From contig JAVTVX010000031.1 of assembly GCA_033439265.1 (NCBI GenBank), forward strand, positions 16,040,001 through 16,104,000: a DNA stretch of 64,000 bases, in the 5' to 3' direction. A model generated the notes under the pieces. That model was not told the DNA's origin and did not search any database. It worked only from the letters and a program-made list of their open reading frames with translations. Of the stretch, positions 1-64,000 are shown one piece after another (the first letter of the stretch is position 1; the number at the start of each line of letters is the position of its first letter). Made by a program: the position numbers and the translations under genes. The stretch is from Dillenia suffruticosa (Eukaryota; Streptophyta; Magnoliopsida; Dilleniales; Dilleniaceae).

Positions 1-1297
1 ATGGGTGAATTACCTTCGACCAAATATCAAGCGAGGCAACTTCACCAAGGAAGAAGAGGACACCATTATTAAGTTGCATGTAGCCATGGGAAATCGGTAC
101 CTTCTCCCGCCATTGATGAAAGCCTCTTAACCTACGCAACCTAACATTATTTCTTTATAAAAATAATAGGGGATCTTATACAAATAATTTAACCACAAGG
201 GGATTGCCAAAATATTAGTATTTTGTAATGTGTTTTTCTTCCTAAAGTCTTGAAAAACATCATAATGTTCTAGCAATGATTTAACTAATGGCCTTATCCA
301 CTCCACTCATCATTTGATTGGGGGTATTTCATGAGGCAAAAATTTTGTACAAAATCATAAAAATTATGATATTTTCCCAAATTTAGTATGCAAAACTTGA
401 AATAAATTGAACTTATCATCACATGTTAAAATATTTGCTCAGCTTGTTTATTTATGAAAAAAGTTGAGTAAAGCATAAATTTTAAATTTATATATTTAAG
501 TAGTCGAGTTTAAACATAAAATTCAAATTTATTAATGCAGGTAATAATCTAGATTGGAATTTGGCTCAATTTATTCAATTATAACTATACGAACTAAGTT
601 TGAATGTTCTTTATGAAATTTTTTTAATTAGTTCATTTAAGAAATGAACAAATTTAGACGGCATTTCTCTATTGAGTTTATTTGCTACGATCTCACAAAT
701 TTTCACAAATACTTATTGAAGACTAATTGATTGATTTTTTCCTATCTTATTTTTAGATGGTCTGTGATCGCCGCAAGATTACCCGGAAGAACTGACAATG
801 AAATAAAAAATCACTGGCACATCCACCTAAAGAAACGCCTTGCGAAGGAGAATCCAGTGCCAACAGATCAACAAACACCAGAACCAGCTAATTATCAATC
901 TTTCCAGGACACTTTATCCAAAAACAATGGTATAGTTTACAGTAGTACTAATGCTTTCAGTGATTCGGAGTGTGGAAGATCCCATGGAACACCCGTATCA
1001 CCACAACTATCTTCAAGTACTGACACGGCTTTTCAAGTTGGTTCATCGGATACATTTGCATATATAGCTAATCCAGGCACGTGTGTGTATGACCAACTCT
1101 TTTCGCCTCATTATCTATACATGGAGAGAGAATTTTGGGCTAATCTTTGGGATCATCAAGAGCAACATACTTCGTCTTCTCCTCAAGTTGCAGTGCCTTC
1201 TTGTGAGAACTCGAAAAGTGATGAGACCACCGAGTTTTGGTTAAACCTGCTAATGGAAGCTGAGGAAGAAGCTGTGCTTATTCGACATGCACAATAG
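1..1297 (+). CDS. R2R3-MYB transcription factor, 3' part (5' end outside window)
   Basis: Two exons are visible. Exon 2 covers 1-96, read from base 2, and encodes the end of repeat R2 and start of R3 ([14 protein letters not shown], then [10 protein letters not shown]). A GT donor lies at 97 and an AG acceptor at 755-756. Exon 3 (757-1297) completes R3 ([20 protein letters not shown]) and runs to TAG at 1295-1297. The Arg codon split between the exons (CG|A) is the usual last-intron position of plant R2R3-MYBs. The R3 resembles subgroup 2/3 proteins such as MYB14/15 or MYB58/63, and the C-terminus carries an FWLNLL hydrophobic motif typical of short activator tails. NHWH replaces the more common NVWH/NYWN. 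Family membership is firm; subgroup and target pathway (stilbene, lignin or stress genes) are inference. R1-side exon and promoter lie outside the window. Confidence 0.93.
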
Positions 1298-1625
1298 TTA
1301 ATCTTGAAGAACCATAGGAACTTTCAATACTTTGCATCCTGCTAATGGAAGGGTAGTCAGTGGTAGTTTGCTACAATTCTGATTTTCTATGTATGTTTCC
1401 ATTGGGAATCTGGTTAAACTTTAGTTGAATTCTACAATTCCAATCAATCATGAAACATGTTACATCTTCACAGTGATACATACGGATTTGTTTGTTCATG
1501 TGACTACACTAAGCGACACAAATGGATTTGTTAGTTTATGGGAACACTACAAAGATAAGTCTTTAAAAACATATTAAACATTGACATTTTGGGATAACAT
1601 ATTGTCTTCCCCCCCCCTCTTTAAC

Positions 1626-1665
<40 letters not shown>

Positions 1666-2897
1666 CGTCTCCCTCCCTCTCCCGGGGGAATATCTATTTA
1701 AGCATGGATTCTTCTTCAATAATAATAATAACAACAATAATAGCAACAATCTAAATTAAACGACGACTACTTTTAACTCAAATAGAAAACCGGTATCGAA
1801 TTCCCAAGCACCACCAAGGTGCATGGCTAGATAAGACTCGTTCTTAGTGTTTTTTGGTTCTCACACTTCAATTGCAAGCAGGCTTGAACATATGGCGATA
1901 GAGGACGTCAATACCCTTCATATTACTATATAGGACTACGACCTCCATGTGTATTTTGTGCTTTATATTCTTCTCTTTGTACCAAACTTAAAGCATCCTC
2001 TCAATCTAATCTTCCATCATATTACGATCATTAATTTTATCTACAATTCCTACAAAACAACCATAAAAAAACAATTATGGTTGGATTTGGTTTTGCTTCA
2101 ATTCTGTCGTGGTTTTATTTGTTTGCTTGATTTTAAGTTGATGGCCAGAGTAAAATACCACAGCAGTGTCTTATGTATTACCAAAATGGTAATAAAAATG
2201 AAATAAAAAATAAAACTTTTCTTATATGAATTTTTGAAATATTGGTGAGATACCTTACTCCGAATTTTTTTTTTTTTTTTATATTTGACCGAATGAAATC
2301 TGATAACTAATTTACTAATGCTGACTAATTCAGTTTAAATTACCCGTCAAGTCCATTAAATGGTGAGCTTTCCCTACATTTTTTTTCCACTCATAAGATT
2401 AAAATTCAAGAATTTAATTAAGAAAATTTAATGCCATTGCGTCTAAGATTTTCAGATTAGGGTTAGGGGTTATGACTTTTAGGCTATCTCTTTGGAATAT
2501 ACTTTACTCCAACTAACAGCACCGTTGGAACCTACTCTAACTACTATACAGTTGGAATGAAGTTGAAGCCCTTACCGGCCCAAGCTAAAATCTCATAGAT
2601 TGATGAACTGATTAATTCGGTTTCTTAACGTCGATGCTCAATTATTAAAAAAAGTTTGAAAAAAGATGGACTGAAGCCCAAGTTCATTGTCCCCTTGGGC
2701 GCCTTGTCCGAGCGAGCCAACACATCATTGGGTTTGTAGAGCACTAACCTTTTTAAGTTTTGAATTTTTTTTTTTTTTGTTATAAAGAGATTCGAATATG
2801 AAATTACTAAATTAGGGGGAGAGATTGTAATCACTAAATTATCCTGAGCTTTAAGTTTTGAAAAAAAAAATTTTTTGGTGATTTGAGAAAAAAACAA
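1298..2897. other. Intergenic, 3' flank of MYB gene
   Basis: No supported gene. It holds a CT microsatellite and AT-rich DNA. A stretch at about 2660-2730 (gactgaagcccaagttcatt and what follows) is homologous to the sequence split by the two insertions at 5352-7335, so it serves as an approximate empty-site reference for them. Confidence 0.6.
1629..1661. repeat. (CT)n microsatellite
   Basis: About 16 uninterrupted CT units, preceded by a C run and followed by CCCTC-type interruptions up to about 1685. Confidence 0.95.
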
Positions 2898-3234
2898 GAG
2901 TTAATTACTTGTTTAGTTTTTAAAGTTTGTTCGATTTTCTCAAATTAGTTCTTAAAGTTAGAAACGCTATCTCGTGATACTCAAACTTTAAAAAGTGTAA
3001 TGCGTTTGTCTTTTCATCAATAACGATAACAGACTGTTCGTTAAATTATGACGTGTCATGACATGACAGTATATCTAGATCTAAGAATGCTGACTTGTCG
3101 CTGACGTGAGAAGACACATCATGAAATTGCTGACGTGGCAGCTTAACCGTGTTATTTTGCTGACATGGTAGTGTCACGTCATGTCACTAAAAACTCTCTC
3201 TCTCCTCCCCTTGCCCTTTCTCTCTCCTCTCCTC

Positions 3235-3265
<31 letters not shown>

Positions 3266-3420
3266 ACACCGGAAAAAAGGAAATTTCTCATCTCTCCCCC
3301 TCCCCCTTTCTCTCTCTTCTCTTCCCTCTCTCTCTCTCTCACCGGAAAGAAAACCACTCCCTCCCCCTCCTCCTTTCTCTCTCTTCTCTCCTCTCACCAG
3401 GTTTACCCTGTTTACCCTAT
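2898..3420 (+). repeat. Left terminal inverted repeat of the Pack-MULE-like element
   Basis: An outer AT-rich part (2898-3180) is followed by a CT-rich arm (about 3190-3420). It pairs with 4510-4861 in inverse orientation. Confidence 0.8.
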
Positions 3421-3667
3421 TGAGGTGAGTGGTTTTTTTTCCGGTGAGAGACAGAGAGAGGAGAGAAGAGAGAGAAAGGGGGAGGGGGAGGGGGAGAGAG
3501 GAGAAATTTTTTTTTTTTAGTGAGATGCTTGGACATTTCAGACCTATCAAACCTATCAGACCCATCAAAAACAACCTGGGATAATAAACAATTCAAAACC
3601 CATTTCAGAAACCTTAAAAACTAAAAGAAAAGGCAACGAAATTAGGTATTATAACCAGGAATTGGGA

Positions 3668-3994
3668 TTAAACCAGCTTGAACCGGTCGAATCCATGATT
3701 ATTAACCCAATCAAGAGTGAAATTTGAGGTATTATAGCCAGAAATTGGGACTAAACCAGCTTCTATATTGCTAATATCAATCAACAATTTCTTATATTGC
3801 TTCATTACATCTCCAACAGTCTTCCCAGGAATCATTCTCGCCACATTATGCCATCGATCCGAAGTATCCTTATCGAACACTACAAGAGCATTCTCAAACA
3901 TTTTATTCTCTTCATGTGTTCATTTGGTGCTTCTCTGCTCAAAAAGCCAATTTGAGTTCGAATGATACGAAGAAGCAGGTGATAGAATTTCCAT
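3668..3994 (-). pseudogene. Captured 5' fragment of a DIVARICATA-type SANT/MYB gene
   Basis: Read on the minus strand from ATG at 3994-3992, the fragment starts MEILSPASSYHSNSNWLFEQ and continues into the first SANT domain of DIV-like factors (HEENKMFENALV, DRWHNVARMIPGKTV, DVMKQYKKL, then IEAGLVPISGYNTS and FTLDWVN). At 3922-3920 there is TGA exactly where the family has the conserved first Trp of the SANT helix (TGG expected). The second SHAQKYF-type MYB domain is absent. Upstream on the same strand, about 3995-4200 resembles a normal plant 5' UTR and was probably captured too. Frame is otherwise open to the stop at 3668-3670. It can at most make a 77-residue SANT fragment from an internal ATG (3901). 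Likely non-functional or a source of antisense or small RNA. Confidence 0.85.
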
Positions 3995-4509
3995 TTCACA
4001 CTTCATCAATTAGAATTACAAAGCAGAATTTTTAACTGGGTTTGATCTCTATATCAATTCACCGAGCTTATTCCATAGAAATTCGCAATATCGATGGGAT
4101 TTAAGGGTTAATGAAACAGAGAAGACTAGAAGAGAAAATACAAGGGGCAGAGAGGTGGAGGTTTTACGAGGACAAAACAGGGGTTAAATCAATAGGCATT
4201 TCAAAGGAATCAGAATACCTTTTTCTCCTTTTGATTAGGCAATACCCTTCAGGAATCTAGAAAAGACCCACCTTTCCAAAATCAAAGAAAATCTCAAATC
4301 AAAAAAATAAAAAGAATAGCTTGCCGTTCACAAAACCACAAAGATCTGAAATCAATTGGCATAAACCCAGAAGCAGTTTTTGATTAAATGGGGCATTCGC
4401 AAGATTGTAGAAGTTGAGAGCTTGTTTAAGAAGGTGGGCTTCCAAATTTTCCAATCACAAGAAGATTTCCAAATCGGGAAAGGTAAAAGACGCCGAGATT
4501 GATGAATGA

Positions 4510-4861
4510 AGAAATGCAGAGAAGAGAGAGAAAGGACGAGGGGGAGGGGGAGGGGGAGGGAGAGGTGAGTGGTTTTTTTTTTCGGTGAGAGACAGAGAGA
4601 GGAGAGGAGAGAGAAAGGGGGAGGGGAGGAGAGAGAGTTTTTAATGACATGACGTGATACTATCACATCAGTAAAATAATACAGTTGAGTTGTCATGTTA
4701 TGACACGTTATCATTTAACGAACAGTCTGTCATTATTATTGACGAAAGAATCAATGCGTCATATTTTTTAAAATTTAAGTACTATAAGATAACATTCTTA
4801 ACTTTAAGAACTAATTTAAAAAAATCGAACAAATTTTAAAGATCAGACAAGTAATTAACTC
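4510..4861 (-). repeat. Right terminal inverted repeat of the Pack-MULE-like element
   Basis: A GA-rich arm (4510-4640) is followed by the AT-rich end. A block of the form gtgagtggtttttttt..ggtgagagacagagagagg occurs both here (4564-4600) and at 3425-3462, so the purine arm was also copied inside the element. Confidence 0.75.
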
Positions 4862-5351
4862 AAAAAAGCAACACACAAAAAGGCAGGGATCACCCAACAG
4901 GGAGCTGCCTTACAACCTTCCTAATCTTAGCTCTACTGGTTGTATCATGCTGAAGGATTACTTCGACTTCCTCAGGAAAAGAGTCCTCGATATGCATCCT
5001 CGGCTCAACTTTAAGTTTTGAAATGAATATCCACTCAGGAGATCAAACCTAATCCCCCAAAAAAAAATCAAAATATATTAATCGAAATCCAAAAGTATAA
5101 CCAAAGTGAATTGTTGTATGAAGGGCCCCAGCTGAAGTCTCGTGAATTGAAGGACTGCCTGATGTTCTCACAAACCCTTTTTTTAATCTCGTAATTTGAA
5201 ATTTAAATTTCATATAATAATAAATAAAAAAAACTGTACCCATAAACTATAGCTTAATGGCACCATCTTTTTTCTTTTTTATGGGTCTTGAGTTCGAGCA
5301 TTTTCATCTAAAAAAAAGAATCGAAGGAGTGCAGCCCAAGTTCATTCTTAT
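4862..5351. other. Intergenic, target sequence of the next insertion
   Basis: No gene is supported. The stretch contains oligo-A runs and the left target-site copy cattcttat (5343-5351). The final 40 bp are homologous to about 2670-2700. Confidence 0.5.
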
Positions 5352-6256
5352 GGGTTATGTTCCAAAATATACCCTAAAAAAAAAAATTTTAAAAACCCGA
5401 TCAACAAACAAATTCCACATCTATACCATATTTGTCACGGATTGGACCCGCGACAGGCTATTCCACTTCTTCAAGATACGACATAGCCCAGAGGCTCCCG
5501 CGCATAGAGGGCTCCTGCGGCAGTGGGCGGCAGTAGGGGAGGGAGGGAAAGGGAGTCTCGCGCGGAGGTGGGGGGAGGGAGGGGGAGGGCTTCCGAGGCG
5601 GTGGGGGAGGGAGGGAGGGAGAGGGAGGAGTGCCACGGGGGGGAGGGGGAGAGAGAGAGGAGTGCCGCGGTGGGGGAGAGAAAGAGAGAGAGTCGCGGGG
5701 AGAGAGAGCCGCGAGCGGCGGAGGGAGTGGCTGTGGGTGGTGGGGGCAGAGAGAGAGACAGCCGCCAGCGGGTGAGGGAGGGAGGGAGGGAGAGAGAGAG
5801 ACAGCCGCGGGGGGAGAGAGAGAGCCGCGGGGGGAGGGAGAAAGAGAGAGAGCCGTGGGCCTCCACCACCCATGGCGCTGCGCACCTCCCCCGCGGCGCT
5901 ACCGTCCTCCCCCGCGGCGCTGCGCTCTCCCTCTCTCCCCCTCTATGCTGCGCTCTCCCTCCCCCTGGCGACTCTCTCTCTCTCCCTCCGTCGCCCGCGG
6001 TTCTCTCTCTCTCTCCTTCCCCCCGCGGCTCTCTTTCTTTCTCTCCACTGCCGCTGCCTTCCTATCTCTCTCCCCCTCCCCTCACGACACTCCTCCCTCT
6101 CCCTCCCTCCCCCTCCGCCGCCCGCCGCCCGTCGCCAGCCGCCCGCCGCCTGCCCCCTCCCCTCTTTCTCTCTCCCTCCCTTGGCGGACCCCCCGCCGCC
6201 CTTCCCTCTTTCTCTCCCTCCCTCCCCCCTCCGCGGCCCTCCCTTCTCTCTCTCTC
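5352..6256. mobile_element. Insertion with GA-rich left arm and CT-rich right arm
   Basis: The exact 9-bp repeat cattcttat flanks this segment (5343-5351 and 6257-6265). If the segment is removed, the flanks join to match the related sequence near 2680-2710, so it behaves as an insertion with a Mutator-size target duplication. The left end (gttccaaaatataccctaaa) resembles the end of the 6307-7335 element (gtaccaaaataacccataaa). No matching inverted repeat is seen at the right end. The interior is a strongly biased polypurine arm (about 5520-5860) followed by a polypyrimidine arm (about 5880-6256), with C+G-rich motifs such as ccgcgg. Long open frames inside are composition artefacts. Confidence 0.55.
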
Positions 6257-6306
6257 CATTCTTATTGGGCAGGGTCCTTGTCCGAAGTTGAACGAGCCAA
6301 CCCACT

Positions 6307-7335
6307 GAGACATGTACCAAAATAACCCATAAAAAAAAATTTTAAAACAATCCCAATCGAAAAAAATTTTTCCAAATAACCCGAATTTTCTGGAGTTGGA
6401 GACGCGGCATACTATGTCGCGTCTTCAACCCGCGACAAACTCCCAAGAAAGAGAGAGAGAGAGAGGAGTCCGCGGGAGGAGGGAGAGAGAGGGGGAGGGA
6501 GGAGCGTGGTGGGGGGTGGCGGGGGGAAGGAGAGAGAGGAGAGGACCGCGGCAGGCAGCGGGCGGCGGAGGGGGGAAGGAGAGAGAGAGGGGAGGGGCGC
6601 AGCGGGGTGCGGAGGGGGGAGGGAGGGAGAGAGAGAGAGGGAGGGTAGCCGGGGGGGCGAAGGGGGGAAGGAGAGAGAGAGGGGAGGGGCAAGGCGGGGT
6701 GCGGAGGGGGGAGGGAGAGAGAGAGGGAGGGCCGCCGGGGGGGGCGGAGGGCCGCGGGGGTGCGGAGGGGGGAGAGAGAGGGAGGGAGGGCCGCGGGGGG
6801 GGCGGAGGGGGGAGGAGAGCAGCTGTGTCTCTCTCCTCCCCCCTCTGCCCCCCCGCGGCCCTCCCTCTCTCTCTCTCCCTCCCCCCCTCTGCCCCCGCTG
6901 TGTCTCTCTCCTCCCCCTCCACCCCCCGCGGCCCTCCACCCCCCCCTGCGGCCCTCTCTCCCTCCCCCTCCGCCCCCGCTGTGTCTCTCTCCTCCCCCCT
7001 CCGCCCCCCCGCGGCCCTCTCTCTCTCTCTCCCTCCCTCCCCCCTCCGCACCCCGCCGCGCCCCTCCCCTCTCTCTCTCCTTCTCCCCTCCGCCGCCCGT
7101 CGCGGTCCTCCCCTCTCTCTCCTTCCCCCCGCCGCGCTCCTCCCTCCCCCTCTCTCTCCCTCCCCCCGCGGACTCCTCTCTCTCTCTCTCTCGGAAGTTT
7201 GTCACGGGTTGAAGACGCGACACAGTGTATCGCGTCTCTAACTCCCAACAAATTTGGATTATTTTGGAAAATTTTTTTTGGTTGGGGTTGTTTTAAAAAA
7301 TATTTTTTTTTATGACTTATTTTGGTACATGTCTC
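6307..7335. mobile_element. Mutator-type hairpin MITE, GA/CT-rich, 1,029 bp
   Basis: The ends are inverted repeats: gagacatgtaccaaaataac at 6307 and its complement ending at 7335. The TIRs continue about 130 bp inward through a cgcgtcttcaacccgcgaca motif and then into a GA-rich left arm and a complementary CT-rich right arm, so the whole element is close to one long palindrome. Flanks ccaacccact (6297-6306) and ccaacccatt (7336-7345) form a 10-bp near-perfect target duplication. It has no coding capacity. It ends 128 bp before the ATG of the next gene. Confidence 0.8.
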
Positions 7336-7345
7336 CCAACCCATT

Positions 7346-7462
7346 ACTACACTTCGTAAGAGGTTTCTAATTTATGTTTTTTTAATTCAAATGCAGGCAG
7401 GATCCACCAAAAAGAAAACGAGAACCAGACAGAACCATCCCTCTCTCTCTTTCTGATCAACA
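7346..7462 (+). promoter_or_regulatory. Proximal promoter/5' UTR with a probable splice acceptor
   Basis: Between the transposon end and the ATG a T-rich tract is followed by aattcaaatgcag|gcagg (AG at 7395-7396), which looks like a 3' splice site. If used, the gene has a 5' UTR intron whose body would include one or more of the upstream hairpin elements. The remaining 5' UTR is CT-rich near 7440. Confidence 0.35.
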
Positions 7463-9808
7463 ATGTCGAATCAAGAAGAAATCTCCACAACTACAATGTC
7501 GAATCAAGAAGAAATCTCCACAAGTACTGATTCCAATTTAAACCCAATCATCGTTGATGAAAAATTGACCATTCAGTACATAGACCAAAAGGTCATTCCT
7601 GATTTAGTCTCTCTTCTCTCTCATCAACTCAAACCCAAAATCCTTCCTCCCAAGCCCGGTGACGAATCGGCCGCCTTCGCCGCCAATTCTCCCGCCAACG
7701 GCACTAGATCAGCGAAAAACAAAGCCAACGATTCCTCGTCGACTCCTCTCTGTGGATTCTTCATCAAATCGAATCCTCAAAATCCCAAATCAGTCAGAAA
7801 AAACGGCAACAAGATGAAGGATAGCAACATTTGTAAAAGCCCTAGTGTTGTTGTAAATGTACAAGGTCAATTGTACAGACAATTCGAGAAGTTAGAGAAA
7901 GATCTCGACGACGTCAAGGTCGCGTTCGACAAGCTCAAGACGTTCGAGGATCATGTCGGCGAGAAGATCAAGCGTCTTGTCAACCAGTGTCAAGCCATCG
8001 TCTCCAAATTCCCAAAGGGAGATGCGTCTTCTTCTCAGTCTTCGGATGAGATTGCCGCAGTTCAGAGAAAAGTCAGAGAACTCGACATGATCGTCGCAGA
8101 TTTGAAGCGCGAAATTCCACTGACCTACAAGCTTTACTCTTCCAATTCAGTTGCACATCACAATCTCCGATCGACTCATTCGAAGAGTGTGGAAATTTCG
8201 GAGGGTCGCAATGTGTTCGACAAATTGTCTAAGCTACACAACAATCCTAATTTCATCAGTAGTTCAGCTTTTAAAGATTTTAAAGCAAGGTATGACAGTT
8301 TGGACAAACTTGAGCTTAAGTTGTGTTTATTAAGTTTCTCTGTGTTTCCTGAAAATGAAATTATAAGAAGAAGAGTATTAGTGTATTGGTGGATTGGTGA
8401 GGGTTTTGCAGACCCAGAAGAGAATGAGTCTGCTGAAGAAATTGCTTGTGAATATTACCATCAATTGATGAAGAAGGGCTTTATTGAGCCTGTATATAAA
8501 AAAGGTGTATCTAACAGCTGCAGTATGCACCCATTTGTGCGTTCAGCAGTGATAGTGCTAGCGAAGAAGGCGGGTTTCTTTGATTTTGATGAAAATGGGA
8601 CGCCAACGAGGAAGTTTGTTAGGTCTCATAGGGCGTGTTTGGTTAAGCCAAGAGAAGGAAAACTGTCTGGCATGGAGTTGGAGAAGGTTTATACGGTGTT
8701 TAATTTGAATGAGGATACTATTGGTTTTGAATTGGACTGGTTTCAGAAGATGAAATATGTGAAAGTTCTTTGTCTGGGTAGGTGGAAATGCTTAGCAACG
8801 CATCATATTGAGGTTGATAAGACAGATTTCTTGAATGGTTTGAAGGGTATGAAGCATTTAAGGTATTTGAGTCTTCAAGGGGTATCGAGGATTGATGAGG
8901 TTCCCGATTCGATTTCAAAGCTCCATAATTTGAGGGTGTTGGACCTTAGAGCATGTCATAATCTAGAGGTGCTTCCGAAGGAGATTGAGGGTTTGAAGAA
9001 GTTAACCCACTTCGATTTGTCAGAGTGTTACTTGATTGATGACATGCCCAAGTGGCTTGCTTCGCTTCCAGAGTTGCAGGTCCTTAAGGGATTTGTGGTC
9101 GGTGATCCTGAGAGCAAGTACTCATGTACCATTAGCGATTTGACAAACTTGAAGTGGCTCAGAAAATTGAGTATCACCACAGGCAGGGTGGACTTCCCAG
9201 CAGAGAAAGAGCTGAATGCATTTTCTCAATTTAAGGCACTTCGCAGGTTGACAATTGCATGGGGAGGAGAATTGTCTGTTCCAAGCAATGAAAAGAAAAC
9301 AGCCACGGGTGCTGATCAAGAGAATAATGAAGGCAAAGCACAGGTAGCAGCGGACAATAAAGGGACTGGAACAAAGCAAGATGGTGGTGGAATACAGTCA
9401 GCAAAGACACCAACACAGAGAACCATATCAATAGGGTCCGCTTTAAAGCGAACAAAGACACTTACTGTATGTTCAGAACTTCCACTAGAACTAGAGAAAC
9501 TGGATCTTAGGTGCTTCCCAAAGACACCGAGTCCAACTTGGTTGATGCCCAGCAAACTGACGAAGCTGAAGAAACTCTATATCAGGGGAGGGAATCTATG
9601 TGATCTTGGTCAGTGCCAGGAAATACATCAAAGCTGGTCGGTAACGCATCTGCGATTGAAATACTTGAACGCTTTAGCAATGGATTGGGAAGAGCTTAGG
9701 GCATTGTTTCCAAACTTAAAGTACTTGGAGAAAGTAAAATGCCCCAACCTGACTTTCTTTCCTTGTGATCAGAGCGGAGTGTGGGAAAGCGCAGTACCAT
9801 CAAATTAG
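7463..9808 (+). CDS. NBS-less NLR-like protein: helical N-terminus, winged helix, LRR
   Basis: A single open frame of 781 codons starts at ATG 7463 (context acaatgt). Residues about 30-60 and 130-225 are predicted helical and coiled-coil-like (QLYRQFEKLEKDLDDVKVAF; VRELDMIVADLKREI). Residues about 275-350 match an NLR winged-helix domain (LKLCLLSFSVFPEN, RRVLVYWWIGEGFA, MKKGFIEP, MHPFVRSAVI). LRRs follow from about 455 (GMKHLRYLSLQG, LHNLRVLDLRACHNL, LPKEIEGLKKLTHFDLSEC). A charged low-complexity insert (about 610-670) splits the LRR block, which resumes LPLELEKLDLRCF. No P-loop, kinase-2 or GLPL motif is present, so nucleotide binding is absent by sequence. The first 22 codons are two copies of an 11-residue unit, each with an ATG. 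Databases usually call such proteins RPP13-like protein 4; they resemble the Arabidopsis At5g45510/45520 group as I remember it. A role in immunity is inferred. Confidence 0.88.
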   Translation: MSNQEEISTTTMSNQEEISTSTDSNLNPIIVDEKLTIQYIDQKVIPDLVSLLSHQLKPKILPPKPGDESAAFAANSPANGTRSAKNKANDSSSTPLCGFFIKSNPQNPKSVRKNGNKMKDSNICKSPSVVVNVQGQLYRQFEKLEKDLDDVKVAFDKLKTFEDHVGEKIKRLVNQCQAIVSKFPKGDASSSQSSDEIAAVQRKVRELDMIVADLKREIPLTYKLYSSNSVAHHNLRSTHSKSVEISEGRNVFDKLSKLHNNPNFISSSAFKDFKARYDSLDKLELKLCLLSFSVFPENEIIRRRVLVYWWIGEGFADPEENESAEEIACEYYHQLMKKGFIEPVYKKGVSNSCSMHPFVRSAVIVLAKKAGFFDFDENGTPTRKFVRSHRACLVKPREGKLSGMELEKVYTVFNLNEDTIGFELDWFQKMKYVKVLCLGRWKCLATHHIEVDKTDFLNGLKGMKHLRYLSLQGVSRIDEVPDSISKLHNLRVLDLRACHNLEVLPKEIEGLKKLTHFDLSECYLIDDMPKWLASLPELQVLKGFVVGDPESKYSCTISDLTNLKWLRKLSITTGRVDFPAEKELNAFSQFKALRRLTIAWGGELSVPSNEKKTATGADQENNEGKAQVAADNKGTGTKQDGGGIQSAKTPTQRTISIGSALKRTKTLTVCSELPLELEKLDLRCFPKTPSPTWLMPSKLTKLKKLYIRGGNLCDLGQCQEIHQSWSVTHLRLKYLNALAMDWEELRALFPNLKYLEKVKCPNLTFFPCDQSGVWESAVPSN

Positions 9809-11852
9809 CTGGAAGAGGTCTAAGCTTTTACTCAGTTCTCTATATTTCAGTCATCTTATTCTTGTTACCTTGTGAACTGTACGAATTGCAATATGTTTTA
9901 TCATTTTTTTTACCCCTTGTCTAGAGTTTGTCAAGGTAATGTAATGTTTCTCTTTTATCAATTTCTGAATGAACTGTATTACGGTGGGGGAAAATGATGT
10001 GTTATTCCCTCATTGGACGTGTCATGCTACAAAAGATTGTGTTCTGGAACAAATTTGTGTTCATAAATGCCTAACAGTTATAAATTTCTTACGAGTAAAT
10101 GATTTGTATCTCCAGACAGACTTACAAAAGATGACCTGGTGGAACTAAAGAGAACTTAGTGGCTGAAATGGGAGAAACAAAGTCAAGCTTACAATGTACA
10201 GGGAAGCCATCTACTCCTCAAGGGCCAACAGTAGCTGTAAGGCACTCTTCACATGGCTGAAAAAATGGAAAAAAGATTGTGTTAGGTTCTAGTTCGTGCA
10301 GGTGATTAATCTACCATTGAATTATAATTATGATATGGCATATGGTACTACAGAAGTAGCACCTGTTTGGATAATCCTACTTTTCAAGAAGCCATCAATT
10401 CACATGCCAGGAAGAAATGTCATGGTAGGACATTTGCATCAATGAGGCTCGGATGTATCAGAGTAAGTTACTGTAAGGAAGGAATTTAATATTCATTGAC
10501 CAAGTGATACATAGAACTTTCCAATCAAAGTCTTATACTCGATGAATTTAACATGGGCTAATGAGAGAACTATTTGAATTTTAGGAGTCACTGGCTCTCC
10601 TCAATCATGGAATGATGGGATCAATATGAAGATCTTGGCCACTGCTTCTCTCCATGATTTGTCTTAGCTATATCTTTTGTTGTCCAGCATTTTTTTCATG
10701 ATTGGAGAGTTATATTGATAGTCTTGAGAATTAGCAAGCTATGCATGAAGAATGGTTAAGAATCATCACTTTTCAGTATGCCACTCTAAAAAGCTGTGTA
10801 GGCAGAACCTAGTCAAAATTTTGTTTGGGCGCATTATTCTTATAGCAGAGGAGGCCTTGGGAAGTGCTAGGAATGGGCAATCGAGGAATGAGGATAATCT
10901 TCTTATATTCACAAAGGAAGAAAAGATGCCGAGGCCATTCCCATCCCTTAGCTTCCACCGCCAGCAAAGAAGGGGGCCCTGAGGATTCCGTTTGAGTGAA
11001 TAATGCTTGAGGTAATTTAAAAGGGTTCATGCTCAAGGAGCAAGTTGGATGTTTTGGAATTCTACCATTCAGAAGTAGTGTCTTTTGAGTTGTTAAATCA
11101 TTACGATTGTTATCTTCTAAGACGAGAGAGAACTGAAGGAGAAAATTTGGGACTTTTGGAGGTCTCATGCTACCACGTGATCTGGGACTTGGCCACAGGG
11201 CATGCACCTAAAATTTTAGCTCCCCTCCCCCCCCGGGCACCAAAAAAAAGACTTAATAGAATAACATTAAAACAACGAGAAAGTACAAGGGGATGCCTGG
11301 AAAAATGGAGGCCTGAATGGTCTACTTGAAGGTGTTCAGACTTCTACCATTAGATGAGTCTCCTTGGATTCGGAAAGAATCCAAGACAACTCATTTTTGC
11401 CCGAAAGTGGAAACAATGCATACTGGCATCACTTTGTAAGCATCCACAAAGGCAACATACAGTGAAGCAAATAAATTTAGGCCATACTTAAAAACATCGC
11501 GATGATGAATAATCTGGTCAAGACTTTGATACCTAGTCATCCAAAATGACAGCAATAGCACCAAATATTCTATTTGTACAGTATTCTCGGTTTCAATGAA
11601 CAATGTCTATTTGCAGCACCGCACGAGCAGCTTTATTATGGAGTTAATGAACTATGGCATAGTGACAAGTTTCCACAAATGATGCTGTTAAAGGATTTAA
11701 CACATGCAGAGAAAAAGATGGAAATCAAGGGAACTCTTCATATGTCTCTCCAGGTGCTTTGAAGGATCTGCGGGTTTCTGTCCTTGTTGTAGGTTTCAAT
11801 CAACGGCATTATTTAAAAAGGATAAAATATTTCCACAGGATGAAAAGCATTG
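9809..11852. other. Intergenic between two convergent NLR-type genes
   Basis: This is the 3' flank of both genes. It contains no recognisable coding homology; short open frames at 10752-11329 match nothing I know and have ordinary intergenic composition. Confidence 0.5.
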
Positions 11853-13046
11853 TCACTTTGCACAATTTACACTTTTTTGCTGGATCTCAGGAGTTGTAGA
11901 TTCCTCTTGAAGTTGTTCCTTCATAATTAGCCCCATCATTCGTGCAGCTAAGGGAAGGCCAGAACACTTCTCCTGAATTTCCTTTTTCACCTTTTTCATT
12001 TCTTCCTCATTTGACAGATTCGACTTTACGATATTTTCCCCCACTGAATCTCTGAATATTAACCAGCACGTTTCTGGGTCTGAACGAGGCAGAAGGCGGT
12101 GTAGGTTTTTCTCCCCAACCATCTTCTGTGCTAGTTCCTCAGACCGGCTTGTGACGATAACTGTGCCACCATGGCCTTTTGGCAACCCATATGCTAGTTT
12201 CTTTTCCCACTTTGTATTTTGCTCCAACGTAGATCCCAAATTTCCATACCAATCCTCTGTGTTCCAGGCATCATCAAGCACTATCAGATACCTTTTACCC
12301 ACCAATTGTGAGTAAAGGTTGAAGAGCAGGCCAGCAAGGGCATTCTCTTTCTCAGAGATAGATTTGATGATTTTCATTTCAACTCCGAGATATATCAGCA
12401 TTCTTTTAACAATTCCTATGCTTGTATTGTCTTCCTCGTTGGATTGCTTGGACAGGCATATCCAAATCCTCGGAAGGAAGCTATTCTTCACCTCTTTATT
12501 GTTGAAAATTACTTGCACAAGGGTGGTTTTCCCAACTCCGCCCATCCCAACAATTCCAATTGCATTGAATGGATCATGACATTGGAGCTCAACTAACGAT
12601 TTCTGCAGCAACACCACTTCGTCATCAAATCCATAAACTTTTGTTGTTAATCTCCCAGAACTCCTCCGATTATCATCTTTGTCATTTGAAGAACCAGGTT
12701 CGCCAATTTCTTGTGGACTGGTTGTGCTTCTTGAAGCAGCTTCAATGCTACTGTTACCTTGGAGCTCTTCCTTCATCTTTTTCAACCTGCTACGTATAGT
12801 GTTGTATGGAAATACTTTCTGGTAAAAATGCTTCTCTGCTGGCATCTGACACTCCGTCAGCGCGTTGTTGAGATAGAAGAGGTTGTCCCTTAGTGTTTGA
12901 AGTGCCCCTTCATTTGGGGAATCTTTTAGTTTCCTTTCAATCAAGTTCTTCAACTCCACGAAATTTTCGTAGAAGTGGACTTTCCGATTGGGTTGAAGCC
13001 CCTTGCTGAATTTGGCCAGTAGGTATTCTTCGATCTCCTTTCCCAT
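11853..13046 (-). CDS. NB-ARC protein without LRR (split-NLR type)
   Basis: The frame encodes 397 aa from ATG at 13046-13044 (MGKEIEEYLLAKF). The frame is open further upstream but has no ATG there and hits TAG, so this start is preferred. Residues 1-100 form a helical region; a Ser/Asn-rich linker follows. The NB-ARC is complete to its middle: P-loop GMGGVGKT (167-174), RNBS-A IWICLSKQ, kinase-2 KRYLIVLDDAW (near 251-261), RNBS-B GGTVIVTSR (about 293-301) and CSGLPLAA (about 361-368). The protein ends 29 residues after GLPLAA, with no winged helix, MHD or LRR. The Walker residues look intact, so ATP/ADP binding is likely. The missing modules (winged helix + LRR) are exactly what the convergent neighbour at 7463-9808 has. 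It resembles the small NB-ARC-only proteins At5g45440/At5g45490 in my memory. Cytosolic; immune function inferred. Confidence 0.9.
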   Translation of the reverse strand: MGKEIEEYLLAKFSKGLQPNRKVHFYENFVELKNLIERKLKDSPNEGALQTLRDNLFYLNNALTECQMPAEKHFYQKVFPYNTIRSRLKKMKEELQGNSSIEAASRSTTSPQEIGEPGSSNDKDDNRRSSGRLTTKVYGFDDEVVLLQKSLVELQCHDPFNAIGIVGMGGVGKTTLVQVIFNNKEVKNSFLPRIWICLSKQSNEEDNTSIGIVKRMLIYLGVEMKIIKSISEKENALAGLLFNLYSQLVGKRYLIVLDDAWNTEDWYGNLGSTLEQNTKWEKKLAYGLPKGHGGTVIVTSRSEELAQKMVGEKNLHRLLPRSDPETCWLIFRDSVGENIVKSNLSNEEEMKKVKKEIQEKCSGLPLAARMMGLIMKEQLQEESTTPEIQQKSVNCAK

Positions 13047-13912
13047 TTGAGCAACCCCAAAAGTTTCACTTCTTCCCGGCAAAGGGCATGAGAGAGGCAG
13101 ATGAATTTCCTTCTGGCTGGCCTGGGCTTGTTTTGATGTTCTATATGTTGTCTCCAAGAAAAGGGCCCAGAGCTACAATTTTTTATATTGAAATCAGACA
13201 TCGATCATGAAGAAATTTTGTTTTCTGGTAGGCAAGGAATGTGCCCACATCAGCAGCTACTTAGGGTTCCACACATCAAAAAACATGGTCTCTATAAAGA
13301 TATTTGATAAAGTTGACTGGGGTAGGTCACACCTCATTCACTGATAATTGTTTTTTCTCTTTTGTCTCTTTCCAGCAACATGCCAGCAATAATTCAGAAT
13401 CTGAACCATTATTTTTATCTTTTTTCCAGATGCATCCAAGTACATGGTCTTGAATGTCCACTTGATATTTTTTAATGTTAATTTATCATCAAATCACATC
13501 TGAACCACAGATTAGTCTGGACACGGTGATGAACCATTCATCAACGGTCCATACTTACTTGGATTTATGTGTGTCGGCCACACCTGACCCCCCCCCCGGG
13601 GGGTGGGGGTTGGATCTTACTACAGTTTGGTACTGTAAGATAGGATTAAGCTTAAGACAGAACGATGCTGATATTCATTAACACCTATTGCATTCTTTTA
13701 CTGAAAAGAGAAGGGAAGGATAGGTGCTACAGTAGTCACTTTTTTATGGTAATTTAATAAACAAGAGATGATTTGACACAATCTTAGCCTAAGATTTCTC
13801 TCATCATTTTATTTCCATGTCCAACATCTTGTCCATCCTGTTGTTTCCTTCAGTCAGTTTCTGTAACTAAGGGGGATTCTCAATTGGAGTAGGAGTAATT
13901 GAAGCCGAGAAA
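13047..13912. promoter_or_regulatory. Divergent promoter region, NB-ARC gene / DUF594 gene
   Basis: 866 bp separate the two start codons in head-to-head orientation, so the two genes may share control elements. A W-box core TTGACT, the WRKY-factor site common in defence promoters, is at 13313-13318. A C-run/G-run palindrome (ccccccccccgggggg-like) lies at about 13590-13610. No other element is convincing by eye. Confidence 0.45.
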
Positions 13913-16012
13913 ATGCAACTCCCAATTCCGGACAGGGCCAAGAAGCTATGGGACACATGGAATCTCCGGAGCTTTATCCTCATGAGTCTGACCCTCCAAG
14001 CATTTCTGATTCTCTTTGCGCCGCTTAGGAAGAGAACTTCGAACCAGATTGTACTCATGATGATCTGGTCAGCATACTTGCTTGCTGATTGGGTAGCTGC
14101 CTTTGCTGTCGGACTCATCTCCAATAGTCAAGGCAATTCTACAGGTGAAGACGTCACCGGTGATCTTCTGGCGTTTTGGGCTCCCTTTCTCTTGTTACAT
14201 CTCGGCGGCCCTGATACAATTACTGCCTTGGCTCTTGAAGATAATGAACTCTGGCTTAGGCACTTGCTTGGACTCATAGTTCAGGTTCTTGCTGCTCTTT
14301 ATGTCTTATTTCAAACGATCCCAAAAACCAAGTTTTGGATCCCAACAATGTTCATGTTTATTGCTGGGACTATCAAGTATGCTGAAAGGACGCGTGCTCT
14401 GTATCTTGCTAGCTTGGATAGTTTCCGAGACTCTATGCTTGGGGAGCCTGACCCAGGTCCCAACTATGCGAAGTTTATGGGGGTGTACTACTCAAAAAAA
14501 GTTGCCAGGCTTCCAACAAGAATAGACCAGAAGGCAGAACCTGAGAAAGCAGCCAGGATGGCAAATATTGAAGTAGTAACAGGTGGTTTAGAGGATGCGG
14601 AGGTAATACGTCATGCTTATCGTTATTTTGAGATATTTAAGGGATTGATTGTAGACCTAATTTTTAGCTTCAACGAGCGCAATGAGAGCCAACAGTTCTT
14701 CTTGAAAAGGAATGCTGCAGATGCTTTTAGAGTGGTTGAGGTTGAGCTTAACTTCATTTATGAAGTTCTGTACACAAAGATTGTTGTGGTTCACTGTTTG
14801 GTGGGCTACATTCTCAGAACAATTTGCTTTCTATCTCTTTGGGTTGCCCTCATATTCTTCTTTTTCGTATCCAAGAAAGGTCTGCACCAGATTGAGATTG
14901 GAATTACCTACACTCTGCTTCTTGTTGCCTTGGCCCTGGATACAATTGCTTTCTTCATGCTGCTTTTCTCTGACTGGACTGTTGCTTCCCTTAAGAATTC
15001 TGAAAAGAAATTTCCCATGACTACCAAACTGCTCAAGTTTCTAATTCTTAAGAAGCCAAGATGGCTTGACCAATTTCCACATCCCCAACCCAAGCATGTG
15101 AGAATGGTTGCTGTCCTGTTTCGCAGGTGGTCTGAATCTCTGTCACAGTACAACTTGATAAGTTACTGTCTGAATGAACGGCCCACAAAGGTGGATGCCG
15201 TTGTTGATTATATAGGTCTTAAGGATATTCTTGATCAAATGAAGCATGTATCCAAGATTCCGTTTACCATAGAGTTAAGGGATTTCATCTTCAATGAGCT
15301 ACATAGGAAGTCCACGATAGCAGATGATGATGCAGAACTTTCTAGGGAGATATGTTCCGCTAAAGGAGATTGGATTCTTCGCGATATTGGTTATCCTAGT
15401 CTACTCCCTTGGGTTGAAGGAGTTGAATATGATGAAAGCCTTATATTGTGGCACATTGCGACTGAACTCTGCTACTGTACAGATGAACACCCCGATAAGC
15501 CAAATGATGGGCGCAAGTTTAGCAAGATTTTCTCGGATTACATGCTTTACCTTCTGATTATGCAGCCCACAATGATGAGTGCAGTGGCAGGTATCGGGCA
15601 GATAAGATTTCGAGACACCTGTGCCGAAGCCCGGAAATTCTTTCGTAGGAGGGAGATAGTGAAGAACAAGGATTTGAAACAAACTTGCGAGAAAATTCTG
15701 GCCGTATGTACAGATGTTAGACCTTCTGCTATAAAGGGTGATAGAAGCAAATCAGTGTTTTTCGACGCGTGTATTCTAGCGAAGGAGCTGAAGCAAATGA
15801 AGGGAAAGCGGTGGGAGATTATGAGCCTTGTGTGGCTTGAAATGCTGTGCTATGCTGCAAGTCATTGCCGAGCAAATGTACATGCTCAGCAACTATGTAA
15901 AGGAGGGGAGCTTATTAGTTTGATTTGGTTATTGATGGCTCATTTTGGCTTGGGGGATCAATTTCGTATTAAAGAAGGCCATGTAAGGGCTAAACTAATT
16001 GTGGGTAAGTAA
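13913..16012 (+). CDS. DUF4220/DUF594 multi-pass membrane protein
   Basis: An intact single-exon frame of 699 aa starts MQLPIPDRAKKLWDTWNLR. The N-terminal DUF4220 region has hydrophobic segments at about 22-40, 46-66, 83-100, 118-140 and 144-160, with the family signature LLHLGGPDTITA and IKYAERTRALYLASLD. Two more membrane stretches lie at about 290-320 and 328-352. The soluble C-terminal DUF594 domain contains LILWHIATELCYC, then SDYMLYLLIMQPTMM, and the end region ELISLIWLLMAHFGLGDQF. Length is normal for the family, which is plant-specific and biochemically undefined. In Arabidopsis members are, as I recall, clustered beside NB-ARC-only and LRR genes, as here. It is divergent from the NB-ARC gene. 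Location is probably an endomembrane or the plasma membrane; function unknown. Confidence 0.92.
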   Translation: MQLPIPDRAKKLWDTWNLRSFILMSLTLQAFLILFAPLRKRTSNQIVLMMIWSAYLLADWVAAFAVGLISNSQGNSTGEDVTGDLLAFWAPFLLLHLGGPDTITALALEDNELWLRHLLGLIVQVLAALYVLFQTIPKTKFWIPTMFMFIAGTIKYAERTRALYLASLDSFRDSMLGEPDPGPNYAKFMGVYYSKKVARLPTRIDQKAEPEKAARMANIEVVTGGLEDAEVIRHAYRYFEIFKGLIVDLIFSFNERNESQQFFLKRNAADAFRVVEVELNFIYEVLYTKIVVVHCLVGYILRTICFLSLWVALIFFFFVSKKGLHQIEIGITYTLLLVALALDTIAFFMLLFSDWTVASLKNSEKKFPMTTKLLKFLILKKPRWLDQFPHPQPKHVRMVAVLFRRWSESLSQYNLISYCLNERPTKVDAVVDYIGLKDILDQMKHVSKIPFTIELRDFIFNELHRKSTIADDDAELSREICSAKGDWILRDIGYPSLLPWVEGVEYDESLILWHIATELCYCTDEHPDKPNDGRKFSKIFSDYMLYLLIMQPTMMSAVAGIGQIRFRDTCAEARKFFRRREIVKNKDLKQTCEKILAVCTDVRPSAIKGDRSKSVFFDACILAKELKQMKGKRWEIMSLVWLEMLCYAASHCRANVHAQQLCKGGELISLIWLLMAHFGLGDQFRIKEGHVRAKLIVGK

Positions 16013-16179
16013 TTAATTCATAGTTGCTTTTATGTTCTTTTTCCCAATGTAAAATCATGGATTCATCCTTTTTGTAGACAGAAATGTTCTAATCTCTGTC
16101 AATTCTTAGAACCAACATTGCTTTGAAAGTTTTTAAATGAAGAAAATATTTGTGAATATTTAATAATTTTATCAATACA

Positions 16180-17340
16180 CATATATATATATATTTAAAG
16201 ACTGGCGATGAATTTTTTGAAGAGTCACTTTTCCTCAAGCTGGTGAAATTTTTAATTATCATTTTATATTTGTCTCCACCTAAGGCAGGTTTCTAAGACC
16301 TAGTTTGGCCATGTAATTTTCATTCACAATAAATAGAAATATATAGCCCGAGATCTGCAGAAAAATGTCATTATTACTAAACAAAAACAAAGAAAAATCC
16401 ATATGAAATGGGACTATCAGATAAATTCCTCAGTTGCTCAGTGTTTAGCAAAAAAGTGATTCCGGCATTTTGTTTGATCGATTGAAATTTGATAATTTTT
16501 AAAAATTATTAAAAATGATTCAATTAATACTAGAACGAAAGGAGTGGAGATGCTTTATTTTAACATGAAGCCCCTTTTTTTTTAGATTTCTTTTTGGGAG
16601 GGTATATATGATAAGGTATTTTATTACAAAATGTAGCATCTTCTTTCTATTTTCTTTTGCTTTTTCTCTTTTCAAAAGGCATAAGCCTATTTCTCGAGAT
16701 GTCTAAAGCGTAAGGCTAAAATCCTCCTAATTTTTTGCTAATTGATCCATATGTTTTTTTGATACGTATGTGATAGTCGAATTCAAGATTTTTAAATTGA
16801 TCTACAGAAAATAATCGAATTCGAGATTTTTTTTTTAAAAATAAAATGATATCAATTGAATTATAACTTAAATTAGTAATTGATCTATTTATTAGTTTAT
16901 AAAACATTAAAATACTCCTCCATAGTTGTTTTACATGAAATTAAAGCAAAGCATTCAATTTCAACTCTACTATTTTTTTTATATCTCTATTTAATATTGC
17001 ACGTGTAATACGATTTTTGATGGGTGTATTTATTTTGTTATGAAATGAAGTATATCAGTAACACTATGAAAATGGTGAGAATCCATAGTAGCACTAGCAT
17101 CTCAAGGGACCAAGGGACACAAGAATCTCAACACCGAAAAAAGTTAAACATGCCGGCATTAATGACTTTGATCATAAGCAAATTTTTAAAATTATTTTTG
17201 ATTAAAAAAGTTTTAATAGTCATGTTAGTATTGCGCTAGACGATTAAACTCTCTTAATCGAATATATTTAGAAAGTTTATATCAATATATATATTTAGAA
17301 AGTAAACAATGATAAAACATTAATGTGGTTGATCACTTAA
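16180..17340 (+). repeat. Direct repeat copy A (~1.1 kb)
   Basis: The segment starts after a TA run (atatttaaagactgg) and is found again at 18870-19945. Matching blocks occur in the same order: tgtctccacctaaggcaggt, the tail caagggaccaagggacacaa, and agacgattaaactc. It lies directly downstream of the DUF594 gene. It could be one LTR of an old element or half of a local duplication. Confidence 0.7.
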
Positions 17341-18828
17341 TCAAAAATATTTAGAAAATTACTCTACAATAGAGATTATTTATTATTTTCGACATCAGAA
17401 TTAGTTAGAATTTCACCACATTTGCAATACTAATACTTAATTAGCATCAATCATATACTAAATGGGTAAAATCCTATATGAGTACATGCTAGTATGCTTT
17501 TACTAATTTTTGATTAAATATTTATTTGATAACCATCACCTAATTGTTACGATAAGATTACCGATTAATAACAACTTCTCAATTATCTTGAATTTTTAAA
17601 ATAAATAATAATTATATAAAATTAAGAATAATATTTGATTATGATGGAAATAGATTTTACTCCATAGACATGTGTTTCATTGACTCGAGTGTAGAATAGG
17701 TGTTGATGAAGCTTGTAGGCCTTTGTGAGTGATAGGACCTGCAAATACCATCGTCGGGTGCTTTGACAAGAAAAACTCCGATACTCAAGTCAAAAAGAGC
17801 AATTATGAATGAATAAGAAATAGACCAAGAAGAGCAATGAGATCATCCTATGTTATTTTGTGTGATAAGTGTGGGGTTTGTAAACGTACCTGCCAAGTTG
17901 CCTACGCTAAGTATATATATTATACCTCCATGGAATGTCCCATGTGCTTTTAGAGGTGTAGAAATATTAAATTTCTTGTGGAGAAATTACTGATAATTTT
18001 TTAAAATTATAAAGATTGTAGTCAATGATATTTAAGAACATTAGAGTCATGTCAATTAAGGAAAATTTAAGTAGTTATAGAGATCCTTTACCTTATTAAG
18101 AATGTTTATCGAAATCTATTTCCTCATTGACAAAGACTTTCCTAAGAGGGATTCCTATTCGACTAAGGGAAGTTTAATCTTGTTTAAGATTTTTTTTATT
18201 TATCGAAGGATCAAGTTATACTTATCACGTAATAGAATCACTTTAATATTAATGAAACGTACCCACTAAAAAGTGGAATAACCAAAAGATCCAGGAGCCA
18301 GAACTGGGATGATTGAGAGATCAGGCAGTAGCTAGCACCCCAAGAGAGTGAGACCAAGAGGGTTGAAAGGTTAGCATGCTCAACTGAGAGACCAAAAACG
18401 TATTCGAACATTCATGAGTTTTATGGACTAGGGTAGTTCTAATCTCATGGTAATGGACGGTTAGAAAATGTAAACCCAGGATCTAACCTTATTCTTTAAT
18501 TATTAGTCCATGTGGATTGACATGGAGGGAAGGTTGTATCTACCATCCAGAAAACCTACTATATTATATTACCCATACCCAGTTTTTGAAATTGCAATTT
18601 TCTTGGAAGAAGAAGAAGACCGGGGTCGTTGCAGATGCACTCGCACATCATTTTTTAAGAAGCCCTCAAGGCCTTGTCGGCTTAGAGCGCACTCAAAGGT
18701 GGTCCAACGATGGAGATGCTTTCGGTTAATGTAATTGTTTGGAGCCAAGTGCCAGTTAAAAAGTATATAATATAATAAACTATTTCATTTTAAAATGAAA
18801 TCTTATTCCCATATTGTTCTTTCAATGT

Positions 18829-18859
<31 letters not shown>

Positions 18860-18869
18860 AATATATATT
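17341..18869. other. DNA between the direct repeats
   Basis: AT-rich. A short open stretch at 18510-18734 includes VVADALAHHF, faintly like the VVADALSR motif at the end of gypsy RNase H, which would fit an LTR-element reading of the flanking repeats. This is too short to rely on. Nothing else is recognised. Confidence 0.3.
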
Positions 18870-19945
18870 TAAAGACTGGGATGACTTTTTTAAAGTCTTC
18901 ACTTTTCCTCAACAGAAATATATTTTATTTGTTGGGAGTGCTGCTCGCATGTGATAATTAGCAATTTATTAGTAAATCAATGCCAAAACCTTCATATCGC
19001 AGGTTCCAACTATTTTCAAAATAAAATATAGTGGTCGGTAACTGGTCGGTGGTCAATTAAAATTAAAAATGAGGAAATTTTGATTATCATTTTATTTTTG
19101 TCTCCACCTAAGGCAGGTTTGTAAGACCTTGTTTGGCAATGTAAGCATCGTCGCGGTGGTAAATATTTGTTAGATAGAATATAGTAATTTTTATTCATAT
19201 TAAAAAAAAATATATAATTCATGATATATAATAAAAAAATAAATTATATCATTATTACTAAATAAAAATAAAGAAGAGTCTACATAAGTCCCCAATGGGA
19301 CAGCCTAGTGATACAAACCTTCTCTCAACCTGATAATTTCAGATTCAAATTTTTATATGAAAAGAAAAGTCTGCATAAGACGCGACTCCCATATAATTCC
19401 TCAATTTCGTGGTGTTTTGCAAAAGTGACTCGGGTATTTTGTTTGATTCGATAGAAATTTGATAAGTTTTAAAAATTATTAAATGTTTTATTATCTCAGT
19501 AAATTTTGGTATTTAGTGCTATTGTTTCTTACAATAGAGGTAGAATAGGACAGCCAATGCGTTAGTTTATAAAATAATAAATCCATAGTTGCTTTACAAG
19601 AAATTAAAGCAAAACATTCAATTTCAACTCTACTATTTTTTTTAATCTCTATTTATAATATTACTATAAAATTATAAAATCATGCAGTTTTTATGACGTG
19701 TATTTATTTAGTAATGAAATGAAGTAGCACCAGCATCTCAAGGGACCAAAGGACACAAGAATCCCAACACCTAAAAAAAAATAGTTAAACATGCCCACAT
19801 TAATGATTTTGATTTTAAGGAATTCTTAAATTATTTTCGATTAATAAATATTTTTAATGGCCATGTTAGCATTGTGAGAGACGATTAAACTCCCTTAATG
19901 GAATACGATTTGAAAGTAACAATGATATAACATTAATGTGTCGAT
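18870..19945 (+). repeat. Direct repeat copy B (~1.1 kb)
   Basis: Collinear with copy A at an offset of about 2.65 kb and also preceded by a TA run (18832-18870). Divergence is substantial, with many substitutions and small indels, so the duplication is old. Confidence 0.7.
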
Positions 19946-20530
19946 CAATTTCTGGATACCCCAAAAGTTAAGAAAACAATGCTTAAATATCTCTTCTAAT
20001 GAGGTCGGCTGCAACCCTAAAGGAATAGTAAATCCTCCTATTTTACCTTAGTAAAATTATGCCATAATATTCTCTAAAATTGAATGAAATATCTTAGAGA
20101 ATAAAATTCTAAAAACTTTAAGTAAAATAAAATGTTTTTTTTTTTTACATTTACAACTTTTCAAAATTTCACATTCCTAAATATTATGAATGAAGAATAG
20201 AATATTTAAAAATCTTGTATTTCTCCTTGAATTCATTGCGTCTACGTATTAATGAAAAGTTACTTCTGTCTGTTCTTTTATCCTTACATAATTGCTCCGA
20301 TTAATCCTATTTTTCTTCATATTTCTCCCTACATTTTGTCCGACTAGTCTAACACATCAATCACCATAATTAATATAATATTTTCTTACAATAATATAAA
20401 AATCAATTACAAATATTACACTTATTTTGTTCTTATCGGATGTCATTCTAGTATACAATTTGTTGGTCCTAGGTCATATGGTGTAAGTAACACCATGAGA
20501 TCTCAATCAAATGGGCTACCTAAGAAAGTT
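19946..20530. other. Intergenic AT-rich DNA
   Basis: I see no gene, no clear repeat end and no RNA gene here. Confidence 0.4.
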
Positions 20531-21244
20531 TGTAAGGCCTCAATCAAAAAAATAAAACAAAAAAAAAAAAACAAACAAAACACAATTTATTAATGCTCAC
20601 CACATGGCACATGCACACACCACACTTGTTGTTATACACTTGACATCTAACATGTTGGACGCACACTCCACTATGGTATGTGTTAGAGAAAGTTAGAGAG
20701 AGAGAGCAAGGGAGAGAAGTCTACCTTTCTTCCAAATTTCGTCACTCACATTTTCCTTACAAAAACCACCCCCAAACTCCATTGAATCACTCATCTAAGC
20801 TTGGATTCAGTATCTTTCATCCAAGTATTGAGTGTCCCCAACATAAGGAAGTGTAGAAAAGGAGTGGAACAACCCTAAGACAAGCTGAAATCACTTGGGA
20901 AGTTAGGGGTTTGGATGAACAAGCATATAGGAAAGTAAAGTGGATTTTAAGCTTTCAAAGGCAAGTACTTTACATGCAATTATTAAATTGATATCTAATA
21001 ATGCTTTAAAATTTGTTTTGGCTAGGATTATATTGCTGGAAGATAGATGAAATGCTTTAGGGAAAAGAGGATTTCGTTCTCGCTCTCTCTAACTCTCTCT
21101 AACACATACCATAATGGAGTGTGGGCCCAACATGTTAGGTGTCAAGTACATAACAACAAGTGTGGTGTGCACATGTGCCATGTGGTGAGCACTAATAAAT
21201 TGTGTTTTGTTTGTTTGTTTTTTTTTTTTGATTGAGGCCTTACA
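20531..21244. mobile_element. TIR element with ~190-bp inverted repeats
   Basis: The left end tgtaaggcctcaatc (20531) is the exact complement of the right end gattgaggccttaca (to 21244). Homology continues about 190 bp inward through caaacaaaacacaattta, cacatggcacatg, acacttgttgtta and aacatgtt to GA/CT-rich inner edges. The centre (about 20725-21055) is non-coding. I see no convincing target duplication; TAA/TTA next to GGCC could be a mutated PIF/Harbinger site. Family unassigned. Confidence 0.7.
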
Positions 21245-22578
21245 TTCTTCCCCCTTTAAAGATCCAGTCCTCCGGATCGTCGCTCGTACTCAAAACGATA
21301 AAGAGACACTTTGATACATAGTTTGTGGATATTAAAGTTTATATACGGTGTTTTATGCTGGGCGGCCAGATGGGCCATTGATGTCAGCTTGTCTAATGAT
21401 AGAAGTGCTAGTTTGATTCAGCCAGATTCTTGTATTTATCCCAGGTGGCCAACAGTCACTAAATAGGGGAGACTCTGTCAGATTTTTATTTGAAAGATCA
21501 AAGAAATGGTTTCCTTTTTAGTAAATCTCCTTCCGTGTTATCACACACGGGGAGTGCGACTGTCGCGAGTCCGGACGTCGCATTTTAAATGTTACCTCTG
21601 CTATATGCAGATCTGTTCCGTTCTGTTAGGGTATGCGATGTCTGGCTAGCGGGTCGTCACAAAGTTCCGATGGGTTCTTGCTCCAATACTATACTGTTGG
21701 AATTTGTGGGGGTCTGGCAAATCCTACATTAGTTAGATCGATGGTGGATGAGCGAGGTGCATATGTATAGAGTTGCCTTAAAGTTCAATGGCTTATGCTT
21801 TGGAGTGAAATTTGATGTCTGATTTTATGTTTGTGCACAGTTCCTCACAGATGGACGCCTTAGGTTTTCGCTAGCATTGAAAGACACTTTGACATACTTT
21901 TGTAGCTTTTGAAAGCCTATAGAATGATTTGGTATGGCTTTGAATAGTTGGATGCAGGCTAGTTTGCTCAATTGGTTACCTAGCTCACTTTCCACTCTGG
22001 AAAATTGAACAAAAGGGGGAAAATTTTCTGGAAAATACACAGTCCAGCTTACCATATAGAAGCACTTGAATGAATGAACCATCTGTTAAAATCGCAATTT
22101 ATTCTGTAAGGAATAACAGTCCTAGTTTGTGGTCCTATATTTTATAAATTCTAAACTTTGTAATGAAATGCCAAAATACATATTGCATTTCCATTTGGCT
22201 CTACCAATTTTTATTCCCTAAAACATACTCCCGATTGAACTTTTCTAGAGTATACGGAAGTTAAAATTGCCTACTCTACTAATTTTTTTTTCCTACAGGA
22301 TTTTTGTACATTTTGGTGTTAAAATATGCTAATTAAAATATTGCATGGCTTGATGATGCCATGTTTTACCCACACCAGGACTCGCAGTGACCTCCAAAAT
22401 GCTACTTACTACGATGTTGTGTTTTTGGAAAGGGGAATATTTAATTTCATGGTGTGGTGTGCATTCGAGGTCAATGGACAATTCTAAGAAAATAACTTAG
22501 GCTTGTTGTTCTTAATGGTAGTTAAATATGGGAACATCTTCATTTGATGGAAATGTAACAGTTATTTGACAAGATTTA
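21245..22578. other. Intergenic, possible LTR fragment
   Basis: About 21698-21800 (tgttggaatttgtggg, tcctacattagttaga, then gagcgaggtgc) has the look of the first part of a plant LTR, but there is no partner copy in the window. The rest is unassigned DNA upstream of the NLR pseudogene. Confidence 0.3.
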
Positions 22579-25032
22579 ATGGTGCAACTTTCAGTACCGG
22601 TTATGGAGAAGATGACAGAACAACAGGAGATATACAAACCGCTTCAAGATGATGAGACATCCACAATTATTCTTGCTGGGAAAAAAGGAATAGGAAAAAC
22701 TTGGATGGCAAAACAGTTAAGAGCTCGTGCAGTCCGAGAAAACCTATTTGAAGTCATCATTTGGGTTGCTATGAATAAGAAGTATGAGAATGATCTTCTT
22801 AAAAGCATTGCCCGTCAACTGCCCTGACATCCACAACTATAGAATGGGATGGCAATGAGGATGAGGAAAACAACTTAGAAGAGCGGGAGATAGAGGAGAG
22901 CTTGGGTACTTTGAAACAGAAGCCATCTTCAATGCTTTCGAAAAGGAGGGTTCTTCTCATTATAGATGGTGTTGGAAATGACATCACGGAAGAAAACATA
23001 CGGTCAGCCTTTAATCTTCCACTGCATTCTGGCCAGAAGAAGTCACCAAAACTTTTGATCACAAGAAGAGAACCTACTGCAACTGAAGAACCTATTGCAA
23101 CTGATATTTCGACAATGAAAAGGTGTTAATGATAAAACCGCTGTCTGAAGAAGAAGCCTCCTCCTTATTGAATAAAAGGGCAGAGCAAAAGCAGATTGAT
23201 GTCACACGTATCGAATACCTCTTAAAGGCCATTGTCAAAGCTAGTCAGGGGTTGCCTGCTAAAGTTTTGATGATGGCAGAAACTATAAGATACCTTCAGC
23301 AAAGTGATTCTCAGCTGTGGGCGTTAGAGAGTGCTTTGGATGAAGCAGCTCAAGATGAACATTATAATGTAAAGCAATTGCTTTGGCATGATATGTGCTG
23401 GAATCCTGGTTGACTGCTATTGGCATGCCAGACACCTCTTGAGTGGGCGTGGTAGCATCCATTATAACGATTTAATAGTGCAGTGGATATTGGAAGGTTA
23501 TCTTGGTCATGTCAGTAGTATTGAGGAGACTTATAAGAAGGGGCACTATAATTTGATCAAACTTGTTGATCTTGGGTTGCTGAAGAAGGAGGGTAATGAT
23601 GTCATTATGGAAGGAGATTGCACAATGGATCCTCGGATTTGTGGTTTTGGTGGTACAGTAAATCTGGGGATGGCTGATGCACTCGAGGAATCACATGTTG
23701 AGTGGAATAGTTTTGGGAGAATTACACGGATTAATGGAATGATCAAATCAGTCAATGATAAAGGAGAGAAAAATGCGTCTATGTTACTAATTGATGGATA
23801 TCATCTCTCCAGGGACACTCCTGGTTCACTAGTTAAGTTCATGGAGAGGTTTGAAATTCTTGCTCTTTTCAATAGCAAACAACGAAACCTGAGGTTCTCA
23901 TTGTCTAATATGCATAACCTTCGTGCACTTGTGCTTAGAGGCTGTACTTTGTTGGAGGAGATTCTCATCCCTGTACCGATACAAGCTCCTACCCTATTAA
24001 CGGTTCTGAAGATATCTGGTGTTAAATCCCTCAAAAATGTCCCACCTGATCTTTTTCAGAAAACTCCTCAACTCCGAAGCCTTAACTTGTCTCAATGGCC
24101 AATGGAATTATTACCTTCATCAATATTTGGAAGTTTGGTAGAACTACGCTGGCTAATCCTTAGAGGATGTTCAAAGCTGAAAGAGCTTCCAAGTTTAAAG
24201 AAGTTAACTAAACTTGAGGTGATTGATCATTGTGGTTCTGCCTCATTGGAGAAACTCAAGGACGATATTTTTTCCATGCTTGAAAATCTCAAAATAATTA
24301 ATTTTTCAAGAACCAAGTTAAAACGCATACCAATTGTTAGGGGGCTTGTAAATCTTACCCATTTCATAGTAAGTAGATGTGAAACCTTAACCCGCCTGTG
24401 TAAGCTGGATTCTTTGACCAGTCTGCAGGTGCTTGATCTCTCTGGCTGCTAATTTGGTTAAACTCCCCGACAACTTCCCAAATAATGATAATCTTTGTTT
24501 CCTTGATCTATCTGGTGGTAGAATCCCTCAATTGCCCATCATTGCCAACTTTCATAGTCTTGAGTATCTTGATGTTTCCAAAGCTAAAGATTTGAATAAA
24601 TTTGATAACATCTCTTTTGAAAATTTGCCACATCTCCGGGTTCTTAACTTTTCTGAGATCCAAGTTAAAAAGCTGCCCTCAATTTCCAACCTTGGTAACC
24701 TTCGCAAGCTCTTATTAAGCAGCTGTGCTCAACTAGAAGAACTTCCTACCATGGATGGACTCACAAGACTTGAAGTGCTTGATCTCTCAGGGGGATCTAA
24801 ACTAAAAGAGATAAATGATCAACATTTAAACCTGAGAAATCTTCGTCATCTTTTGCTTCCAAATTGTTCATCCTTCCAAAAGCTGCCATGCTTGAGTGTC
24901 CCTGAAAAACTGGAGGTGCTTGATCTTTCTGGTTGTAGTTTCTTGACTGAAATTAAAGATGATTCATTTGAGCATCTCTCTTGCCTTCGAAGGCTCAGCC
25001 TCTCAAAAACTAAGGTTAAAAAGCTGCCATCT

Positions 25033-25423
25033 TGTCACAGACTTTATGATGAGTCGACTTATGTGCACTTAACAAGTCGACACTGACCAACCTGCTGATA
25101 CTTTTACTTACTTGTACAGCAATTTATCACACCCAGTTGCTGCAGATGTCTGACGAATAGCTTGAAAAAGAATTAGAGTAGAGAGGGGAAGAGAGAGAGA
25201 GAGAGAGAGAAGAAGAAGAAGAATAAGAGGGCGAGGAAGAAGGAAGCAAGAGAGAAGGATAACCAGTAAGTCTTCTTTTTCATACCCTGTTCTCTCCTGA
25301 TACAATCTATTTATACATTGTTTGATGTTCTAACCTCCTAACCACTTAACTGCATAACTGCTTTCAGTTAAAGCTAACTGACATTTGTTGTGTAACTATA
25401 CTCTATTTCCTCTTGTTGTGACA
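25033..25423 (-). repeat. 3' LTR (element on minus strand)
   Basis: 391 bp. It contains a GA/GAA tract (25193-25223) that is longer than in the other LTR. It supplies a stop codon shortly after entering the host LRR frame (TGA at 25084-25086). Confidence 0.95.
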
Positions 25424-25436
25424 ATATCTTCCCTCC
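25424..25436 (-). other. Polypurine tract
   Basis: Minus strand GGAGGGAAGATAT abuts the 3' LTR; this is the expected plus-strand priming site. Confidence 0.8.
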
Positions 25437-25451
25437 TTGAATTCCTTGTCC

Positions 25452-26720
25452 TCAAGGACTGAATTCTGGAAATTGAGAGTTGATGAAGCTGACATCCTCC
25501 CAAGTGGATTCCTCTGGACTTAAATTCAGCCATCTGATTAGCCATTGGCTAATTGGTTTATTATTCCTCTTGACCATTCTTCTTTGTAAGACTGCTTCTG
25601 GCTGAACCAAGGCCTGCCCACTAGCTCCCACCATAGGTAAATTGAGCATCAGATTTTGAGTAGGGCCTACCTTTTTCTTCAGCAATGAGACATGAAAAAC
25701 TGGATGTATTTTAGATTCAACTGGTAATTGCAACTTGTATGCTACTTGGCCTACTTTTGCCATGACCTGAAAGGGTCCATAATACTTAGAAGACAGCTTA
25801 AGTTGCTTCCTCAATTCCACTGACTGTTGCCTGTAAGGCTGTAGTTTGAGATAGACAAAATCTCCCATTTCTAACTTCCTTTCAGTCCTATTCTTGTCTA
25901 CTGCAATCTTCATTCTGTTATGAGCTTTTGCCAAGTGATCATGCAAGATTTGTAGCATTGCCTGTCTGTTGTGAACAAAATTCTCTGCAGCTGGTATAAC
26001 AGTCTCCAAATATGGTCCCATTGGGATGGATTTAGGTTGATAGTCATACAAGGCTTCAAAGGGAGTCATTCGTATGCTTGAGTGATAGTTCGTATTGTAC
26101 CACCATTTAGCTAGACTTAACCATTGATACCACTGTCCTGGTCTGTCAGAAATCGTGCATCTCAAATAGCATTCTAGACATTGGTTGAGTCTTTCACTTT
26201 GTCCATCTGTTTGTGGGTGGTATGCACTACTTAATTTCAATTGAGTTCCTACCAGCTTGAACAATTCTTGCCAAAACAAGCTGGTGAAGACCTTGTCTCG
26301 ATCTGTCACTATAGCTTCTGGAAGCCCATGCAGCTTAAACACATAGTCCACGAATACTTGAGCTACTTTCATAGCAGTGTAAGGGTGTTGTATTGCGATG
26401 AAGTGGCTAAATTTGGTGAGCTTGTCTATGACCACTAGGATAGTGTCATATCCTTGAGATTCAGGAAGTCCTTCTATGAAATCCATGCTGATTTGAGCCC
26501 ATGCTTGGGAGGGTATAGGTAGAGGTTGAAGCAATCCTGGATAGGCCACATGCTCAGACTTGTTCCTTTGGCATGTATCACATTCCTGAACATACTTAGT
26601 GACATCTGCTCTCATGGAAGGCCAATAGAATGCAGATTTGACTCTCTACAGAGTTCCCTTTTATCCTGAGTGTCCTCCTACTGCAGAGTTATGCATCTGT
26701 GTGATTATCCTGGTTCGCAG
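25452..26720 (-). pseudogene. Retrotransposon integrase with chromodomain-like tail (broken)
   Basis: The zinc-binding start (MHNSAVGGHSG) is followed by two stops, TAA at 26663-26661 and TAG at 26648-26646. The frame then stays open: YVQECDTCQRNK, catalytic core MDFIEGLP, VTDRDKVF and HPQTDGQSERLNQ (D, D, E present), GPYLETV linker, and a C-terminal region LQRRMVKRNNKPISQWLIRW then SPEESTWED typical of chromoviruses. The integrase core looks intact in sequence although not connected to the rest. Confidence 0.9.
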
Positions 26721-28449
26721 TTGGGATCCTGTCCCTACATATATCTTCTTTCTGAACTTAAGAAGTCCTCCTTGTAATGTGAACTCGGAACTGCTTTCTG
26801 GATCTAATGTTAGTTGGGCTATCATGTTCTGACAATCCTCATCTTCAACATAGCTTTGAACTACCTCTTTTATCCATTGGGGTCTCACCAGGGAGGTGGC
26901 CGTCAGCAGCCCTTCCTGTTGTTCTTCTACTAGTAACTCCTTCCTGGAGAGAGCATCAGCTGCTCGATTCTCAGAACCTTTCTTGTATTGAATCTCATAA
27001 TCCAATCCAAGGAGCTTAGTAAGCCATTTATGTTGTAGGGAATTTGTGAGCCTTTGTTCCAAGAGGTACTTCAGACTCTGATGGTCTGTTCTAATGATGA
27101 AGTGGTAGCCTATCAGGTAGTGCTTCCATTTTGTGACTGCCATAACAACAGCCATCAACTCTTTCTCGTATATAGACATTCCTTGACTCTTAACTCCAAG
27201 AGCTTTGCTTAAGTAAGCAATAGGCTGTCCTTCTTGCATTAACACAGCCCCCACCCCTTTGCACATGCATCAATCTCTAGTATAAAATGTTTGGAAAAAT
27301 CTGGCAACCTCATCACAGGTGCTGAACACATGACTGATTTAAGTTGCTGAAATGCTTGATCAGCTTCCTCATTCCATTTGAAGTTATCCTTCTTGAGCAG
27401 ATCATTGAAGGGCTTGACTAGGATTCCATAACCCTTGATGAATCTCCTGTAATAGCCCGTTAAGCCCAAGAAACCTCTCAGAGCTTTGACAGAAACTGGG
27501 GTAGGCCAATTCATGATGCAGTCGATTTTCAGTGGGTCCATTTTCACTCCTGAGTCTGTCACTATGTGTCCTAAGTACTCAACTTGAGATTGACCGAATG
27601 AGCACTTGGATAGTTTAGCATACAGCTCATGCTGTCTCAACATTAGAAGGACCTCTTGTAGATGCTGGATATGGGACTGCAAATTAGGACTGTATACTAA
27701 AATATCATAAAAAAAAACCAGCACAAATTTCCTCAGGTAGGGGCTGAAATACTTGATTCATCAGTGACTGAAAAGTAGCAGGTGCATTTGTGAGGCTGAA
27801 TGGCATTACTAGGAACTCAAAATGTCCATGGTGAGTTTGAAAGGCTGTCTTAGCTATATCCTTGGATCTGACTCTAATCTGATGGTAACCGGCTCTAAGA
27901 TCAATCTTGAAAAATAGCTTTGAACCATGTAATTCATCTAGTAATTTGTCAATGTTGGGAATGAGATACCTGTCCTTGACTATAATGTTATTAAGCTGTC
28001 TATAATCTACACAAAACCTCTAAGAGTTATCTTTCTTTTTCACCAACAGAACTGGGGAAGCAAAGGGGCTGCTACTATGTTTGACAACTCCTTGATTGAT
28101 CATATCTTGAACTTGCTTTTCTATTTCAGCCTTTTGAGAATGTGGATATCTATAAGGTGATAACTTGAAATGTTGGGCTCCATGTTTAAGAGGTATTGAA
28201 TGGTCATGGGATCTTTCTGGGGGCAGTGATGTGGGTGTAGAGAAAACATCATTGAATTGCTGCAGAAGGTCTGTAATGGACTGGTGCAGTGGAAGTTGAT
28301 GGTTTTCTGTAGATATGTTAATGTTACCACAACTATGTATTTGTTGTGTTCTAAATTTCTTAGTATTCTTCCCACGGATTAGCTTCATTTTTGGATCTTT
28401 CACCATTCCTTCTAACACCATTTCTCTTCCTTCACCTGCTAGTCTGACT
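26663..28449 (-). pseudogene. Retrotransposon reverse transcriptase and RNase H (broken)
   Basis: RT begins FKLSPYRYPHSQKAEIEKQV and continues to VLLVKKKDNS, where TAG (28022-28020) stands for the conserved Trp of the motif before [10 protein letters not shown]. An extra C at about 27739-27742 shifts the frame. The catalytic box reads [10 protein letters not shown], where plant gypsy elements have FDD, so one metal-binding Asp is Tyr. A one-base loss near 27250 breaks the frame at the RNase H start (LEIDACAKG). RNase H then continues through YLSKALG, YEKELMAVV, TDHQSLKYLL and RAADALSRK. Confidence 0.88.
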
Positions 28450-29897
28450 TGCAGCATTCTAAAATCAAAAGTTATGGGACTAAAATTGTACATCCAATCC
28501 ACACCCAATATTATATCCCATCCTCCTAAGGTAATGACCTTTAAATCAAATGAGAAGCTATACCCTTGTATGCTCCACTTAACTCCCTTGATTTTAGTGT
28601 CACTCCTTACCTTGCTCCCATCTGCTAACACTGCCTGCAGGGGTTCATCCTTTTCTGGTTCCATTTTTAGTCTCTCCATCAACATACAATTGATGAAACT
28701 ATTTGAACTCCCTGTATCTATTAGTATAGATATTATCAATCCTTGTAGTGTTCCTTGAAGGATTATAGTCTTTCTTCCTAATGAATCAGAGAGGGTACAA
28801 AGAGATACATCGAGTGCCTCACCACTGCTGTCATTTTGCTCCATTACTTCATTACTAACTAATCCATCTTCCTCCTCTGCTACTATGATTACATTCAAAT
28901 GCTTAAACTTGCACTTATGGCCAGGAGCATACTTTTCTCCACACTTAAAACACAAATTGTTAGTTCTACGATAATGTATCTCTTGTGGAGATACCTTGGG
29001 AAGTTTATTGTGATTATTGAGAGGTGTCGTAATCTTGTTCCTCCTCAATTCTTCACTATTATCCCAGTTCTTACCCATACCCATCCTCTTTTGTCTAGTT
29101 AATTCAAGAGACTGCTCCTGAAGAGATGCAATTTCAAAGGCTTGCAGTAGGGTGGTTGGTTTTAACATTCTTAAAATGGGTTTAATCTCCTCTTTAACTC
29201 CACTAATGAAACTGGAGACAAAGTAATTCTCAGTCAGTTTAGGATTTACCTGGAGCATGAGTGACCACATTTCTTCAAACCTTTCTTGGTATTCTGCCAT
29301 GGTTCCTTGCTGAAACAGCTTGTTAAATTCTTCCACAACATCTCGTACGCCTTTTCCTTCAAATCTTTGACAAAGGAGTTGGGAAAATTCTTCCCAGTTC
29401 ACTTCTTGTTTTGATGTCTTCACTCCTTGAAACCATATCTCAGCCTTACCATCCAGGTACATTTCCACCGTGTCCACCCAACTGCAGTTTGGTATTTGGT
29501 AAACTTTAAAGAACTTAAGGCATTTCCTTTACCATATTTGAGGATTGTCTCCACTGAATATGGGCAATTCAACTTTTGGTGGATTTGGTAAGTGGTTCTT
29601 TCCATTGGTTTCCTTCCTGAGTTGTGAAGTCCCAATATCACCTTTGAATCTTCCTTCAGTCGGAGTTGGGAGGATTGGAGTTTTGTTCAATTGATCTGCT
29701 TCTGAAATCTCTTCTTTATCTTTATTCATCATTTGCATTATGGTGTTGAATTTTTTTTCCATATCAAGGGCAAGAGCGTCGATTCTTGCTTCCAGCTGCC
29801 GGTACTGGGTTCCCAATTCAGATTGGACTTCTTGTATCCTTATGTCTTGTTTCTTTAGTTGTTCCTCCATAGTTTTCAATCTGGTTCCTTCCACCAT
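28450..29897 (-). pseudogene. Retrotransposon gag and protease (broken by one stop)
   Basis: Starts at ATG 29897-29895 (MVEGTRLKTMEEQLKKQD), with a coiled-coil N-terminus. An in-frame TAA at 29531-29529 interrupts it after GDNPQIW; the frame then continues unchanged (RKCLKFFKVYQIPNCSW). The gag capsid region (WEEFSQLLCQRFEG) is followed by a zinc knuckle CFKCGEKYAPGHKC and the aspartic protease motif LIDTGSSNSFIN. Coordinates of the 3' limit are approximate because protease and RT share one frame. Confidence 0.88.
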
Positions 29898-29923
29898 GGT
29901 TGTGCTTTTGCCGAGGAAGGATA

Positions 29924-29935
29924 GCTCTGATACCA
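29924..29935 (-). other. Primer binding site, tRNA-iMet
   Basis: Minus-strand TGGTATCAGAGC, complementary to the 3' end of plant initiator tRNA-Met, starts 5 bp inside the 5' LTR. Confidence 0.93.
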
Positions 29936-29940
29936 AATTT

Positions 29941-30323
29941 TGTCACAGACTTTATGATGAGTCGACTTATGTGCACTTAACAAGTCGACACTGACCAACC
30001 TGCTGATACTTTTACTTACTTGTACAGCAATTTATCACACCCAGTTGCTGCAGATGTCTGACAAATAGCTTGAAAAAAGAATTAGAGTAGAGAGGGGAAG
30101 AGAGAGAGAGAGAAGAAGAAGAATAAGAGGGCGAGGAAGAAGGAAGCAAGAGAGAATGATAACCAGTAAGTCTTCTTTTTCATACCCTGTTCTCTCCTGA
30201 TACAATCTATTTATACATTGTTTGATGTTCTAACCTCCTAACCACTTAACTGCATAACTGCTTTCAGTTAAAGCTAACTGACATTTGTTGTGTAACTATA
30301 CTCTATTTCCTCTTGTTGTGACA
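29941..30323 (-). repeat. 5' LTR (element on minus strand)
   Basis: 383 bp, followed internally on the minus strand by the primer binding site. Confidence 0.95.
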
Positions 30324-31773
30324 CATCTCTTTCCAATCTTGGCAATCTCACTCACCTCTTGCTAAGGGATTGTACTAGCTTGCAAGTACTTCCAAGCTTG
30401 GATTCCCTGTCAAGATTTGAAAAACTAGATCTTTGTGGTGCCAGCTGTTTGCAAAAATTTCAACCCAAATTCCTGAAACATATGAAACACCTCCAGATTC
30501 TCAACCTCTCCGGAACACCACTTGAGGAGTTGCCATCAATGTTAAGCATTAGTGTTCTCTGCCAGCTTTCTCTAAGAGGTTGTTCAGCCATAAAGAAAGA
30601 GCCTAATTTGGAAGACCTTACAAAACTTGAAGTTCTTGATCTCTCTGGAACAGCAGTTGAGGCACTACCTTTGGAAAAGCTTGCCAACATCCGTCAGCTT
30701 ATGCTACAAAATTGCTCAAGCTTAGATGATTCCATGGATCTGAGTGTGCTTGATATGTTGTCTCCCAATAGCAAAAAGATCCCAGGTGGAGTTTCAGAAA
30801 TGGCTGGAGTAAAATGCATAGGTTTGCCAGCCATGAAGCATGTTCCTGGAGTTGACAACGGGATGTCAGGGGCAAGTCAGTGTCAGTGGGCAATCTCCAA
30901 CTTTTCAGCCGAGAAAATTTCTTACGGTAACAAACCTCTTTGTTTTGCAAGGGGTACATACCTCTTGGATCTTTTAAAGAAGAGTCCCAAATTGTGGGAG
31001 ACAAATTTCAAAAAGTTCCATTTTTCCTCTTGTCCTATAGAACAATATGAAGGAGGGGACATATATTTCTGCAATGATGAGTTGTTCTATAGAAGCAATT
31101 ACTACCAGAGTGGATATTGTTCGGATCTTATGGAGAATAACCGGTCTGTGGAGCTTCAAGGATTTGAAAATTCTCCCGTTGGCATGGAGGATATTCTGGA
31201 ACATGCTAATTACATATTTTTGGTTGATGGTGACTTCTTAAAATGCTTACCAGATTTATGTGTAAACAATATCAACCAATGAAAGGCTGCTGGATTGAGA
31301 GATGTAACGAGTTAAAATGCATTCTTGATGCAAAAGAACCATTCGCTTTGGGAAAAGATTTGGAGATTCTATGGCTTTCCAATCTTCCCAGCTTAAAAAG
31401 TGTATGCAATGGGAGTGCACATGCTGACAGCTTCAGGAATCTTCGATGTATATATCTGGATTGTTGTCCTTTGCTCACCTATGTATTCTCTCCATCCCAG
31501 CGGCTGGTGAATCTCGAAGTTCTCCAAGTCAAGTTTTGTTACGGTTTGGACACTATAGTCAACTCTGATGAATCTGCTGGGCTTTCACTGTCAAAGTTAC
31601 ACACAATTCATCTATGGGATCTTCCTGAACTACAGAGCATAGGAATCAAATTGACATCTTTGGAGACTTTCAAAATTGGGCAATGCCCAAAGTTGAAGAA
31701 TATAGAAGATTGTGTCAAAATAGCCACAAATGTGGAGATTCTAAAGGATTCTGCTGAGAAGTTGCAAGATTAG

Positions 31774-34700
31774 AGCTTATGTTTGAACCTCGATGAAAAA
31801 GATTTTTCTTCAATCAGCCTTCTAGAAAATCTTGAAATTCTATTAAAGTAGAACCGGGGGCAACTCACCAGACAATTACAGATTGAGCAATTCACTGTGG
31901 CATGTTGAATCTGAAGAAATACTGTGAGCATCTGGAGAAAATTGCAATCCTCTCAAGGTTCGTTCTTAGCTTCTGCCCCACAAGTATGCTGAACATATTT
32001 TTTTCTTTTATGCGTGTTTCATGTTTACATAATTCCTGTTTACTCTTTTGTCCTGATTAAGATTTATTTCTTTGTTGCGCATGTGTCAACCCTGTTCTTA
32101 CTGCCTGCAAAGCTTGCATGATCTGGACAACCCTGTTCTTGCTCAAGGAGAAATTGACATTCACCAGAAATTTTCCATTTTCTGTAAGAGTCCTAATCTG
32201 TTACTTTACCTCTTGGAGCCTAGGGCTTTGTGCGGGAGTTTTTGGAAGAAAAGAAGAGAAAAGAAAAGAAAAGGCAGAACAGAAAAGAAAAGAGGAGAAA
32301 AGATATATCATCTTATTTGGCAGTTTAAGAAACAAAAGAAAGGAAATCAATTTTTTTTTAATATTTGGGAGTTAGAGAGAAATAAGATGAAAATATTTAA
32401 GAACATACTACTTTTACCTTTCCGATATGTGATTTTTACAGTTTTGTAAATATTGTTTTGTTGATAATTGATGGAGAATTAGATGGCCCAATGCTCTTCT
32501 GGATTATTGAAATTATTTGAATGCTATGAGCTTTGCAACCTTTACTTTGAGATGCATGTGAGTTGGGCAACTTTTTGGAGTATCTATATGATATATTGGG
32601 CATAAACTTATATTGTGTCAGTTTTTAAGTTAAAATTGGTATATTAAAATTTTTGCTGCTGTCCATGAACATTTCCCTCCATTTCTTCCCATTTTTGGGA
32701 GGAAAGTTTTTAATCTTTTGGAAAGATCATCTTTCTACCCTAATCATTTCTTCTCTGTTCCACTTCAGCTCTCAAACAAAGGAATCTAATAGTTTTTCCT
32801 TCAGAATTTTTTCCTTTTTGCCCGTTTCCTATCTTCCAAATGACGCCTAAGGATGAAGTTTATTTTGGAACTTTTGCTATAAGTAGCATAAACCCATAGT
32901 GTTGCATTTGGACTAAAAATATTATTCGAAACTATGTTGCTTCTTTTGAGTTTATATTGCTTTTAATTATTATGATGAAAATCTATATGTATGTCCAATT
33001 TGACTGGGATTACTTAATTTATTCACTTCTGTGTATGTATAAGGATAAAAATAGTTGTAGAATAATATTAAACTAAACTGATTCTGCTTTTTAACTCAGG
33101 GTAGTGCATTCGGGGAAAATTGCCATCCCTACAAAATTCTATTCCTGAATTCTGCCCCTACAGGTGTCCCTAATATACTTCACAGTCTGCATGTTACATT
33201 GTTTTGAATTTGCTTTAGTTCATGATGTGAGATTTTATGCAGAATTTACGCGTTTCTCCACTATCCTTTCAAACCACAAAAATAAATAAACTGTTTGTGC
33301 TATTTTAGTCATGAGACTGATGGGGAAGCTTTTGGCATGCATCTTTCCTTGTCCGTTTTCTTAACAGCCCTGATCTATTATTGTTCTCTTTCAGGGTCTA
33401 AATGATGAGATCACCTTGTGGGAAGCCTTTTCATAAAGAGTGGCATAAACCCCTGCTGTTGCATTTGCATTGATAAACGTAATTTTTATAAGAAAACATC
33501 AATCCCTTCAAAGGAAAGTCCGGTATGTTTAAATGCAGGCATCACAGACTTGACTCTACTACTCTATGAAGTAGTTCAATCCAAGAATTCAAAATGAAAC
33601 CTGATCGAAACAGTTGTCTTTGGAAAGATGATATTGCATTTGCTGGTGATCGATTATGGTGTGCAACTTTTCCTTTCTTCACATAAGTAGGACTTTTTCT
33701 CTGCCATTATTTTATCCAGCGGTTCATGAGTTCATCGGGTAATTCAGAACTTCATTTTCTCTGTGATGAAAATGAAGCTCCTGTGTTTCTTCCTTCCCAT
33801 GTGATTGCCGGTCTCTGAGGAGGGAAAGTCAGACTAATTGTCTAATGTGGCACGTGAAATAGATTCCAACACTTGAATTCTCTCCAAAGTGCTACCACAA
33901 TGCCATTGTCATCTCTGAACTTAACTCATGCAGTGAGAGCAAGACTAGACGGATGCCATTTATAAGAGATATCAATGGTTCTTGAAATGCTCGGGGTTCA
34001 GGTCGGGGTTAAGCTCTAATTTGACTAATGTAATTCCATGGAAGGTTATAATTACTAAAGTGTTCTCTTAGGAATTTATCTTTGCATTTCAATTCAAGGA
34101 TCTTTGTGAATATTTGGGACATGACAAAAAGGAGAAAGAAGAGTTTCATCTTTTTAGCTCCAAAAGTTTTAAAAGGGACAATGATCAGAATTTATTCTTT
34201 TTTAATTATATCAGATTTGAACCTGAATGGGGTTAGGAAAGAAGGATTTGTTCCCTTTTCTGTGTTGAAAGCATGCCTCAGGATTTTGGGCTAGGGTTCT
34301 CCATTATTTTTCAATCTGACAGGCCTGATTGGGCCCGCCGCTTAGGCTTGAAAGTTATCATGGGTCAGGGAGAGATCCTTCATTTCTCCGGCAGCTCATT
34401 CTTTTACTTTAAATATATCAGATTCAACCTAACACAGTCTCATAATTAAGGATATTAGGCAAATTGTCTAATTCTATACTGTTTTTTTTTTCATCATCGA
34501 TATTCAAATTCATATTTCAATTAATTCAGTTCGAATATTTGTTGAGATCTTATTTAAATGACGATTTTTTTAGTATAATTTTTTTCATTTTCAAATTTCA
34601 AAACTTGATTAAGAAATTAAGAGATTAAGAAATGTAACATCGCATTTTGTATTTCACTGAATCGACCATCTGTTTGTTGTGTAAATCTATACTTCAGTTG

Positions 34701-35586
34701 GACCGAACTTTAGCATCACAAATTTCTTCAATCCTTACCTAATGCTTAGGTGGTTGGGCAGACCCTCTCTTTCCAAATCGGCAGCACTCAAATTAGAAAA
34801 TGTCTACCTTTTCCGTCACTCACCAACCCAAGATCCAAAAAATAAATAAATAAATAAATAAATGGTTGGGCAGACCCTATTAGTGGCCTTTTGGGCACCT
34901 TGTCATGTATTTTGATTTTGGTTTTGATTTTTTCTCCTTTTCTGGGTATATGGCCCCTTTCCCCAAGAAAGTAAAGTAATAATAAAAAAAATATACCAGA
35001 AATGAAAGGACAGTTAATTTAGTGAAATATAGCGTTATATCTCTTAATTAAGTTTTCAACTTTGACTCGCGGTCTGAACATAAAAAAAACTACGTTGGAG
35101 GGTAACCACTTAATAAATTACTGTAAGTTCCGAACTAAATTAGTCACAGTATGACTCTAAACACCAGTCGATATAATATTAAAAAAAAGAATATACTTAA
35201 AAAAAGAAAAAAAAAAACTTTGCTATCCTTCTTTTTTTGGTACAGCTAGGCCACCGGTCCATGTCCAGAGCTTTACCGGATCTCCCGATATTCATTTTTT
35301 CTGCTTCCATCCTAAATTGAACCCCTAAAATAATGGAACGGTGCAGCCCACTTAGCCAGCTGCACCAACCAATGCCGGTAAAACCTTGCTATCCTTGGTA
35401 AAATTCCTTTATATTTTAGTCAGTTTGTGAGTATTTAGACCATAAAGATGCTTAACTTCTATATACTAATTACTTTTTTTGGTACCCCAAGATAGGAGAA
35501 AATAACATAAAAATAGAAGATGGAACAAAGAACACAGGAAAGAAAAGCGCGACCTCAGCTTCAAAAACTAGGACCTGCACCTAACT
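31774..35586. other. Intergenic, 3' flank of the NLR pseudogene
   Basis: Contains short imperfect direct repeats (31925-31990 resembling 33105-33175; 32885-32910 resembling 33445-33465), a purine tract near 32250-32300, an (AAAT)n tract near 34839-34862, and two copies of a dispersed repeat (34497-34650 and 35035-35180). No gene is supported. Confidence 0.5.
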
Positions 35587-35784
35587 CTATTGTCCCCCTT
35601 TCCCTTCCTCAAGAAACTTGGTCCTTCGGCGTCCTCTGATCAAAGTCAGTAGCTCAACTCGAGAGTTAGCTACTTCTGTTGTCCCCATACTCGCTTCCTG
35701 ACCTAAACATGCCAGCTTGTCTGCATATCGGTTAGCTTTCCTATGGACGTGTCTCACTGTGATCACCTGCACCTCTCTCTTCAA
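35587..35784 (-). pseudogene. RNase H-like (RVT_3) C-terminal fragment
   Basis: The minus-strand frame reads EVQVITVRHVHRKANRYADK then LACLG, the C-terminal motif of plant RNase H-like domains found in non-LTR retrotransposon-derived genes (usually HVYREAN.xADxLAxxG). There is no ATG (frame opens with TTG) and no upstream catalytic part, so this is a remnant. Confidence 0.6.
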
Positions 35785-36024
35785 TGATTTATATAATTTG
35801 CAATTATATCTTTAAAGAAATTGCATAAAATAAACACTAAATAATTTTTAAATATACATTTTCATATTATATTTTATTTATCACACATATAAAATTCAAA
35901 ATATTTAATTACAGTACAATTTCAATCAACTCAAATAAAGCCACCCATTACATTAACAAAAAAAAAAGGCAATCCCAAAATTATCAAGCAACAATTAATT
36001 TTATTGGCACAAGCTAAATATTCA

Positions 36025-37326
36025 TCAAGGGACCCCACCACTTTTCTGATCTATTCCGGATCCTTGCGACTCCTCCCCAACCGGATGCATCACACCTGAG
36101 TAAACTGGAACCATACCTGGATTTCTAGCACCATAATACACTTGCTGATTAACCCCATCGGGAAGTACCAGACCCGGAACTTCATACTGTTCCATCGTAG
36201 CCACGGGCACAGCCTTCATTCCCCCACTATAAACTTGACCCATAGCCGGAACTGGTTGGCAGTACCCGACCTGCACATGACCTGGTGGTGCCATCTGATA
36301 TTGTTGAACAAATTGTGGAGCTCGAACAGGAACTGGTTGAACCGGAATGTTACTGCTTGCAACTTGAACCGGCACTGGAGCTGGACCCGGTATATAATAA
36401 ACTGGTACGTGTTGCACGGGCGGACCCGAGTAATGAGGATCCGTAGGATACTGACCCCAAGATGGGTTACCCGGATACCCGATTGGCACTGAAGGAACCC
36501 GATCCGTTTCTACGGAGCTCTCACTCTGATTGATCTCCTTCACCTCAACTGATGTCCTTGAGTTGTCTAGTTTAGTCTTAACAGGCGGAAGATCGGGCAT
36601 TGTCGGAACAGGTGCTGATGAAGTGGAGCAAAAGGGCGAGGAAATAACCGGAGCAGGAGAACCCGGATCCGAAGATGACACACTATCCGCCAAAACGAGT
36701 CGGCTCTTATTTACTTTCGGCTCTCGTGGCTCATCCGAGTTGGTATCAAGCCCAAACAAGTAGTCGGGCACTTCAGACACTATCGATGAAGCCTCTGACC
36801 GGCCTCGCTCGAGCCCCCGTCCCCCATTTAGCGCGTCAAGAAACCAATGCTCGCGCTTAGCCAAGCCATCAAGGAGTGAGCTTATACTACTGGCACTGGA
36901 CTCTTCACCACCATTGAGAAACAGAAACAACCTCAGCCGAGGCGTTTTAGAGCCAAGCTGATGAACAAGCCGATCATACTCATCAAACATGTTTTCCACG
37001 TCCTCGTCGCTTGTTACAGAAATGAGCGCATCCAGGTCTTCATTGGGGAGCTGGTATTTAACTGTCACGTCTACTGTACCAGACAGTTTTGCAAATTTGG
37101 TGAGAAGTGATAAGAAATTTATGGAACGATTAACTGCAACTATTCGAGTTTCACCGCCGACGTAACGGAGCTGTTTGTCATGGGGTCGAGGAAGAATTCG
37201 GCCTCCAAAGCTGCACATGAAGCGCACGCGCTGGTAGAAGTCGTCGTGAAGCCTGTGTGGGTGGTCTGCGCGCGGGGATGATGCATTTGATATGGTGTCT
37301 AGCTCGATTTGGTGGTGTGAGTTCAT
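36025..37326 (-). CDS. PB1 (octicosapeptide/Phox/Bem1p) domain protein
   Basis: An intact 433-aa frame starts at ATG 37326-37324 (MNSHHQIELDTISN) and ends at TGA 36027-36025. The PB1 domain covers about residues 30-135: RVRFMCSFGGRILPRPHD, LRYVGGETRIVAV, VTVKYQLPNEDLDALISVTS, and the acidic DEDVENMFDEYDRL, so both the basic and OPCA-type acidic surfaces are present. The remainder is low-complexity, Ser-rich then Pro/Val/Gln/Tyr-rich (PVPVQVASSN; QQVYYGARNPG) with no further domain. Plant proteins of this layout are soluble scaffolds that oligomerise through PB1; specific function is unknown. Whether there is a 5' UTR intron cannot be told. Confidence 0.92.
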   Translation of the reverse strand: MNSHHQIELDTISNASSPRADHPHRLHDDFYQRVRFMCSFGGRILPRPHDKQLRYVGGETRIVAVNRSINFLSLLTKFAKLSGTVDVTVKYQLPNEDLDALISVTSDEDVENMFDEYDRLVHQLGSKTPRLRLFLFLNGGEESSASSISSLLDGLAKREHWFLDALNGGRGLERGRSEASSIVSEVPDYLFGLDTNSDEPREPKVNKSRLVLADSVSSSDPGSPAPVISSPFCSTSSAPVPTMPDLPPVKTKLDNSRTSVEVKEINQSESSVETDRVPSVPIGYPGNPSWGQYPTDPHYSGPPVQHVPVYYIPGPAPVPVQVASSNIPVQPVPVRAPQFVQQYQMAPPGHVQVGYCQPVPAMGQVYSGGMKAVPVATMEQYEVPGLVLPDGVNQQVYYGARNPGMVPVYSGVMHPVGEESQGSGIDQKSGGVP

Positions 37327-38993
37327 TCTGAATACCTGAAAGAGTGAATTGGATCAGATTCCGGCGACAGAAAAAAACAAGGAGATGGGGAGTCGAGGAG
37401 GTGGTGTTCAGTTTCCCCCCGGCAAGCAAATATTCTCAATATCCATGAGGAAATAATTGAAGAAGACAATGTTCATCTTCCTTGACCATGCATGTACAGC
37501 TACTCCCACATAATAAAATAAGAATGTATCTTTTTGTCATGGAAAGAAAAACTTTTTTTATCTCTTAATATATTTTTGTATTCTTTGCATTCTCAACTTT
37601 AATTTTAGTATGTCAGATTATTCTTTTCGAGGATGGAAGGTGGGTGTTGAATAGTTGTCACCCAAATCACAATTCTTGTGTATATACCCATTTAATGACC
37701 ATTAGATGATTTCTGTTTTAAGTTAAATTTAATTAAGTTTAATTGACAATTAACCTTAAAAAAAAAAGGAAAAAACACACGCACAAAGAAAAAGGATTAA
37801 AGTATCGGAGAATAAAACAATGACTTTTAACCAGAACCAGGAAAGATGATTTCAACGGGTACATTTTTTTTATTACATAGAGATCACAAAAATATATATA
37901 TTCACGAAAATTTAAATACTAAATTTTGATCTTGAAAAAGACATTTGAACAAAAATTCATTTCAAAGGTTCATTAGAGAATAGTGATCAGTCACTCTCAA
38001 ATGAAGGTCCCTAATGACCTCAAATTAAATTTGAAGTCAACATTAAGGGGGTGGGGGGGGAGCTTTGGTGTGGAATAATGGCTATCATGTGATGAGAACT
38101 GAATGGGAGGCTACTAACTCCAGGACGATGATGTAAGTACTACCCTTTTTAAATTGTGGGCGGCACAAAATTGCTCACAAACTTGATTGTCAAATGCATA
38201 GTGCCCTAAATAATTTATTTATGTATATAAATGGAATTTGGATTGATGTGCCCATTTCGATATCAAATAAAAGTGAGATTTTTTGAATTTCTATTGCAAA
38301 CTCATATATTTATTTTACTTAAAGAATAATATAAATAAAATAAAAAAGTTAATATCAAAATTTATTGGTCATCCAAGACCCAATAATTATAAATATGCAA
38401 TACTCCATGTGGATTTATTCATTTTGTATCATAAAGATGTGATGCATATATATTTTCATGGAAAGTTTTTGTTTTTTATTCATCGAACTGTTATAGACAA
38501 CCCATAGTTCTGTTGGTCAGGGTTCGGTTGAAGTAAATTACAATGAACCAAAGAAAGATCACCAGATTTCAATGGTCCCCTTGTCTGTATCACAGCTGCC
38601 ACTGAGCTGTTCTTACAGGTAAGGCATGACTAGATTTTCGGCTATGCAGATAAAAAAGGAAACAAACCAAAGATAGTTTAAAGACAAGGTTTTGTTAGCT
38701 TTAAGAATTTTCTTTAAAATGAACAAGAAGAGCTTTAATTCACATGATTTAACGAATTTTTTCAGAGTTTTTGTAAGAGAGAGAGAGATTCACTTTCAAA
38801 GAATGAAATATAAGTAATAAATTGCAATATATTGACCCTCCATGAGAAATGAAAGATAAAATCTTATTGTAAAGCCATTGACCATAACTCCAGAGTAAAA
38901 GTAACCATCCTTACTTGTGCTAGAGATTCGACCAAATCCCTTCCTATCAAGACCCTTGCTAGAATTCCAACTCTTAAATCCTTGTGCTCAATC

Positions 38994-39054
<61 letters not shown>

Positions 39055-40825
39055 TGTTGTTAAGTTTTGGCTTTGAAGGAGGGTAGTGAAAGTTTCAACT
39101 TTTGTACCTTGCAAGATCGAAAGGCAAAGGATGCATGGCCGGCTGAGATGGGACCCACGTGTCTCACCGCTTACTTCTTGCGTGGCTCCAAGTTTCGTTT
39201 CCGTCCAAGGACCTGAAAAGACTTGGTCCCACCAATATCGAATATAGTTCACCGTCTCCCCCAATCAAAAGACAGAAATTTGTGTCTTTTAACGTTAAAA
39301 AAAGTTAAGGTGGAGCCCACCTGCGCTGCCAATTAAAAGTTGGCTAACTTGCTTTGATCGTCATCGTTTGGACTTTCATCCTTGGATTAGCGTTAACCTT
39401 GGATTAGTTTAGTTCATATAATGAGCTTCATAATAAAAAATCCTTAATTTTGTTTTTCTGCTGCTTTTTGTTTTGTTTTCATGGTTTCACGTGTGAGTAA
39501 AGTGAATCATCGTGCCTTTAAAGAATGCTTATCTTTGTCCTATTCCCCTTGGTGATTATTTTATTAAAAATTATTTAAATATGATTATGATGTGATATTA
39601 GAAATGGAAGTAATATAAAAATATGAATTATGATGATTTATTGTTTCAATGAATTATTAAAATATGATAGGTTTATAAATTGATTATTATAAATATAAAA
39701 ATAAATATTATAAATATAAAAATAAAAAAAATCAAATATCTTAAAATCAAATCATTGATATCTTCCCAAAATATTTTGAGTTTATAAACTCATTATTACA
39801 AATACGATGAGTTTTCAAAAATTTTCAAAATACATTATATCTTCTTATATATCTTTTTAAATTCAATGTGATATACTAAAAATAATTTAAATTTAAAAGA
39901 AACGATAAATATATGTTGACATAGTCAAAGACGTTTTTTTACCATTCTAAAAAATAATTTTTTTTTCAAAACAGACGATAAGTGTAGGCTGACATAGTTG
40001 ATAATATATTTTTGTAATTCTAAAAAATAACCTTTTTCAAAATGGAAGAGTAAATTTTTAGAGATGCATGTGGATACTTGAGTGATTGTCTTGAACCCTA
40101 ATCGTAACTTATATTATTTGAGAATGGACTAGGGTTTTAGGGGTTTTTGGGAGACGTGTATGAACGCGTGAGTGGTTGTTTTGAATTTTGATTGTAACCC
40201 ATGTTGAAGAACAGTTTTTTCCATAACAAGTCATGGATCTTCTTGAAGTGTCGGTTGTTCTTGGTATTCCAAACACATTGTTTTCATTTTGTTAGAAAAT
40301 ATAAGAGAATATTTGAATATAAAAAATAAATAAATATAGAATCAATATAAAGTATGAGATTTTAATCATTTTTTAAAACGGGGTTATGATACCATACAAA
40401 TAAATCTTATAATTTTGGAAATCAGAGGGGAAAAAAAGGTTATCAAAAGCTCAGCTATATACTTTATATAGTATACAAAGCGCATCCCATATACTTTTAA
40501 TTTTTTTAAAAATAATATAAGGTAAATATTTTAATCAAATAAATTATTTTTTACCATACAGATTTTCTTTAAAATTAAGATTAAATATACATTGCCTTTG
40601 TTGAACTTAAAAGGTAAAAAAGAAAAAAAAAAGAAAAACAAATGGAAAAGAAAAAAGAATGTATATTGCACCTCATAATATATGTACAAATCAAAAGGCA
40701 TGATACAGGCAACTGTACAAAAATGGACTTTCCTTTAAATTAAGGATAAATACAAATGGACTTCGTTGAACCTAAAAAAAAATAATAATAATAATATACA
40801 TAGCGCCTCATGATATATGTACTTT
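37327..40825. other. Intergenic, upstream of the PB1 gene
   Basis: AT-rich with a long GA microsatellite. A G-box core CACGTG occurs at about 39152-39157 in an otherwise GC-normal patch (39100-39260). An imperfect tandem duplication lies at about 40565-40700 versus 40735-40825. No gene is supported. Confidence 0.45.
38999..39052. repeat. (GA)n microsatellite
   Basis: About 27 uninterrupted GA units. Confidence 0.97.
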
Positions 40826-41860
40826 CACTACATAAAACATAGCCTTTCCCGACGTTTAAACATCGTAGCATCAATATTTTCCATTTCACGACGTTTTCAT
40901 AAAGAAACACCGGTAAAAAGAATTTTCAAAGAGGTTTATGTAACCAAACCTTGTAAGGTTTTCCCAATGTTTGTAAATAAGTATCGTAAAAATCTCGAAC
41001 CCTTTTTTTTACGTTTTTTTTTTTCACCGTTTCAACCTCTAATGATGATGGTTATAAAATACCGAGAATAGGTGACAAAAAGTCAAAAAAGCATATTTTT
41101 TTTGTGTTTATATAAAATATATTATAAAACAAATGTCTTATCCAGACGAACAAAAATTGTCTGTTAAATTCACTTAAACCGTTAGTAGAACTTTATCCAA
41201 CGAATAGACTTTCAATTGATCAAATACAAGTCAAAATAGATCTATCCTGATAATTTTAGTTACTGTTGGAGCATATGTTGGATCTATACTAACAGTTAAA
41301 AAAGTGTTAATAAAATTTATAATCTTTTATCATCGATTTCAAAAGTATTAGTAAAAATTACTATATTTTATCGTCGGTTCTCACATGTGTTAGAAAATGT
41401 TATTATCTTTTATTATCATTTATCACAACTGTTAAAAAATATTACTGTCATTTATCATTGGTTATCACATATATTAGGAAATGTTATTATCTTTTATCGT
41501 CAGTTATCATAACTATTAAAAAATATTATTACTTTTTATCGTCAGTTATCATAAGTGTTAAGAAATATTACTATTTTTTATCATCAGATACTACAAATAT
41601 TAAGAACTACCATGTTGTCATCCGTTATTATATGTATTAGTAAAAATTACTATTTGTATCATCGGTTACACAAGTATTAAGAAATATTACTATATTTTAT
41701 TGTCAGTTAGTATAAGCGTTAGAAAAAATTATTAACTTTTATTGTCAATTAGAAAAACGTAAAAAAAAAATTACAGTCATTTATTATCCGTTACGACACA
41801 TTTTAATATAAATCAATATTTTGTATTGCAGTAAATTAACGGCGAGTATTAAACTTTTGT
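40826..41860 (+). mobile_element. CACTA-type element, left end with minisatellite
   Basis: The start CACTACATAAAACATAGCCT followed by TTTCCCGACG matches the terminus style of plant CACTA/Spm transposons. Subterminal sequence repeats gacgttt/cgtaaaa motifs. I find no complementary right end, so the element is truncated or badly diverged. No transposase. Confidence 0.5.
41280..41830. repeat. Minisatellite, ~42-bp unit, about 12 copies
   Basis: Degenerate units of the pattern ttatcgtcagttatcata..gttaagaaatattactat repeat through this span; translation of one frame shows the same 14-residue unit three times. Probably subterminal repeats of the CACTA-like element. Confidence 0.75.
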
Positions 41861-43618
41861 GAGAGACCTCTGCAATATTAAATTCTTAACTTTTATATAT
41901 ATTAAAAAAAGTAATGAGATAAAATGGAGATTTAAAGATCTGAATAAATTATGAATACATTTTTGTCTTTAAAAATTCATTTAATAATTGTTCGGTAATT
42001 ATTCATAAATCACTTTCTATTTTGTCACTCAAATTTACATCTTAAAATTACTAATTTGTTCTTAAATTTCTAAGAATTATTCGCTCTTTTACATGCATTG
42101 CATGCATTCTACCTTGTTTACTGCAAAGCCAACTTCATGTCTCCTTTAAATATATGCAGGTGGCACTTCTAAGGAAAAAAATTGCAAACCAGGGGCTCAT
42201 CCGGGAAAACAAAGATTAAGTTGAATGTAGGTTAGATAATTTTTTAATATAAAAAGTTACTAAGACAATGATTATTTTAGTCATTTTATGGAATTTTTTT
42301 TTTATTTGTAAAATATCGTATATTCTAAAAATTATTTTAACTAAAAATATAAAAATTAAATTAAATTAAAATAATTAAAATAAATTAAGAGCGGTTGAGA
42401 ATTGAGGTTTACAAACACTGATCCAAACCATATGATATTCAATCATAGTGTTATTCTACTAATAACCAGTGAGTGTCAATATTTTCGAAATTTTGACAGT
42501 TAAATATATCTTAATCAAATTTTAGTTGTATAAAACTTTTAATTTAAAAAAAAATGTATATGCCTAGAAATATCCTGAGAGATCCCATTAATATCTTGAG
42601 AGATCCCACGTCTGAATACCAAAAAAAAAACAAAAAAAAAAAAAGAGATCAATTGCACAATTGCACTGCACCAAGCTAAAGACCAGGATCACGTAACGCC
42701 AAAAGTAAATCGAACAGCGTCTGCATTTGCTTCTTTTCTGCTTTCTTTTTTTTTTTTATTTATGATTCTCGAATTCAAAAGAGAAAGAAATAATAACAGT
42801 TAAAATATAGATCATTTGCTTACATTTGTTTCCTTGATGACAACACTTTTTTCCGTACAAACTCTCTCTCACTGCACAAGATAATATATATAGATAGAGG
42901 GAGAGTCTTCCTTCAACATTGTGAATGCATTTTTCTTATGCAATTAAGCATTTTGGAGTGAACTTATCATTTACAAATCAATCACAAGAAGGTATTTGTT
43001 TGAACCTTTTGTTTGTTTGTTTGTTTTTAATTAAAAGTCATAAGAGTCTGTTCTTTGGATAAACAAAAAACTCGTCTCAACTAATTCTTTCGGTCTATAT
43101 TTTGTTAATATTTCCCTGTACCTTCCTAGTCGTTTGATAAATATCAGGTATTTGTATGCTTCGGCTTATCTTTTGTTTAAATAATTTACATTTCTTAGAC
43201 TTGTTTTTGAATAAATTGAAATGGGTTTTTCTTCATTTTGGATGTCATTATTTAATTTGATAGTAATTTTTAAATTTATTTTTTTTGGTACATAGGAAAG
43301 ACTCAAATTCGAGATTTATAAAAGAATGTGATGGCAATAGCTGAGCTATAACTCATAGATGTAATTTTTAAATTTATATTTAGAAATTATTTTGTTGATT
43401 TTATAAAAAAACAAATTGGGATTCCCATGAATCTATATAAACAATTTAAGTAATTATCTTTCTTTTTTCCAGCTATATGATTTTATTTCCTCAGTTGTGT
43501 CTCCTAAGATTTTTAAGGTATATGTTTCAAATAATATGCTAGGAACTAATACCTCTTCACTAGTCTAAACTAATCTCTCTCCATTGTTCATGGGGGAGTC
43601 AGGAACTAACAAACCTCA
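41861..43618 (+). promoter_or_regulatory. 5' flank of ENT gene 1
   Basis: Parts of this region are similar in order to 51300-53390 upstream of ENT gene 2 and one part (about 42885-43000) to 56860-56975, so it belongs to the duplicated unit. A probable untranslated exon boundary is gataaatatcag|gtattt near 43149, matching aaacatctg|gtattt near 53083. Confidence 0.5.
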
Positions 43619-45705
43619 ATGACTGCTACGGATCAAAATGGAGCTCCAACAAGACTTGAGGTTTATGATTCAATCCCTTTATCCTCATTCTACCATGTAG
43701 TCTTATAGTTGAACCGTGAACCATGCAACGTTCTTGTTCTTGCTCTTGCTCTTTTGCTTCTTGTTCTTCCTCTCTCTCTCTCTCTCGGTTTTGATCCCCT
43801 TTTCATGTTTTTGATGACCAGGGAAAATTTATTGCCATGGTAACATGCTTTATTCTTGGATTGGGGCAACTAATTCCATGGAACAGTGTTACAACTATAA
43901 CGGATTACTATTATCAGTTGTTCCCGGTATGTAGTTCCAACCATATTTTGAATTTCTTTTTCAAACTTGAACGTGTTTTATATAGAGTGCGCAAGCCATA
44001 TTTGTTAGGTAAATTGCTCTATTATTCAGTTTTCTAATCAAAATTGTATAAGTGAAACTTAAAACAATGGAATTATGTACTAATACGCGTGACTCTTTTT
44101 TTTGGGGGTTGAAGAAATACCATCCTTCGAGAGTCCTTACACTCATGTATCAACCATTTGCCCTTGGAACAATTGCTATACTCGCATACTATGAAGCAAC
44201 GATTGACACTAGAAAGCGCAACTTATTTGGCTATGTTCTCTACACTGTTTGCACTCTCATGCTCATAATAGTAAGTATGTTGTATTTTCTTTTACCCGAT
44301 GAATGTTTCCTTCAAGTTTTCGATTTTAAAGTTAATTTCTCCTCCCTTTGGCAGTTAGATTTAGCAGCATCAGGCAAAGGAGGTATAGGTCCATATATCG
44401 GCATCTGTGCGATGGTTGCTTGTTTCGGAGTCGGCGATGGTTTTGTGCAAGGTGGTATGGTTGGAGATCTCTCTTTCATGGACCCCGACTTCCTGCAAGT
44501 GAGTTTTTGACTTTCTGTTGCCAGAGTTTCACCTTTTAATCTAGTTATCTGATATTTCCTTCCAATGTCGCAGTCCTACACTGCTGGTATGGCTGCATCG
44601 GGAGCGTTAACCTCAGGTTTGAGGCTTGTTGTGAAAGCAGCCTTTGAAAACTCCAGCCACGGACTTCGCAAGGGGACAAGTATGTAACTAATTTTTTGCT
44701 AATAAGCACGCATTCCGAGACTGTATACCATCCTCTGAAGGTTTTCTGGCAAATTAATGGCAGTGATGTTCCTTGCGATAGCAACATTTTTTGCGTTCAC
44801 ATGTCTTCTCCTCTATGCATTCTTCTTCCCCCGATTGCCAATAATCAAGTACTATCGCTCAAAAGCTGCCTTAGAGGGTTCAAAAACTGTTTGTGCTGAC
44901 CTAGCTGCCGCTGGCATCCAAACTGATACAAGCCCGAGGGTAATATAACAATCTGTCATTAGAATTCTGTGTAGTGAACTGATCAACAAAGAATTTTCAA
45001 TTCATTGCAGGCTGAAGATAAGGCAAAACATGAGGAGACATTGAGCAAAAAGCAATTGCTCTTGCAGAACCTTGATTACGCTCTAGATCTTTATCTGACA
45101 TATGTCCTCACTTTATCAATTTTCCCAGGATTTTTATATGAAAACACCGGAACTCACCAATTAGGTTCATGGTAAGAGTAGCACAAGTCCAAGTTATTGC
45201 TTTTGAGAATAATATGCCAGAATCTATAAATTGGTATTTTTACAGGTACCCGCTTGTTCTGATTGCAATGTTCAATGTGTGGGACTTTATATCAAGATAC
45301 ATTCCTCTCATCCCATGCCTGAAGTTGGAGTCTCGGAAGGGCCTTATGCTTGCAACCCTCTCTCGCTTCTTACTCATCCCTGCATTCTACTTCACGGCAA
45401 AATATGGTGCCCAAGGATGGATGATCATGCTTGTATCGGTGTTAGGGTTGAGCAATGGTTATCTTACCATCTGTGTCCTCACCATTGCTCCCAAAGGATA
45501 TAAGGTTTGTTTAGCTTTTGTTGTATTTTTGCTGAACACTAATGTAAGTTTGAAATGATTGGTGACTGAGCTTCCATTTGTTTAAAATTTGTAGGCTCCG
45601 GAGCAAAATGCGTTGGGAAATTTGCTCAGCTTATTTCTGATTTTCGGAATATCCACAGGTGCTGCTCTTGACTGGTTATGGCTTATTGGTCATGAATCCT
45701 TCTAA
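43619..45705 (+). CDS. Equilibrative nucleoside transporter (ENT), copy 1, 9 exons
   Basis: Exons: 43619-43660, 43822-43926, 44115-44270, 44355-44498, 44574-44679, 44764-44939, 45011-45171, 45246-45504, 45595-45705. All introns are GT/AG, and the joined frame of 1,260 bases encodes 419 aa with one terminal TAA, a normal plant ENT length. It starts MTATDQNGAPTRLE. TM1 carries GLGQLIPWNSVTTIT; exon 3 starts KYHPSRVLTLMYQPFA; further ENT signatures are QGGMVGDLSF, SGALTSGLRLVVKAAF, FFPRLPIIKYYR, SIFPGFLYENTG, YPLVLIAMFNVWDF and the final APEQNALGNLL. About eleven membrane helices are expected, with the central loop (SKAALEGSKTV) cytosolic. The family moves nucleosides down-gradient or with protons at plasma membrane or tonoplast; plant members group with AtENT3/4/6/7. 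Tandem to the copy at 53394. Confidence 0.93.
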
Positions 45706-48700
45706 ATTAGGCTTATATGGCTTTTCAATTGTTACCGTGTGTAATCTTTTGGGATATTCTAAAATCGATGGAAAGAAAATTAATTTCTATTAATTTCAGA
45801 ATTGTTATTAAATCCCTTCTCGTTCAAATATCCACTTTATACACCTAGGCCTAAAACTTTCATCGGTTTGTCCCATCCGTTTTCACTTCCCTCCGGGGAT
45901 TTGCTCCAGTAAGGAATTTTGTTAATTGGCAAGTGCAAGTCATGTGAATAGAAAGTTTCAAAATTATCCTTAAAAAGTAATTTAAAAAGGAGATAGAATT
46001 TTCAAAATATTGTCCGTAAAGTATATAAGTCCTTCAAAAACAAAATTCTGGGTACGGTTTTGAAGTACGTTGCCGGAAATTGGGATTTCTAGAAAATGCA
46101 ACCCCAAGTGAGGGTGGAAAAGCATTGAAGAAAGGTTGTCAGCCATTTTTTAAGCTTCAATGACAAAATAAGTCAGGTGCTAAAAGCGAAGCTATGGCAA
46201 AAAGTTAATCAATTGAGGTAAGGTGATTATCCGAAACTTGTTTTATGCCTTAATTAAAATAAGGTGGCTGAGAAAAAAGCAAAAAACAAGCATCAGTTTG
46301 TAGCCACGCGAGCTTGCCGACAGCTATTATGGAGATAGCTTCACGGTGAAAGACTTCTCCGCAGAGGAATGGAATTGATGATTGTTATAAAGGTTTTGAT
46401 GATACTCCACACGCAGGGTGAAGGAGAGGGTGGACAGAACTACTATAGGGATAAGTGACAATTTTAAAATCAAAGGGGTTTAGTAACAATCTGTAAAACT
46501 ACAATAGGAATCACATGGCGCCAATGGGAAAGCGGCAAAAAAATTTCCGCACGGTGCAATTTTGAAACCAGGAGGAAAGTCGCGATTCGTTTTGGTGTCC
46601 TGGCCGGATCTTTTGGAGTGTGACGGACCGGATTTCATCTCAGGCGTCCCCACTCGAAGAGTTGGACCCGTGTAGGCTGCATGCATGGGGGCATTCATAG
46701 TATTGCTTCCATCACGGGGTGACCTATTTTGGCGCAAAACTCTTTCTTTAATAATCAATCGATATTTGGAATTATATTTCAATTAATTCGAATCGAGTAT
46801 TATTGGATTTAATTTTAGGAAACTCTTTTAATATAATTTTTTTCATTCTCAAATTTTAAAACTTAGATTTGATTTAACGATCTAATATCTTATCTACAAA
46901 ACCAACCATTCCTTAGTATATAGGGTCTGAAAAAGTTTTTCCTCTCACTCTTGGAAAAAGGTATGAAAATCAAAGTATGTTTGCTGGAAAAGATTTTAAC
47001 CAAAATTTAGATTTAAATTTTGAGAATATAAAAAATTATATTGAGAAAACTTCTTTAAAGAAAATCCAAAAATAATTTGAATCGAATTAATCAGATTATA
47101 ATTCCGGATACTAGCTGCTTCGGATAAAAATAAAGGGTTCTGAAATCGGGAATGTATTATCTTCGATCACGTGCAGCAGATGCAATGCAATCAAGTTCCT
47201 TGTTGACTGACTGAATGGTGGCAATGCGGGAGCTCTCCAACTCCAAGTGCCAGATGATTATAATAAGAAAATGGCTCAGATGGAATGTTCTTTGAGAAAC
47301 CACGATGAATCCTTGGCTTCTGAAACAGGTTCAGTTCTAAGGATCTTTCAAAAAAGGCAGGCTATTTACCAACAATGTGGTGAGAAGTTAAAAGATAATC
47401 CTCTATAGGTGGGTGTCTCACAGGGATCGGTACAAAAACTCTTGGGGGCTAATTACTTGTCCAAAGACAGATTTTCTTCAGCTGACTAAACTAAAAGCTG
47501 CAAGTCATCATCTATGGAGATGTTTAATGGCCTGAAAAAGAAGAAAATCATAATTAATGTTTGGTATTTTCAAACCTATGAAATTATCTATTTAATTTTC
47601 AGGATAAAAATAATAAAAAAAAGTAACATATTTAAGGAATAGAATGACCCTTTAATATTTAGGATTTTTTTTTTATTTATATTTGGAGACAAAAAAAAAA
47701 GCCCTTATTCGTTCGTATTACCTAACTATGGTTGAGGAAAATCCTTAATTGAATTCATTTTTTTATCCTCTCTCTCTCCAACCCTAACTCCGGCTCTTCA
47801 ACCCTTTTCTCATCCGCTTGCCAAGCCCCTCCTATCCTCTTTTTCTTTTCGCTCTCTACTCAACTTTTTTCCTTCATTATTAGACATTTTCTTTCATTTT
47901 TGTTCTTATGAATAGACAATTAAAAAAAAATCACATCATGGTCACGCCCAAGCTCATTGAGTTCACTAAACCCACAATTCCTAAAACCCCTTTAACTGAT
48001 GAAAGCCGTAATCAACCTATTAAAGAAAAATTACAACAAATTCAAAGTTCAAAACAACCAAACACAATAAAACCCCAGAGAGAGAGAGAGAGGAGATTTT
48101 TGGAGAAAATGAAGTCTCGAATAAGCTTTCTTCCACTCATTTTGTGAATTCGAGAGAAGTTTGATTACCAACAAACAAAATATTCAACCCTTAACAAAAT
48201 TTTATATATTATTTATAGAGATAATTTTTTATTTTTCAAAAATTTTTATATTTTCATATAAATATTTTCTACTCAAGTTAAGAAACTTATAAATAAAATA
48301 CAAATAAAACTTGGTCTATCATTGGCTTGGTGGCCCACTTTGCATTTTGTGAACGATGCAACCATTGTTCATGACACGTGGACAATTAATAAACTAAATT
48401 AAAGTCTGAAAAAGAAAAAACATTAAAAAAAGAGTTATGGAAGCTTTATCATAGTATCACTCAACAAAATTAATTTGGTTGAAAACTTTCTTTTCTTCCA
48501 ATTGTAGAACATTTCAATTGCTTAATACTAATTCATTACTTGGTCTATGCAGAATTTGATCAATTGTCCTCTCAAATGAAACAACACTTGGTTGATCCGG
48601 TGACCCTTACATAATATCTCAAATTCAAACCTTATCTATAAAAAAAAAATCTTATATATACAAAAAATAAGTATCGAAAAAGATTTACTCTTAAACGTCT

Positions 48701-50197
48701 AATTTGATTTGAATATAATTTAATCGGATTCAATATGATAAGTAAATACGGGTTCAATGTGGTTAACAAATTGTCTCTAATAAGACAGTTAGTCTAATGG
48801 GATATGATGTTAGATCTTTTAATCAAGTTTTTGAATTTGACTCATGGTTTGAGTATGGAAAAACTATATTGGAGGGTAACCCTCTTAATTGGCTACTGTA
48901 AATTTCAAAACGGATTAATTGGAATATGATTTCGAGAATACTGGTATAGTAAAAAATAAAAAATAAAAAAAAGGTCGTGATTAGCAAAGTATGGCCCAAA
49001 TTCCCATTTTTCGGTTTTCGGAATTTTAGAAAGGCTTACAACACAGAGGACCAAAAGTCTGACTAGCCCAAGTTGTTTATTTAGCTCTTCCCAATACAAG
49101 ACCGGGCCCAGTAGATATAGTCTTGATTAGAGAAATGTCAACTAGGTTTTTAATATTAAGTTGTTTATTTCTTTTAATATAATTGATATTGTACAATGAT
49201 TTAGATTACATGTATAGTTGTAACAAATTTTAATTAAGATTTATACTTTTGTATCTGATTTATGTGATAAAATATTTATGTAATTTTTACTAAAAATAAT
49301 ATCTCTTTTCAAACTCTTATGACATAATCAAATTTCCCACCCCACTTGGGAAATTGCCAAGTGAACTTCATATCCTTACCTCTGTGCCTTTTAAGTATCA
49401 TTCGCATCTCCATCTCCAAAGTTTTGAGAGGATTTTGAGCCATTATTCAATGATCAACGAGTAAGCTACCGACAAATAATTAGTTTAATGAATAAGGGTA
49501 TTAAATTACTTAATCAACTCTTATGTTTAAAACTTGAGAATGGAAAAAATTACATTATGGGAGTTTTCTCCTAAATTAGACCGTAAAACAGTCATATCAG
49601 ATTAATTGAAATATAATTTCAATTATCGATCGATTATAACAAATAAATAAATAAATAAAATTGTGCTTGCTATGCTAGTTTGGTGTTTCCTAATAATGTT
49701 ATAATGGACTTATTTAATATCTCAGCCCGTTTCCTTCGGACTGGACTTGACCTTATTGTCTATTATTTTATTTTGTATTTAATTAAAAATGAAATATTTT
49801 TAGTAGGAACATAGAGTTTTACAAATTAAAATAAATTTATTTATGAAAAACATTATACAATCGATTTTTGTATTAAAAATTTTATCAAATTTTAATTGAG
49901 ATGAGCAATTATTTGGAACTTGAATGTTCTATGTATGGTATCATAATGATGGACCAATTCTAACTTTTTCTTTGCTTTTTTTTTTTTTGTTGAATATCTT
50001 AAAAAATATCAACATCAACACCAAAGAGCCCATAAAACAGCTAATTTAGCGAATGAGAACCTCTCGCATGTCCCCACAAATCGTTGTCTACTTTTGATTT
50101 ATTAAAGTTTTTCGGACACCACCATGCATATGCAATAAAGACAACCCTAATGTACCAAAAAAAAAATAAATAAATAAAGACAACCCTCTGCTTTTGG

Positions 50198-50263
<66 letters not shown>

Positions 50264-51290
50264 TATCGGTATTTGAAGTAATTTAAACGTTTATAAAAAT
50301 TCTATCTAAGAAAACGATTTTCCTAACATAATTTTTTTACGTTTTTAAATTTCGAATCAAAATTTGATTAAGAAATTTAATATTTTATCGCACTACAATC
50401 ATTAATTCTCTCTTCTTTAGCCAGCTGGTCGTTGGCATGGCAGTGATATACATTTTTTTTATGATTTTGATCTTTTAGCTAGGATGGGAACATAATGTTC
50501 AATTTTTGCCTTACCAGGTTTAGCTATGAGATGGCCTTCTCTTGAATTGAATAGATATTTATAAATAGGAGTAGTAGTTCAGGACACAACCCGCCAACAT
50601 GACACGAATTTAACATAACGTTTTCAGGTTTAGATTTTTTTTTTTTAATGCGTGTGTAGGCAGGTCTTACCTTGTTATCGAGCAACAAATTGATATGCTA
50701 ATTCGAAATTATCTTGCTAATAACACTGAAGTTAGTTTATTTATTATTTTCTTTTTTGTATAAAGGAGGTTTGCGCCGAGTCGGACGTTTAGATGATAAA
50801 ATTCTATAAATATCTATTTTTATCATATATAAAATTTAAAAATGATATCTTATTTAAATGGTATAAGTATCCGATTACTAAACTAACTAGATGTTAGTAG
50901 TTTATTTATTATTATTAAAATAATTGATATCCATTTATTTATTTTTTTAATTTTGACCTACCAATTAGTTAAAAAAAAAACATATAATAGAATTTTTAAA
51001 ATATAATAAACTTATATAATATTAAAGACTTGTACAAATTTGAGAGGGCACCACCTACCCTCAAGCCTCTCTATTCTTATTTGGACCCAAGACTAAGACG
51101 TTAAGACTGATTAATCTTTTGGAATGGAATCAATTTCCTTCCTGCTTTCTCCCAAAATTATCTTAAGTCATTACAATTTCTCCTCTTTCTTATTACAGAA
51201 AATAGAAACGCCATTATCATATGTCCAAAATTGAATATTTTTCTTAATGGGTAGAAATGAGTTCTTCGAATTGGCCAAGTTTACTACCAT
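45706..51290. other. Intergenic spacer between the ENT duplicates
   Basis: AT-rich DNA with copies of a dispersed repeat (46755-46900, 46985-47115 inverse, 48815-48945 inverse, 49495-49635 inverse, 50265-50405) and a long CT microsatellite. The open frame at 47908-48147 has no recognisable homology. No gene is supported. Confidence 0.5.
50199..50259. repeat. (CT)n microsatellite
   Basis: About 30 uninterrupted CT units, the longest in the window. Confidence 0.97.
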
Positions 51291-53393
51291 TGTTACAAAA
51301 AGAAGGCATTTTGAAGATAGAGATTTAAATATCTGTGAAAAATACTAATATTTTTTTTGAAAAAATATTTAATAACTTCTCTTTTCTATTTTTCTCTCAA
51401 ATTTACTTCTTAAAATACCTCTTCTAAATTTAAATTTGTAATTTTTTTCTCCCTTTCTCTAACCCAAGTAAGAAAGAAACATTTGACCCAAAAAAAAAGG
51501 AAACTGCAAACTAAAAATATAAAAAGTTGATTATTATTGTTTGTAGAGAAATTTCGGTATCTATTTATAAAATTTTGTATTCTAAAAATATTTTCTAATT
51601 GAAAAAAATTTAAAAAATAATACAATATAATTAAATTGAATTAATTAAAGGAAATTCCTGATACGCACGTGCGACATTTAATCACAAACCCATTTCCATC
51701 TTGAGAAATGCCATGTATGAAAATTCAAAAAAAAAAAAAAAAAAATCAGAAGATGTGAACAATTGCTGTCAAATTTGTAAATAATATTTACAAACATTAA
51801 TTGTTTCACCAGCTAGCTGTCTCCCACGATGCTATCCCTAAAATATGAAAATACGAAGGCTTCCCAAATATGAAACGATATCACTTGCTTGCGCCTACCA
51901 TTTTTTTAAATTTTTATTTAGCTTAAACCCGGTGTTTTTAAAATCAAACTGGATAGTTACTTTAACCGGTTCGATCGAAAAATATTCTATAGTTTAGTTT
52001 AATTTTTATTGTTAAATCGGTTGAAATCGAATCTGATCAAAATAATTTAAAATTGATCAAAATCGATAAAATTGATAAATCGTTTAAATCGATTAAAAAA
52101 AATATATGAACTTATTTTAAAATAAAATATGTAATATACAAATTATAGATATGATATTATGGAGATATCATTCGATTCGTAAAATAATTCGACTGATTTG
52201 ACCAATGAATTAATGAACTAGTAAATTGACTGAATTATTTACCGATTTGGTTTAAAAAATATTGTCTAAAACCACTTCTTGCGAAAAACCAAACCCAAGC
52301 CCATTTGGATTTGTCTCCTTGCGAGCATCATTTTGCTTCCTTAAAAACCATCCCTCACTACGGGTAAGTTTGGTTCATGGAAATGGAGGGGAGGGAGAAG
52401 GGAAATTGGGAGATTTACTTCATTAGGTGGAAGTAATTATATATATATTTTTTTCTATTTTGTTTAATAGAAATGAAAGAGAAAGAAAAGGATGTTACCT
52501 TTTTCTATTTGGTTGTTGTAAAATGTAAAGAGAGAGGGAGAAGGAAATAGATACTATTTCTCTTAATCCATGTAAAATTAGAAAAAGAAAAAGATATTTT
52601 TATGCATAAATTTTTATTATAGTTTTAATTTATTTATAAGTGAAAGGAAAATTTTTTTGACAATTTTTTCTGACGTAGAAAATGTGCAATTTCGTCGACT
52701 CTTTTGCTTTCACTTTTTACTACGAAATAAGAATAATTTTTTCTTTTTTTTTTTATCTCGTCTTTATTTTTCTTTTTCTTTTCTTCTCATTTTACACGAT
52801 AACCAAACTTATCGTAAATGAGAGTAATTTTTTTCTCATTTTACAGAGCAACACAACAAGGTTTCGGGTTCTAGAGGCGAAGGAGAACCTTTTTATATTT
52901 TAACCTTAAGTCCCGAGAGTCCCACTTCTCGAGAAAAACAAAGGTAGCTTCATCTCTTTCTTTCTTTCGATACTTAGATGAGATTCCTTCCTACTCAGCG
53001 GAACATTCATTTCATATAAATTTACATTTTCCTCCGCTACATTTTCTCTGTACATTCTTCCCACTTGATAAACATCTGGTATTTATGTTCTTCGATTTAT
53101 CTTTAGTTTATGCAATTTATGTTCCTTAGACTTGTTTTTGAATAAATTAAAATGGGATTTCTTTATTTTGGTTTTCCTTATTTAATTTTGCAGAAATATG
53201 TAAACTTATTATGCAGACGAGATTCTCTTGGTTTTATAAGAAATTTAGGATTCTTATGAAATTATATTATTGTATTTCCTTAGTTGTTTCTCCCATGAAT
53301 TTTAAAGCATGATTTTCAGGATATATATTAAGGACCGGTACTTCTTCACTAGTTTAAATTAATCCCTCTTCATTACAGAGACTAACAGGGTCA
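51291..53393 (+). promoter_or_regulatory. 5' flank of ENT gene 2
   Basis: Collinear in patches with 41900-43618: ctcaaatttac.tcttaaaat (51395 versus 42025), gtattctaaaaat (51577 versus 42309), and the untranslated exon region with cttagacttgtttttgaata (53124 versus 43195). Confidence 0.5.
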
Positions 53394-55587
53394 ATGACTA
53401 TTGGTGATCAAAATGGAGCTCCAACTAGACCTGAGGTTTGTGATTCAATCCCTAAATACTCACTCTGCTATGAAGTTCTATAGTTGAAGCGAAATTTTTG
53501 GCATTTGCTTCTTCTGTTTGAGTTATTTTAATCAATGTTACGTTCTACTTATTTGTACACTAAATACTCACTCTACTGACCTGGGCTTTCCAGCTATAAA
53601 CAACCATGTGACATTCTTCAACTTCTCCTTTTCTGGGTTTTGCTTCATTTTTCACGTTCTTGATGACCAGGGAAAATTTAGCGCCATGGTAGCATGTTGG
53701 ATTCTTGGATTTGGGTCACTAATCGCATGGAACAGTATGCTGACAATAGGGGATTACTACTATCAATTGTTCCCTGTATGTAGTTCAAACTATACTCTGA
53801 ATTTCTTTGTCAATCTTGAACATGGTTTATATGACTCCTCATGCCCTATTTGTTATTGTAAATTGATCTATTACTCAATTTTCTAATCAAAATTGCATAG
53901 TGAAACTTACTGTCTATCTGCTGTTTGAGAATGGAAGTTCGTCCTTATTTTCACACAGTTTTCCTTTTTTGGCTGAAGACATACCACCCTTCAAGGGTCC
54001 TTACACTTGTGTATCAACCATTTGCTATTGGAACAATGGCAATACTGGCATACAATGAAGCAAAGATTGACACTAGAAAGCGCAACTTGCTTGGTTATGC
54101 TTTCTTCACTGTTAGCACTTTCATGCTCATAGTTGTAAGTATGCCGCATGCTTTTTTACCTTGTGAATGTTTCCTTCGAGTTTTTGGTTTTTGAAATTTT
54201 AATTTCTCATCGATTTGGTAGTTGGATTTAGCAACATCAGGCAAAGGGGGCTTAGGCCCATATGTCGGCATATGTGCTATTGTTGCTTGTTTTGGAATTG
54301 CTGATGCTTATGTTCAAGGTGGTATGGTTGGAGATCTCTCTTTCATGAACCCTGAGTTTATCCAAGTAAGTTTTTTCCTAAACCAATCTGTGCTTCCAGT
54401 ATTGCAGCTTTTAATTTCAATATTTCCTTTCCAATGTTGCAGTCCTTCTTTGCTGGTTTGGCTGCTTCAGGAGCTTTAACCTCAGGTTTGAGGCTTATCA
54501 CCAAAGCAGCCTTTGAAAAATCTAGTAATGGACTTCGTAAGGGGACAAGTATGTTACTAATTTTAGGCTAATAAGAATACCTTCCGAAACTATATACCAT
54601 CTTCTGACAATTTACTGGTAAATGAATGACAGTGTTGTTCCTTGCACTATCAACATTTTTCGAGTTCATATGTATTCTTATCTATGCATTCTTCTTCCCC
54701 CGACTGCCAATCGTTAAGTACTATCGCGCAAAAGCTGCCTCAGAGGGTTCAAAAACTGTTTCTGCTGACCTAGCCGCTGCTGGCATCCAAACTGATGCAA
54801 GCCAACGGGTAATACTAATATCGGCCAGTCTATCAAGATTCCTACTCTATAGCGAATTCTTAGTAGTCCAAGCTTCAAGGAAGGTTTTTTGATTTTTGCA
54901 GGCTGAAGATAAGGAAAAACATGAGGAGAGATTGACCAACAAGCAATTGATATTGCAGAACATAGATTATGCTCTTGATCTTTATCTGATATATGTCCTC
55001 ACATTATCAATTTTCCCAGGATTTTTATATGAAAACACTGGAACTCACCAGTTAGGTCCATGGTAAGAGTAGCGCAAGTCCAAGTTATTTGCTTTTGAGA
55101 AGAATATGCGAGAATCTATAAATTGGTGTTTTTACAGGTACCCCCTTGTTCTGATTGCAATGTACAACGTGTGGGACTTTATAGCAAGATACACTCCCCT
55201 TATCCCATGCTTGAAGTTGGAGTCTCGAAAGGGCCTTATGATTGCAATCCTCTCTCGCTTCTTACTCATCCCTGCGTTCTACTTCACAGCAAAATACGGT
55301 GATCAAGGATGGATGATCATGCTCATATCGGTGCTAGGGTTGAGCAACGGTCATCTCACCGTTTGTGTCCTCACTGTTGCTCCCAAAGGTTACAAGGTAT
55401 GTCATGCATGTTTGCTGAGCACTAATGTATGTTTTGAATGTGTGGTCACTGAGTTCCATATGCTTAAATTTTGTAGGCTCCGGAGCAAAATGCATTGGGA
55501 AATTTGCTCATCTTATTTCTTTTGGGCGGAATATTTACTGGGGTTTCCCTTGGCTGGCTATGGATTATAGGCAACGGAACCTTTTAG
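53394..55587 (+). CDS. Equilibrative nucleoside transporter (ENT), copy 2, 9 exons
   Basis: Exons: 53394-53435, 53671-53775, 53979-54134, 54222-54365, 54443-54548, 54633-54808, 54902-55062, 55138-55396, 55477-55587. Every exon has exactly the same length and phase as in copy 1, giving 1,260 bases and 419 aa ending TAG. It starts MTIGDQNGAPTRPE. TM1 reads GFGSLIAWNSMLTIGDYYYQ, the usual form for plant ENT3-type transporters, while copy 1 has PWNSVTTIT. Later motifs are conserved (QGGMVGDLSF; SGALTSGLRLITKAAF; RLPIVKYYRAKAASEG; SIFPGFLYENTG). Predicted role as for copy 1: nucleoside uptake or salvage across plasma membrane or vacuole membrane. Both copies look functional; which substrate each prefers cannot be read from sequence. 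Confidence 0.93.
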
Positions 55588-57074
55588 ATTAGGTCACGAT
55601 AATTGTTCTTGGATAAATAGTTGAGAGCTTGTTTACTTGATCATTGCTGTAGTGTTAGCATTGGGCTGATAGCATATCTATATAAAGTCAAATGTTTTCC
55701 AAATAATCAATCCATGTGAGTTTTTTAGTTTTCAAATCCTTATACTACGTTACTGATCTGCCTTTTCTTGTATATGTCTGATGAGGGTACCCCTTCAATT
55801 CACGTCAGTGGTACTATCGCCATGGATGACATCACATGAAAGCATGGCTCAATAATGGTGGATGAAATATAGTATAGTATCAAGTCAGAACGTTATCTTG
55901 GAAATCTGACATAATGATTTTGTAACAATGCCCTCAAAATAATCTAATACCACTAAATAATTAAATCGAAGGTGATATTTGAAAAATCTGCAATTTCTGA
56001 AGATCAAATTGCAAGACAGTAGTGCGTTTGTCTCGTCTCCTTGGCCTTTCTGCTGTCATTTTAATGCTTCTCTTTTGTCATTTCCAATTGAGCTGCATTC
56101 TTTTGGTTATAACTTAATTGATCCAAAGCTTTAATGGCTGCCCCTTCTATGTACAGATTGAGGGATGAATCCCTCTTTGCATTCAAACAACCGCAATGAA
56201 CCTAGACAATATTATATAAATAAATGCAAATTCACTGTTTTATCACACTTACAACTTGTTGATAAAATTACAAAAGTTCTTTTTTTTCCTAATTAATTGT
56301 CAAAGATATTCTAGAATCAGATTTTTAACAATCAGGAAAAGATAACAAAAGGGGTGAATCATTTTTTTTAACTAAACTATCGATATTCAAAATCATATTT
56401 TGATAATGAGATTTGAATATCTGTAAGAGAATTCTATTTCGAGACGACTCTTTTAGTATAATTTTTTCTATTTTAAAGTTTTAAAAAGAATAAATCTTTT
56501 CTTTCAATAATTTTCACACTCAATAATAACATAAGGAAGCAAAAAGGTAATTTCTTCTGACGTCCGATGTAAAATAAAAATAAAAATAATAAGAAAAAGG
56601 AAAAATCTCATCATTTTTTAAGTTGAAAATGAAAATTGAAGAGATTTGAAAAACTAATTAGAAGTCCCACAACCTAGACCAAACCAATCGAAGTATAGTA
56701 CTTGGAATGTTCTATGTATCAATGTTAATGTCTTTCTTACGGTGATGTATGAAGGGGGTAGCAATACTGATTATTTCTGTCTCTCATTCATTGACAAATG
56801 CGTAAGGGAAATATTGTGATCACCGGGAGGACATCAGAAACTGTCGGTAGGGGGTGTGAGAGGGAGAGAGAGTCTTCCTTCAACATTGTTAATGCATTTT
56901 TATTGTGCAATTTTGCTTTTGGGTGTCAAGTCATCGTTTATGAAATCGTCGATCACAAAAAGGTTTCAGATTTCCAAAGTACACCGTACCCCAAAAAATG
57001 GTGAAGCAGAATATTTTATATTATTTTATAAAAATAAAAAATAAAAATAAAAATAAAAATTTTCTTATAAACCG
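55588..57074. other. Intergenic with leftover ENT 5' flank
   Basis: About 56860-56975 (gagagtcttccttcaacatt, then aatgcattttt and tgcaatt) is similar to 42900-42960 upstream of ENT copy 1, but no ENT exon follows; instead the copia remnant begins. A dispersed-repeat copy lies at 56385-56495. Confidence 0.5.
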
Positions 57075-58582
57075 ATAAATAATTTTTAAATATAAAAATC
57101 TCTTATTCTAAGTAAGATAAAATCACTTATTTCTTTTAGAACGGTTAGGTATTCTAGATTAAAAAAATATCATAAATTCAGATCATTCTTTTTTATTCAT
57201 AATCCAAATACCTTCAATGAACACTGATTCAAACCCTCATTTTATTTCTCCTTTGATCCGATGTGAAAAACTTCTCTCTTTTCATGCATAATACATTCTC
57301 ACCACCTTATATAATTTTTCCTTCCCTCTTCCCCTTTTTTTTTATTCACATCACACCATTTTTGGAAAGTGATTTTTTTTTTTTTCAGGAACTTTTCACG
57401 GAGGAGAGAAGTTGGGGTCGGGGGTGGTTACCAAAAAACACCCCCACCCTCCTTTTCAATTTAAATTCAAAAATAGAAGAGGTTAGGACTACCCGCGTTG
57501 ACAGATCCACACTATTTCCAACATCTCTCACTTACACATGAGGGTTAGACTTATATATAACGTGATCATTACAATTGAATATCAATTTCATACATACAAA
57601 TAGATCGTATAACCTACGAGAATACCAAGAGTTCTAGAATTATACACCGGTTAAGAAAATATAGCAGCTCATCGTCAATGTGGTGATAAGAACATTATAT
57701 CTCACTATACCTCAAACCTTTTTTACTCGATACAATCAATGTATCTCTCATCTCTCAAAACAATGTAATAGCATATTTGCTTCAAATCCATTTATATTTT
57801 CACAATTAAGTCTCTAAACACTAAATTATAGACATAATTGACCTATCTGTGAATATAGAATAATGTGTCAATCAAAAACAGTTTTTCTTTTATACTACTA
57901 ATTTTTAACTTTATTTTAATTGCATTCCTAAATATGTATTGTAAAACCGAATCAACCATGATTTTTCAGTGACACGCTAAAATAACAATACTAAAAAAAA
58001 TTTCAAAAAACAAATGAAAGTTCTAAAAGTATAAATTAAGATTAAATATGAACTTCTAAATCTCACACAATAAGATAAAGAGAGATACACCATCTCATTA
58101 CTCATATGATCACATAAGCACATATAGTATGAAACACATACTACGATACTCTATCTTCCTATCTAGAAGTGTATGTTTGATTTTCTAAAAAAAAAGTATC
58201 GTACAGATCTTAATGCAAGTATATATAATACTTGATTTAAATTTTCCTTCTTACATGTCTTAAAAAAATCTCACAATATTAAAAAAAAAAACTCACACTT
58301 GGCTATTCAATAAGTCCAATGAATTGTGGAAAATCCATTTTGATTATCATATATGTATACTCAATCGATAATCTTATCTTAATATTTAACTAAGGTAGCA
58401 TATATGTATGTTAATCCACCACAAATTAATACAAACTTATCTCTACATATCACACAGACATTAGAGACGATTACTCGTGTGAAAGAGTTAATTTCAAAAC
58501 TTTTCTGACATACTTTTAATTCTAGACACTAGAATTTTGGACACAAAAACAAAATTCAAATGTTATCGAATATGAGCATTAT

Positions 58583-58617
<35 letters not shown>

Positions 58618-60425
58618 TCTATATATGATTACAATTACAATCACAGTACTATCATAATAATCTACACAACTCAAGAAACTCAACATGTCACACAAACATG
58701 TCTTTAGGTGCTGACTTCGTAAACGGATTAACCACCATTAAATGCGTAAATATGTATTTCAGTGTCATTTCCCTCTTTTCAATCATCTCTCTAACAAGAT
58801 TGATTTTTGTATCTATATGTTTAGTTTTGCCTTCATATTTGGAGTGTCTAACGTAAGCAATAACTAATTTATTGTCACAAAGTCATAACTCTCACTGAAT
58901 TACTTATTACTCCCAAATATTACAAAATCTATATAACCAAATTTCTCGTTGAACTGCGAAAGTACAAACCATAAAATTTACTTTCATTGTAGAAAAAGAT
59001 ATATAGGTTTTTTCTTACTATTCCATGAAATAACGCTATCATTGAGTAAGCAAATATAATTAGAGGTTGATTTTTCTCATCTAAACCACATTCCCAATTA
59101 CCATTGTGTATCATTTCAATACTAAATCGTTTCCTTAATTATAAAGAAAATAATCTACAGTTCTAGTCAGGTATCTCAATGTCCAATTCATATCAATTCA
59201 ATCACTTTTCCATAGATTAGATAGATATCTGCTGACCAAACCTATAGTATGACAAATGTCAGGACGAGTATAAATCATAGCATACTTTAACTTCAAAACT
59301 GTGTTCAAATATGATATTCTAGACATTTCAACTATTTTTCTAGGAGTTTTTTTTGGGTATATTTCATCACTTGAACTATCGTCTTTAGTTATAAAAATAT
59401 TAATGGGTTTACAATTTTCAATTTCAAGCTCTAGAGCTTTTACGATATAAAACTCTTGAGATAATCCTAATAATCTCTTGGAACCATCTCTATGGATTTT
59501 AATTTTCAATTTGTCTTAACTCATATTTTTCATCTCAATATTGGAACACAATCATTTCAAAATCTGAAAGACATACTCCTTATCATTCGTGATTAATAAT
59601 ATATTCTCGACATATAGGGAATTATAAAGTTGTCATCGGACATTTCAATATAGGCACAATAATCTTCGTCCATTATGAAGAAATCGTTAGAGATCACACT
59701 TTTGTGAAATTTTAAATACTATTGTCCAGAAAATAGGTTAAAATCATAAATTGATTTACTTAATTTATATATTATGTTTTCCTAGCTTTCAATGACAAAA
59801 CCCTCTGGATATGACATATAGATTTCTTTCTCAAATTATCAACTGAAAAAGACAATATTCACGTTTATACGACGTAATTCTAAATCTAAATTGGTCACTA
59901 TTATCCAATGAAGGTTTTCATATAAACCAACTAATAATTTTCATATGCAGAAATCCACGGATCTAAGTAGGGTGGGATCACTTATCTCTTTTATGAAGGT
60001 TGAGTATTTTAGGTCGAAAATATGTAACAAATTCAAATTACCCTCTTTTATACACAATCCAAATGTTTTTCGGTGAACAATGATCGATATTCTTCAAGCC
60101 CTCATTTTATTTCTCCTTCGATCCGATGTGGAAAAATTTTCTCTCTTTTCATACACAATGCATTCACACCTCCATTAGATAAATTTTCCTTCCCTCTTCC
60201 TTTTTTCTTTTTATTCACGTCACTCTATGTCATACCATTTTTTAGAAGAGGTTTCATTTTTTGGAAACTTTTCATAGGGGGAGAGAAGTTGGGGTTGGAG
60301 GTGGTTACTAAAAAACCACCCCACCCTCCTTTACGATTCAATTTCAAAAATAAAAGGGGATTCAAATTCAAAAATAAAAGGGGCTAGGGTCTACCTACAT
60401 GAGCGAACCCGCCCCATTTCCAACA
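57075..60425 (-). mobile_element. Degenerate Ty1/copia retrotransposon with both LTRs
   Basis: Two similar LTR-like segments of about 450-480 bp lie in direct orientation at about 57075-57523 and 59947-60425. On the minus strand each begins TGTTGGAAAT, the common start of plant copia LTRs, and a purine-rich AAGTGAGAGA precedes the left copy. Between them are copia pol remnants on the minus strand. Only about 2.4 kb of interior remains, so gag, integrase and most of RT were deleted. The outer LTR limits are approximate and I see no target duplication. Confidence 0.75.
58660..59860 (-). pseudogene. Ty1/copia RT/RNase H fragments
   Basis: In minus-strand order: YPEGFVIES near 59780-59815; LYVENILLITNDKEYVFQIL near 59555-59625, where the RT catalytic box YVDD is changed to YVEN; KIHRDGSKRLLGLSQEFYI and YTRPDICHTIGLVSRYLSN in the open frame 59509-59198; and the pol end NPFTKSAPKDMF near 58690-58730. 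Several stops separate the pieces. Inactive. Confidence 0.85.
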
Positions 60426-61317
60426 AGGAGTGCCCATATCCTTTGTTATTATAAATGGATTTTTCAGTATTCCCTTTGATTTAATTATTATTAAGCGCCA
60501 CATAACAAATCTTAATTAAAGGATAACATTTTGACTTAGTTTTATTTCATCCACCATTATAAGCATGCTTTCATGTGACGTACCATTTAATACTCAACAT
60601 GAGCATTATGGCTCTGGTTCAGCTATGGAATAGAACTGGGGACCATCTCTGTTTGGGTGAATATGAATTATGGTTATTTACTAGCTACTCTGTTGCCAGT
60701 GATATGGGGAGATGTTTTTTTTTTTTTTTTTTTTTTAGGTAGGTCATTTCAAACAATATCCTCCTAAAGGTGACTTGTGGAGGCTAATCCCCACAAATTG
60801 CCTTACAGACAATCCCAACAGATTCCACGAGGTGATAATTCAAGCATACTTTAGGGAGTGTCTAAAAGGAACCAGAGCAAACAAGCCTTGGCAGACGACA
60901 ACCAGACCAGACCGTTTTACTGTTATCTCTCACATGGATTTATTTGTTCAACTCTTTACTTTCGCTTACCTTTCCTGTACAAGTCATTAATATGGGAGCT
61001 ATTTTAGTGAGATTCAGGCTGCTAACGATTAATGCACTCCATAGCAGGACTGTATTGAAGGGGTACCTTTGTAGAGATCAGTCAGTCAATATGGCAATTT
61101 GACTGATCAAAATATAGTGTAAGGATTTGGAAACAAAAACAAACATTTTATTCGCATGGATAGACTACTTGGAAAATATTGACATATAAAGGTTAGCTAT
61201 AAACCTAATCCTATGACTTCAGCTGTGATAAAGTAAACACACTATTTTTTTTTTTTGGTAGTAACTAGTTCAACTATTTAACCAAGAACAATAAGAGAGA
61301 CATGATCTAAAAGGCAC
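60426..61317. other. Intergenic
   Basis: A T-run at 60715-60736 and unassigned DNA. I see no ENT exon in either strand here and no other gene. Confidence 0.4.
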
Positions 61318-61636
61318 GATTACCAATATCCATAGCTAGTCACCCCAGAAAATATTCCTCCCAGAAGAAATAAAATGAGCAAATTTCCTAATGCATTTTG
61401 CTCTGGAGCCTTGAAACATTCAATACTTTAGTATCCAGCAAAAATACATTAGAAGTTAAGACATAACATATAACCTTTGGGAGCAACTGTAAGGTCAAAA
61501 TGGTAAAATAACGTTGCTCAACCCTAACACTGATATGAGCATGATCATCCATCATTTGTCACCATATTTTGCTGTGAAATAGAATGCGGGGATGAGCAAG
61601 AAGCTGGGTACGATTGCAAGCAAAAGGCCTGTTCGA
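61318..61636 (-). pseudogene. Inverted ENT pseudogene, exons 8 and 9 only
   Basis: On the minus strand, 61636 to about 61474 reads GLLLAIVPSFLLIPAFYFTA then KYGD, a stop where Gly-Trp is expected, and WMIMLISVLGLSN, equivalent to exon 8 of the two intact ENTs, ending VAPKGY. A short intron follows, then AG and 61409 downwards reads APEQNALGNLLILFLLGGIF, the start of exon 9, ending prematurely. The in-frame stop, frame damage in SNVILPF and missing exons 1-7 make it a pseudogene. It is closer to copy 2 (KYGD, LFLLGGIF) than to copy 1. Confidence 0.85.
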
Positions 61637-62290
61637 TATTTTTTGGTACTCCTGGACTCAGTTCACCATATGGTATTTAAAGTTCTATTTTAACTAATCC
61701 GACCCGATAAAGGCCCCTCTTAGAGGATGGGAGTCGACAAGTTAGAATGGGAAAGAGTTTGGGCCTACGTTTGAATCAACCATTTACATATAAAAATATG
61801 AATAAGGCCAACTTATTGATTTGGACCGCTTCAAGTGAGACCCAGTTTAGGCTTGTGGACTTTGACTAGAACGCCCATCTTGCTGGAAAGGTCGGCCCGC
61901 ATCTTGCTGGACTCAGAGCGGCAAATTGCACATAACTTATTGATAATGTCATTTATTTATTATTTCTTTTATATTATACTAACCGATATTTAAAATCATA
62001 TTTTCACTATTTCGATTTAAAACTTATAATGACCCATTTAAGAAAACTATCTCTCAACGTAGTTTGCTCCATATTCAAATCACGAGTGAAACTCAAGATC
62101 TTGGTTAAGAAAACTAGCGCCACATCTCACTACGCTAACTACCGTTGGTTGATAATTTATCACCGTTATAATTTACTACTAATAAGTAAATTTTATTTTA
62201 TTATTTAGACTTTATTCCATATTAATTAATATGAAAAAAATAAAAATAATGATATATTACATAATTATTTGACATTATGTTGTTGTAACT
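61637..62290. other. Intergenic with a dispersed-repeat copy
   Basis: 61980-62140 is a copy of the dispersed repeat described in the findings. The 3-bp left target duplication aac of the next element is 62288-62290. Confidence 0.5.
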
Positions 62291-62538
62291 ACTACTAGAA
62301 AAAATAGTATTAGTGACGGATTAATACCGACAGAAAAAAATCTGTTGGTAATAGCAACGGATTTCTAATGGATTAATATTGGACTGAATACCGACAGAAT
62401 AGCGAAAGAAATATTTCCGTTGCTAAACAAAAAAATAAATAAAAAAAAGCAATTGTAAACTTATCAGCGACGGATTACCGATGGAATTTTTAGCCACGGA
62501 ATATTTCTGTCGCTAATCCGTCGGTAAATTGGTGAAAG

Positions 62539-62575
<37 letters not shown>

Positions 62576-63251
62576 CGGTCATTAGCGACGGATTAGTGAC
62601 GAAAAAATTAGTAACAGATTATCGACAAAAAATTAGCGACGGATTAGTGACTGATTTTTTTTTTTTTTAATAATTCTTTTTATTTTTTCAAAATTTTTAT
62701 TATTTTATTTTAAGCTAAAATAAATTTATTTTATTATTTTATAATAAATTATAAATTTATATTATTTTATTATTATTAAAAAATATGAGATAACGATAAT
62801 AAATAAAATAAAATAAAAATATGAATAGTTAATTAACTTGATCCGGTGACTGTCTTGCTCTAATTCTTTTCTTTGTGCGTGGGTTCGAGACTCCGCGGAG
62901 ACAAATCGTAGGCAATTTTCACAAATTAAAGGCGGGGCGCGGGGTGAGTCGGGCTAAGCTGTGGGTCCTATAACTGCAAGCTTTTTTTTCATAACTAAAA
63001 AATCAGCGACAGACCGAGGTCCGTCGTTGATTTTTTTTTTCTGTTTCAACGACAGACTTTTTTCCGTCATTAATATTAACGATGAATTTCTATTTTAACG
63101 ATGAATTTTTTTCCATTACTGATATTTAGCGGGATCATTATCAATGACGGATTTAACGATGAAAAAAATTTATCGCTAACATCCTTCAAGCACAGAAAAT
63201 AGACTTTTCGTATCGTATTTTTCGTCGCTGAAAGTTCATTTTCTAGTAGTG
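62291..63251. mobile_element. CACTA-type MITE, 961 bp
   Basis: The left end TACTACTAGAAAA and right end TTTTCTAGTAGTG are inverted repeats (one mismatch to the CACTA consensus at the first base), flanked by the 3-bp duplication aac (62288-62290 and 63252-63254), as expected for CACTA/Spm. Subterminal copies of gcgacggatta and its complement occur on both sides (about 62320-62660 and 63000-63230). The centre contains a TA run (62550-62572) and AT-rich DNA. No coding capacity. Confidence 0.82.
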
Positions 63252-64000
63252 AACTCAGACTTATATTATAACAAAATAAAAGTGTTTGATAGGCCTTAAA
63301 TAAGTGTAATATTTGCGATTGATTTTGTATTATTTTTAAATAAATATTACACTAATATTTATGTTTTGTGACATTTGACTTAGGATGAGACTTATTTTGG
63401 AAAATGAAGAAAAATGAGCTAAATTGGAGCAATTTTGTAAAGTATGGAAAATTGAACAGCAGTGCTCTTTCATTAGCACGTGGGCACGTAGATTTCAAGA
63501 GGCAAGCAAGAGGTTTTGAAAATTTACTGCAGTAAAAACTTCATTTCCTAGTTACACATTCAAGAGGAAGTTGGGATGGAATTGAAGATATTGAAGAATT
63601 TTATTCCATTCCTAATATTTAGGAAAAAAATTTTTTAAAGATGTAAATTTGTTAGATATTATGTTTTAGGAATTTTACTTTTTACTTTTTACTTTTTACT
63701 TTCTTTTTATTTAGTAGTTATTAGAGTTAAAAATATTTACTTTTTACAAATAAAAAAAATTCTATTTTCTTTAGGGTTTTCTACTCCTATATATATAGGA
63801 GTATTCCATACCTTGGAAGAGAGAACCTTGGAGGAGGCAGCCGGGCAGCCCCCTTGGGGGCAGCACTATTCACGTCTATAGTAGCAGCCTTCAGCCGGGA
63901 GAGAAACTTTTTGTTCTTTTCTTCATTTCTTAGAAACAATATTCATTTTTTATGAGTTTTCTTTTTATTATGCTTTGTTTTTAATTTATTTTTCTAGTCA
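63252..64000. other. Window end, possible LTR or promoter-like sequence
   Basis: A palindromic TATA stretch ctcctatatatataggag (about 63781-63799) is followed by gcagcccccttgggggcagc and a T-rich tract, the layout of an LTR R-U5 region or a promoter. A short tandem tttttac repeat lies at 63678-63705. No partner LTR or gene is in the window. Confidence 0.3.

Follow-up and report, generated by a model that had tools for sequence, protein, structure and literature searches.

NLRs are regarded as single-chain switches, and in the genetically paired NLRs RPS4/RRS1, RGA4/RGA5, and Pik-1/Pik-2 each partner is a full NLR. ZAR1 (At3g50950; PDB 6j5t, 6j5u, 6j5v, 6j5w, and 6j6i) likewise consists of one polypeptide. 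Arabidopsis also holds genes that encode an NB-ARC domain without an LRR, namely, At5g45490, At5g45440, and At4g19060 (CN or NB-only). According to the passages of PMC6312357 that concern them, these three genes fall into CNL group C by their NB-ARC domain, as does ZAR1, and move to group A once the coiled coil is added; the same passages treat them singly and draw no LRR partner. Here, we describe a locus of Dillenia suffruticosa in which an NB-only gene of this kind lies next to a gene for a winged helix and LRR (WH-LRR) protein. The window, i.e., the whole stretch of DNA that was analyzed, is 64,000 nucleotides long and belongs to a 596-Mb assembly.

Gene layout and domain content

Three neighboring genes of the window were studied, with the domains and motifs given below; A1 and A2 denote the family alignments of the NB-ARC-only protein (46 rows) and the WH-LRR protein (43 rows), respectively.

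7463..9808, + strand: WH-LRR gene, a single open frame of 781 amino acids (Pfam, alignment A2, structure model, ZAR1 match)
8342..8539, + strand: winged helix (WH_DRP), residues 294-359 (Pfam)
8525..8533, + strand: MHD-equivalent triad, reading MHP, residues 355-357 (A2)
8747..9262, + strand: N-terminal LRR block, residues 429-600, mean pairwise identity 0.57 (Pfam, A2)
9275-9460, + strand: low-confidence insert between both LRR blocks, residues 605-666 (A2)
9491..9787, + strand: C-terminal LRR block, residues 677-775, mean pairwise identity 0.54 (ZAR1 profile alignment, A2)
11853..13046, - strand: NB-ARC-only gene, 397 amino acids from ATG (Pfam, alignment A1, structure model, ZAR1 match)
11949..11960, - strand: GLPL motif, residues 363-366, with G and P in 46/46 rows
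12264..12287, - strand: Walker B motif LIVLDDAW, residues 254-261, with D258 in 46/46 and D259 in 45/46 rows
12522..12548, - strand: P-loop GMGGVGKTT, residues 167-175, with G167, G170, G172, and K173 in 46/46 rows
13047..13912, no strand: NB-ARC-only to DUF4220/DUF594 intergenic region, between divergent start codons
13913..16012, + strand: DUF4220/DUF594 gene, a single open frame of 699 amino acids (Pfam)
14066..15166, + strand: DUF4220 domain, residues 52-418 (Pfam)
15794..15952, + strand: DUF594 domain, residues 628-680 (Pfam)

The WH-LRR and NB-ARC-only genes are convergent, lying tail to tail at a spacing of 2.0 kb, and the NB-ARC-only and DUF4220/DUF594 genes are divergent, in head-to-head orientation, their start codons being 866 bp apart. 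A preliminary description of this DNA had proposed three genes with these domains in this orientation, and the open reading frames, their strands, and the Pfam matches agree with it on every one of these points. The NB-ARC-only frame would reach 434 amino acids if counted from an upstream TTG, the first ATG (at 13046) giving the 397 amino acids used here. Among the matches listed, Dillenia turbinata is the source of the closest NB (92%) and DUF4220/DUF594 (93%) proteins. No excess of W-boxes was seen in the NB-DUF intergenic region, with 2 W-box cores versus 1.94 expected. Directly upstream of the WH-LRR gene, window positions 5257-7344 form a low-complexity, GC-rich tract of purine or pyrimidine runs in which many frames are open.

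The NB-ARC-only protein matched the Pfam NB-ARC model at 120.3 bits, and neither a winged helix nor an LRR was found in it by the Pfam scan. It begins with predicted N-terminal helices (four of 15 or more residues in the structure model), which the nucleotide-binding domain follows, and stops after most of HD1, 31 residues past GLPL, in line with the early stop given in the preliminary description. The corresponding distance is 13-69 residues in 45 aligned homologues and 60 or fewer in 44/46 rows overall; since the homologues stop at a similar distance after GLPL, the short C terminus is characteristic of the family and does not reflect a truncation at this locus. The NB-ARC domain has the P-loop and Walker B motif expected of a CNL, and a length of about 400 amino acids, an NB-ARC domain, and no LRR place the protein in the family of At5g45490. 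Many of the listed NB homologues bear the names of the three Arabidopsis NB-only genes. No second close NB copy was found in this genome among 104 scored of 242 candidates.

The WH-LRR protein starts with an N-terminal helical region, which is followed by the winged helix (WH_DRP at residues 294-359, 49.4 bits against a cut-off of 27) and the LRR (LRR_14 at residues 429-602, 77 bits against a cut-off of 40); NB-ARC was not found in it by the Pfam scan. The winged helix was matched in 43/43 family rows, at E values of up to 1. At the MHD site of the same rows, M is kept in 37 and H in 31, and P replaces D in 39, so that the family has MHP in place of the MHD motif that a CNL winged helix carries. 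Given this proline, the winged helix of the protein may no longer gate the nucleotide. The LRR domain is of the ZAR1 type, and the insert between its two blocks spans from 12 to 166 residues in the 43 aligned proteins. Mean pairwise identity of the LRR blocks (0.54-0.57, A2) is about that of the NB domain (0.53, A1), the two alignments differing in species, and this pattern would be more in keeping with a conserved ligand or partner than with an arms race against a pathogen. Many of the WH-LRR homologues, which lack NB-ARC, carry ZAR1's name, "disease resistance RPP13-like protein 4," a label that could mislead counts of ZAR1 orthologues and calls for a warning in annotation.

Regarding the N-terminal helices, Rx_N was matched in 3/46 NB family rows (best E value, 0.0052) and was absent from 10/10 WH-LRR proteins scanned. 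In hhalign comparisons with a four-chain CNL coiled-coil profile, NB scored 18.9 and reversed NB 25.9, early-branching WH-LRR scored 15.4 and its reversed control 17.8, and eudicot WH-LRR scored 21.4 versus 16.9 on the reversed profile, at only 6% probability. The alignment of the NB profile with ZAR1 begins at residue 5 of the latter, and the N termini compared alone were unconvincing against reversed controls. Homology of these helices to CNL coiled coils is thus kept as a possibility only, and a shared coiled-coil origin of both N termini was dropped as support for a duplication with complementary loss.

The third protein belongs to the DUF4220/DUF594 family, with Pfam scores of 365.9 and 83.8 bits, both above the curated cut-off. 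Its hydrophobic segments lie within residues 18-69, 113-137, and 288-355. One of its listed homologues bears the name "like AT5G45480"; mutants of At5g45480 are more sensitive to osmotic stress in a study cited in a passage of PMC9773991.

Relationship of the two NLR-derived proteins to ZAR1

The NB and WH-LRR genes are complementary. When compared with solved structures, the NB-ARC-only family matched ZAR1 best, over residues 5-368 (E = 1.4e-52; runner-up, 8.8e-24), and the WH-LRR family matched the same protein over residues 393-847 (E = 6.8e-72; runner-up, 2.9e-40), the highest identities of the two to ZAR1 being 36-38%. Comparison of structure models also gave ZAR1 as best for the WH-LRR protein and as the top of a tied group for the NB protein. 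In contrast to a CNL with all of its domains in one polypeptide, the NB and WH-LRR parts lie here in separate open reading frames. By precomputed Pfam, no homologue carrying both halves was found among the 120 listed NB homologues or the 120 listed WH-LRR homologues, the latter being the best 120 of 315, and a fused protein of ∼1,000-1,200 amino acids would have been within the length limits of the WH-LRR search.

The plant's own genome provides a wider set of NLRs than the solved structures. In a search with the NB protein, 104 of 242 candidates were scored; the protein itself reached 885.6 bits, a frame on contig C35 followed with 109 bits (44% identity), and none of the remaining 102 exceeded 87.1 bits. 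At C35:7493000-7497500, on a contig other than that of the pair, lies an 862-amino-acid open frame (L029) that is an end-to-end CNL with the triad IHD and an NB part 66% identical to that of Arabidopsis ZAR1; this is the plant's ordinary full-length ZAR1. We combined it with 16 other fetched NLR places into a panel of 17 frames, in which L029 ranked first with the NB profile (192.9 bits; second, 144.2) and with the WH-LRR profile (241.8 bits; second, 197.7). Since both profiles rank it first, no other relative in this panel scores as well as ZAR1 for either half. The preliminary description had likened the complementary domain sets to one NLR delivered in two polypeptides, a likeness that these results support, as both sets map onto ZAR1 by sequence, by structure models, and among the NLRs of the same genome.

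In a wide tree that included the 17 own-genome frames, the WH-LRR family (21/43 rows) was sister to ZAR1, with a support of 100/99. It supersedes a three-outgroup WH-LRR tree, whose outcome depended on the root. The NB-only family (21/46 rows) formed one clade in the wide tree (100/100), which sat between CNL groups. Constraining this clade to join ZAR1 cost 6.5 log units (AU P = 0.242), so that the grouping was neither recovered nor rejected; with motif-anchored pieces, the same constraint cost 0.79 (P = 0.465), versus 14.9 (P = 0.117), 21.6 (P = 0.036), and 15.9 (P = 0.089) for other partners. A narrow tree with four CNL rows only and 25/46 family rows had joined NB-only to ZAR1 at 98/95, with AU P values of 0.043 and 0.044 for the alternatives NRC and Sr35, and another early NB tree had given the same grouping at an SH-aLRT of 95. 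The sister relationship suggested by the four-CNL tree was given up, its support being lost once the 17 own-genome frames were added. Among the partners tested, ZAR1 is therefore the best candidate for the NB half. The wide trees do not place the NB half with ZAR1, so that a single ancestor for both halves stays a proposal. Six named monocot rows group together in the NB trees (99/97 in the motif-anchored tree; SH-aLRT of 90 in an earlier one), as expected for an old, vertically inherited gene.

Linkage across species

To assess linkage, we used the homologue rows that name an NCBI species and a contig size (92, 72, and 87 of 120 in the three homologue lists) and took two genes to share a contig when exactly equal contig sizes appeared in two lists for the same species. 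WH-LRR and NB lie on one contig in 19 of the 22 species found in both lists, including two palms; in Phoenix, they share a 651-kb scaffold. The three other species (Malus domestica, Prunus armeniaca, and Punica granatum) have contigs that differ in size, apparently from different assemblies, and are uninformative. Locus tags for both genes were present in 11 sharing species. They are consecutive in six, namely, Jatropha, Paulownia, Cinchona, and Bertholletia, as well as Prunus persica and P. speciosa if tags there step by 100 and 10; they lie within 7 gene numbers in three (two Camellia species and Rhamnella) and far apart by number in Liquidambar and Vaccinium, where tags may not follow gene order. 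The linkage is thus older than the monocot-eudicot split, unless it arose twice. For this pair of genes, the linkage extends far beyond close relatives, in keeping with the preliminary description.

The linkage of the two complementary genes is old, the nucleotide-site motifs are kept, the MHD motif is changed, and the LRR half is sister to ZAR1. What we infer beyond these observations is common descent of the two halves, their assembly in trans, an immune role, and any part played by the DUF4220/DUF594 protein. The reading that we favor, with slightly better than even confidence, is a ZAR1-type CNL that became divided over two genes earlier than the monocot-eudicot split and whose halves still act together. 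Its main rival is a pair of co-inherited NLR-derived proteins that do not assemble, where the NB-only protein would regulate other NLRs or serve them as an adaptor and the WH-LRR protein would act as a scaffold or decoy; the two might then descend from different CNL ancestors. Two NLR fragments can stay linked without being partners, and the degenerate MHD motif of the LRR half, the wide trees, in which the NB half falls between CNL groups instead of joining ZAR1, and the lack of a fused protein among the listed homologues would all fit such a pair. Linkage in 19/22 species over monocots and eudicots, a near-exact complementarity with a common cut point, and the ranking of ZAR1 as the best-scoring relative of both halves argue against it, and we give it a real probability that stays well short of even.

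Linkage to the DUF4220/DUF594 gene is looser. NB and DUF share a contig in 9/26 species, WH-LRR and DUF in 16/34, and all three in six, where the DUF homologues are the best 120 of 2575, so that nearer copies may go unlisted. The preliminary description had counted this gene as the third member of a conserved module, which holds for Dillenia, for Cinchona and Paulownia, where WH-LRR, NB, and DUF have consecutive tags in the same gene order, and nearly so for Rhamnella, where they lie within five gene numbers; it appears not to extend to the species at large, given the above counts. An obligate three-part module, in which the DUF4220/DUF594 protein is the membrane anchor or pore of a divided receptor, would accord with the head-to-head arrangement here, the consecutive triplets, a 14.5-kb contig of Thalictrum with WH-LRR and DUF, and NB and DUF homologues of one further source on contigs of identical 8,242-base size. 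It is made unlikely by the low contig sharing and by five Prunus species in which the listed DUF lies on a contig differing in size from that of NB, some of these perhaps being other assemblies. It is also opposed by the DUF594 copies on contigs C34, C18, and C4 of this genome, near which no NB or WH-LRR relatives were found in the 60 kb fetched for each; further DUF594 copies lie on C29 and C37. Large contigs with distant tags also occurred in the DUF comparison (83 numbers in Aquilegia, 167 in Mikania, 310 in Liquidambar, and 420 in Arctium). The DUF4220/DUF594 gene is hence a frequent, not an obligate, neighbor of the pair. Of the copies fetched, the one at C34:9052016-9054132 resembles the window gene most; it is fragmented into several parts.

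About 6.5 kb past the DUF gene lies a fourth gene that was absent from the preliminary finding, a broken NB-LRR gene at 22570-31773 (+ strand). It consists of a short NB-ARC piece with GKKGIGKTW followed by LRR pieces in several frames, and its sequence is split by a Gypsy-type element (- strand, about 25452-29942). Such a neighbor could suggest that the pair itself is a functionless residue of ordinary NLR decay, an explanation that the open frames, the kept nucleotide-site residues, and the conservation of both families in monocots and eudicots leave with hardly any probability. We presume that the broken gene may be the counterpart of Arabidopsis At5g45510/At4g19050, in which case the ancestral cluster would have been four-part. 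The Arabidopsis blocks at At4g19050 and At5g45440-45540 are presumably whole-genome-duplication copies of one locus and, as such, not independent recurrences of the arrangement. At5g45510, which had served as an LRR example in the preliminary description, may match the broken gene and not the WH-LRR gene, because it is called a "divergent NL" in a passage of PMC2175511. In a set of 162 NBS-LRR and related genes, the same source reports 15 that respond to salicylic acid by induction at 4 h, At5g45490 and At5g45510 being two of them, and a table in PMC5387099 has At5g45510 among altered membrane-fraction proteins, with soluble proteins alongside. These data on At5g45510 may therefore concern the counterpart of the broken fourth gene.

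Proposed mechanism and comparison with known systems

In the favored divided ZAR1-type CNL, the NB protein would supply the portion up to about ZAR1 residue 375, with the N-terminal helices, the nucleotide-binding domain, and the greater part of HD1, and the WH-LRR protein would cover ZAR1 370-847, with the HD1 end, the winged helix, and the complete LRR. The two would have arisen when a ZAR1-like gene was duplicated in tandem and inverted orientation and the copies then lost complementary parts, all before the monocot-eudicot split. This is the likely and simplest route, because the genes lie tail to tail and a separate N-terminal helical region is present in each; the tail-to-tail arrangement also excludes a new stop and start within one gene as the origin. 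The LRR half would restrain the NB half and, via its slowly changing LRR, sense a conserved partner; on a signal, it would let the NB half bind ATP and oligomerize. Release would probably be governed more by protein-protein association than by the usual ADP lock, because the LRR half is without the Asp of MHD. The DUF4220/DUF594 membrane protein may anchor the pair or act downstream.

A bolder form of this proposal, which we hold to be doubtful, is a two-polypeptide resistosome of an ancient ZAR1 relative, where the switch and a ligand-sensing lid would be separate proteins that assemble on demand and the DUF4220/DUF594 protein, as anchor or pore, would replace the CNL N-terminal helix. If the divided receptor is true, switch and sensor have been in separate genes since before the monocot-eudicot split, the intramolecular lock of an NLR can be replaced by assembly, and the so far unexplained NB-only genes of Arabidopsis gain a named partner.

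The closest likeness is to ZAR1, whose residues 5-368 and 393-847 are covered by the two families together, the difference being that ZAR1 is one polypeptide and the pair is two. Dillenia holds a full-length ZAR1 besides the pair, and this ZAR1 reads IHD where the WH-LRR half reads MHP instead of MHD. The pair also resembles diverged ZAR1-related lineages, some of which have motifs missing; these are described as duplicated ZAR1 genes, and the commentary on them makes no mention of a division into two genes. In the open-access literature, a scope that leaves aside the two main ZAR1 evolution papers, we found no paper that describes the two genes as parts of a single ZAR1-like receptor. With the genetically paired NLRs RPS4/RRS1, RGA4/RGA5, and Pik-1/Pik-2, the pair has in common two linked NLR-derived genes proposed to cooperate; it differs from them in that each gene is half of one NLR.
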